DNA from: Sphingomonadales bacterium
Lineage (GTDB): Bacteria > Pseudomonadota > Alphaproteobacteria > Sphingomonadales > Sphingomonadaceae
Direction of reading: 5' to 3'
NCBI GenBank assembly: GCA_024636595.1
Contig: JAGXGT010000142.1
Span: 1 to 42,164 of the forward strand
Length of the DNA stretch: 42,164 bases
Below the pieces are notes generated by a model. That model saw only the letters and a program-made list of their open reading frames with translations, ran no database searches and was not told the DNA's origin. Below are positions 1-42,164 of the stretch, piece after piece. Positions within the stretch are counted from its first letter, which is position 1, and each line of letters opens with the position of its first letter. The translations under genes and the position numbers were made by a program.

Positions 1-117
1 CTGCTCGGCGCGCCGCGGGGGCGCAAATTGTGGATCGCGGGTCGCGCCAAGATCGACGACTGGGGCAGCCGACCGGCCGCCGAAATCCATCTCGAGGATG
101 CCGCCTGGGCGGATTGA
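1..117 (+). CDS. C-terminal fragment of a CDS entering from the left edge; possibly RecJ-like exonuclease
   Basis: Open frame from base 1 to TGA at 115-117, translating to LLGAPRGRKLWIAGRAKIDDWGSRPAAEIHLEDAAWAD*; the tail resembles RecJ C-termini, but the fragment is too short to be sure. Confidence 0.35.
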   Translation: MLGAPRGRKLWIAGRAKIDDWGSRPAAEIHLEDAAWAD

Positions 118-330
118 GGCCACGGCACAGCCGCGTCCGGGCGCGCACCCGCTGCCGTGCCGGCGATGATGCCGCGACCGGCATTTGCGGCCTTCGCCAG
201 CCACAAGGCGCAAAGCCGCACCCGGTCTGCCCCGACCCCGGGAAACAGGCCCGAAATTCCGGCGAAAAGAGGGTTGACCAAAGCCGGCCACCCCCCTAAT
301 GGCCGTGGCTCGCTGACCAGCAATTGGTAT

Positions 331-405
331 GGCCCCTTCGTCTAAGGGTTAGGACGCGGCCCTTTCACGGCTGAAATACGGGTTCGAATCCCGTAGGGGT
401 CACCA
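331..405 (+). tRNA. tRNA-Glu (TTC anticodon), CCA encoded
   Basis: GGCCCCTTCGTCTAAGGGTTAGGACGCGGCCCTTTCACGGCTGAAATACGGGTTCGAATCCCGTAGGGGTCACCA; acceptor GGCCCCT/AGGGGTC, anticodon loop CTTTCAC, T-loop GGTTCGAATCC. Confidence 0.95.
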
Positions 406-578
406 CGCATATTTCCCTTTTATATCAATAGCTAAATGCGGTTTTTGGGGAAATTTAGTGCCGCGATTTCCGAGAGTTAACCGGACTAGAACCCCTGTTT
501 CAAATACAGAGACTGATTCCAGCGAGACTTAAGCCTCGAAATATCGCTCGAGTCTCAAACCGGCAAAAAAGTGTTTTC

Positions 579-653
579 AAAACGAGCCGTACTGAAGTCG
601 CAAAAGGAACCGATACGGATTCAACGGCTTCCGCTCGGCTGATGACTCGTTTT
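579..653. repeat. Inverted repeat in the leader region upstream of the operon, possible structured RNA or regulatory element
   Basis: AAAACGAG (579-586) and CTCGTTTT (646-653) are exact reverse complements; internal pairing options CCGTA/TACGG and GAAGTCG/CGGCTTC (one G-U). Confidence 0.35.
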
Positions 654-977
654 CAAATATTCGCCGCGGACCAACCCTGCGTCCGCTTTGCGCCCTAATT
701 ATTGCCATTCCACTGGACTGGCGCTGATGCCGGAAGCGGTCGTACATTCATCGTGAGTGATCGCAGTGACCAAGGCGCCGAGCCGCAAGAGTATTCCTCG
801 GTGATAACTTTCGTGGGTGACCTTGCGGATCCAGGATCACTGTGGTGGAACTGCGTATAAAGTACTGCAAGTCCCTCGCAAAAACTCACAAGAAAATTTT
901 GAAGCAGGCCCAGACGTTTTCCGGTAGTTAAAACGATACATAGGAATCGATGGTAACAGGGGTAAGGAAGACAGACG

Positions 978-1691
978 GTGAGTGAAGATGGTTCAGAGCC
1001 GGAAGAACTTTTCCACCCCGCGTTCGTCGCCCGCGCCCTTGAATGGACCGAGCAACTGACGCCAAAAGAGCTCTTAGCCGCGGCTAAGATCGATCAGAAG
1101 AGTGCGAGCGGCTATATTCCGGAGGCCGCGCTAGTGAGGCTGGTTCGCCGACATCGGGTCGAGGGAACCAAAGAGTTGAGCGATCGGCTGAGCCATCCGC
1201 TGATCATGCGCGCCTATGCATTCGCCCACACCGTCTGCAAGAAGTTCGGCAACGAGCAGCAGGAGCTTGTTCAAGAGGCAATGACTGCCTTCCTCGACGA
1301 TCTGGCAAAGAAGGACTCGATCGATTGGTGGGAAATCACCTTTCATCGAGAGCTCAAAACCCGGATCAAGGACGCCTATCGCCGATTGTTCAAGCGCCAT
1401 CGCGTCCGTAGCGTCATGTTCGACGAGGAGCATGAGCGCAGCGACGGCGGGGCGCTCGCGGCACGGCTGGCGCGCGACGCATCGTTGGCAGCGATCGCCG
1501 AGAAATATCTTAAGACGCCCGAGCGCCGCCGCCTGTTCATGCTGATCATGTCCGGCGACCTGCCGATCGAGGCACCCGACGGGTCCGAAGACCTGGTCCG
1601 GCTGACCGGCAAGGCGAAGAGCACGCTGGCGGGACTCAAGCAGCAATTTACGCGCATCATACAGGATGCGCTGGCGGAGAAGGAACTATGA
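978..1691 (+). CDS. Helix-rich protein resembling a divergent sigma-70-like factor (region 2-like and C-terminal HTH-like segments)
   Basis: 237 aa, GTG start; segment AYAFAHTVCKKFGNEQQELVQEAMTAFLDD...RELKTRIKDAYRRLFKRHRVRSVMFDEE looks sigma region 2-like; C-terminal LTGKAKSTLAGLKQQFTRIIQDAL could be HTH; overlaps the next ORF by 4 nt. Confidence 0.45.
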   Translation: MSEDGSEPEELFHPAFVARALEWTEQLTPKELLAAAKIDQKSASGYIPEAALVRLVRRHRVEGTKELSDRLSHPLIMRAYAFAHTVCKKFGNEQQELVQEAMTAFLDDLAKKDSIDWWEITFHRELKTRIKDAYRRLFKRHRVRSVMFDEEHERSDGGALAARLARDASLAAIAEKYLKTPERRRLFMLIMSGDLPIEAPDGSEDLVRLTGKAKSTLAGLKQQFTRIIQDALAEKEL

Positions 1692-2275
1692 CCAAAGCCA
1701 ATCCTGACCTCGGCAGCCTGGCCGAGAAGTTCATCGAACAGGGCATTTGGGACGCCGAACTGGTCGCTCGTCTCGACGATGCCGCAATCGATGAATTGTT
1801 TGAGCACCTCGTGGCGCACTCGGCCGTCGAAACGGCGGCGGCGACCGCCGACGTGGAGTCGGTGGTGCTGGACGACGAGCAGCAGGCTGCGATACTCAGC
1901 CTGCAGAGTTATTATCTCGGCGAAGTCGCGCGCCGTCCCGAAGCCGGGTCTGCCGAACAGCAATTGGCGCGCCCGTCGACATGGCTCGCGATCGAACCGG
2001 CAGTGCGCGACCGCGACTTCCTGATTCGGCTTCAGCAGCGCCGGCTGCACGGCCTCGGCCAGCGCTGCCTTCGCGACCTTGCCGATTTACTCGGTCAATC
2101 GCGCACCGCTGTGCGGGACTTTCTTGCCGGTCCGCCGGGCTATGGGCTGGCGACGGCCGAGAATCGCAACCGCGGCAAGCCGCAAGACGATGGCGTCGAG
2201 GAATTCGCCGCAGCGCTCGCCCGGTCCGAGGTCCCCGATGTCTTCAAACGACGATGGCAGGAAGACGAGCCATGA
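1688..2275 (+). CDS. Hypothetical protein of the operon, unknown function
   Basis: 195 aa ORF; ATGA overlaps with both neighbours (1688-1691 and 2272-2275). Confidence 0.7.
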   Translation: MTKANPDLGSLAEKFIEQGIWDAELVARLDDAAIDELFEHLVAHSAVETAAATADVESVVLDDEQQAAILSLQSYYLGEVARRPEAGSAEQQLARPSTWLAIEPAVRDRDFLIRLQQRRLHGLGQRCLRDLADLLGQSRTAVRDFLAGPPGYGLATAENRNRGKPQDDGVEEFAAALARSEVPDVFKRRWQEDEP

Positions 2276-5200
2276 CCGCATTCGATCTTGCGAGGCTGGC
2301 TGCACGACAGCTTCGCGGCGAGTATGTTTCGTTAGACGCCGATGGACCGACGGCGGTGGCGGCTGCGGCCGCTGCGCTTGGACTCAAGATTGAGCTGGTT
2401 CCACCCGGCGATGCATTGATCGGGACGAGCGATGCAAAGCTGCTGCGCGAATGGGATAGGATCTACGTCCGCAAGGACGTCTCGGACGCAGATGGAGCCG
2501 CCTTCGCTGCCCACGAGCTCGGTCATTTGCGACTTCATCGTCCGCAGGATGCCTGCACCGGGTCGGATCCCGACGCCCGCAGCTCGCGGGCTCTTGCCCG
2601 CGTCGATTCCTATGGACCACGGGAACGGCGTGAATTGCAGGCCAATGTCTTCGGCCGCGAGTTCCTCCTGCCGCGCGCGTTGGCCGAGCGCCTGTTCCTC
2701 AACGAACGCAAGAACGCTGCAGAGATTGCGGGCTTGCTCAAATTGCCGCCCGCCCTCGTTCGCCGGCAGTTGTTGGACAGTCTTCTAGGGCCAGACGTCG
2801 CAGAGCCCAAGAATGGCGGCGGCGGCGCTGCCAAGCCCGACCATAGCCAAATCGATGCCGCGCGGTTCGAGGGCCCCGCCCTGCTGCTTGAGGCTGGGCC
2901 GGGATCCGGCAAAACGCGCACTTTGATAATGCGGGTCGACCATCTCCTGACCACGCGCCGGGTCGCGCCCGATCAGATACTCGCTCTAACCTTCTCGAAC
3001 AAGGCGGCCGGCGAAATCGCCGAGCGGATCATGTTCGCCAACGCTGAGGCGGCGGCGGAGATGTGGACCGGAACCTTCCATGCGTTTGGTCTCGACCTCA
3101 TTCGGCGCTATTATGACCGGCTCGACCTTCCGGCCAGCGTGCAACTGATCGATCGCGCCCAGGCGATCGAATTGCTGGAGGATCGGCTGCCCCTGATGGG
3201 GCTAAAGCATTATCACGACCTGCGCTATCCGGAGCAGGCGTTGAGGACTATCCTCGGTGCGATCTCACGCGCCAAGGACGAGCTGGTCGATGCCGAGGAA
3301 TTCGGCCGACGCGCCGGCGATGCCTTTGCGGCGGCCAAGACAGCCGAGGAGATCGAGGCCGCCGAGCGCGCTTGCGAGGCGGCGCGGGTCTACGAGATCT
3401 ATACGGTCGCGCTTCGGGAAGCAGGCGCCGTAGACTTCGGCGACCTGGTGATGTTGCCGACCCGATTGCTGCTCGAAAATGAAGGCGTAAGGCAGCAGGT
3501 CGCCGCGCGGCACAGCCATGTGCTTGTCGACGAATATCAAGACGTCAATCGGGCCAGCGCCCGGTTGCTTATCGAGCTTCGCCGGGAGGGGTCGCAGCTT
3601 TGGGTGGTAGGCGACGCCCGGCAGTCGCTCTACCGGTGGCGCGGTGCGTCCTCCGCCAACATGGCCGGGTTTGAGGCCGACTTCCCGGGCGGCAAGCGAC
3701 TTCCGCTCGACCGCAATTATCGCTCGACCGACCATATCGTGACGCTCGGCAAGGTGTTCGCGCGCGACATGCGGGCCGGCCGCAACGGGCTTTCCTATAA
3801 TGCCGAAGCCGATCGCGAGGAGCAGGGGACGGCGACGCGGTTATTGGTCGGGCTCGACGACGCCTGCGAAGGCGAATTGCTCGCTCAAGAGATCATCCGC
3901 TTGCGTGAGGCCGGCGTGCCGCTCGGCGATCAGGTGGTGTTGGCGCCAACCAATGCCCGGCTCGACATCGCTGCCGATATCTTGGCGCGTCACGGTCTTG
4001 CCACCAGCCATCTAGGCTCTTTCTTCGAGCGCGAGGAGGTCCGCGATCTGTTCGCGGTGCTCGCATTACTGGCCGAAGCCAATGGCGGCGCTCTGGTGCG
4101 GGTCGCTGCGATGCGCGAGATCCGGGTCGGTGCCGCCGATGTCGGCGCGATCGTCCGACAAGCGCTCGATGAACGTGAGTCGGTAGTGTCGCTCCTCTGC
4201 CGCGCCTCCGGCATCGAGGGGATGAGCGCGAACGGTGCGGCGGCGCTCGAGCGGCTTGGCGCTCAGCTCGACGGCCTCACCCCGTACACACCGGCGTTCG
4301 ACGTGGCGGCGAGTTGGCTGATCGACCGATCCAACTATCTGCGCGACCTCGCCTCTGCGCCCGGCCCAGCCGGCGCTTCGGCCCGCGCGGCGATCCAAGC
4401 GCTCTTGACCTTCCTCGATCAGCGCGAGCTTGGCGGCCAGCCGCTCAGCCCGGCGCGTGCGCTGAAACGCATGCGCAACATCATGCTGCTGTCCGACGAT
4501 CGCGATCTCCGCAGCGTCACCTTGGGGAGAGATTCCGATGCAGTGCATCTGATGACCATCCATGGCGTAAAAGGCTTGGAATTTCCGGCCGTCCATGTCG
4601 TCGGACTGCACAAGAATTGCCTGCCCGGCATCTTCCGGCGCGACGCCAGCCCGCATCCGCCGGGTCTGATCGAGCCGGAAACGCGAGAAACCCATCTCGA
4701 GGAAGAGGAATGCCTTTTCTTCGTCGCTATCTCGCGGGCCGAAGATCATTTGCGACTCTACCATAGCGAGAAAGCCAATGTGCAGAAGCGGCAGCCCTCG
4801 CCCTTTCTGGCCCGGCTCGGGCCGCTCGAACGGCAGAATCTCGGCAGTCCAACCATCGCGATAAGTCCAGTGGCGCCGCCGCTCGCGCCGATCGCCACCG
4901 ACGCGATCAATCTGTTCGACATGCGCGACTACGAGAAGTGCCCGCTTAAGATCGCTTATCGCCGCTATTTCGGTATCCCTGGGCGGCGTCACGAGTCGCC
5001 GTTCCTGAAAACGTCGGGCGTTCTTTACCAACTGGTCGACCGGGTCGCTGAGGTCGCAGGGCCGGCTGTTGAGAGCGGGGTCGTCCAACTGCTCGACCAG
5101 ATCTGGAGCGATCGCGGCCCGGCGGATCATGGCCTTGCAGCCGATTATCGCGACCATGCCGGCCGCCAGGCGGCAACGCTCGCCCAGCTAGCCAACGGAT

Positions 5201-5607
5201 TCGATGCGGTTGATTTCAAGCGGATCGAACTGCCAATCTCAGGCGGGGCGATCCACATCGGCGCTCCTCTGGTGAAGCAGAGCGTGTCCGGAACCCAAAT
5301 CCGCTTTCTCGATGCGGGTAGGCGCCGATCGAAAAGCGGCAATGATGCCTCCGCAGGCCTGCTCTTGTCGGCAGCCCGCCTTGCATTTGGTGCGAACGCA
5401 GCTGTGTCGATTGGGCACGTAACCGGCGGCGATATCGTCCCGGTGACGCGCGATGCAGTCAAAAGCGCTGGCGATGTCGACGCCGCCGGGAGGGTCCTGG
5501 CGGCGATCAACAGCGGCATGCTGCCCCTGAAACCGACCGCCCATAATTGCGGGCGCTGCCCCTATTTCATCGGCTGTCCGGCGGTCGGCGCGCCGGAGCC
5601 CTGCTGA
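2272..5607 (+). CDS. ImmA/IrrE-like metallopeptidase domain fused to UvrD/Rep SF1 helicase with C-terminal RecB/AddB-like Fe-S region
   Basis: ATG at 2272; HELGH zinc-peptidase motif near N-terminus; Walker A GPGSGKT, TFHAFG, DEYQD Walker B, GDARQSLYRWRGA, VAISRAEDHLRLY helicase motifs; C-terminal EKCPLKIAYR ... NCGRCPYFIGCP four-cysteine pattern. Confidence 0.88.
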   Translation: MTAFDLARLAARQLRGEYVSLDADGPTAVAAAAAALGLKIELVPPGDALIGTSDAKLLREWDRIYVRKDVSDADGAAFAAHELGHLRLHRPQDACTGSDPDARSSRALARVDSYGPRERRELQANVFGREFLLPRALAERLFLNERKNAAEIAGLLKLPPALVRRQLLDSLLGPDVAEPKNGGGGAAKPDHSQIDAARFEGPALLLEAGPGSGKTRTLIMRVDHLLTTRRVAPDQILALTFSNKAAGEIAERIMFANAEAAAEMWTGTFHAFGLDLIRRYYDRLDLPASVQLIDRAQAIELLEDRLPLMGLKHYHDLRYPEQALRTILGAISRAKDELVDAEEFGRRAGDAFAAAKTAEEIEAAERACEAARVYEIYTVALREAGAVDFGDLVMLPTRLLLENEGVRQQVAARHSHVLVDEYQDVNRASARLLIELRREGSQLWVVGDARQSLYRWRGASSANMAGFEADFPGGKRLPLDRNYRSTDHIVTLGKVFARDMRAGRNGLSYNAEADREEQGTATRLLVGLDDACEGELLAQEIIRLREAGVPLGDQVVLAPTNARLDIAADILARHGLATSHLGSFFEREEVRDLFAVLALLAEANGGALVRVAAMREIRVGAADVGAIVRQALDERESVVSLLCRASGIEGMSANGAAALERLGAQLDGLTPYTPAFDVAASWLIDRSNYLRDLASAPGPAGASARAAIQALLTFLDQRELGGQPLSPARALKRMRNIMLLSDDRDLRSVTLGRDSDAVHLMTIHGVKGLEFPAVHVVGLHKNCLPGIFRRDASPHPPGLIEPETRETHLEEEECLFFVAISRAEDHLRLYHSEKANVQKRQPSPFLARLGPLERQNLGSPTIAISPVAPPLAPIATDAINLFDMRDYEKCPLKIAYRRYFGIPGRRHESPFLKTSGVLYQLVDRVAEVAGPAVESGVVQLLDQIWSDRGPADHGLAADYRDHAGRQAATLAQLANGFDAVDFKRIELPISGGAIHIGAPLVKQSVSGTQIRFLDAGRRRSKSGNDASAGLLLSAARLAFGANAAVSIGHVTGGDIVPVTRDAVKSAGDVDAAGRVLAAINSGMLPLKPTAHNCGRCPYFIGCPAVGAPEPC

Positions 5608-5644
5608 TCTTCGGATCAGACGAAATCCGGCGCTCAATTCGATG

Positions 5645-5686
5645 ACTCCGTATCCCTGGCAATTTCGCCGGGACCAAAGACGGAGT
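5645..5686 (+). promoter_or_regulatory. Strong hairpin overlapping the Shine-Dalgarno of the Ubl gene (candidate translational control element)
   Basis: ACTCCGT (5645-5651)/ACGGAGT (5680-5686) and inner TCCC-T-GGC/GCC-GGGA (5653-5673); GGAG at 5682-5685 lies about 10 nt before ATG 5696. Confidence 0.5.
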
Positions 5687-5695
5687 TTAAATCCC

Positions 5696-6157
5696 ATGCC
5701 CACCGATATCTTCATCAAGCGCAGCGGTAGCCTCGAGGTCCAGCACCGCAAGGTCGAGACGCTGGACTTTGCCGCCCTGCAGAAGGAGCTCAACAAGGCC
5801 TTCGGCGCCGGCTCGCTCTTTCTCGAGGACGAGGACGAGCCGCTGTCGCGCGACCGCCGCATCGACACCCCGAGCCTCTTCGTCCACCACAGCCGCTGCA
5901 AGCGGATTGAGGTCACCGTCCGCTATGCCGGCCGGACCTTCGAGCACAAGTTCGGACCCGGCACGACCCTCAAGACGATCAAGCGCCGGGCCGAGAAGAA
6001 GCTCGATATCGACGCCACCGACGCCGCCGAGCTCTCGCTCCAGATCGCCGGCACCAACGACCGGCCAGATGAGGCGACCCATGTCGGCTCGGTGTCCGAC
6101 CCGAGCACCTGCTCAGTGGTCTTCGACCTCGTTCCCTCCGACCGGATCAATGGCTGA
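5696..6157 (+). CDS. Probable tandem beta-grasp ubiquitin-like protein ending in Gly
   Basis: 153 aa from ATG 5696; second half RIEVTVRYAGRTFEHKFGPGTTLKTIKRRAEKKLDI...STCSVVFDLV has a Ubl-like beta-grasp pattern; C-terminus ...SDRING*; context with E2-like/JAB/E1 genes. Confidence 0.65.
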   Translation: MPTDIFIKRSGSLEVQHRKVETLDFAALQKELNKAFGAGSLFLEDEDEPLSRDRRIDTPSLFVHHSRCKRIEVTVRYAGRTFEHKFGPGTTLKTIKRRAEKKLDIDATDAAELSLQIAGTNDRPDEATHVGSVSDPSTCSVVFDLVPSDRING

Positions 6158-6611
6158 CATGACGCCCGATCGAGCCATGTTTGAGCGTGACCTTGCCGCG
6201 GCGACCTTCCTCGAGGGCGTCGCGCGCAAGCGCTGGACGTTCGTCACCGTTAGCTGGCCATTCGCGCTTTTTGCGATCATCGCTGGCGACGGGGAAATCT
6301 TCCACTTGCGGATGAACCTAGAGGGCTATCCTGCGGCGTTGCCGACCGGCGGGCTGTGGGATCTGGGGACCGATGCCATCCTCGGCGCGGATCGCTGGCC
6401 GAAAGGTGACGCCGCCTTCAGCAGCGTGTTCCGGCGCGACTGGCAAGGGGCGACGGCTCTCTATTTTCCGCTCGACCGGGTGGCGCTCAACGGCCACCAC
6501 GACTGGCCCTCCAATTACCCGCACCTCCGCTGGCACCAGGAAAAGGGCTTCGTCCAATATCTCGGCGAGGCTCATCGCCTGCTCAATTCGCGAGGCTACC
6601 ATGGCATCTGA
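6150..6611 (+). CDS. E2/UBC-like protein (prokaryotic E2 type), cysteine-free
   Basis: 153 aa from ATG 6150; E2-like features inferred from position between Ubl and JAB/E1 genes and the ...NYPHLRWHQEKGFVQYL... segment; overlaps Ubl stop. Confidence 0.55.
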   Translation: MADMTPDRAMFERDLAAATFLEGVARKRWTFVTVSWPFALFAIIAGDGEIFHLRMNLEGYPAALPTGGLWDLGTDAILGADRWPKGDAAFSSVFRRDWQGATALYFPLDRVALNGHHDWPSNYPHLRWHQEKGFVQYLGEAHRLLNSRGYHGI

Positions 6612-7092
6612 CGGCAAGCGTCTCCGCATCTCCTGGCTCTCATGGTGGCGGCTCGTGCGCCAGCTTCGTCGCCGCGGCGGCGGCCGGCGCGAGAGCGGCG
6701 CCTTTCTGCTCGGACGGCGTGACGAACAGGGCGGCGCGATTTCCGACTTCGTCTTCTACGACGACACCGACCCCGGCGCTTTGTTACGCGGCTATGTGCA
6801 TCTTGCCGGCACTGCCCTCAACAAGGTGTGGGAGCGCTGCGCAGAAACCGGCCTAGAGGTGCTGGCCGACGTGCATACCCATCCGGGCCGGGCCGACCAA
6901 AGCCCGTCCGACCAAGAGCACCCGATGGTCGCGATTAGGGGCCATATTGCGGTGATTATCCCCAACTTTGCCCGATCGACGCTGAACCTGCGCGGGGTCG
7001 GTGTCTACCGCCATTTGGGCGCCAGGAATTGGATCGTGCTGCCGGCACCGAAGCCCGGTTGGCGCGGCCTCACTTTAGAAGAGGACAAATAG
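6601..7092 (+). CDS. JAB/JAMM (Mov34/MPN/PAD-1) family peptidase
   Basis: 163 aa from ATG 6601; RRESGAFLLGRR (Glu), ADVHTHPGRADQSPSDQEHP (HxH and SxxD) JAMM residues. Confidence 0.85.
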   Translation: MASDGKRLRISWLSWWRLVRQLRRRGGGRRESGAFLLGRRDEQGGAISDFVFYDDTDPGALLRGYVHLAGTALNKVWERCAETGLEVLADVHTHPGRADQSPSDQEHPMVAIRGHIAVIIPNFARSTLNLRGVGVYRHLGARNWIVLPAPKPGWRGLTLEEDK

Positions 7093-7093
7093 A

Positions 7094-8455
7094 ATGAAGG
7101 AAGCTGACTTTGCCGCCTTTCTCGACAGCTTCAACCGGCTCGCCAAGCTGGATCTCGACCTTGGCAAGGCGGGCGACCCAGAAGCGGCCATGGCGCGGCT
7201 GCAGGGCTATGCCGTTCACATTCGTGTCGGTGCTGAAGTCGCAAGCAGCGCCGCGCATCAGATTGCCATACTGACGCTGGTCAACATCCTGTCGCGCTTC
7301 GCGCTCGGCGGCGTGACCCTGTCCGGCATGCTCGACGCACCGATGTTGGCGCCTTGGCCTGGTCGGACCCTGATGGCGGCGGTCGAGGGGCTTGGTGGCG
7401 CAGCTGGACAACCGGCCGATGATTGCCCCACCACCGTTGTGGGCACCGTCGACGACCTCGTCGACCGCACCGTCCAACTGACCTTTGAGGGATGGCGCGG
7501 AGGTATCGTCCCTGCAGGCGGCGCCCGGCTTGATGAGACAAAGGGGACGGCACTGTCCGCCGTGCTCGCGGCGGCGATCGGCGCGGCCGAGACCTTCGCC
7601 ATGCTGCGCGAAGAGGTCGACGCCGGCCGGCGCCTGCGGGGACTGTCGATCTGGAGGCCGGACGGTGATCAGGACTGGTTGTCGCCAGCAAGCGACGGGC
7701 CGCCGCTTCACCTTTTACCCACCCGGCTCTGGATCCTTGGGCTCGGCCATCTCGGACAGGCCTTTCTCTGGTCGCTCGCCATGTGCCCTTATGCTGATCG
7801 GGCCGAGGTGAGCCTGGTCCTTCAGGACATGGATGACATCACCCAATCAACGGCGAGTACCTCCATTCTGACTATGAAGGTGGCGCGCGGCCGAAAGACC
7901 CGCGACGTCGCCCGCACCTTGGAGGCGATGGGCTTCTCGACGGTGATCATCGAGCGGCCGTTTGACGACCAGTTCAAACGGCGACCGGAGGACCCATCGG
8001 TGCTGATTTGCGGCGTCGACAATGCCCATGCCCGCAGCCAGCTCGAAGGGCCCGGTTTTCCGCTCATCGTCGAGGCCGGGATCGGCCGGTCCGCTCAGGA
8101 CTTTCAAGCGATCCGGCTCCATACCTTCCCGTCTCGTCAAAAAGCGGCCAATCTCTGGAAGACAGAGATGATGGACGCGAAGGCAGCGGTCGCCGAAAGG
8201 CCAGGATATCAGCACCTGCGGGAGCGCGGCGTCGACGATTGCGGCTTGGCTCGGCTTGCGAGCACTGCGGTTGGCGCTCCTTTCGTCGGGACCGTGGCCG
8301 GCGTGCTGATGCTCGGTCAGATCCTGCGTTTGTTGCACGGCGACCAAGTAGATGCGGTGATCGACCTCGATCTTCGGGCACTTGATGCACGTCGGGCGGT
8401 ACCGAACGCCAATCCCTTCGCGCTCAATCCGGGGTTTCAGATTTGCGATGTCTGA
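7094..8455 (+). CDS. E1-like ThiF/MoeB/HesA family adenylating enzyme
   Basis: 453 aa; Rossmann motif LWILGLGHLGQAFLW, acidic LVLQDMDDI, CGVDNAHAR, and CGLARLASTAVGAPFVGTVAGV in the C-terminal half. Confidence 0.85.
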   Translation: MKEADFAAFLDSFNRLAKLDLDLGKAGDPEAAMARLQGYAVHIRVGAEVASSAAHQIAILTLVNILSRFALGGVTLSGMLDAPMLAPWPGRTLMAAVEGLGGAAGQPADDCPTTVVGTVDDLVDRTVQLTFEGWRGGIVPAGGARLDETKGTALSAVLAAAIGAAETFAMLREEVDAGRRLRGLSIWRPDGDQDWLSPASDGPPLHLLPTRLWILGLGHLGQAFLWSLAMCPYADRAEVSLVLQDMDDITQSTASTSILTMKVARGRKTRDVARTLEAMGFSTVIIERPFDDQFKRRPEDPSVLICGVDNAHARSQLEGPGFPLIVEAGIGRSAQDFQAIRLHTFPSRQKAANLWKTEMMDAKAAVAERPGYQHLRERGVDDCGLARLASTAVGAPFVGTVAGVLMLGQILRLLHGDQVDAVIDLDLRALDARRAVPNANPFALNPGFQICDV

Positions 8456-8512
8456 TTGCGCGGTCGGGGGATAAGTGATCGTTCAACGCGCACGTAAACA
8501 TATAATGCTGCC

Positions 8513-9463
8513 TCAATCCCGGATAAATAGGTGTCGCTTAAGGTCTCCCAGCTTCCCTTGGAGCGCGATCCGCTTGTCTATTACCTTTCTTGCCTCATTC
8601 TCCAGCAAAGGGATTCTCCGCCGCGCCTGTTCTGCCTCAGTCTCGGTTTTGTCAGAATTGAAGATTCCCCAGAACCTTTCAACCTTTGATACCACGGAAC
8701 TCATCTCATTAAGAGCTGTGCAGATCTTTTCGTGGTGTTGCGCGAGATCGGAACATTTTCGCTCCATGGCTTGCAAGTCTGGACCGGCCTCGTCGCGCTC
8801 TAACTGAAGTTCCCTTTTTGCCGTTTCGTCGAGAACAGGCTGAGGAAAGTCGGCGTTCACGATCTTGCGCAAACCGCCGAACGCGTCGATCCAATGGCAC
8901 TCCCGACTGTGCAGCCAACGCGCCAGTTCGAGCGATCGTTTGAATTTGGGGGCTAGTTCCACCACCTTCGCAGAGAATCTAGATGAACCCAACTCACGCC
9001 ACAGCTGACGAAGTTGCGGATTCTGATGAATCCCGCGATGCAATTGATCCCAGTGTTGAGATATCCTATTTTGAACGTCCTTCGATTGTCCAATATAGAC
9101 GTCATCGCCACCCCATATGGCGTAAATACCAATGGTATGTGTTGCACATATATTCGGAGTAGGAACCCGTTGCAGGTCCTGGGTGATCGTAATCTTGGCC
9201 GAGATCGACTGCCCGACAGGCTCGCCTATCTCAATCTCGTATGTGGCACCGGAATCTAGGAGCGGAGCGATGATCGCTGCGGTTCGCCTGTCGATGTGGC
9301 CGATCGTGTCCCCTTTTACGGTGACCGCGATTGCATTTGTGTCATGAGAGTTGTGCGGTTCGCGAGCAAGGGAAGGTCGCATGTGCAACAACCGAAGGGC
9401 TTCAGTCGGGGTGAAGCCATGGTATTTCATACCAACCACGTTAGCAGTGACGGTGGTCTTCAT
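8513..9463 (-). CDS. HIRAN domain fused to GIY-YIG nuclease domain
   Basis: N-terminal VVGMKYHGF...L.REPHNSHDTNAIAVTVKGDTIGHIDRRTAAIIAPLLD (HIRAN); THTIGIYAIWGGDDVYIGQSKDVQNRISQHW (GIY-YIG). Confidence 0.8.
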   Translation of the reverse strand: MKTTVTANVVGMKYHGFTPTEALRLLHMRPSLAREPHNSHDTNAIAVTVKGDTIGHIDRRTAAIIAPLLDSGATYEIEIGEPVGQSISAKITITQDLQRVPTPNICATHTIGIYAIWGGDDVYIGQSKDVQNRISQHWDQLHRGIHQNPQLRQLWRELGSSRFSAKVVELAPKFKRSLELARWLHSRECHWIDAFGGLRKIVNADFPQPVLDETAKRELQLERDEAGPDLQAMERKCSDLAQHHEKICTALNEMSSVVSKVERFWGIFNSDKTETEAEQARRRIPLLENEARKVIDKRIALQGKLGDLKRHLFIRD

Positions 9464-10146
9464 TGGCTGTCAGTCGGGCGGTAGGTCGCGACATCGGGAA
9501 ACACCTCAATTATGTGTTTGGAGAGCGCATGCCCCTTTCTCAAGCCCATCACGTGCAATGCTACCTGATAGGCTGCGTCCCAAGCTTCCCGGGTCGTTGG
9601 CCCCTTCATGGCCTCATCGTTGAGGAAATTCACCAGAACCAAGTAAGCTGGCACACCTTGCTCACGAAGAAAGTGTAGGTGGGCGATCCGATTGGCAAGC
9701 TGGTAGAAATGGTCTGTCCAAGGGGCTCTTGACACCCTTGCATCTAATCTCTCTGCGCAACTGACCAGCGCCCTATTGATTCGCTCACGTGAATCTGGTC
9801 GTGCGGCTGTTCCAGGTGAACACATTTCCGCGACATGGGCCTTCGCTTCAACCAACAGAACGTCGCCACGGTCAGAAACGCCCAGCGCATCCCATTGGGG
9901 GCCGCGCTCAGGCCAAAACTCCTTGAGAGCAGGTCGCAGGTGCGATAGCCCGACGCGGTCCAGAAAGTCGCCGTCTCGGTATTCGGCAAAATCGTCATGC
10001 TCCAGCGGCGACCGCCACTCTATCCGGTTCGATCCAGAAAGCTTCGCAAGGATCGGTTCGTCCAGCGAGGTCCAGTGATCGTTCACGGCCTGCTGGATCC
10101 ACAGTAAGCTTCCCTTGGTGCCGAGCGGTTGAACAACCCGCGTCAC
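9460..10146 (-). CDS. Putative PD-(D/E)XK superfamily nuclease
   Basis: 228 aa; PQWDALGVSDRGDVLLVEAKAHVAEM matches D-x(n)-ExK. Confidence 0.6.
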   Translation of the reverse strand: MTRVVQPLGTKGSLLWIQQAVNDHWTSLDEPILAKLSGSNRIEWRSPLEHDDFAEYRDGDFLDRVGLSHLRPALKEFWPERGPQWDALGVSDRGDVLLVEAKAHVAEMCSPGTAARPDSRERINRALVSCAERLDARVSRAPWTDHFYQLANRIAHLHFLREQGVPAYLVLVNFLNDEAMKGPTTREAWDAAYQVALHVMGLRKGHALSKHIIEVFPDVATYRPTDSQ

Positions 10147-10670
10147 AGGCCGGTGGCCAGAATGGGAGTGCTTGGGATCAATTGCGCGGAGCCGGGCTGT
10201 GGGTTCCCAAAATGTGCAGCCAGTTGAAGCGTGCGAAGCAGTGGTAGGCCGGATGGCACCGCCGCTCTTTCGGGGCGGTACTTTTTGAGATGGCTCGTGA
10301 TCTCGCAGATGAAGTCGGCCACGCGAACTACGCGCCCGCCGCCAACCTCGGTTCTCACCCCTCCTGCCATCAAGAAGAGGCCGACCTGATCCAGATCGCT
10401 GGGAAGATTGAGTCCATTGAAGAGGGACGGAACGAACCGACGTCCACGCTCAAATTTGGCAGAAAATCGAGCCTCTCGTTTCTGCCACGAATCCGCATCC
10501 AGTGAGCATTCTACATGGATTAGATGACCCGTCATTGGATTAACGGCTACGATGTCGAGTTCACCTTCGTAGCCGCCCTTTGCACGCGGTCCGACCAACA
10601 CCGACTGGCGCACAAAGTAACCGCGATACTCAAGCCACTCGGCGGTCAACTGCTCCAAATGATTGCTCAC
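10143..10670 (-). CDS. Putative restriction-endonuclease-like (PD-(D/E)XK fold) protein with atypical E-C-S
   Basis: 175 aa; GYEGELDIVAVNPMTGHLIHVECSLDADSW resembles the core but lacks the usual Lys after Glu; 4-nt overlap with the downstream nuclease gene. Confidence 0.55.
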   Translation of the reverse strand: MSNHLEQLTAEWLEYRGYFVRQSVLVGPRAKGGYEGELDIVAVNPMTGHLIHVECSLDADSWQKREARFSAKFERGRRFVPSLFNGLNLPSDLDQVGLFLMAGGVRTEVGGGRVVRVADFICEITSHLKKYRPERAAVPSGLPLLRTLQLAAHFGNPQPGSAQLIPSTPILATGL

Positions 10671-10771
10671 GCATCCCCCTTACCGCTTAGACTGATAGAT
10701 GTGTCATTGGGCATCTAAACATTGCAGGCTTCGCTTTTTGATATCGCCTGAGAACGCCCCTTACACTGCAT

Positions 10772-11146
10772 TCAACCTGTAATGGTAATCTCGATTTGCC
10801 TCGGGTCTACACCGAAGGTTGCGGCTAGCCCCGCCTTCGCCTCCGTAATTGTGAGCCGTGGAGCATCTCCGCCGCCCAATAATCGATCATCCTCGCCGTC
10901 GTCGCTACCGACATACACAAATGTCACTTTCTCGTTCTTTAAATCGAGATCGACCGCCTTCCATCCGGCAAGCTGCCAGCCGAGGCTCTGCGACCGCATC
11001 TGATTAGCCCACCATGCTTGATATGTTCTGGCGCTTGCTGGGAGCGGGACGCCGAGAACTTGCTCTACGTCCACAAAATCAGCTTCCCACCTTCCCTCAT
11101 CGAGGCCCGCTAGATGCTCAGAGAGCTTTCGGTATTTCTTACTCAT
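10772..11146 (-). CDS. DUF7662-like small protein
   Basis: 124 aa; KYRKLSEHL...FVDVEQVLGVPLPASARTYQAWWANQ...GWQLAGWKAV. Confidence 0.6.
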   Translation of the reverse strand: MSKKYRKLSEHLAGLDEGRWEADFVDVEQVLGVPLPASARTYQAWWANQMRSQSLGWQLAGWKAVDLDLKNEKVTFVYVGSDDGEDDRLLGGGDAPRLTITEAKAGLAATFGVDPRQIEITITG

Positions 11147-11165
11147 ACATCACCTTCCATTAATT

Positions 11166-11195
11166 GATGTCTATATACATATAAATGTATGTCAA
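11166..11195 (-). promoter_or_regulatory. Candidate promoter/operator for the 10772-11146 gene
   Basis: Minus strand TTGACA (-35-like, 11190-11195) followed by palindrome ATACAT-TTAT-ATGTAT (11175-11190) in AT-rich DNA. Confidence 0.35.
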
Positions 11196-11330
11196 CTTTA
11201 AAAATGGGTATTCTATTGACCGAGATTCAGGCCAATATCTAAAAGTGCTTTCCAATGACGATAAGATGAAGTGGCAGCGTTCCGGCACTTAGTACGGCCT
11301 CAATCATCCACAAGTCATTGAAAAAAATGT

Positions 11331-11395
11331 TAGACGCTGAGGGGTTCGAACCCACAACCCGTTGATTAAGAGTCAGCTGGGCTACGGCACCTTTG
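11331..11395 (-). pseudogene. Degenerate tRNA-Lys(CTT)-like fragment (anticodon arm and T arm, D arm collapsed)
   Basis: Minus strand GTGCCGTAGCCCAGCTGACTCTTAATCAACGGGTTGTGGGTTCGAACCCCTCAGCGTCTAAC; acceptor ends do not pair and the D-loop is missing. Confidence 0.55.
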
Positions 11396-11541
11396 ACCAT
11401 TCCCGGTCTGAAAACCCGCCAGTCCGGAACCGGCCCAAAAGTAGCCATCCTGTTTTGATCTTTCGAATGCTGATTTCTATCCGGCGAACGCCATCTACCA
11501 AATCCAGAATCAGAATCCGCCATCGGGTTTAAGCAAACCCA

Positions 11542-13185
11542 TCACCAATCAGAGACTTCCATCATTTGTTCTTTCCAAAAAACGGGCCCAAACGCAGTTT
11601 GACTAATCCTGCGCCGGGTCACGCTGGCAGCCTTGCTTCCATCCAGCACTTGCTCAACAAGCTCCGGCGGCAACCAACCAATACGAACCAGTTTTCCGAT
11701 CCATTGTGGCGTCTGTTCCTTTTCGGCTGCGATTTCAGCGATGGTTCGCCCACCGACTATCTGCTCACGCACCTCAAAAGCTTCGGCCAACAACAAGGAC
11801 AGCTTTTTATCAACATAGCCAGCGCCACCGCCGTCCCCAATCACCAACCTGGTCTCGCCTCCAGTTCGAATACGAACAGCGCTCATGTTGAGACATACAT
11901 CTGCCATCGCGTTACCCAGCTCTGTCTCAGTTTTCAATCTGATCTGAACTTTGTCAGTCGCCACAACAATACCATCCACCAATTCTCCAATTGCGGATTT
12001 TGTCATGAAGGCATCAACAGTGTCCAAGCGCGTCAAAAGTGATCGTCCCTGCAAGATGCAGAATGACAGATCCGTCGGATCAAAATACTGCCCGAGTTCT
12101 GCTGGACTGGTCAGGAACGTCCGCAACCGTTCGATCACGGCATTTTCCAGATCATGTGCCGGTATCCGGATGCGCGGCCTGTCGATTGTTACATTCTCTT
12201 CAGACCCGGTGACATAATAGCGATATCGCCTGTTACCCTTGGTCGCATGATTGGGAACAAGCCTGCGGCCATATTCATCGGTAAGAAGGCCGCCCAATAT
12301 CGAAGGTGATTTAGCCCGCAGACCCTGGTTTCCGCCATTGTCATTGTTTTCAAAGCGATCCTGAACATTCTGCCACAGTGCTTCATCGATTATCGCTTCA
12401 TGCTCACCGGGCCAGATTTTTTCCTTATGGACAATCTGTCCGCGATAAATGGCATTACGCAGCAGATGCTGGAGCCCGCCTCGCGTAAATGGCACCCCGC
12501 CAACGCTCTGGCCTGTTCGATATGTGCGCTGTTTGGTCTTTATGCCAAGCTCTTCGAGTTTCTCGATTGCCGCCGCCATCGAGCCACATTCCAGATATAC
12601 CTCGAATATGCGGGTGACGGTTTCGGCTTCTGCAGGCTCCACATAGAGCTTTCGGTCTTCCAATCGATATCCCAGAGGCACCGGTCCGCCCATCCACATG
12701 CCTTTCTTCTTGGATGCCGCGATCTTGTCGCGGATCCTCTCGGAAGTGACCTCTCGTTCAAACTGCGCGAAGGAGAGAAGCACATTCAGTGTTAAACGCC
12801 CCATGCTGGTGGTGGTGTTGAACGATTGGGTAACACTGACAAAGCTGGCATCAGCGGCATCCATGATATCCACAATCTTGGCGAAGTCGGCTAATGAACG
12901 GGTGAGGCGATCAACCTTGTAAACCACAATGATATCAATGCGCCCTGCCTTCACTTCGGCCATGAGCGCTGTCAATGCAGGCCTCTCCATATTGCCGCCG
13001 CTGAATCCTCCGTCATCGTATATGGTTTCATCCAGTGACCAGCCTTCATGGGTCTGGCTCATGACATAGGCGCGGCATGCCTCTCGCTGGGCATCCAGGC
13101 TGTTAAATTCCTGATCCAGACCCTCTTCGGTCGACTTGCGGGTATAGATTGCGCAGCGGCGGTTTTTTCTCGGCTCTTCCCTCAT
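11542..13185 (-). CDS. Large serine recombinase (resolvase N-terminal plus recombinase domain)
   Basis: RRCAIYTRKSTEEGLDQEFNSLDAQREACRAYV...YDDGGFSGGNMERPAL...VYKVDRLTRSLADF...FEREVTSERIRDKI. Confidence 0.95.
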   Translation of the reverse strand: MREEPRKNRRCAIYTRKSTEEGLDQEFNSLDAQREACRAYVMSQTHEGWSLDETIYDDGGFSGGNMERPALTALMAEVKAGRIDIIVVYKVDRLTRSLADFAKIVDIMDAADASFVSVTQSFNTTTSMGRLTLNVLLSFAQFEREVTSERIRDKIAASKKKGMWMGGPVPLGYRLEDRKLYVEPAEAETVTRIFEVYLECGSMAAAIEKLEELGIKTKQRTYRTGQSVGGVPFTRGGLQHLLRNAIYRGQIVHKEKIWPGEHEAIIDEALWQNVQDRFENNDNGGNQGLRAKSPSILGGLLTDEYGRRLVPNHATKGNRRYRYYVTGSEENVTIDRPRIRIPAHDLENAVIERLRTFLTSPAELGQYFDPTDLSFCILQGRSLLTRLDTVDAFMTKSAIGELVDGIVVATDKVQIRLKTETELGNAMADVCLNMSAVRIRTGGETRLVIGDGGGAGYVDKKLSLLLAEAFEVREQIVGGRTIAEIAAEKEQTPQWIGKLVRIGWLPPELVEQVLDGSKAASVTRRRISQTAFGPVFWKEQMMEVSDW

Positions 13186-13604
13186 GCCGCCGGCCTTCCG
13201 GTAAGGCCAAAGAACCGGGGGCCTGACCAGTGGGCCCCGGTGACCTCGCGGGCAATTTCGCTCAAGGATCGATAATGTTTGTCGCCTATCACAAAACCCT
13301 CGCCCGTCACCAGGACAACCAGTGTCCGGCCGTTCCAGCTGCGCACGAGGCGCGTACCGGGTTTAAGTTGATCAGGCGACCGAGGACCACCCCTGCCCTT
13401 CTTTACAAGCCTCCTGAGTTTGGCGATGCTCGCTGCTGACAAGCCGCCGATCACTTGCTCCTGCAATCTGTAAGCAATACCAAGACGCAGCATTCCCGAA
13501 CTGATATCCGGCGCTGGAGATCGATAGGCATGTTGCCATTCGACCCGCAGCTGCTTTTTTGGCATGGACTGCAACGACGCGATGCGTTGTTCAAGATTAT
13601 CCAT
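13182..13604 (-). CDS. DUF2924 family protein
   Basis: Start MDNLEQRIASL at 13604; WQHAYRSPAPDISSGMLRLGIAYRLQEQVIGGLS...PGTRLVRSWNGRTLVVLVTGEGFVIGDKHYRSLSEIAREVTG typical DUF2924; 4-nt overlap with recombinase. Confidence 0.85.
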   Translation of the reverse strand: MDNLEQRIASLQSMPKKQLRVEWQHAYRSPAPDISSGMLRLGIAYRLQEQVIGGLSAASIAKLRRLVKKGRGGPRSPDQLKPGTRLVRSWNGRTLVVLVTGEGFVIGDKHYRSLSEIAREVTGAHWSGPRFFGLTGRPAA

Positions 13605-13605
13605 A

Positions 13606-13845
13606 TCAGGCTGCCTCGATGCGATAAGTACGAGAGCCGCCTTCGGGTTTGTCGCTCGCAATTTCATAGCCGCGTTTTCGCAAGCCGGTGAGGGCGGCAC
13701 GAGCGCTATGCGGCTTCCAGGCGGTTGCCTTTGTGATATCCTCCAGGGTTGCACCCTGTTTGCGGGCGAGCATGGCAACCAGCTGGGCTGCTCGTGAACC
13801 TTTTTCCGGTTGTTCGATGGCGGTGGTCTGAGGTGTACTTGTCAT
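13606..13845 (-). CDS. DUF3489 family protein
   Basis: MTSTPQTTAIEQPEKGSRAAQLVAMLARKQGATLEDITKATAWKPHSARAALTGLRKRGYEIASDKPEGGSRTYRIEAA. Confidence 0.8.
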   Translation of the reverse strand: MTSTPQTTAIEQPEKGSRAAQLVAMLARKQGATLEDITKATAWKPHSARAALTGLRKRGYEIASDKPEGGSRTYRIEAA

Positions 13846-14070
13846 GAGTGGTTCCATTGTTGTCGGAGCCCAACATAATGCTGGCTTCCCACCACCCAAA
13901 GCCCTGAAACTCTCACGTTCAGGGCTGGTTGCGACCCTTTGGCCGCCTCCACTCACATGAACAGCAATGCTCACTTTTTTAACGAAGTCCATAAATAATT
14001 ATTCTATTTTGTAGCTTCATGCTAAATTTACAGGCGAATTATAGTATTCTCCGTTGCTGAAGGGACCCAC

Positions 14071-14769
14071 ATGCTAGTAGTTGGAAATGATATCATTGAT
14101 CGAGGACTACTGCTTGACGCAGATAAATCACATATAAGTAATGCGACTTACTATCTGACAATTGAAAAAATTATTTCAGGGGGTGACGACAAAGAAAAGT
14201 CTTCAGTTAAGATTGGACCGCGAGAGATTGTTTGGGTTGTTTCCAAAGAACGTTTCAACATTGACGACAATGATTGTATTGCGCTGGTCAGCCTAAAGAG
14301 CAGTCTTACAAAACAAGGATTGTTAGCCTTGGACACTGGTTTTGTTGATCCAGGGTTTGAGGGACCAATTGGTACGGTGCTGGTGAACTTTTCCGATAAC
14401 GATGTTTCTATTTCGAAGGGAGAGGAGTTTTTCCGAGTTATTTTCATTCCTCACGATAAACTGGATTCTGAGTTTACGAATCGTAATCAAGTGAAATTTA
14501 AATCGGTTGATGAGTACGCAAACATCCGGAAAAAGGAGATAGTACGCGACTACTCTCGAACATTTCTGAATATCGATTCAGTTGCGGAAGATGTTAAAAT
14601 TGAGATTATGAAAGACGCTACCGGCGAACTCAAAAAGGACCTCGTCATTTATTTGTGGAATCAATATTGGAAAATTATCATTCCTGGTTCAATCGTGTTG
14701 TTCCTTGGATTGAATGCTCTGCCCGACAACCTATTTGTTAAACTGGTGAAGCTATTTTTGCCCGCATAG
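14071..14769 (+). CDS. dCTP deaminase/dUTPase-fold protein with C-terminal transmembrane helix
   Basis: SSLTKQGLLALDTGFVDPGFEGPIGTVLVNFSDNDVSISKGEEFFRVIF core; C-terminal IIIPGSIVLFLGLNALP hydrophobic segment. Confidence 0.75.
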   Translation: MLVVGNDIIDRGLLLDADKSHISNATYYLTIEKIISGGDDKEKSSVKIGPREIVWVVSKERFNIDDNDCIALVSLKSSLTKQGLLALDTGFVDPGFEGPIGTVLVNFSDNDVSISKGEEFFRVIFIPHDKLDSEFTNRNQVKFKSVDEYANIRKKEIVRDYSRTFLNIDSVAEDVKIEIMKDATGELKKDLVIYLWNQYWKIIIPGSIVLFLGLNALPDNLFVKLVKLFLPA

Positions 14770-14775
14770 ACGTTT

Positions 14776-15273
14776 ATGGAAAAGGAATATGTGACAAACA
14801 TGATCGATATCCGAAAATTGATTGTCGAACCCGATAACTGGGATAAACGATTTATGGGCTTGGCTGATTTGATTTCAACGTGGAGTGAAGATCAAAGCAG
14901 AAAAGTTGGAGCTGTTATAGTAGGAAATGCGCACGAGATTCGTTCAACGGGATTTAATGGACTACCCAGAAAAATATCCGCCACGGATCAAAGACGTCAC
15001 TCGCGTGAAGAAGGAGAGAAATATCTCTGGTTCGAGCATGCAGAACGAAATGCGATATACAATGCTGCGCGCATGGGCGTACCAACGGACGGATGTACGA
15101 TTTACAGCAGTTTGTTCCCTTGCTCCGCCTGCGTAAGTGCCATTATTCAATGTGGTATAACAACTCTATGCACATTCGCTCCTCCGGATGACGATCAGCA
15201 ATTCGGAAGAAGTTTTGTTGTGGCTCTACAAATGGCAAAGGAATCCGGTCTGAAAATCAGAGTCTTCAGTTGA
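14776..15273 (+). CDS. Deoxycytidylate (dCMP)-type deaminase
   Basis: WSEDQSRKVGAVIVG..., EHAERNAIYNAARMG (HAE) and SSLFPCSACVSAIIQCGI (PCxxC) zinc motifs. Confidence 0.9.
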   Translation: MEKEYVTNMIDIRKLIVEPDNWDKRFMGLADLISTWSEDQSRKVGAVIVGNAHEIRSTGFNGLPRKISATDQRRHSREEGEKYLWFEHAERNAIYNAARMGVPTDGCTIYSSLFPCSACVSAIIQCGITTLCTFAPPDDDQQFGRSFVVALQMAKESGLKIRVFS

Positions 15274-15394
15274 TAGTAGTATCGATTTTTTAATAGAAAC
15301 ATAACAAGAACAAACTTGCGCTCTGGGAATCTTTATGCCATCGCGTCATATACGCACCCGGATCGTTCAGCGGTGCGCTCCGGGAGAAAATTAC

Positions 15395-16633
15395 ATGCTT
15401 CAAGAAACCCAGTCCTTTGTCCACGATTTCGAAAAATCAGGAATGGATCTGGAAGAAGCAGAGCAGGAACTGGGATATTCTTCCCGCCAGATAAAGCGCT
15501 TTCTTGCTGGCAAAAATGAGCCGCCCAAACTGGTGGCGGACCGGGTACGTCAAATTGCCCGCAGCAAAACACCCGGAAAGAAAGGCAAGCCTGCATTCCG
15601 GTTCATCGACCTTTTCGCAGGTATCGGCGGATTCAGACTTGGCTTTGAAGCAATTGGCGGAAAATGTGTGTTCACCAGCGAGTGGGACCGTTTTTCGCAA
15701 AAAACATATTTGCGAAACTTCCCTGATGGGGATGATCATATTTTTGCTGGCGACATCAAGCCTTATGGCGATGATCCGGCACTGGTCCCGGAGCATGAGG
15801 TTCTGCTTGCAGGCTTTCCATGCCAGCCATTTTCACTTGCCGGAGTTTCCAAAAAGAACTCGCTTGGACGCAAGCACGGATTTGATGACGAGAAACAGGG
15901 GAACCTGTTTTTCTACCTCGCGAACATCATCAAACACCACAAACCGGCGGTTTTTTTGCTGGAAAATGTCAAGAATCTCAGGAGCCATGACAAGGGCCGG
16001 ACATTTGAAGTCATACGCAGAACACTGGAGGAGGAACTGGGATATACTATCAGCTTCGAAACCATCAGTTCAGCGCCATTTGTCCCGCAGAAACGCGAAC
16101 GCATTTTCATTGCCGGTTTCAGGAAGGATACAGGTTTCAGTTTTGACGGGTTTATGAAAACCCTTCCCGAGCGCAGCGAATGGCCAACACTGGATGCTAT
16201 CATGCAGTCACACAACGAGATCGATAGCAAATATACGCTGACGCCTAACCTCTGGAAATATCTGCAGGCCTACAGGAAGAAGCATGAGGCCGCCGGAAAC
16301 GGGTTCGGGTTTACGGTCCACGGTCCGGATGATGTCGCGCGCACCCTGTCTGCCAGATATCACAAGGATGGTTCCGAGATTCTTATTGAACAGAAGGGTA
16401 CTCGCCCGAGACGCCTGACCCCGACCGAATGTGCTCGGCTTATGGGATTTGAAAACGAAACCCGAAAATGGGAGATCCCGGTATCGGATACGCAGGCCTA
16501 TCGCCAGTTCGGGAACGCAGTCGTAGTGCCGGTCGTGGAGGCGATCGCCAGATATATGGAGCCATCAATCCTCAAAGCGGTGGCGCAAGATCAGAAATCC
16601 CGCAAGGCCAGAAGTCAGGCGGTCCTTGCCTGA
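15395..16633 (+). CDS. DNA (cytosine-5) methyltransferase with N-terminal HTH-like segment
   Basis: FRFIDLFAGIGGFRLGFEAIGG, LLAGFPCQPFSLAG, FLLENVKNL, QKRERIFIAGF, RQFGNAVVVPVVEAIA; N-terminal MDLEEAEQELGYSSRQIKRFLAGKNEPP HTH-like. Confidence 0.95.
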   Translation: MLQETQSFVHDFEKSGMDLEEAEQELGYSSRQIKRFLAGKNEPPKLVADRVRQIARSKTPGKKGKPAFRFIDLFAGIGGFRLGFEAIGGKCVFTSEWDRFSQKTYLRNFPDGDDHIFAGDIKPYGDDPALVPEHEVLLAGFPCQPFSLAGVSKKNSLGRKHGFDDEKQGNLFFYLANIIKHHKPAVFLLENVKNLRSHDKGRTFEVIRRTLEEELGYTISFETISSAPFVPQKRERIFIAGFRKDTGFSFDGFMKTLPERSEWPTLDAIMQSHNEIDSKYTLTPNLWKYLQAYRKKHEAAGNGFGFTVHGPDDVARTLSARYHKDGSEILIEQKGTRPRRLTPTECARLMGFENETRKWEIPVSDTQAYRQFGNAVVVPVVEAIARYMEPSILKAVAQDQKSRKARSQAVLA

Positions 16634-17105
16634 TATTGTAAGCCCCGCAGTTCGAAGCCGCATGATGGCCGGAATCGGCGCAAAGAACACGAAACCGGAA
16701 CTTCTGATACGCAGCGGTCTTTTCAAACTCGGCTACCGATATCGCCTTCACGGCAAAAGCCTGCCCGGAAAACCGGATCTGGTTTTTGCATTCCGCAAGG
16801 CAGTGATATTCGTCAACGGATGCTTCTGGCACGGCCATGATTGCCATCTGTTCAAATGGCCCAAAAGCCGCGAACAATTCTGGCATGACAAGATCGCAAA
16901 CAATATCAGGCGTGATGGAAAAGTCCGCACAGAGCTTGCTGAGGCGGGTTGGCGCATTTGTGATGTCTGGGAATGTCAGATAAAAGGGAAAGAAAGATTG
17001 CCCCTGGAAACTGTGCTCTCCCGTTGCTCTGAATTTCTCGACGGCAACGCGTTAAGATTGTCAGTGGGCGGTGACGAGACTGTGTGCATTTCCGAAGAAG
17101 AATAA
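16626..17105 (+). CDS. vsr: Very short patch repair endonuclease (Vsr)
   Basis: TTG start; SPAVRSRMMAGIGAKNTKPELLIRSGLFKLGYRYRLHGKSLPGKPDLVFAFRKAVIFVNGCFWHGHDCHLFKWPKSREQFWHDKI. Confidence 0.95.
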   Translation: MPDIVSPAVRSRMMAGIGAKNTKPELLIRSGLFKLGYRYRLHGKSLPGKPDLVFAFRKAVIFVNGCFWHGHDCHLFKWPKSREQFWHDKIANNIRRDGKVRTELAEAGWRICDVWECQIKGKERLPLETVLSRCSEFLDGNALRLSVGGDETVCISEEE

Positions 17106-18418
17106 AGAACGCGCATGGCCTCGGGCAAGTCACGTGCATTGATTCGCCACTGGGGCCTTACCTTTGCTTTTCCGTCTGAATATATCGTGTGAGCCGGGTC
17201 ATGAAACACCAGTCCGCTGTCGATTGCACGCAAAAGTTTCCAGACGTCCGTACCTGATCCTGTTACCCAGTCAGAGGCATAGCGATAGTCCTTCACGCCG
17301 CCACCGCCATCCCGGTTTTCAAATTTGAGATAGAGGGCGTTGGCATGCTTCGCGTTCCAGCAGTTAGCCATTTTTTCGACAGACCAGCCGGCCACTACCT
17401 CGCCTTTTCCCGGATCGAAAAGTTCAACGCCGATATCAGCGATGTCACCGAAACTGTCATTGACCCGGTCATAGCCAGCCACACGTAAAACAAAGCCCGT
17501 CTTTGCGTTTGATTTTCCGGAGCGATAGAGGCCGGTGAACCTCAGGGAACCATCGTCTTTTTGTCCGGGCAGGCCATATTGCTCCATAAATTCCCGGAAG
17601 GTATGAAGACCCTGATAGCCATAATCCGGGACCGGCGTCATCAAGCTGATCCTGCTCCCCGAGTAGCCCTTAATCTCGTAGCCATGCTTATCAGGCTTTT
17701 TATCACCGTTTGCCGCGACGCCGAGCAGGGCTTCCAGCGTGTATCCCCCGCCCTGTGATCCCTTGAACGGTTCAATTGTATCGCCTTTCTTGATCCGTGA
17801 ACTGTACCAGCCTCCTGAGACAATAGCCTCGATCTCCTGCCTGATGAGTTCAGCAGGGTCCTTACCCGCTTGTCCGTCAATCGAGAGAATATGTAGGACG
17901 CCTCGTCCCCCGGCGAGCGGCAGATCCGGAAAGTTCGCAACGAGCGGGTCATTCTGCTCCGTGAGAACCAGGCCCACAACCTTGCCATCCCTGGCGGTTC
18001 CCATGACCAGAATACGCCTGCCATATTCTGCCTGATGATCCCGGCGAAGTGCATCGGGAGGTTCATCGCAGCCGTTCAGAAAACCTGACATTCGCACTTC
18101 AGGGTACTGGAAATAGTCGATGATCGTCGTACCGGGAGCATCATGGCGATTGCCATTCGAGCTTAGCCAGGCAAAATCGAGCCGAGCCTCCAGTTTGGGC
18201 TTTCCGGTTTTTGATCTTCGCTTTGTCGTGCTTTCAGAAGGCGAACGGGCATGTATGGTAGCGGGAAAGATATTGGTGACACCATCCAGCCCGCCGCCCA
18301 GATATATCTGGTTTTTCTCGTTGTCCTGCCTTTCGGACAGATGCTTTACCCAGGCCGTGCGAACGCCCTGCCCTTCCAGGAGCACCTTGAGCTGTTCGAT
18401 TGTTATAATTCCTGACAT
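16976..18418 (-). CDS. MvaI/BcnI-like type II restriction endonuclease with long N-terminal extension
   Basis: 480 aa; YTLEALLGVAANGDKKPDKHGYEIKGYSGSRISLMTP core; convergent with vsr next to a C5 MTase. Confidence 0.75.
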   Translation of the reverse strand: MSGIITIEQLKVLLEGQGVRTAWVKHLSERQDNEKNQIYLGGGLDGVTNIFPATIHARSPSESTTKRRSKTGKPKLEARLDFAWLSSNGNRHDAPGTTIIDYFQYPEVRMSGFLNGCDEPPDALRRDHQAEYGRRILVMGTARDGKVVGLVLTEQNDPLVANFPDLPLAGGRGVLHILSIDGQAGKDPAELIRQEIEAIVSGGWYSSRIKKGDTIEPFKGSQGGGYTLEALLGVAANGDKKPDKHGYEIKGYSGSRISLMTPVPDYGYQGLHTFREFMEQYGLPGQKDDGSLRFTGLYRSGKSNAKTGFVLRVAGYDRVNDSFGDIADIGVELFDPGKGEVVAGWSVEKMANCWNAKHANALYLKFENRDGGGGVKDYRYASDWVTGSGTDVWKLLRAIDSGLVFHDPAHTIYSDGKAKVRPQWRINARDLPEAMRVLYSSSEMHTVSSPPTDNLNALPSRNSEQRESTVSRGNLSFPFI

Positions 18419-18862
18419 CGGGTTGGAGGCTATCGGGAAACCGGTCCGCTGGAAAGCGGGAGTTTGAAAACAGGGTCAAGGTCAGCAGAACTTCACATTC
18501 GTATTGCGGGGATCAAAAACTCCAAATCAGCGAACCGGGCAGTCCTGAAGGCCTTCCAAGTGTCTGGTCGCTTTGCCACTTCTGAAAACTGACGTCCAGG
18601 TGCGATCCTGTCAAAAGTAGTGTTAACAACGCCAGCACATTCCCAAAGCATTTTGCGGAAGTTCTCGGAGATATCCTGATTCTGCCAAATGAGATCGAAA
18701 TTGATCCTGCTCTCCATGCGCTCCGACAATATTGAAACGGTGTAGGTGGCAATATTTATCCAGTCTTGTCGAAACTGTCGCCGCTGTAGCGCGAGCGCTC
18801 CGGTAAAGTACCTGTCCTATAGCGTATCCTTCCGTTGTTTTTGGGATAATACACCATCGGCT

Positions 18863-18909
18863 GAAAAAGAAGGCGGTGCTCGCTCGCTAATCGTGCAAGC
18901 CCCGCCTTC
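18863..18909 (-). terminator. Rho-independent terminator downstream of the TonB-dependent receptor gene
   Basis: GAAGGCGG (18869-) / CCGCCTTC (-18909) inverted repeat, stem extendable with one mismatch, followed on the minus strand by a TTTTT tract. Confidence 0.65.
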
Positions 18910-18922
18910 AGGAGAGACGCCT

Positions 18923-21277
18923 TTAGTAGCGGTAGCTGACGGAAATGCCGTAGGTCGCCGGCTGGCCCGCCAGACGCGAGACATAGTCGGTTAGGTGGGT
19001 CACATTGGTCCAATAATGTTCATTGGTAACGTTGCGACCCCAGAGTTGGGCGGTCCAATGCCCGTCGGCCGTCTCGATGCCTGCTCTCAGGTCAATGAGT
19101 GTGTAAGACGGCAGCACGAAGAGCGGGTCATCGCCGAACGCGGCCGGGCTGCTGCTGCGATAGGTGAGCGATCCGCCGACGAAGCCGCGAAGCCCGTCTG
19201 CGCCGATCGGGAATTCATACTCGGCATCGCTGACGACCTGCCATTTGGGTGTGTTCGGAAAGGATTCGCCGACATAGCTGGTCGCCACACCGAACGGATC
19301 GCGTGGAATGGCAGGGGCAACCGGATCAGTCAGCACTTCTGACGCGACATAGGTGATGCCGGTGCTGATGCGCAGCCCTTCGAAGGGCCGGGCGACCAGA
19401 TTAACCTCAAAACCATAGACTTCGGATTTAGGAATATTGACGAGCTGGGGCAGCGGGCCGAAAACCGGCGTCAGCACGATGCCTTTGAGCTGCTTGTCCT
19501 GATAATCATTGTAAAAGGCCGCCAGTTCAATGCTGAACATATTATCGATGGTCGATAGACGCGCGCCGGCTTCGTAGGCGAGAACCGATTCCTGGGTCAC
19601 CGGCGTGAACTGGCTCGCCAGGATCGCCGGGACCAGCGCGTAACTGCCGGATTTATAGCCGCGGGTGACATTGGCATAGATCATCGCATTGGCATTGAAG
19701 CGATAGTCGGCCCCCAGTCGCCAGGAGACATTGTCTTCATCGAGGCTGGAATAGGCGAGGCCAGGTTCAAAGGTCGTGTCATCAAGCGTCACGCAGCCAC
19801 CGGCCGGAATTGTCGTTGAGGTACCGGACAATATCGTTGCCAGGAAGCTGAAGGCGTCAGCCGCACTGACGCCCACCAGGCCTGTGCCAGCATCGGCGAT
19901 ACATCCGTTAAAGTCGCGATTCTGGGATGAGTAGCGAACCGATCCTTGCAAGGTCAGCTCATCGGTTAAATGGACATCAATCCCGCCAAAGACTGATGCC
20001 GTTTCGATGGACTGATTGGCTATCTGCGCGAGTGGCGAGAACAGAAATGGGCCGATCTGACTGTTCGTGCCTTGCGAGCTCGTCCGTGTAGACTCATTGG
20101 CAGTTTCATCCTGATAATTGCCGCCGATCATCCATTCGACGGGACCGGACTCACCGGCAATACGCAGCTCCTGCGAGAAGGATGTCAGCTTGGTGTCATG
20201 CTCGGAAACGCGGAATGCGTTAAACGCTGTGCCATCGACATCAATCGGGGAATCTCCGCGGAAATCGGAATAGGCGGTAATTGAGGTCAGCGTGACATTG
20301 TCTGCCAGTTCCCAATCGGCGCGCAGCGAAATCTGACGAAAATCGTCGCTTCTGGCAAAAGAATTGTTGGGATCCCAATCCGCTTCCCGCGGATTGTCGC
20401 CCGCTGCCGGGGCGGCGGTCATTGCATCGGCGATATATTGGGTGACTGGGGTAACGGCCACTGCCGGTGAGAATTGCACGAACTGGGCCGCTTGGTTTTC
20501 CGATCCGTCATGCCAGGCACTGAGGCTGAGCTGGAAAGTCAGCCGGTCGCTCGCCTGCCAATCGAGGAGCAGGCGTCCATTGATGAATTCCTTGGCGCCC
20601 AGCTGGTCGTTGGGCCGCGTTGCGCTATATTGCCAGCCGTCGGCGCGTTCCATCTGGACCGCCAGGCGCGCGGTCAGCGTGCTGGTTAACGGGCCGCTGA
20701 CGAAGCCAGACAGGTCGACCTCGTTGAACCGGCCAAAGCTAAAGTCGACTCCCGCGTCGAAATGGTCGGTCGGCCGTGCTGCAACAAAGTTGATCGCTCC
20801 GCCGGTTGAGTTCATTCCGAACAGCGTGCCCTGCGGGCCCTTCAGCACTTCAACCCGTTCGAGATCCATGATCGCGCCGCGCGCCATAACAGAATAGGGC
20901 AGAGCGACCTGATCGACATAGGCCGTCACGGTTGAGCCGGCGGTCACCGAATTGTCGTTATAACCGATGCCGCGGATCGAGAGGATGGGCGTGCCAAAAG
21001 CGCTTTGCTGGGCGCTGAAACCGGGCACGGCCTGACCGAGCTGCGAGGGTTCAGTGATTCCGGATCGCATAAGATCGTCGCCGGTGATGGCGGTGATCGA
21101 CATGGGCACGTCGGTCAGCCTTTCCGAACGCTTTTGCGCCGTTACAATAATGACGTCGTTGGGAACGGCGCCATCGTCGGCAGCAGGCTCTGATCCGGCT
21201 TGCGCATAAGCAGCCGTAAATGGCAAGAGACCAAGTGCTGTGCCGATCAGGCATGTCTTCAATATGTTCCTACGCAT
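18923..21277 (-). CDS. TonB-dependent outer-membrane receptor
   Basis: Signal peptide MRRNILKTCLIGTALGLLPFTAAYAQA; plug NDVIIVTAQKRSERLTDVPMSITAITGDDLMRSGI...; C-terminal aromatic beta-strand GISVSYRY. Confidence 0.95.
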   Translation of the reverse strand: MRRNILKTCLIGTALGLLPFTAAYAQAGSEPAADDGAVPNDVIIVTAQKRSERLTDVPMSITAITGDDLMRSGITEPSQLGQAVPGFSAQQSAFGTPILSIRGIGYNDNSVTAGSTVTAYVDQVALPYSVMARGAIMDLERVEVLKGPQGTLFGMNSTGGAINFVAARPTDHFDAGVDFSFGRFNEVDLSGFVSGPLTSTLTARLAVQMERADGWQYSATRPNDQLGAKEFINGRLLLDWQASDRLTFQLSLSAWHDGSENQAAQFVQFSPAVAVTPVTQYIADAMTAAPAAGDNPREADWDPNNSFARSDDFRQISLRADWELADNVTLTSITAYSDFRGDSPIDVDGTAFNAFRVSEHDTKLTSFSQELRIAGESGPVEWMIGGNYQDETANESTRTSSQGTNSQIGPFLFSPLAQIANQSIETASVFGGIDVHLTDELTLQGSVRYSSQNRDFNGCIADAGTGLVGVSAADAFSFLATILSGTSTTIPAGGCVTLDDTTFEPGLAYSSLDEDNVSWRLGADYRFNANAMIYANVTRGYKSGSYALVPAILASQFTPVTQESVLAYEAGARLSTIDNMFSIELAAFYNDYQDKQLKGIVLTPVFGPLPQLVNIPKSEVYGFEVNLVARPFEGLRISTGITYVASEVLTDPVAPAIPRDPFGVATSYVGESFPNTPKWQVVSDAEYEFPIGADGLRGFVGGSLTYRSSSPAAFGDDPLFVLPSYTLIDLRAGIETADGHWTAQLWGRNVTNEHYWTNVTHLTDYVSRLAGQPATYGISVSYRY

Positions 21278-21656
21278 GTCTCAACTCTCCTACAGAAATT
21301 ATGGCGATTGTCTCGCGATTGATTTGATGAGGGCGGCTCCCGCCGCCGACTGATGACGGTCGGAACGCACCCGGGAAAATGCTGCCCGCGTCGGGCTGAG
21401 TGGCATGTACTGGAAAGGTGTCGCCCGTATGCGGCACTGCGTGCACTTTGATCATATCGACTATCTTCCCCTTCCCTGGCGAGCGGTCGATCTTTGGTGA
21501 TCAGAACCTGAAGCGCCATCATTCCGGGGGCATTGGAGCCCCTCTTTGTCAAGCTTGGATTAAGTGAGGCTGTACTCACATCCTACTCGTCTTGGTTCCA
21601 ATACCGTTATAACTATACTCGGATGGTGACGTTTGGGCCAATTCGGGCACCGGGTT

Positions 21657-22433
21657 TCATGAAGTGAAGGCGTCCAACAACACATCCGAGCGAGCGGCCA
21701 CGGTCTCCCGCCATTCGGGATGGGTCGGCGCGTGGAGCCGCTTTGCGAGCATTGCATCAAGGATGATCCGCGCAGCAACTTCGGGTAAGATGATGCGGGA
21801 CAATTCGGACGGGAAGGCCGGTTGGGGGGCATCGGTGTCTGTCGGCTGAATGGCCGTCGCTATCCATCCCGGACAGGCAACTGTTACGCCGACTCCAGAC
21901 GACGCAAGTTCTGCAGCCAGCACTTCGGACAGACCCACCAGGGCAAATTTTGTCGCCACGTAAATCCCGAATCCTTCCAGCGGAACCAAGCCAGCCATAG
22001 AGGCGATATTGACAATATGACTGCCAGCGCGCGCCTTGATCATTGCAGGTGCAAATGCCGATATTCCATTCACAATGCCGAGTAGGTTAACACCTATACT
22101 TCGATTCCAGTCGTCTTCATTGGTCTCGATTAACGGCTTGTAAATTGCAATTCCGGCATTGTTGAATAGATAGTCACATCCACCAAAATGGTCGCGGCAG
22201 ATCTGTGCCAGCGCATAAACCGAATCCCGTCTGGCGACGTCGGTGTGCACCGCCAGCGCCGACCCGCCGCCAGCGCTGATACTCTCGGCAACATTGCGGG
22301 CGCGACCTAGGTCGATATCGGCGATCACAGCATGAAGGCCTGATGACGCGCAAAGTCTAGCCAGAGCCTCACCCAGCCCTGAGCCGCCTCCCGTGATAAC
22401 GGCGGTCTTGCCAGCCAAACTGTTCAAATCCAT
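21657..22433 (-). CDS. Short-chain dehydrogenase/reductase
   Basis: GKTAVITGGGSGLGEAL, NNAG, S...YVATKFAL. Confidence 0.92.
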   Translation of the reverse strand: MDLNSLAGKTAVITGGGSGLGEALARLCASSGLHAVIADIDLGRARNVAESISAGGGSALAVHTDVARRDSVYALAQICRDHFGGCDYLFNNAGIAIYKPLIETNEDDWNRSIGVNLLGIVNGISAFAPAMIKARAGSHIVNIASMAGLVPLEGFGIYVATKFALVGLSEVLAAELASSGVGVTVACPGWIATAIQPTDTDAPQPAFPSELSRIILPEVAARIILDAMLAKRLHAPTHPEWRETVAARSDVLLDAFTS

Positions 22434-22434
22434 T

Positions 22435-23232
22435 CTACCGGCCGACGAAAACAGGCTTGGTGCGGTTTTTGAATGCATCGACGGCGATCTTGTGATCTTC
22501 CATCAACATGGTCAGATTCTCATAGCCTGCAGCCCTGTCGATCACAGCATTAGCCGTCACTTTCAGACCGGCATTGATCGATGCCTTGGTCCATTTGATT
22601 GCCTGGGTCGCGCCCTTGGCCATCCGGTCTGCCATCGCTGCCACAACCTCGTCGATCTCGTCGCGGGGAACAGCTGCTGTGATCAGACCGATCTCGGCGG
22701 CTTCGGCACCAAAAATCGGGTCGCCAGTGAGCAGATATTTACGGGCCCGGGCATAGCCGATCAGCTGGGGCCAGATAACGGCGCCGCCGTCTCCCGCGAC
22801 AAGGGCTACCGAAACATGCGGGTCGGCGAAGCGCGAATCAGGCGTCGCATAGACAAAGTCACAAAATAGCGCGAGCGAACAGCCAAGACCCACCGCTGGG
22901 CCGACCACGCGAGCAATAATTGGCTTTTCGAGATCGAGTAACGAATTCTGGATGCGGCGATCATTTTCAATACTGGCCGAAGTCGCCAGAGCGTCGCCCT
23001 GGAGCGCCGTCAACCAGTCAATATCGCCACCTGCGCTGAACGAGTCGCCGGCACCGGTAAGGACGACGACCGAGACTTCAGGGTCGCGGTCGATATCATA
23101 GAAGATGCGAGAAAATTCATCGTGGAGCTGCGGATTGATGGCGTTCTTAACCTCAGGACGGTCGATGGTGAGATTGAGGATCGATCCTTTTTTTTGAATT
23201 TTGAGTGTCTCATAGGCTGCATAGTTCATCAT
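22435..23232 (-). CDS. Enoyl-CoA hydratase/isomerase family protein
   Basis: ILNLTIDRPEVKNAINPQLHDEF...VVVLTGAGDSFSAGGDIDWL...AVGLGCSLALFCDFVYATPDSRF. Confidence 0.92.
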   Translation of the reverse strand: MMNYAAYETLKIQKKGSILNLTIDRPEVKNAINPQLHDEFSRIFYDIDRDPEVSVVVLTGAGDSFSAGGDIDWLTALQGDALATSASIENDRRIQNSLLDLEKPIIARVVGPAVGLGCSLALFCDFVYATPDSRFADPHVSVALVAGDGGAVIWPQLIGYARARKYLLTGDPIFGAEAAEIGLITAAVPRDEIDEVVAAMADRMAKGATQAIKWTKASINAGLKVTANAVIDRAAGYENLTMLMEDHKIAVDAFKNRTKPVFVGR

Positions 23233-24860
23233 GTGTCTCCGATTGTTTTGGGTTGATGGGAAGGGTCGAAAAAGGCCTGCATTTGCGGAATCAGTTCGTA
23301 TTTCTTGATTTTTCCCGACGGTGTCGCGGGCAAGGCATCGACAAACGCAATGTAGCGGGGCACCTTCCAGCGCGAGACGCGATCCCGGCACCATGCGCGA
23401 ATCGTCTCGGCATCGGCATGGTCGGGATGCGACGGCCGCAGAACGGCACATAATTCCTCGCCATGTTTCGGATCCGGCAGACCGATGACGGCCGCTTCTG
23501 CGACATCGGGATGCTCGAGCAGATAGGCTTCGATCTCTGCAGGATAGAGATTCTCTCCGCCGCGGATAATCATGTCTTTTAGCCGCCCAACGATCGTGAC
23601 ATAGCCGTCACTATCCATTGTCGCGATGTCACCCGTCCTCAACCAGCCATCAGCATCGAAGGCTTGGCGCGTGGCTTCCGGATCGCCATAGCACAGCATT
23701 TTTCCGGGGCCGTCGGCGCAGAGCTCGCCTGGGACATCGCAAGGCAGAATCTGACCGTCGCCATCAACGATCTTCAGGCTGACCCCAGGTAAGGCAAGGC
23801 CGCTGGTCGCAATTTTCTTGTCGGTATTATCACCGGGACGTACACTAGCGCTTACCCCGCAGCTTTCGGTCTGGCCATAACCGTTGAGCATTTCGACGCC
23901 GAACATATCTTCGCAGCGCCGCAAGAAAGCAGACGGTACGGCCGCGCCGCCAACAATGATACGTTTGAGGGCGGAAAGGTCGCGCGATAGCAATGAACCT
24001 TCCTCCATGATCGCAGTGAGCATTGATGGTACGCCGATAAACCCGGTGCAGCGTTCCTGCTCCAAAACATCGAGCGCCTCGCCAGCGCGGAAAATATGGA
24101 TGGGTAGTGTAGTCGCGCCGACAATCAGCGAGCCCGGAGTCGAATTGCCGGACCCGCCGACATGGAACATCGGGAAGCCGTGACAGACCCTGTCGCCGGC
24201 TCCAAATCCCCAGCGCTCGTAGGTCCGCGCCGAGATGGTCGCGATTGATCCGTGCGGCAACCATGCCGCCTTGGGCACGCCGGTCGTGCCCGAAGTATAC
24301 TGGATCATGAACAGATCGGCAGGATCGGGTTTCGGCAGCGGGTCAATTTCCAGTGATGCCGCCAGCAACGGGTCCATATCTGTGATGAGGGAATACACAC
24401 CGCGCAAGGCGGGTGCTTCCGCCCGCACCGCATCAAGGGTCGCACGCATCGACGCTCCGCCTACGGTGCCCGCATGGAAGATCGCGACTACATTCGAAGT
24501 GTTGAGCGCGAATTTTAGTTCGGCAGCCTTGTACAGCGGATTGATGGCGACGATCACCATGCCTGCCTTGGCAATAGCATATTCGAGCAGAATCCAGTTG
24601 GGATGATTGGGTGCCCAGATCGCAATACGTTCACCCGGCTTAAATCCCGATGCGATGAGTGCGCAAGCCAGCCGGGAGGAAAGCGCGTCGAGTTCGCTGA
24701 ACGTCCAACGGACGTCTTCGATATCGGGCTGGCAGGAAAAAACCACGGCTTCGGCATCCGGCCATGCTGCCGCAGATCGGGCAACGGCAGCGCCAATCGC
24801 GATAGCATCACGTTCGGGATCATCCACACTGCTTGTCCACAAAGACTGACCCAAGACCAA
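23229..24860 (-). CDS. AMP-dependent acyl-CoA synthetase/ligase
   Basis: MIQYTSGTTGVPKAAWLPHGS, NGYGQTE, DGWLRTGDIATMDSDGYVTIVGRLKDMIIRGGENLYPAEIE, PSGKIKKYEL. Confidence 0.95.
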   Translation of the reverse strand: MVLGQSLWTSSVDDPERDAIAIGAAVARSAAAWPDAEAVVFSCQPDIEDVRWTFSELDALSSRLACALIASGFKPGERIAIWAPNHPNWILLEYAIAKAGMVIVAINPLYKAAELKFALNTSNVVAIFHAGTVGGASMRATLDAVRAEAPALRGVYSLITDMDPLLAASLEIDPLPKPDPADLFMIQYTSGTTGVPKAAWLPHGSIATISARTYERWGFGAGDRVCHGFPMFHVGGSGNSTPGSLIVGATTLPIHIFRAGEALDVLEQERCTGFIGVPSMLTAIMEEGSLLSRDLSALKRIIVGGAAVPSAFLRRCEDMFGVEMLNGYGQTESCGVSASVRPGDNTDKKIATSGLALPGVSLKIVDGDGQILPCDVPGELCADGPGKMLCYGDPEATRQAFDADGWLRTGDIATMDSDGYVTIVGRLKDMIIRGGENLYPAEIEAYLLEHPDVAEAAVIGLPDPKHGEELCAVLRPSHPDHADAETIRAWCRDRVSRWKVPRYIAFVDALPATPSGKIKKYELIPQMQAFFDPSHQPKTIGDT

Positions 24861-25045
24861 TTATTCCTCCCATTCTGCTTCTGTTTGAGACGCAGATCTA
24901 GTCGCAAATCATGTGTATTCGCTGCTCGCATATCGCTCGCAGTCCGGTCGCGTTGGGCTCCAGGCGATTGCGCTAGGGCAGAACCCGGCCCTAAGATGCC
25001 TGACAGGAAATGCGCATCCGCGATGCGCGCAGCGAGGAAATCAGA

Positions 25046-25561
25046 ATGAATGATCTGCCGCAAAAAGTGAAAGATTGGCTCGGCAAACCGGTGATCATTG
25101 TTGATCATGTGGTGACCGTAGAACAGGGTTTGTGGACCAACTTCTGCGTGGCAGTAGGAGATGGAAACCCGCTCTATTGGGATTATCCGCTTTCGCGTGA
25201 CGAGACCGAGTCGGTTATCGCGCCGCCGATGATGCTACCTAGCTGGGCAATCGAGCATGACTGGTCACCGGATCGAGCTGCCCCCAGCCTGCGGACGCTA
25301 GAGCTACATTTCATGGTCAAGGACGCGCTTGGCATCAAGAATGGGCTCGTCACAGAGGTTGAATTAGAACTGCATGAGCCCTTGCGACACGGCGACTCTG
25401 TGCGCGCCGAACAGATCCTGCGCAGGGTCGAGGAGGAACGCGAGACGAAGCTTGGTATCGGCCGCAACTGGGATATTGATGTGGTCTACCGCAAGCCCGA
25501 CGGCAGCTTGGCCGGCATCCAGTCACTTCATTTTCTGGGCTATGGAAAGGTCGCGGCATGA
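25046..25561 (+). CDS. MaoC/FAS1-like hot-dog dehydratase subunit
   Basis: MNDLPQKVKDWLGKP...VVTVEQGLWTNFCVAVGDGNPLYWD...APPMMLPSW. Confidence 0.7.
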   Translation: MNDLPQKVKDWLGKPVIIVDHVVTVEQGLWTNFCVAVGDGNPLYWDYPLSRDETESVIAPPMMLPSWAIEHDWSPDRAAPSLRTLELHFMVKDALGIKNGLVTEVELELHEPLRHGDSVRAEQILRRVEEERETKLGIGRNWDIDVVYRKPDGSLAGIQSLHFLGYGKVAA

Positions 25562-26025
25562 CCACATTGCTGAAACCGCACATCGGCATGCGCCTACCAG
25601 AGCTTGCCCTCCCTCTCACGCGCAAGCTCATCATCATGGGCGCGGCGGCGACCCGCGACTGGCAACCCCAGCATCATGATCCCGCCTGGGCCAAAGAAGC
25701 CGGGCTGCCCGATATCATCATGAATAATTATACACAGGCTGGACTGATCAGTCGTTTCGTGACGGACTGGAGCGGCCCGATGGGACGAATAGGGAGGTTG
25801 CGTTTTGCCATGCGGCGACCGATCTGCCCAGGCGGAACCGCCACGTTTAACGGCATGGTGGTCGACGTGACGGCGGAGCAGCAAGCTATGATCTGGGCCG
25901 AAATTGATATCGAGATCATGGTCGAGAAAAAAACGGTGACAACGGCGACAGTGAAAATGGCCCTGCCGGCCACCGCCCGGTCGCCATCTCCCTGGCATTG
26001 TCCTGCCGTCAAATGGCATCCTTGA
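25558..26025 (+). CDS. MaoC-like hot-dog dehydratase subunit
   Basis: GMRLPELALPLTRKLIIMGAAATRDWQPQHHDPAWAKEAGLPDIIMNNYTQAGLISRFVTDWSGP hydratase-2-like; 4-nt overlap with previous gene. Confidence 0.7.
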   Translation: MTTLLKPHIGMRLPELALPLTRKLIIMGAAATRDWQPQHHDPAWAKEAGLPDIIMNNYTQAGLISRFVTDWSGPMGRIGRLRFAMRRPICPGGTATFNGMVVDVTAEQQAMIWAEIDIEIMVEKKTVTTATVKMALPATARSPSPWHCPAVKWHP

Positions 26026-26120
26026 CGCGTTCGTAGAATGCGAGCGTGAACAGAGTTGAGATGGAGGGGCGGGGTCGCGCACAACTCTGATTGCAAAAAT
26101 GGCACAAGGCAGCGCACATC

Positions 26121-27260
26121 ATGGAATTGGGACTATCTGAAGAACAGACACTGCTCCAGGATATGGTTCGGCAGCTGTGCGAAGATCGTTTCCCGTTCGA
26201 AGCATTGCGGCAAGTTGAGAAGTCCCCCGACGGGCTTCCGCGCGCATTCTGGCAGGATCTGTGCGAACTGGGCGTACCCGGAATTGCGATTGCCGAACAG
26301 TTTGGCGGCCTTGCGATGGGGCTATTCGAAACAGCTCTGATACATGAGCAGCTGAGCCGACATCTGGCGCCGACGCCGCATTTCATCAGCTCTATTCTGG
26401 CCGCACAGATCCTTGCAAGGTCAGACGATGAGGCCGCGTGCAGTCGCTGGCTGCCGAGGATAGCCGATGCCAGTTTGATTGTCTCTGTGGCATCGGCCGA
26501 ACCCAACATAAGTGCCGACATCACCAGGGTATCAACCGTGTTCGAACGGAGCGGCAATGCCGTCCGCATCAACGGGACCAAATATTTTGTCCCCTTCGCT
26601 ACCGTCGCCGATCAGCTTCTCGTTATTGGTCACTATCTTGAGACCGGCGGCATCGCAGCAGCTATCGTTCCGCGCGAAGCGCCAGGCATTTCTATCCGGG
26701 CTCAAGCCAATCTGGCGACCGAACCCTATTTCCACGTCGCGTTCAACGATGTTGTCGTCCCAAATGAGGGCCTGATCAATGGAGGCGCGGATATTACGGC
26801 CACATGGCATGGCGCCATGTATCGCGGGCTTGTCGTCCTTGCCGCCCAGGCCGTGGGTGCTGCGAGGCGCATTCATGAGATCAGCACAGCCTATGCCAAA
26901 GAGCGCGAGGCCTTTGGTCGGCCGATTGGCGGGTTTCAGTCTATTGCTCATTATCTAGCCGATGCGCTGGTCGAGATTGAAGGGTGCCAGACGCTTTTCC
27001 ACCAAGCGGGTTGGCTGCACGACAATGGCCGCGCGTTTGAAGCCGCCGCAGCCATCGCCAAGCTACAGGCCTGCGCCATGTTTCGGAAGGTTTCGGCGCT
27101 TGGTATCCAAGTGCATGGCGGCTTGGGCTATACGATAGAGGCCGATCCCCAGCTGTTTTTCCGGCGTGCCAAGCAGTGGCAATTGCTCAACTGGGACGAC
27201 GCCTATCTTGAAGACCAGATCGCGCGACTGACGATCGATGGCGAGGTGGAAGATGTTTGA
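26121..27260 (+). CDS. Acyl-CoA dehydrogenase
   Basis: MELGLSEEQTLLQDMVRQLCEDRFP...AVGAARRIHEISTAYAKEREAFGRPIGGFQSIAHYLAD...IQVHGGLGYT. Confidence 0.92.
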   Translation: MELGLSEEQTLLQDMVRQLCEDRFPFEALRQVEKSPDGLPRAFWQDLCELGVPGIAIAEQFGGLAMGLFETALIHEQLSRHLAPTPHFISSILAAQILARSDDEAACSRWLPRIADASLIVSVASAEPNISADITRVSTVFERSGNAVRINGTKYFVPFATVADQLLVIGHYLETGGIAAAIVPREAPGISIRAQANLATEPYFHVAFNDVVVPNEGLINGGADITATWHGAMYRGLVVLAAQAVGAARRIHEISTAYAKEREAFGRPIGGFQSIAHYLADALVEIEGCQTLFHQAGWLHDNGRAFEAAAAIAKLQACAMFRKVSALGIQVHGGLGYTIEADPQLFFRRAKQWQLLNWDDAYLEDQIARLTIDGEVEDV

Positions 27261-28053
27261 AACGCTCGCCTATTCCGTAGAAGCAGGCATTGCGACAATC
27301 TGCCTCGATCGACCGGATCGCCACAATGCGATCAACCAGCAGATGCATCTGGAACTTCCCCACGCGTGGGAAGCGTTTAACCGTGATCCCAAAGCTGTGG
27401 TCGCAATCGTTACGGGAACAGGCGAGAAAGCTTTTTGCACCGGCGCCGATATTGCGGACCTGCCGCAGTTCGATCGTGATAACGCCCCTAACCACCATGC
27501 GATCCGCTGGACCGGCCTGCAAAATCGGATCTGGAAGCCCGTTATCTGTGCAGTCAATGGCTTGACGATCGGTGGCGGACTGCACTTCATCGCCGATGCG
27601 GACGTTGTCCTCGCCAGCGAAACGGCAAGTTTCTGCGATACTCATGTCAGCGTCGGCCTTGTCGCCGGACTGGAGCCGGTATCGCTGGCGCGACGGATGC
27701 CGCTGGAAGCGGTATTACGACTCGCATTGCTCGGGCGTGATGAGCGGATGACCACCGAACGGGCACTGGCGCTCGGCATGGTCGGCGAAATCGTTGCGCC
27801 GAACCAACTGATGCCTCGCGCGAAGGAACTGGCTGCGTCGATTGCGAAGAATTCCCCATCCGCCATGGCTCGGACCAAGAGGGCAATCTGGCAGTCGCTC
27901 GAATTGCCGCTCCACGCTGCGTTGGATAGCGCCTGGCAAGAAATATCCGCCCACAATGAAGGACCGGACTTTGCCGAAGGCGTCGCTGCCTTTCTCGAAC
28001 AGCGCTCGCCGCAATGGCAGCCCTTCGATCCGGAGACGCTTGATGACCGTTGA
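27253..28053 (+). CDS. Enoyl-CoA hydratase/isomerase family protein
   Basis: ATICLDRPDRHNAINQQMH...IVTGTGEKAFCTGADIADLP...NGLTIGGGLHFIADADVVLAS. Confidence 0.92.
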   Translation: MFETLAYSVEAGIATICLDRPDRHNAINQQMHLELPHAWEAFNRDPKAVVAIVTGTGEKAFCTGADIADLPQFDRDNAPNHHAIRWTGLQNRIWKPVICAVNGLTIGGGLHFIADADVVLASETASFCDTHVSVGLVAGLEPVSLARRMPLEAVLRLALLGRDERMTTERALALGMVGEIVAPNQLMPRAKELAASIAKNSPSAMARTKRAIWQSLELPLHAALDSAWQEISAHNEGPDFAEGVAAFLEQRSPQWQPFDPETLDDR

Positions 28054-28798
28054 ACCTGAAGTGCGGACAGAGCGAGATGGCAGGGTCGGTGTCATCACCC
28101 TCAACCGGCCGAATAAACTTAACGCCTATACGCCGGACATGGGTGACGAACTGGTAGACGCCTTCAGGACATTCGCTGCTGAGCCAGATGTCGACGCGAT
28201 CCTGCTGACCGGGAATGGTCGCGCCTTTTGCGTAGGCGCGGACCGGGCCTTTCTGAGTGGTGAGCGCGGACGCAACGGATTGCTGATCGGGGAGGAGCAT
28301 TTCATCGATGGTTTCGTAAGCGAGCTTTTCGCCATCGACACGCCCATTATCGCAGCCGTGAATGGACCGGCCGTCGGGATTGGTGCGACGATGCTGCTGG
28401 CGCTCGATATGCGTATTGCCTCAGTCAGCGCCAATTTCGGTTTCCCCTTCGCGAAACTCGGCCTGATGCCTGGCATGGGCTCTACTGCCTTGCTTCCGGC
28501 CATTGTTGGCCTGTCGCGCGCCAAGGACATCCTGCTGAGCGGCGCGACGTTAACGAGCGTACAGGCACTGGAAGCGGGTTTAGTCAGCCGGATATATGAT
28601 GATGCCGAACTACAGGATGCCGCGCTTGAACTGGCGTACATGGTGGCGAACAATGACGGGCCAGCGATGGTTGCAAGTAAGCGTGTACTGAGCGGACAGC
28701 TCGCCCCGGCGCTCGAAAAGGCGATTAAAGGCGAGCAGCGCGAAGCCCGGAAACTGGCGCATAGTCGCGCAGCGCAAACCTCTTCTTTAACGAAATGA
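28043..28798 (+). CDS. Enoyl-CoA hydratase/isomerase family protein
   Basis: GRVGVITLNRPNKLNAYTPDM...ILLTGNGRAFCVGADRAFL...NGPAVGIGATMLLALDMRIAS. Confidence 0.92.
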   Translation: MTVEPEVRTERDGRVGVITLNRPNKLNAYTPDMGDELVDAFRTFAAEPDVDAILLTGNGRAFCVGADRAFLSGERGRNGLLIGEEHFIDGFVSELFAIDTPIIAAVNGPAVGIGATMLLALDMRIASVSANFGFPFAKLGLMPGMGSTALLPAIVGLSRAKDILLSGATLTSVQALEAGLVSRIYDDAELQDAALELAYMVANNDGPAMVASKRVLSGQLAPALEKAIKGEQREARKLAHSRAAQTSSLTK

Positions 28799-29271
28799 CG
28801 GACATGATGGACAAGATACGATTTGATGACATAGCCGCGCTCACCGCTCGCAAATCGGAGGAGTTTGGTCCCTGGAGCGCGCCACTGGAAGTGCCGCAGG
28901 GGATGGTCACGACCTTTGCCGAATTGACGGGTGATCGCCAATGGATCCATGTGGATACAGACCGCGCGGAGCAAAGCGCCTTTGGCAGGACGATTGCTCA
29001 TGGTTTCCTGATCCTCGGCCTGTCGACGATTATCAAAAACAATGCCGATTATACGGTTGTGGGCCATGGTAATGCGCTGAACTATGGTCTGGAACGGGTG
29101 CGCTTCGTTGCCCCGGTTCCAACGGGCTCTGTCATTCACGGACGCACACGCATTGTCTGTGTTGCCCAGGAAAAAGGCGGGACGATGCTAACCGTTGGCG
29201 TCGCGATCCATGTCGTCGGATCGGAAAAACCTTCGGTCTGCTTCGACTGGAAGCTCCTCTACCGTGGGTGA
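28795..29271 (+). CDS. MaoC family dehydratase
   Basis: ITTFAELTGDRQWIHVDTDRAEQSAFGRTIAHGFLILGL hydratase-2 motif region. Confidence 0.9.
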   Translation: MTDMMDKIRFDDIAALTARKSEEFGPWSAPLEVPQGMVTTFAELTGDRQWIHVDTDRAEQSAFGRTIAHGFLILGLSTIIKNNADYTVVGHGNALNYGLERVRFVAPVPTGSVIHGRTRIVCVAQEKGGTMLTVGVAIHVVGSEKPSVCFDWKLLYRG

Positions 29272-29277
29272 GTCGGC

Positions 29278-29751
29278 ATGATCGAAACCATCCCTCTTCC
29301 GACAACCGATGACCCGGTGGATCATGCATTCTGGCAAGGGTGCCTAGACAGTCAGTTGCTCATCCAGAGCTGCAACGATTGCGGCCATGTCCAGCACCCA
29401 CCGCGGGCCATGTGCCCGATGTGCCAGTCAATGGAACTCGGCTGGAACCGGGCATCGGGCATGGGGACCATCTGGTCATACACGATACCCCATGCACCCT
29501 TGCTCCCAGCGTTTGCGGAGATCGCGCCCTATATCGTTGCAGTCATAATGCCCGATGACTTTCCGGGTCTCCGCATCGTCGGCGCGCTGGCTGATCCGGG
29601 AGGAAATTCCATCGGCGGGATTGATCCCGGGACCGTAGCGATTGGTATGTCTGTCCGCCTCACATTTGTTCAACTCGTCGATGACGTAGCGCTGCCATGC
29701 TGGTTTCCGGCAGAGGCTGGCATCACTTGGGAAAAGGAAAAGCAACAATGA
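29278..29751 (+). CDS. Zn-ribbon/OB-fold DUF35 protein
   Basis: DHAFWQGCLDSQLLIQSCNDCGHVQHPPRAMCPMCQSMELGWNRASGMGTIWSYTIPH. Confidence 0.9.
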   Translation: MIETIPLPTTDDPVDHAFWQGCLDSQLLIQSCNDCGHVQHPPRAMCPMCQSMELGWNRASGMGTIWSYTIPHAPLLPAFAEIAPYIVAVIMPDDFPGLRIVGALADPGGNSIGGIDPGTVAIGMSVRLTFVQLVDDVALPCWFPAEAGITWEKEKQQ

Positions 29752-30728
29752 AGATCAAGTCGCTCGGATATATCGGCCTCGGCAGCAGCAACCCCGATGC
29801 CTGGCTGACTTTCGGAACAGAGGTACTGGGCATGATGCCGTCGCGCGCTATTCCAGGAGAAGGCTGGGGAGGTCCCGGCGAGATAAGAGGCACGAACGGC
29901 AAGCCGGGCACCGCGCCCAATGGCACAATCTATCTCAAGATGGACGAGCGACAGTGGCGGATCGCAGTCCACCCGACCGATGGGTCTCGCGATCTGCTGT
30001 ATATGGGGCTCGAACTGGCGGGGCCGCTTGAGCTCGAAGCTGGAATCGCCGAGCTGCGCGAAGCGGGAATTGCCGTTCGGGAAGGCAGCCCCGATGATGC
30101 CTTCGCCCGCGCGGTTACGGGAATTGCCTATTGCGAAGACCCGAGCGGCAATTCGATCGAGCTTTATTATGGGCCAACGACGGACTATAAATTCACCTCG
30201 CCTATTCCCGGACTGGAATTTGTGGCCGGGCATCTCGGGATCGGCCATTTCAATCTGTTCGTGAACAATCAGCCGGCCTGCTTCGATTTCTACACGCGGC
30301 TCCTGGGGTTCAAACTGTCTGATTATATCCGGTACGGTCCTGACGCAGCGCTACAGTTCCTGCGCTGCAATGAACGGCACCACAGTCTTGCGATGGTCGA
30401 TCTCGGCGGCGATAATGCTGTGCAACATTTGCTTTTCGAGATGGCGACGATTGACGATGTTGGCATGGCGCTCGACCGGGCCAAGCAATCGGGCGCTGCC
30501 GTAGTCAGTTCGCTCGGCCGCCATCGCAATGACGGTATGCTCTCATTCTACATGCGCTCCCCCGGCAGTTTCGACGTCGAAATAGGGTGCGGCGGCAAAC
30601 GGCTCGACGACACATGGTCTCCCAACGAGTTTTGCGAAGGCGATGTCTGGGGCCATGACGGATTGATCGAAGCCATTATCGAGGCCGGCGAAGTCGCACG
30701 CCAGCGGAACGCAGAGGGGTCATCGTGA
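29748..30728 (+). CDS. Type I extradiol (VOC-fold) ring-cleavage dioxygenase
   Basis: Two-domain VOC protein; candidate metal ligands in GHLGIGHFNLFV, NERHHSLAMVDL and YMRSPGSFDVEIGCGG. Confidence 0.85.
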   Translation: MKIKSLGYIGLGSSNPDAWLTFGTEVLGMMPSRAIPGEGWGGPGEIRGTNGKPGTAPNGTIYLKMDERQWRIAVHPTDGSRDLLYMGLELAGPLELEAGIAELREAGIAVREGSPDDAFARAVTGIAYCEDPSGNSIELYYGPTTDYKFTSPIPGLEFVAGHLGIGHFNLFVNNQPACFDFYTRLLGFKLSDYIRYGPDAALQFLRCNERHHSLAMVDLGGDNAVQHLLFEMATIDDVGMALDRAKQSGAAVVSSLGRHRNDGMLSFYMRSPGSFDVEIGCGGKRLDDTWSPNEFCEGDVWGHDGLIEAIIEAGEVARQRNAEGSS

Positions 30729-33700
30729 TCGTCATGCAGTCCACCGGAGAAAGCACTATCGATACCGAATATCAGTTGGAAGATCGCTATACGCGCACAA
30801 AAGGCCGGGTTTTCCTGTCTGGATCGCAGGCGCTTGTCCGGCTGCCGATGATGCAGCGGCAGCGCGATCTCGCGGCGGGGCTGAACACGGCTGGTTTCAT
30901 CTCGGGCTATACCGGTTCGCCGCTCGGCGGCTATGATATTGCGCTCAATCAGGTGCCGGACCTGCTGACGGAAAACCATATTCATTTTGAGCCCGGCATC
31001 AATGAAGATCTCGGCGCGACAGCGGTCTGGGGTTCCCAGCAGGTCGCCCTGTTCGGCAACGCGCGTTATGATGGTGTGTTCGGTATCTGGTACGGCAAGG
31101 GGCCGGGTGTGGACCGGTCCGGCGATGCGCTGAAGCATGGCAGCTATTCGGGATCATCGCCCAATGGCGGTGTGCTGGTGCTTGCCGGTGACGATCATGG
31201 CGCAAAATCCTCGACCATCGCCCATCAGAGCGATCATGCCTTCATCCATTTCGGCATGCCCTATCTCAATCCGTCATCGGTGCAGGACTATATCGATTTC
31301 GGCCTGCATGGCTTTGCCATGTCGCGCTATTCGGGTTGCTGGATCGGCATGAAATGCGTGACGGATACGATTGAAAGCAGCGCGTCCGTCGATGTCGACC
31401 CGGACCGGATCGAGACCATTCTTCCCGGTGATGAAAATACAGATGGCAAGCGCAGCGCGCGCTGGATGGTGCCAGCACTGGTTGCTGAAAAGCGGCAATA
31501 TCAGGAGCGTATCCCCGCATTGCTCGCCTATGTCCGCGCGAATGGGCTGAACCGCACCGTGCTGACCTCGCCCAACAAGCAGCTGGCGATTGTAACGACC
31601 GGCAAAACCTTTCTCGATGTGATGCAGGCGCTCGATGATCTGGATCTGGATGCCGCGCGGTGTGAGGCGCTGGGCATCTCGCTCTTCAAGGTTGCGATGC
31701 CCTGGCCGCTGGAGCCCGAGGGCATCGGTGAATTTATCACGGGCAATCGCGAAATCCTCGTGATCGAGGAAAAACGTCCGATCATCGAAGATCAGCTTGC
31801 CCGACTGCTCGTTAACAGGACCGATCATCCTGTCTTGACCGGCAAGCATGATCCGGAGGGCGAACCGCTGGTTTCGGCCGAAGGTGAGCTGTCCCCCGGA
31901 ACGATTGGCTGGCTCATCGCGGGCCGGTTGAGGTCGCTGGTTGGCGAAGGTGGGAAATCGGGCTGCCTTATCGAGGCTGATGCCGCCAAGGATGGCCCTG
32001 TCTCCGGAACCGCGTCTCTTGCCCGCATGCCGAGTTTTTGCGCGGGTTGCCCGCATAACCAGTCTACCAAATTGCCCGAGGGCAGCGTCGCCTTTGGCGG
32101 CATTGGTTGCCATGGCATGGCGACCTTCCTCCCCGAAAGGAACACGCCAACACTGTTCCAGATGGGCGGAGAGGGTGCGCCCTGGATCGGCATCGCCCCC
32201 TTTACCGAGACATCGCACATCTTCCAGAATCTCGGCGACGGGACCTATTATCATTCAGGCCTTTTGGCGATCCGGGCGGCGGTCGCTGCGGGCGTCAACA
32301 TCACCTATAAAATCCTCGTCAACGATGCCATCGCCATGACTGGTGGTCAGCCGATTGCGGGCAAGATGCGCGTCGATCAGTTGACCAAGCAGGTGCACGC
32401 CGAGGGCGTGGGCACTATCGCGGTCGTCACCGATCATCCCGAAAGCTATGATCGCGATGCCGATTTCGCGCCGGGCACGACGATCCATCACCGCCGCGAA
32501 CTCGACGAAGTCCAACGCCGGATGCGGGACATTCCGGGGGCTACCGCGATCATCTATGATCAAAATTGTGCGACCGAACTGCGCCGCCGCAGGAAGCGCG
32601 GCAAGGCAGAGGACCCGGACCGTCGCCCGTTCATCAACAGCCGGGTCTGCGAAGGCTGCGGCGATTGCTCTGTGCAATCCAACTGCATCGCCATCGAGCC
32701 AGTCGAAACCGAATTCGGGCGTAAGCGGCGGATCAACCAGTCGGCCTGCAACAAGGATTTTTCCTGCCTCGAAGGCTATTGCCCGAGTTTTGTGACCGTT
32801 CATGGCGGGCGGCCCCGAAAGCGCGGCGGCGGTGGTGGCCATAGCTATCAGGATATCCTGGCCGAGGTTCCGACCCCCGAGACCGCTTCGGTCGCCAAAC
32901 CGTTCAGCCTGCTCGTTACCGGCATCGGCGGAGCCGGTGTGGTGACGCTGGGCGCTATCCTCGGCATGGCGGCGCATCTCGAAGGCAAGGGCGCTTCGGT
33001 GCTCGATGTCACCGGCCTTGCCCAGCGCAATGGCCCAGTGACCAGCCATGTGCGCGTCGCGGTATCGCCCGAAGCCCTGCAGGCCACCCGCATATCCGCA
33101 GCTGACCTCATAATCGGCAGCGATATCGTGGTCACCGCGAGCGCCGACGTGCTTGGCCGCATGCGTTCCGACCTTACCCGCGCCGTGGTCAACGGCCGGG
33201 TTGCGCCAACATCGGATTTCGCGAGTAATCCCGATCTCGATCTCAGCGCGGGCACGATGAAGACGCTGATCTCCCAGCGCGGCGAGACGGTCGAATTTAT
33301 CGAGGCGAGCCGCCTTGCTTATGCGCTGATGGGTAATGAGGTCGGGGCCAATCTGATGCTCGTCGGTTATGCGGCGCAGCGCGGCTGGCTGCCGATCTCG
33401 CTCGCCGCGCTCGACCGGGCCGTCGAACTGAACGGGACTGCGGTTGATATGAACCGGGCGGCCATTGCATGGGGCAGGATCGCGGCGCATGACCCGGGAA
33501 AGCTGATCAATGTGATTTCGCCGGAGAAGGCGGACACGGAAGACGCCGATACCCTCGATTCCATTGTCGCCCGCAACATGGCCGAACTCGAACGCTATCA
33601 GGACCGCGCTTATGCCGAACGCTATCGCGCATTGGTGGATGGCGCGCAGAGCGCGGAGCAGTCGCTGGGCACGGACGGGGATGATTTCGCCCGGGCGGTC

Positions 33701-34207
33701 GCCCAATATCACTTCAAGCTGCTTGCCTATAAGGATGAATATGAGGTCGCGCGCTTGCTGAGCGGCGATGAATTCCGGCGCACGCTGGAAGAGGAATTCG
33801 AGGGCGATTTCCGCATCGAATATCATATGGCACCGCCGATCCTCCAGCGGCGCGATCCTCGGACCGGGCGCTATCGCAAGCGCAGCTTTGGCGGCTGGAT
33901 GCGGCCGATGCTTGGCTTGCTGGCGAAGTTTCGCCGACTGCGCGGCACGCCGTTCGATGTGTTTGGCTATGCCGCGCATCGCCGCCTCGAGCGCGATCTG
34001 ATCACCGAATATGAGCGTGATATTGCGATGCTCGCTGGGCGCCTCAACCCGGCAAACCACAATGTGGCCGTGCGTATTGCCCAATGGCCCGAACAGGTTC
34101 GCGGCTACGACACCGTCAAGGACGAGCATATCGACCGGATGCGCGAGACCAAGCGCGAACTGATCATAGAACTTGAGGAGGCGCGGCGCGAAGCCGTGCC
34201 GGCCTGA
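30725..34207 (+). CDS. Fused indolepyruvate ferredoxin oxidoreductase (2-oxoacid:ferredoxin oxidoreductase family)
   Basis: 1160 aa; CAGCPHNQSTKLPEGSVAFGGIGCHGMATF, CEGCGDCSVQSNCIAIEPVETEFGRKRRINQSACNKDFSCLEGYCPSF, GIGGAGVVTLGAILGMAAHLEGKG. Confidence 0.93.
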   Translation: MIVMQSTGESTIDTEYQLEDRYTRTKGRVFLSGSQALVRLPMMQRQRDLAAGLNTAGFISGYTGSPLGGYDIALNQVPDLLTENHIHFEPGINEDLGATAVWGSQQVALFGNARYDGVFGIWYGKGPGVDRSGDALKHGSYSGSSPNGGVLVLAGDDHGAKSSTIAHQSDHAFIHFGMPYLNPSSVQDYIDFGLHGFAMSRYSGCWIGMKCVTDTIESSASVDVDPDRIETILPGDENTDGKRSARWMVPALVAEKRQYQERIPALLAYVRANGLNRTVLTSPNKQLAIVTTGKTFLDVMQALDDLDLDAARCEALGISLFKVAMPWPLEPEGIGEFITGNREILVIEEKRPIIEDQLARLLVNRTDHPVLTGKHDPEGEPLVSAEGELSPGTIGWLIAGRLRSLVGEGGKSGCLIEADAAKDGPVSGTASLARMPSFCAGCPHNQSTKLPEGSVAFGGIGCHGMATFLPERNTPTLFQMGGEGAPWIGIAPFTETSHIFQNLGDGTYYHSGLLAIRAAVAAGVNITYKILVNDAIAMTGGQPIAGKMRVDQLTKQVHAEGVGTIAVVTDHPESYDRDADFAPGTTIHHRRELDEVQRRMRDIPGATAIIYDQNCATELRRRRKRGKAEDPDRRPFINSRVCEGCGDCSVQSNCIAIEPVETEFGRKRRINQSACNKDFSCLEGYCPSFVTVHGGRPRKRGGGGGHSYQDILAEVPTPETASVAKPFSLLVTGIGGAGVVTLGAILGMAAHLEGKGASVLDVTGLAQRNGPVTSHVRVAVSPEALQATRISAADLIIGSDIVVTASADVLGRMRSDLTRAVVNGRVAPTSDFASNPDLDLSAGTMKTLISQRGETVEFIEASRLAYALMGNEVGANLMLVGYAAQRGWLPISLAALDRAVELNGTAVDMNRAAIAWGRIAAHDPGKLINVISPEKADTEDADTLDSIVARNMAELERYQDRAYAERYRALVDGAQSAEQSLGTDGDDFARAVAQYHFKLLAYKDEYEVARLLSGDEFRRTLEEEFEGDFRIEYHMAPPILQRRDPRTGRYRKRSFGGWMRPMLGLLAKFRRLRGTPFDVFGYAAHRRLERDLITEYERDIAMLAGRLNPANHNVAVRIAQWPEQVRGYDTVKDEHIDRMRETKRELIIELEEARREAVPA

Positions 34208-34226
34208 TCACAATGGGAAAAGCGGA

Positions 34227-35108
34227 ATGACAATTCTTGAAGGCAAAGCGGCTGCCGTCACTGGCGGCGGACGCGGCATTGGACGGGGTCACTGTCTGGC
34301 ACTGGCGGAGGCAGGGGCGGCTGTCGTCGTCAATGATATCGATCCCGAGGCGTCCGCCGAAGTAGTTGGCGAGATCGAGGCGGCGGGCGGCGCAGCGATT
34401 GCCAGCGATGCCAATATCGGCAGCAGGTCCGGGGCTGAGGCCCTGGTTCAGGCCTGTATCGACCGGTTCGGTTCAATAGATGTCATGGTCAACAATGCTG
34501 GCAATCTGCGCGACCGCTCCTTTCTCAAAATGTCAGACGAGGAATTCGATGCCGTCTGGACCGTGCATGTCAAAGGAACTTTCTGGTGCAGCCAGACGGC
34601 AGCGCGCGCCATGCGGGAGGCTGGCAAAGGCGGCGCGATCATCAACACCACCTCGGGCGCGCATTTCGGCAGCTTCGGCCAGACCAATTATGCCGCCTCG
34701 AAAGGCGCTATCGCGTCGATGACCTATACCTGGGCGCTGGAGCTTTCGCGCTACGGCATTCGCGTGAACGCCATCGGGCCGACCGGTACGACCCGCATGT
34801 CGGATACGTTCGGCGGAGAGAAGCTGCCCTATATCGATCCGGGATTGAACGGGCCGCTGGTTGCCTTCCTGGCAAGCGATCTCTCACGCGGCGTCAGCGG
34901 CCAGATTTTCGGCTCGGGCGGCGAGCGCGTCGCGCATATGGTGCAGCCGCATTATGGCAAAACGCTGGTGCGTGAGGGTGGATGGACCGTCGAAGCGCTT
35001 GCCGAACATTTCATGCGTCAGCTTCCCGGAGAGTTCGGGGTGCTTGGCATGCTTGGCCAGCCCTATCCCTTCCATGATGGCGTGACCCCGCCCGAGCCGG
35101 CCGAATGA
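34227..35108 (+). CDS. Short-chain dehydrogenase/reductase
   Basis: GKAAAVTGGGRGIGRGHCLALAEAGA, NNAG, YAASKGAI. Confidence 0.92.
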   Translation: MTILEGKAAAVTGGGRGIGRGHCLALAEAGAAVVVNDIDPEASAEVVGEIEAAGGAAIASDANIGSRSGAEALVQACIDRFGSIDVMVNNAGNLRDRSFLKMSDEEFDAVWTVHVKGTFWCSQTAARAMREAGKGGAIINTTSGAHFGSFGQTNYAASKGAIASMTYTWALELSRYGIRVNAIGPTGTTRMSDTFGGEKLPYIDPGLNGPLVAFLASDLSRGVSGQIFGSGGERVAHMVQPHYGKTLVREGGWTVEALAEHFMRQLPGEFGVLGMLGQPYPFHDGVTPPEPAE

Positions 35109-36265
35109 CCGGGAACGCGGCTTTCAAGGATCGGACCGCGATTGCGGGCATCGGGCAGACGGATTTTGCCAAGGGTCTGCCCGAGACCGAGTTGCAACTC
35201 GCCTGCATGGCTATTCGCACCGCGCTGGATGATGCGGGCGTCGATGCGAGCGAGGTGGATGCCCTCGGCTGCTTCACCCAGGAAACGACGCCCGAATTTG
35301 AGATCGCCCGCAATCTGGGCTTCGGCGAACTGCATTATTTCAGCCAGGTCGCCCATGGCGGCGGCGCTATCTGCGGTGCGATTGGCCAGGTCGCGATGGC
35401 GATTGCGCTCGGCATAGCGAAGGTCGGCGTTGTCTGGCGGTCGCGCAAACGCGGCGATCCCTCGAAGCGGCAATGGGCGGGTGTCCAGCCACGGATTGAG
35501 GATCACTGGAAATGGTCCCGGCCCCATGGTCTGTCGCGTCCGGTCGATGAAGTTGCGATCATGATGCAGCGCTACATGCATGATCATGGCGCGACGCGGG
35601 AGGATCTCGCGGCGGTCGCGCTGACCCAGCGCGCCTATGCCAACAGTAATCCGGATGCGCTGATGCGCGAGAAGCTGGTCGACATGGCCGCCTATATGGA
35701 TGCGCGGATGATTGCCGATCCGCTGTGTCTGTTCGACAATTGCCTGGAGAGCGACGGGGCCATCGCGATCGTTATTACCAGCGCTGACCATGCGCGCGAC
35801 CTACGCAAACCACCGGTCCTGATCCATGCCTTTTCGCAAGGGATGACGCGCGAGCATCAATTGATGACCGACTATCATGGCGCGGACCCGTTTCGCAGCT
35901 CATCGGGCGCAACCGCGGACAATCTATGGCGGCAATCGGATATCCGCCCGGCAGACATTGATGTGGCCCAGATCTACGATGCCTTCTCGCCGCTCGTTTT
36001 GTTCAGTCTTGAAAATTACGGACTGTGCGGACGCGGTGAGGCAGCGGCGTTTGTTGCCGGGGGCGGAATGGGGCCGGGCGGCGCGCTGCCGGTCAACACC
36101 TCGGGCGGAAGCCTGTCCGAAGTCTATCTGCACGGCGCGAACCTTGTGACCGAGGGCGTGCGGCAGTTGCGCGGAATGGCGGCGAACCAGGTTGAGGGTG
36201 TCGAAACCTGCCTGGTCAGCACCTGTGACAGTACGCCCAACGGCGCGCTGGTCCTCAGGCGCTAG
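35105..36265 (+). CDS. SCP2/Ltp-type thiolase-fold protein (possible aldolase)
   Basis: TAIAGIGQTDFAKGLPETELQLACMAIRTALDDAGVDASEVDAL; LPVNTSGGSLSEVYLHGANLVTEGVRQLRG; nucleophile position region reads VAHGGGAICG. Confidence 0.88.
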   Translation: MTGNAAFKDRTAIAGIGQTDFAKGLPETELQLACMAIRTALDDAGVDASEVDALGCFTQETTPEFEIARNLGFGELHYFSQVAHGGGAICGAIGQVAMAIALGIAKVGVVWRSRKRGDPSKRQWAGVQPRIEDHWKWSRPHGLSRPVDEVAIMMQRYMHDHGATREDLAAVALTQRAYANSNPDALMREKLVDMAAYMDARMIADPLCLFDNCLESDGAIAIVITSADHARDLRKPPVLIHAFSQGMTREHQLMTDYHGADPFRSSSGATADNLWRQSDIRPADIDVAQIYDAFSPLVLFSLENYGLCGRGEAAAFVAGGGMGPGGALPVNTSGGSLSEVYLHGANLVTEGVRQLRGMAANQVEGVETCLVSTCDSTPNGALVLRR

Positions 36266-36279
36266 AGCAGAGAGCGATC

Positions 36280-36684
36280 ATGACATTGAAAATTTCACGG
36301 GACTCTATCGATCTTGGCATCGTCACGACCAATGAGGCAGCGATGCGCGCATTCTATCAGCAGCTGCTTGGTCTGGAAGAGGTTGGCGAGGTGCCGATTG
36401 GAAAAACTGGCCGGATCATCAAGCTCCAGTGCGGCAGCAGCATCATCAAATTGTTCGTTCTCGCCGAGCTACCGCAAAATGATGCCGCCGCCAGCCATTA
36501 TTTGGCCGCCACCGGTCTGCGCTATTTTACCATCTACATCAGCAATCTGCGCGAAACGGTTGAGGCCTGCCGCGCCCAGGGCGTGGTCATTGTGAACGAT
36601 ATCGGCGAACCCCGGCCCGGCATGCTAGCGGCCTTGATTACCGACCCGGATGGGAACACAGTCGAACTGATGGAGACGGAGTAA
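36280..36684 (+). CDS. VOC (glyoxalase/bleomycin resistance fold) family protein
   Basis: LGIVTTNEAAMRAFYQQLLGLEEVGEVP...ITDPDGNTVELME. Confidence 0.88.
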   Translation: MTLKISRDSIDLGIVTTNEAAMRAFYQQLLGLEEVGEVPIGKTGRIIKLQCGSSIIKLFVLAELPQNDAAASHYLAATGLRYFTIYISNLRETVEACRAQGVVIVNDIGEPRPGMLAALITDPDGNTVELMETE

Positions 36685-36725
36685 GCGCATTGCCAAGGCA
36701 ACGCCCCTTGGGAGAGGACACCAAC

Positions 36726-37433
36726 ATGAATTCAGCATTCAGGCAGGGACTGGTGATTACGGGCGGGGGCAGAGGAATTGGCCTTGCGACCGCAAGGCGG
36801 TTTGTCGAAGCGGGGTTTGAGATCGTCAATCTGTCGCGCTCGCCAATCCCGATTGATACGGCGCGGCAGATTACCGTCGATTTCGCGGCACACGGCTGGG
36901 AAAGCGCGGTCAGCGAACAGCTGTCCGAGGCGCTGGACGGTTTTGAGCGGGTTTGTCTCGTCCACAACAGCGCTCTTCAGCTGCCCGGTGATGTCGCGAA
37001 TATCGACATCGTCGGCTTGCGAAATTCTCTGGAAATCAATGTAGTGGCGCCCGCTATCCTCAACAGGCTGGTGCTGCCCTCCATGACCGCGGGCTCGTCC
37101 ATTATCTATGTCGGATCCACCCTCAGCCATCGTGCGACCCGGGGTATGGCGGCCTATGCAACCAGCAAACATGCCGTGGTTGGCCTCATGAAAAGCACGG
37201 CGCAGGATCTGGCCGGCTCGGGCATTCATACAGTGTGCGTCTGCCCCGGCTTCACCAATACCGAAATGCTGCGCAGCTATGGCGGGGAGGCGCTAGACCA
37301 TCTTGCGTCGCTGGTTACGCAAAACCGCCTCATTGAGCCTGAAGAGATTGCCGAGACGATCTTTCACGCCGCCCAAAGCCCGGTGCTGAACGGGGCAATG
37401 CTGCTCGCAGACCTGGGTTTTATCGAGCCCTGA
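36726..37433 (+). CDS. Short-chain dehydrogenase/reductase
   Basis: GLVITGGGRGIGLATARRFVEAGFEIV; YATSKHAVVGLMKSTAQDLAGSGIHTVCVCPGF. Confidence 0.9.
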   Translation: MNSAFRQGLVITGGGRGIGLATARRFVEAGFEIVNLSRSPIPIDTARQITVDFAAHGWESAVSEQLSEALDGFERVCLVHNSALQLPGDVANIDIVGLRNSLEINVVAPAILNRLVLPSMTAGSSIIYVGSTLSHRATRGMAAYATSKHAVVGLMKSTAQDLAGSGIHTVCVCPGFTNTEMLRSYGGEALDHLASLVTQNRLIEPEEIAETIFHAAQSPVLNGAMLLADLGFIEP

Positions 37434-37653
37434 TGGTTGCCCACCTCCCGGAATGCGAGTTTAATGTGAGCAAAGTTTCAGGTTTTATGATAGCGTTGAA
37501 ATTGGATTTGGCGATGCCGAAAACGGATCACGCGAAAAACCGGGATGAATTACAGTTGCCTCAGCCGATACTGACCGGGTTGCAAACACGGTTAACGCTG
37601 AAAGGCAATGTGCTTCACCGATACGCCGATCACCGGCGGAGGAGAGACTAGTT

Positions 37654-38274
37654 ATGAGTGCCTTAGAAGCCGAACTCGCCCCACGCAAAGTACCACAACA
37701 GCAGCGTGCGCAATTCACCGTCGATTGTATCCTCAAGGCTGCTGAGTCGATCATCGTTAAAAGCGGCTATGATGCTGCGACGACAAACAATATCGCGGAA
37801 GTTGCCGGGGTCAGCATCGGCTCGCTCTATCAATATTTCGCAAGCAAGGAAGCCATTGCCGCTGCGCTGGTCGAGAGCGCGGTGATGAACGCTACAGAGG
37901 TGCTGCGCGACTGCCTAATCGAGAACATGGCCAAGCCGCTCGAGGAATCGGCGCGTCAAATCATTCGGACGATCCTCGAAACCCGCAAACAATACAGCTT
38001 CATCTTCCTGCGCCTGCCGCGAGAAGTACCAAAGCTCGGCCGATTGTCGCGCAACGTGACGACCGAGAAGTTCCTCTATAATACGATCCGCGCCTATTAT
38101 CAGCATCACCGGACCGAGATTGGAGTCGAAGACATCGAGGTCGCAATGTTCGTGTCCGAACATATCATTGTCGGCAGCATTGATGCCTATCTCAACAATA
38201 ATGCCCCGGTCATCACCGACGAACAGTTGGTCGAGCAATTGTCCGATGCGTTCGTGAAATATCTTACCAAGTAA
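37654..38274 (+). CDS. TetR/AcrR family transcriptional regulator
   Basis: ILKAAESIIVKSGYDAATTNNIAEVAGVSIGSLYQYFASKEAIAAALVE. Confidence 0.95.
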   Translation: MSALEAELAPRKVPQQQRAQFTVDCILKAAESIIVKSGYDAATTNNIAEVAGVSIGSLYQYFASKEAIAAALVESAVMNATEVLRDCLIENMAKPLEESARQIIRTILETRKQYSFIFLRLPREVPKLGRLSRNVTTEKFLYNTIRAYYQHHRTEIGVEDIEVAMFVSEHIIVGSIDAYLNNNAPVITDEQLVEQLSDAFVKYLTK

Positions 38275-38292
38275 CAGAAACGGAACCCGACA

Positions 38293-39483
38293 GTGAATTT
38301 TGATTTTGATGCCGATCAGATTGCATTTGTGGCTGAGGTCAGGGCGTTTCTTGATGAGGTTCGGCAATGGCCCGATGCGGCCGACATCATGTGCCCCGAA
38401 CGCGAATCGGATTCGATCCTTGCCGATACGCCGGCTCGCAAAGCCTTTAACAAGGAGCTTGCGAAGCGGGGTTATCTCGGCCTGTCATGGCCCAAGGAAT
38501 ATGGGGGGCAGGGTCGGCCGGGTATCTACGAATATCTCCTGAATGAGGAACTGTCGCGGGTAGGCGCGCCTCTGATCGGCAAGGGTGTGGGCTGTGTGGG
38601 GCAAACCCTCATCCGCCATGGCTCAGACCGGTTGAAGCAGGAATTCCTGCCTAAGATCCTGCGCGCTGATGTCGAATTTGCACTCGGCTATTCAGAACCT
38701 CATGCCGGATCAGATCTCGCGGCGCTAAAGCTGCGCGCAGAGCAGGAAGGCAATGGCTGGCGGATCAACGGACAGAAAATGTTTACGACCTCAGCCCATT
38801 TCGCCGACTGGTACTGGCTTGCGGCGCGGACGGATTTTGACGCGCCCAAACATCGAGGGATCAGTGTCTTTCTTGTGCCGATGGATCAGCCCGGGATCAC
38901 GATCCACCCGATCGAAACCATGGGAGAACATGTCACGAACCAAGTGTTTATCGATGATGTCTTTGTCGAAGATGCCTATCTTGTTGGCGAGGTGAACAGG
39001 GGCTGGACCTATATCTGCGAGGCGCTGGATTACGAACGCTTTACATTTTACACATTCAGCCCGCTTGAAGTGAAGCTCATCGCGCTGCGCGACCTTCTGC
39101 GTCATACCCGGCGCGACTGCGCGTCGGTTCTTGCCGAACCCCATATTCGCAGACGGCTGGCGAAGCTGACGGCGGAGGTCGAAACAGCCAAGATGCTTCA
39201 GCGGCGGGTAATCTATGCGTCGTCGCTTGGCCGCGTGCCGAGTATCGAAGCGGCGATGTGCAAGCTCTACAGCACGAGCCTGCACCAGCGGCTTGCGGAT
39301 TTTGCGCTCGATAGCCTCGGCACAGATGGACTGCTCCACAAGGGCGACGCCGAAGCGCCCGCTGCCGGAAAATGGGAATGGTCGTACCGGGCGACTGCGC
39401 TCGATACGATCGGTGCTGGAACATCGGAAATACAAAAGAATATCATCGCCCGGCGCGCACTCGAACTACCGCTCGAATACTGA
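38293..39483 (+). CDS. Acyl-CoA dehydrogenase
   Basis: SWPKEYGGQGRPG, FALGYSEPHAGSDLAALKLRAEQEGNGWRINGQKMFTT, IGAGTSEIQKNIIARRAL. Confidence 0.95.
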   Translation: MNFDFDADQIAFVAEVRAFLDEVRQWPDAADIMCPERESDSILADTPARKAFNKELAKRGYLGLSWPKEYGGQGRPGIYEYLLNEELSRVGAPLIGKGVGCVGQTLIRHGSDRLKQEFLPKILRADVEFALGYSEPHAGSDLAALKLRAEQEGNGWRINGQKMFTTSAHFADWYWLAARTDFDAPKHRGISVFLVPMDQPGITIHPIETMGEHVTNQVFIDDVFVEDAYLVGEVNRGWTYICEALDYERFTFYTFSPLEVKLIALRDLLRHTRRDCASVLAEPHIRRRLAKLTAEVETAKMLQRRVIYASSLGRVPSIEAAMCKLYSTSLHQRLADFALDSLGTDGLLHKGDAEAPAAGKWEWSYRATALDTIGAGTSEIQKNIIARRALELPLEY

Positions 39484-39505
39484 CATCCCGGTTAGCAGCG
39501 AGGTA

Positions 39506-40735
39506 TCAGCAATATCGTTCCAGCGTTGGCCGTGCGTCCGGTACGGCAATGCTGGCCAGTGCCCGCGCGCATTCGTCGGGCGTTTTACCGATCAATTTGG
39601 CAATTCCATATTCGGTCACAACAAAGTCCACATCGGTGCGGGGCACCGTGACAGGCGTATCGCTGGCAAGCCTTGGGACGATTCGGGAGCGCGTTCCGTT
39701 CGTGTTGGTCGCTGGTAGTGCGATGATCGAACATCCGCCCCGGGAGCGATGCCCAGCAGCCGAAAAATCGGGCAGACCGCCGGCTGCGCTAACAAAATAG
39801 TCACCAGCTTTCTCGGCATTCACCTGACCGAGCAGATCGACTTCAATCGCTGAATTCACGGTAATCAGGCCATCGATCTTCGCAAGAGTAGAAGGATTGT
39901 GAGTATCCTGGATTGGGTGTAGGCGGAAGTCCTCACGTCCGTCCAGCCAGCGATAGAAGTCTGCGCTTCCCATTACTGTCGCGCAGCTCATCGGGATATC
40001 CGGATCAAGTGCTCCAGCCTCGACCAGCGTCCGAATTTCTCCCGAGATCAATCCGGAATGAATACGCAGATTTCGATGATTGGTCAGCTTCAAAAAGAGC
40101 CTGCCGGGCACCCGTCCGATACCGATCTGCAAGGTTGCATTGTCGCCGATCAAACGGGCGAGATGGCCGGTAATCGCGTCGGAAACCGGGTCGGGCGCCG
40201 CGCTGGCCGCGGAAAGGCTTAGCGGCGGTGTGTCGTCGACAAAGGCGTGGCTGAACCGTTCAAGGGACAGGCTGGCGTTGTGGGCCAGCACCGGCATGGA
40301 CCGGGAAATGATGGCAACTCTTTGCGATGCCGTGTCCAACGAGGCTTCGACGAATTCCGCAGAAATTCCGGGAGTGACCATCCCATTCCTGTTGGGGGAG
40401 CTTACCGGGATAAATACTGTGTCCGCAGCAAATTCCCGAACAAAGTCGGTCACGCCAAAATAGGAGGAAACAATCTGGCGATATCCATCAAAACCCTTCG
40501 CAGGAGCCGGGAAAAATCCAGAAACCTGAGCGGCATTCCCAAGTAAATCGCAGTCGAACTGATTGATGCCTGAAACGAACGACGTAAGAATCGAAAGATG
40601 GGAAGCTGTACCGGGATCATCGCGAATGATCGCATGGAGTGCGCGCGGATCGCCAGACATTCCCTGCAGGAACAGTTTACGAGCTTCGCGGAGCAGCTGC
40701 TTTACGCCATTAGCGTCGATCTGTTTTACGGCCAT
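39506..40735 (-). CDS. Acetyl-CoA hydrolase/CoA-transferase family protein
   Basis: NATLQIGIGRVPGRLFLKLTNHRNLRIHSGLISGEI...SAIEVDLLGQVNAEKAGDYFVSAAGGLPDFSAAG...VVTEYGIAKLIGKTPDECARALASIAVPDARPTLE. Confidence 0.9.
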   Translation of the reverse strand: MAVKQIDANGVKQLLREARKLFLQGMSGDPRALHAIIRDDPGTASHLSILTSFVSGINQFDCDLLGNAAQVSGFFPAPAKGFDGYRQIVSSYFGVTDFVREFAADTVFIPVSSPNRNGMVTPGISAEFVEASLDTASQRVAIISRSMPVLAHNASLSLERFSHAFVDDTPPLSLSAASAAPDPVSDAITGHLARLIGDNATLQIGIGRVPGRLFLKLTNHRNLRIHSGLISGEIRTLVEAGALDPDIPMSCATVMGSADFYRWLDGREDFRLHPIQDTHNPSTLAKIDGLITVNSAIEVDLLGQVNAEKAGDYFVSAAGGLPDFSAAGHRSRGGCSIIALPATNTNGTRSRIVPRLASDTPVTVPRTDVDFVVTEYGIAKLIGKTPDECARALASIAVPDARPTLERYC

Positions 40736-40759
40736 AGGTGACAGAATCTGGTAGCTGGA

Positions 40760-41944
40760 TTAGCGGGGTCGAAACAGGATCGGCATGGCTGCATAGCCTT
40801 GCAGAAACTCACCGAAAATACGCTTGCAACCACCCTGTTCAACCTCGAATTCGGGAATCGAGGCGATCAATTCCTCCAGGATAACACGCCCTTCCAAGCG
40901 CGCCAGATGCTGGCCGAGGCAGAAATGCAGACCGGTGCCGAAAGATAGGTTTCGCCGCTGTTTGCGGGTGATGTCAAACTTGTCAGCTGCGTCAAATTCG
41001 CGGTCATCCCGGCATGCTGCGGCATAGAGGAACAGAACGGATTGGCCTTCACGCATCACCTGCCCGTGCAATTCTACATCTTGGGCAATGCGCCGACCAA
41101 GCAGATTGGTGGGCTGGTCATAGCGCGCTGCTTCTTCAAAAACACCGGCGATGAGAGCATGGTCATCGCGCACAATCGCGAACTGATCGGGATGTTTGTC
41201 GAGGTAATAGATACTGCTCGCTGTGGTCAGCGGCACGGTATCAGAGCCCGTGATCACCATCGCGAACACGCTGAAGAAAATCTGGTCGTCCGACAATCGC
41301 TGCCCGTCGATTTCGGCGCCAAGCCAGCTGACGATATGGCTGTGTTCAGCGGGTGGGCGCCTGCGATATTTGTCGATCAATCGAAGGATGTAGCCATGCG
41401 CTTCGGTAAAAGCCCGCACGCCAGCTTCGGTCGTTCCAGGCACTCCCGATTCACGCTGGTAGAACCGGTTGATATAGCCCCGGATTTGTAGAACCTCTTC
41501 CAACTCAAGACCAATAAAAGCCGCGATAAGATCAAGCGCCGTGCGGCTGCTCAAGGCATAGACATCCAGTTCTCCCTGCTCCAGCATCGGTTCGAGTAGT
41601 TTGCGGACGACCCTACGGACATGGTCTTCAATAAGCGCAATTTTGTCCTTCAGATAGGATCGCGCGATCAAGCCCCGATGTTTGCCATGATCGGGTGGGT
41701 CCATGAACAGAAACACGTGCGGCGGAGGCTCACTTGCTAGAAACAGGGCATCGGGGGAGGTTCCGTGCGACGCGGTAAAGGATTGGCGATCCATGCTGGC
41801 CTGCCAGATGTCTTCAAACCGGGTAAGCGCCCAGCAATCGAGATCTTCGATGTAATAGGCTGGGGCCTCGGCCTGCATTTGCTTGTAGACTGGCCAGGGA
41901 TCGGACCAGAGGCTTTCATCGTAGGGCGAGTATCGAAGGGTCAT
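40760..41944 (-). CDS. Cytochrome P450
   Basis: NLSFGTGLHFCLGQHLARLEGRV heme-Cys motif; VFEEAARYDQPTNLLGRRIAQDVEL ExxR-like region. Confidence 0.95.
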   Translation of the reverse strand: MTLRYSPYDESLWSDPWPVYKQMQAEAPAYYIEDLDCWALTRFEDIWQASMDRQSFTASHGTSPDALFLASEPPPHVFLFMDPPDHGKHRGLIARSYLKDKIALIEDHVRRVVRKLLEPMLEQGELDVYALSSRTALDLIAAFIGLELEEVLQIRGYINRFYQRESGVPGTTEAGVRAFTEAHGYILRLIDKYRRRPPAEHSHIVSWLGAEIDGQRLSDDQIFFSVFAMVITGSDTVPLTTASSIYYLDKHPDQFAIVRDDHALIAGVFEEAARYDQPTNLLGRRIAQDVELHGQVMREGQSVLFLYAAACRDDREFDAADKFDITRKQRRNLSFGTGLHFCLGQHLARLEGRVILEELIASIPEFEVEQGGCKRIFGEFLQGYAAMPILFRPR

Positions 41945-41958
41945 GGATTTGGGACCTT

Positions 41959-42164
41959 TTATTGGACTTCGGATGAGATTTTGGCGACCGCCGCGGCAAC
42001 AGCAACAGCATGTTCTTGGCCATGGTGGGCCAGTGCCCGCAGGCTAGCGCAATGATCGAGAAAATTATCGAGCGGCATCCGCTGCCCCATGGAGAGCAGC
42101 CTTTTTGCAAGCCGGATCGCGCGCCTGGGTTGACCGGCAAATCTGGCTGCCAGAGCTTCAGCCC
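41959..42164 (-). CDS. Partial CDS at right edge: C-terminus of an enoyl-CoA hydratase-like protein
   Basis: Not in the ORF track (start is outside the window); minus-strand translation AEALAARFAGQPRRAIRLAKRLLSMGQRMPLDNFLDHCASLRALAHHGQEHAVAVAAAVAKISSEVQ*. Confidence 0.7.
   Translation of the reverse strand, partial: AEALAARFAGQPRRAIRLAKRLLSMGQRMPLDNFLDHCASLRALAHHGQEHAVAVAAAVAKISSEVQ

What the first reader, a model, noticed from the sequence alone, without database searches (positions are those of the whole stretch)
2272..5607. Peptidase-helicase fusion with an apparently degenerate RecB-like nuclease end
Seen: HELGH motif upstream of complete SF1 helicase motifs in one 1111-aa chain, and a C-terminal CPxK...CxxC(x5)C pattern as in AddB/Cas4-type Fe-S nucleases. 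I see no clear GxxDR...DxK catalytic core: the expected stretch reads IRFLDAGRRRSKSGNDASAG. Known: ImmA/IrrE peptidases cleave repressors in response to DNA damage or ssDNA. Inference: the helicase could sense processed DNA and license cleavage of a regulator, with the adjacent sigma-like protein an obvious candidate substrate.
Basis: partly seen in the sequence, partly recalled or inferred. Interest (0 to 1): 0.75.

Follow-up and report, generated by a model that had tools for sequence, protein, structure and literature searches.

The report
Peptidase-helicase controlling bacterial ubiquitin-like defence
This protein is a protease fused to a DNA helicase with a burnt-out nuclease end, and with two companion genes (one a sigma factor) it almost always sits directly in front of bacterial ubiquitin-like defence operons, where it is probably a DNA-damage switch that turns them on.

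Summary
Residues 1-1111 form an M78 (ImmA/IrrE) peptidase, a PcrA/UvrD-type SF1 helicase and a Fe-S PD-(D/E)XK domain closest to AdnA. The nuclease is dead throughout the family: 0 of 65 homologues keep the D of D-x-K, while HExxH, the helicase motifs and four cysteines are conserved. In 58 of 61 family loci with enough sequence, the same trio (sigma-like, small helical, peptidase-helicase) flanks a Bil or multi-ubiquitin/E1/DUF6527 operon; 11 UvrD paralogues show none. In Bil loci lacking the trio, an HTH + ImmA/IrrE pair (CapH/CapP-like) takes the slot. The sigma-like proteins are ECF-type, and a conserved two-block promoter (TTTCCGGT-N15-CGATTA) lies in the ~90-nt gap before the ubiquitin-like operon and, in Bil-type loci, before the sigma gene; the window has a diverged pair at 911-939 and 5617-5645. 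Best explanation: a DNA-damage controller: the helicase senses processed DNA, the peptidase cleaves a partner (probably the middle protein), and the sigma transcribes itself and bil. Linkage and promoters are shown; sensing, cleavage and substrate are inferred.

The parts
331..405 (+). tRNA-Glu (TTC), upstream edge of the block
   Evidence: ARAGORN
911..939 (+). candidate promoter of the sigma gene: CAGACG-N17-CGATAC, paired with 5617-5645
   Evidence: one of only two matches with at most 1 mismatch in the 2.28-Mb genome to a pattern written from the 5617 site; position conserved in L081 (65 vs 67 nt from the sigma start)
978..1691 (+). ECF-type sigma-like protein (237 aa)
   Evidence: NCBIfam sigma factor 1.6e-6; 32/41 family members hit sigma70-ECF, 29/41 Sigma70_r4_2; profile hits ECF sigma structures
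1688..2275 (+). middle protein (195 aa), all-helical, weak XRE-type HTH similarity, conserved C-terminal KxxxKP...FE tail in the family; candidate peptidase substrate or anti-sigma
   Evidence: profile hit 9e-18 to the family; weak HTH hits; AF2 pLDDT 80.8, no significant fold match
2272..5607 (+). peptidase-helicase-pseudonuclease, 1111 aa
2458..2769 (+). M78 (ImmA/IrrE) peptidase domain; HELGH at 2512-2526; invariant E121 (aligned with the E of CapP's E-x2-A-D-L-F-A stretch) at 2632-2634
   Evidence: Pfam PF06114; H81, E82, H85, E121 65/65; profile matches CapP 7t5t and IrrE
2848..4821 (+). PcrA/UvrD-type SF1A helicase
4834..5604 (+). Fe-S PD-(D/E)XK pseudonuclease domain
   Evidence: A1 profile hits AdnA; AF2 pLDDT 90.5; Foldseek AdnA/ACE1/Dna2/AddB
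5302..5319 (+). degenerate D-x-K-T-G motif (reads RFLDAG)
   Evidence: 0/65 homologues have D at the catalytic position
5617..5645 (+). candidate sigma promoter of bilABCD: CAGACG-N17-CGATGA in the gap between helicase and bilA
   Evidence: family promoter in the same gap
5696..6157 (+). bilA (ubiquitin-like)
   Evidence: PADLOC BilA 1e-42; start chosen from homologue L081
6159..6611 (+). bilB (E2-like, DUF7665); catalytic Cys replaced by Leu
   Evidence: PF24702 8.6e-53
6601..7092 (+). bilC (JAB peptidase)
   Evidence: PADLOC BilC 1.6e-57; start
7094..8455 (+). bilD (E1-like)
   Evidence: PADLOC BilD 4e-146

Best explanation
The trio 978-5607 is a DNA-damage controller of the adjacent bilABCD operon. 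The helicase arm, with its nuclease-dead Fe-S clamp, engages ssDNA or DNA ends made during phage attack or repair. This activates the fused M78 peptidase, which cleaves a cytoplasmic partner, most likely the abutting middle protein that holds the sigma factor (or its promoter) off. The ECF-type sigma then reads a dedicated promoter before its own gene and before bilA, so the ubiquitin-like system is made only on damage. Shown: architecture, dead nuclease, intact peptidase and helicase, near-obligate linkage, slot exchange with HTH + ImmA/IrrE pairs, sigma identity, conserved promoter. Inferred: DNA as the signal, cleavage, its substrate, anti-sigma role of the middle protein.
For: Downstream genes are BilA/BilC/BilD, with BilB by PF24702. 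Of 69 family loci, 58 of 61 with at least 2.5 kb downstream carry Bil or multi-ubiquitin operons; of 65 with enough upstream sequence the middle gene is present in 65 and the sigma gene in 61; 0 of 11 UvrD paralogues have any of them. Bil plasmid loci without the trio carry HTH + ImmA/IrrE in its place: L109 directly upstream, L107 and L108 divergent, L104 as an XRE-M78 fusion. M78 profile matches CapP 7t5t at 1.2e-5 and IrrE. CapP and PprI/IrrE are ssDNA-activated peptidases that cleave repressors, and CapH+CapP, CapW and CapK+CapS sit before Bub and other immune operons (PMC13373217, PMC10904395). Sigma identity. Promoter TT-N-CCGG-N14-18-CGATT in 27 of 65 helicase-to-Ubl gaps against 0.03 in shuffles and 0 on the other strand. 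A matrix learnt on gaps finds the regions upstream of the sigma gene, not used in training, in 85% of 20 Bil-type loci. Gap and upstream sites resemble each other within a locus more than between loci (none of 20,000 permutations). Extra plasmid loci L100, L101 and L102 have paired sites; four loci with HTH + ImmA/IrrE have none.
Against: No experiment. The window's own promoter pair departs from the family consensus (best family-matrix score in the gap is low) and alone is only modest (19/30 matches, shuffle p 0.033). In multi-ubiquitin-type loci the sigma gene itself is usually not preceded by the promoter (19% pass). The fold of the middle protein has no significant match and its profile does not match the CapH-like HTH protein of L109. 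Why a regulator would need a full ATP-driven helicase is unexplained. Three trio-family loci (L027, L037, L050) have no recognised ubiquitin-like genes.
Confidence: 0.72

Rival explanations
1. The peptidase-helicase is a working part of the defence (effector or E3-like targeting arm): it brings the ubiquitin-like conjugation machinery to phage DNA or replication complexes, and the sigma and middle proteins alone are the regulators.
For: It is large and ATP-driven; related UvrD helicases (GajB) are defence components; linkage to two different ubiquitin-like systems.
Against: Bil loci exist without it, with HTH + ImmA/IrrE in its place; L102 keeps sigma, middle gene, promoter sites and bil but has no helicase; a ~90-nt gap with its own promoter separates it from the Ubl operon, while it abuts the middle gene (median about 3 nt).
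Confidence: 0.15
2. The M78 domain is a maturation or deconjugation peptidase for the ubiquitin-like protein, filling the role of a DUB in multi-ubiquitin operons that encode no JAB peptidase as a separate gene.
For: The multi-ubiquitin protein of L083 has a C-terminal tail beyond a Gly-Gly, and those operons often show only multiUb, E1 and DUF6527.
Against: Bil-type loci, including the window, already encode the JAB peptidase BilC; M78 enzymes of known function act on transcription factors (PMC10904395); small M78 + HTH pairs replace it.
Confidence: 0.07
3. The trio is a controller, but the peptidase cleaves the sigma-like protein itself, shutting the operon off or remodelling it. This is a variant of the best explanation, not exclusive of its regulatory core.
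For: Sigma and helicase genes share an operon.
Against: The promoters imply that the sigma is an activator of the operon; the middle gene is more strictly linked to the helicase than the sigma gene (65/65 vs 61/65).
Confidence: 0.15

Closest known systems
CapH + CapP (HTH repressor + ssDNA-activated ImmA/IrrE peptidase) of CBASS, Bub and other immune operons
   Same: M78 peptidase whose profile matches CapP among solved structures; sits before immune operons including ubiquitin-like ones; takes the same slot before bilA
   Different: peptidase fused to an SF1 helicase and a dead Fe-S nuclease; output is a sigma factor with its own promoter; partner protein not detectably homologous to a CapH-type HTH protein
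PprI/IrrE - DdrO of Deinococcus
   Same: damage-responsive M78 peptidase that cleaves a regulator; ssDNA-activated (PMC10904395)
   Different: PprI has a GAF-like domain, no helicase; DdrO is a repressor, no sigma factor
AdnA (AdnAB helicase-nuclease)
   Same: UvrD-type motor plus C-terminal Fe-S PD-(D/E)XK domain, best sequence-profile and fold match
   Different: catalytic D-x-K lost in all homologues examined; N-terminal peptidase gained
ECF sigma / anti-sigma pairs released by proteolysis
   Same: small sigma, neighbouring candidate antagonist, autoregulated promoter
   Different: cytoplasmic M78-helicase as candidate protease instead of membrane proteases; signal likely DNA
BilABCD (bacterial ISG15-like) and multi-ubiquitin/E1/DUF6527 operons
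   Same: directly downstream genes
   Different: the trio is not part of the four-gene Bil system as described in the sources that could be read

Membership tests
M78 / ImmA-IrrE peptidases | HExxH plus downstream acidic zinc ligand | tested here: met
   H81, E82, H85 and E121 invariant in 65/65; Pfam PF06114 above cut-off
SF1A (UvrD/PcrA) helicases | motifs I-VI | tested here: met
active PD-(D/E)XK Fe-S nucleases (AddB, AdnA, Cas4) | D ... D-x-K catalytic residues | tested here: not met
   0/65 with D at the motif-III aspartate position; motif-II D in 51/65 but P in the window
active PD-(D/E)XK Fe-S nucleases (AddB, AdnA, Cas4) | fold and four Fe-S cysteines | tested here: met
   AF2 and Foldseek; C890, C1093, C1096, C1102 65/65
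CapH+CapP controllers | M78 peptidase upstream of an immune operon | tested here: met
CapH+CapP controllers | cognate CapH-type HTH repressor | tested here: inconclusive
   middle protein has only weak XRE-like signals and no match to the HTH of L109
CapH+CapP controllers | ssDNA-stimulated cleavage of the partner | not testable with these tools
   needs biochemistry
ECF sigma factors | regions 2 and 4 | tested here: met
   family: 32/41 sigma70-ECF, 29/41 region 4; the window copy matches only the N-terminal half (region-2 side) of the models
ECF sigma factors | dedicated two-block promoter | tested here: met
   in the window copy only a diverged pair
BilABCD | BilA, BilB, BilC, BilD in order | tested here: met
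BilABCD | catalytic Cys of BilB | tested here: not met
   Leu in the window and L081; Cys in the other complete BilBs of trio-linked loci (Cys138 per PMC11354881)

The most novel reading that the evidence does not exclude
A DNA-damage response unlike SOS or CapH/CapP: a helicase-fused peptidase that uses its motor and a pseudonuclease clamp to read processed DNA, destroys an anti-sigma-like partner and so releases a dedicated sigma factor, used across several bacterial phyla to switch on ubiquitin-like conjugation.
Probability: 0.45. Interest if true: 0.88.

Novelty: new variant of a known kind. Interest (0 to 1): 0.76.

Why it matters
Bil systems attach ubiquitin-like proteins during phage infection, but how they are switched on is not settled in the papers that could be read here. 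A near-obligate controller with its own promoter makes that directly testable. It would add a sigma-factor type to the known damage-activated controllers (CapW, CapH+CapP, CapK+CapS), and would show a resection-type helicase converted from a nuclease into a peptidase-based sensor. The trio plus the promoter motif can also serve as a search handle for unknown immune operons.

Tried and rejected
Intact nuclease: rejected. Chance neighbourhood: rejected by 58/61 linkage with 0/11 in paralogues. The trio as an insertion peculiar to this genome: rejected, it occurs on plasmids and chromosomes of several phyla. A generic sigma-70 promoter scan gave nothing above chance. Searching own-class genomes for PF14452 and PF24702 to measure reverse linkage gave too few hits to count; plasmid records were used instead. 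Fold search of the middle protein was not significant. No relative covering 80% of the query in phage records. In the divergent loci L009 and L064 the promoter pattern was not found. Literature: Chambers 2024, Gong 2025, Ye 2026 and Burroughs 2011 are not held, so prior description of the trio cannot be excluded; the held EMBO J 2026 and Genome Biology 2006 papers do not contain the word helicase.
Full report
Observation. The chain at 2272-5607 has 1111 residues. Pfam places an M78 peptidase at 63-166 and UvrD helicase domains at 193-829; the closest solved helicase is PcrA. Aligned with 64 homologues, HExxH, E121, the SF1 motifs and all four cysteines are invariant or nearly so, while the aspartate of D-x-K is absent in all 65 and the lysine is mostly arginine, giving R-x-R-T-G where AdnA has D-x-K-T-G. 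The C-terminal model is confident (pLDDT 90.5) and matches AdnA, ACE1, Dna2, AddB and RecC. The domain is therefore a family-wide pseudonuclease that keeps its Fe-S scaffold.

Surroundings. PADLOC identifies BilA, BilC and BilD directly downstream, and PF24702 marks BilB at 6165-6605. Upstream lie a sigma-like gene and a small gene, the three joined by 4-nt stop/start overlaps. The block begins about 500 nt past a tRNA-Glu gene.

Linkage. A scan of 84,980 species genomes gave 69 family loci among the best 80; the other 11 were ordinary UvrD-type paralogues and served as a control. With profiles built from a few seeds, 58 of 61 loci with enough downstream sequence carry a ubiquitin-like operon: BilABCD, or multi-ubiquitin + DUF6791/ThiF E1 + DUF6527, plus three hybrids. 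The middle gene is present in 65 of 65 and the sigma gene in 61 of 65; none of the 11 paralogues has any of these genes. The loci come from Pseudomonadota, Chloroflexota, Acidobacteriota, Nitrospirota, Planctomycetota, Myxococcota and Verrucomicrobiota. On the helicase tree the two operon types are strongly clustered (4 changes against 18.9 shuffled), so the trio mostly travels with its operon.

Slot exchange. Among BilD-bearing plasmids several carry the trio (L081, L082, L099, L100, L101, L106). L102 keeps sigma, middle gene and bil but has no helicase gene. L105 keeps only a helicase C-terminus-like end before bilA (seen directly in the sequence printed). Where the trio is absent, an HTH + ImmA/IrrE pair or an XRE-M78 fusion sits upstream of or divergent from bilA (L104, L107, L108, L109). 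No examined Bil locus had both; L103 showed neither, with an IS66 element upstream. CapH+CapP pairs of this kind are known controllers of immune operons, activated by ssDNA (PMC13373217; PMC10904395). The M78 profile of this family finds CapP (7t5t) and IrrE among solved structures (the better-scoring designed repeat protein there matches only repeated short helical units, each insignificant alone).

Sigma factor and promoter. 32 of 41 family members of the sigma-like protein match the NCBIfam sigma70-ECF model and 29 match sigma region 4. The gap between helicase stop and the first ubiquitin-like gene is about 90 nt, whereas the helicase gene abuts the middle gene. Reading these gaps showed a shared two-block element, TTTCCGGT - about 15 nt - CGATTA. 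A strict form occurs in 27 of 65 gaps (0.03 expected in shuffles, 0.38 in random windows of the same loci, 0 on the opposite strand) with a near-fixed spacer. A matrix learnt on the gaps scores the region before the sigma gene, not used in training, at p <= 0.05 in 85% of 20 Bil-type loci but only 19% of 48 others. Gap and upstream sites are more alike within a locus than between loci (mean 17.9 against a maximum of 17.5 in 20,000 permutations), including variant forms such as TTCCGGTTTTT...TTCGCTCC in L012 and TTCCGATTT...GCGACTT in L049. Three additional plasmid loci (L100, L101, L102) carry paired sites by the same reading, while the four loci with HTH + ImmA/IrrE show none. This is what a dedicated, autoregulated sigma factor would leave behind.

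The window copy. Its sites have drifted: CAGACG-N17-CGAT at 911-939 and 5617-5645. As a pair they are only modestly significant (p 0.033). They are, however, the only matches with at most one mismatch in the 2.28-Mb genome to a pattern written from the 5617 site (partly circular), and the relative L081 has the same pair at the same distances (65 vs 67 nt before sigma, 78 vs 79 nt before bilA). The window's sigma protein is itself divergent and matches only the region-2 side of the sigma models.

Mechanism. Most likely the helicase arm, held by the pseudonuclease clamp, detects ssDNA or ends and activates the M78 domain. The peptidase then inactivates the middle protein, and the sigma transcribes its own operon and bil. 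Steps after 'M78 peptidase next to a sigma and its promoter' are inference. The middle protein is all-helical with faint XRE-type similarity, has a conserved C-terminal tail and is the gene most strictly tied to the helicase, hence the favoured substrate.

Limits. Nothing was tested at the bench. Profile labels for ubiquitin-like genes come from few seeds. Key papers on Bil and Bub operons were not available, so an earlier description of these genes cannot be ruled out.

Noticed in passing
6159-6611: BilB (E2-like) of the window and of its 67% relative L081 lacks the catalytic cysteine (LPCDR -> FPLDR / MPLDR) and any other cysteine, while the other complete BilBs of trio-linked loci keep it. 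Conjugation here may be E2-independent or altered.
   Followed up: partly
L033, L042, L048: Hybrid operons combining a multi-ubiquitin protein with BilC/BilD-like genes behind the same trio.
   Followed up: no
L009:3-3719, L064:1442-5576: Divergent arrangement: multi-ubiquitin (with extra C-terminal domain), E1-like protein and, in L064, DUF6527 on the opposite strand from a different sigma-like gene + middle gene + helicase; family promoter not found there.
   Followed up: partly
L102:4635-10350: Cupriavidus plasmid keeps sigma, middle gene, both promoter sites and bilABCD but has no peptidase-helicase gene: a natural deletion for testing.
   Followed up: partly
L081:5370-7416: In the closest relative the sigma gene is split by an IS256-family insertion.
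   Followed up: no
L050:11591-11700: Thermoanaerobaculia locus with trio and family promoter but no recognised ubiquitin-like gene downstream; a different regulon may follow.
   Followed up: no
8513-18418: Rest of the island: HIRAN + GIY-YIG protein (8513-9463), large serine recombinase (11542-13185), C5 cytosine methylase (15335-16633) with MvaI/BcnI-type restriction enzyme (16976-18418).
   Followed up: no

Follow-up and report, generated by a model that had tools for sequence, protein, structure and literature searches.

Nucleases of the GIY-YIG superfamily have been described in defence with additional domains attached. CMoRE is a single-component GIY-YIG type IV restriction enzyme (PMC12923530), and SNIPE / PD-lambda-1 is a membrane-bound anti-phage GIY-YIG nuclease with added parts, which associates with the tape measure protein of the phage (PMC13190303). 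The HIRAN domain is found in HLTF/Rad5 and in bacterial HIRAN-HipA-diDNase clusters (PMC11706625). In HLTF, Y72 and Y93 stack on the bound dinucleotide (PMC4666394), and an N90A-N91A mutant disables the domain (PMC11237066). Prokaryotic HIRAN domains were called uncharacterised in a 2024 paper (PMC11090510).

The window analysed here is the whole 42,164-nt stretch of contig JAGXGT010000142.1 (assembly GCA_024636595.1, a Sphingomonadales bacterium), and it carries three adjacent minus-strand genes whose products bring several of these parts together. Like CMoRE, protein 1 joins a defence-type GIY-YIG nuclease to a second domain that might sense special DNA; unlike CMoRE, which has an N-terminal GIY-YIG domain and a C-terminal modified-cytosine sensor and acts alone, it carries its HIRAN domain at the N-terminus. 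It resembles SNIPE in the nuclease type, although only HIRAN and GIY-YIG are present in Pfam terms, and it shares the HIRAN domain with HLTF/Rad5 and the HipA-diDNase clusters but has neither an SNF2 motor nor a RING domain, with HIRAN fused to GIY-YIG instead. The BilABCD operon in the same island (bacterial ubiquitin-like conjugation defence) is complete and genuine by PADLOC profiles; it is a separate, convergent operon on the opposite strand, and triplet membership is unsupported, as none of proteins 1–3 matches a Bil profile in PADLOC and BilA–D are the neighbouring plus-strand genes. An earlier note on this DNA had recognised no named defence system in the combination, and none was found here. 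We think it probable, with considerable room for doubt, that the trio is real, selected and probably co-transcribed nuclease-family cargo, modular in nature, with separate histories and assembled locally, and that no conserved three-part system is involved.

Table. Annotated features of the window. The first, second and third genes of the operon encode proteins 3, 2 and 1, respectively.
Feature	Coordinates	Strand	Description or evidence
tRNA-Glu	331..405	+	Left island boundary; similarity to many genus relatives ends at its 3' end
UvrD-like helicase with N-terminal ImmA/IrrE (M78) peptidase domain	1981..5607	+	Pfam; just upstream of BilA
BilA, BilB, BilC, BilD	5642..8455	+	PADLOC E 1e-42, 2e-50, 1.6e-57, 4e-146
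Protein 1 gene, third in operon	8513..9463	-	316 aa; HIRAN, GIY-YIG and charged tail
Protein 2 gene, second in operon	9460..10146	-	228 aa; canonical motif D86...E100-A-K102
Protein 3 gene, first in operon	10143..10670	-	175 aa; PD-(D/E)XK-like, ELD-x14-ECS, without ExK lysine
DUF7662 protein	10772..11146	-	Pfam E 2e-13
Large serine recombinase, DUF2924 and DUF3489 module	11542..13992	-	Pfam
DCD/dUTPase-like, dCMP deaminase-like, C5 cytosine methylase (+), MvaI/BcnI restriction enzyme (-)	14071..18418		Pfam

Each of the two junctions within the trio is a 4-nt overlap, as had been noted before: GGCCTGTGACGCG (GTGA, 10143-10146) and GCCAATGAAG (ATGA, 9460-9463). Since homologues of all three proteins begin at the same residues (MSNHLE/MSNFLE for protein 3, MTRVVQP/MSRVSQP for protein 2 and MKTTV/MQHYK for protein 1), these overlaps do not depend on an arbitrary choice of start codon. 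Two such overlaps in succession favour co-transcription, which is probable, and would likely mean co-expression and hence some joint advantage. A scan for promoters and terminators returned sites no more numerous than in shuffled sequence. The DUF7662 gene lies on the same strand, 101 nt upstream of the protein 3 gene, and is a possible fourth member of the transcript; no link between DUF7662 and proteins 1–3 was seen in other loci.

The island in which these genes sit is rich in defence functions. To the right of the recombinase module, the genes at 14071-18418 may represent a defence based on nucleotide depletion, next to a restriction-modification pair, and the segment 18400-20400 is essentially missing from all relatives (one 43-nt match). 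Beside the serine recombinase, at ~11330-11395 on the minus strand, lies a fragment resembling the 3' half of a tRNA-Lys(CTT), called by neither ARAGORN nor Rfam, which is a possible attachment-site remnant. As the island is defence-rich, an anti-mobile-element role is the simplest guess at what the three genes do, and the cargo probably serves in this way, presumably against phages among others.

The fusion of HIRAN to GIY-YIG that had been read from the sequence of protein 1 is borne out by Pfam, by matches in the PDB and by the catalytic residues. Residues 5-76 match the HIRAN profile (E 4e-13; 49.3 bits, above the curated cut-off of 24.7) and also the HIRAN chains of human HLTF in the PDB (E 7e-4). 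In the alignment with HLTF, where residue numbers were obtained by counting along the alignment, Y72, N91 and H110 are kept as Y14, N38 and H56, and Y93 is replaced by H40. The GIY-YIG domain spans residues 112-203, with a Pfam match at 112-157 that falls 0.7 bit short of the cut-off (E 2e-4; 21.9 bits against 22.6) and a match to I-TevI chains in the PDB (E 0.002). GIY112, YIG123, R133, E188 and N203, which we take to be the standard GIY-YIG active site, are all present, so that both motifs and the catalytic arginine and glutamate place the protein in the superfamily. No credible Pfam match lies outside these two domains, and the last ~110 residues form a charged, probably helical tail.

The same domain order occurs in a protein encoded on a Vibrio plasmid (L012), so the fusion is no quirk of this contig. 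That Vibrio protein (L012:4899-6308) has an additional C-terminal region of ~240 residues. In the phylum sample of 279 genomes, matches to protein 1 in 29 genomes besides the window's own cover a HIRAN or a GIY-YIG segment, and none clearly covers both, with a single interrupted HIRAN match barely passing the domain boundary; the fusion is therefore rare. Elsewhere in the class sample (338 genomes) only partial matches were obtained, and a literature search returned no paper on a HIRAN-GIY-YIG protein.

Protein 2 carries the D...EAK motif that the sequence had suggested. W-D86...VE100-A-K102 is found in all four aligned sequences, in which D86, E100 and K102 of the PD-(D/E)XK motif are invariant and W-D86-A and a YQ..NR block are also kept. 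The homologues are at 58% (L004), 35% (L005) and 28% (L010) identity, and searches of Pfam, NCBIfam, PADLOC and PHROGs returned no family. A model built from a two-sequence alignment (pLDDT 63) puts D86 immediately ahead of a strand (87-91) and E100-K102 where the adjacent strand (96-101) ends, with helices following, an arrangement that is in keeping with a PD-(D/E)XK core without amounting to proof. Comparison of this model with PDB structures by Foldseek gave no match below E 0.001; the restriction enzyme BstEII ranked fifth with a probability of 0.25 and was not taken as evidence.

For protein 3, the described ELD...VECS site with its missing lysine corresponds to E37-L-D39 and V-E54-C-S56. 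Homologues at three loci (L006, L007 and L008, the last on a small Acinetobacter plasmid) have HIEPS or HYEPS where the window has ECS. Thus ECS or EPS replaces ExK in all four sequences, leaving the catalytic triad incomplete within a family motif of ELD...H-x-E-x-S, and D58, W62, R65-E66 and K72-F73 are invariant. The Azospirillum ramasamyi copy is interrupted by a TAA codon, yet retains the same ELD...H-x-E-x-S site. Judged from these sequences, the missing lysine is a family trait, and this family-wide loss rules out a sequencing error. Migration of the lysine is known in the PD-(D/E)XK superfamily, and K72 is a candidate for such a migrated residue. The only Pfam match was a sub-threshold one to UPF0102 (E 0.16), the model folded without an alignment was unusable (pLDDT 39), and profile searches of the PDB with proteins 2 and 3 returned nothing relevant. 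The fold predictions for both proteins are accordingly too weak to confirm a PD-(D/E)XK fold.

The genes show clear signs of selection. Between the window and L004, the protein 2 gene differs at 153 third, 77 first and 65 second codon positions, with synonymous sites saturated and the protein still 58% identical. Protein 3 compared with L006 has the same pattern, with saturated synonymous sites and 50% protein identity. Saturation at these levels of identity indicates that both genes are under purifying selection.

From the overlaps, the earlier note had concluded that the three genes form a single functional unit, a proposal staked on the triplet recurring elsewhere. In 72,556 plasmids, 50,697 phages and ~650 distinct whole genomes, the collections to which the rarity of the triplet applies, neither a second triplet nor another locus in which two of the genes are neighbours was found; the source MAG is 67% complete and relatives are few. 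A pattern scan of 85,462 genomes, which reaches close relatives of protein 2 alone, returned L004 only. In the class sample, protein 2 occurs in a single genome besides the window's, and protein 3 in the window's alone; in the phylum sample, both are confined to the window's genome. The plasmid and phage collections add only the homologue loci named here.

Each gene instead has homologues in settings that lack the other two. A protein 2 homologue stands alone among metabolic genes in G153, has WYL genes and genes of the PADLOC defence candidate PDC-M09 nearby on an Azospirillum plasmid (L005), and survives as decayed remnants in a genus relative (L018, G029:C28:12366-12616). In L004 it follows an HNH nuclease gene (L004:5272-6741) that ends 6 nt upstream, another tight nuclease pairing in the protein 2 family. 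In L006 and L007, protein 3 homologues come after DUF6035 genes, with large AAA/RNaseH genes further upstream, and in L008 they occur with TIR genes. The Vibrio HIRAN-GIY-YIG gene is without proteins 2 and 3 in the 10.5 kb read. A single record, NZ_CP029830, holds both proteins 2 and 3, where they are ~78 kb apart with one of them interrupted, and protein 1 is absent. The whole genomes of L004, G153 and G029 contain neither protein 3 nor a HIRAN-GIY-YIG protein; in G153 there is a single interrupted match, to GIY-YIG only, on another contig. Taken as a whole, the domain assignments of the earlier note stood and the island context is defence-like, but the claim of one unit is not supported.

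That claim still defines the strongest alternative, in which the three genes make up a single anti-phage system of three components, specific to this lineage, with proteins 3 and 2 forming a heteromeric pair of one catalytic and one structural PD-(D/E)XK member and the HIRAN-GIY-YIG protein targeting the complex to DNA ends or forks. The tight overlaps, the canonical and lysine-less PD-(D/E)XK-like proteins side by side, and the Bil and restriction genes nearby speak in its favour. Against it, besides the missing second triplet or adjacent pair, 4-nt overlaps are common on this contig (25558/25561, 30725/30728 and 35105/35108, between unrelated metabolic genes, and 13182/13185). Because these identical overlaps join pairs such as FAS1_DH/MaoC, glyoxalase/POR and SDR/thiolase, as well as recombinase/DUF2924, those of the triplet do not imply joint function. 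In addition, protein 3 has the ECS/EPS site even at loci with no protein 2 or with protein 2 far away, which argues that the loss of lysine is no adaptation to pairing with protein 2. We regard a three-component system as unlikely, and its specific form as a rare three-nuclease defence, in which HIRAN brings a GIY-YIG nickase, together with a paired PD-(D/E)XK complex, to replicating phage DNA at its 3' ends or forks, as a shade more doubtful. With homologues so distant (28-58% identity) and relatives few, their separate occurrence would nevertheless be compatible with the trio working together.

Less probable again is that protein 1 restricts foreign DNA by itself, proteins 2 and 3 being passengers with no connection to it. 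CMoRE (PMC12923530) and SNIPE (PMC13190303) set a precedent for GIY-YIG-based defence and the HIRAN-GIY-YIG gene occurs alone on the Vibrio plasmid, but protein 1 does not have the CMoRE layout, and among PADLOC defence profiles it matches only weak homing-endonuclease and candidate profiles, leaving the known defence GIY-YIG families otherwise unmatched. That the genes serve the mobile element itself, through end processing, recombination or homing, and not defence is suggested by a GIY-YIG domain closest to I-TevI-type homing enzymes and by the serine recombinase module 0.9 kb from the triplet, but is very improbable given that the relatives of proteins 2 and 3 show no association with recombinase modules and that the neighbours are mostly defence genes.

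Under the favoured reading of modular, locally assembled cargo, the HIRAN domain of protein 1 would bind a 3'-ended single strand or a fork junction, structures expected when phage or plasmid DNA replicates or enters the cell, and the GIY-YIG domain would nick near the bound site. Protein 2 would act as a separate metal-dependent PD-(D/E)XK nuclease against foreign DNA. Protein 3 retains ELD and a glutamate but has serine at the lysine position; it would either still be an enzyme, with its lysine moved to K72, or serve as a DNA-binding partner without catalysis.

Should the three genes work jointly, they would constitute a set of anti-phage nucleases guided by a HIRAN domain that binds DNA ends, and this would provide a testable role for prokaryotic HIRAN domains. 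If they do not, the locus still yields one HIRAN-GIY-YIG fusion and two small families of uncharacterised nuclease-like proteins.
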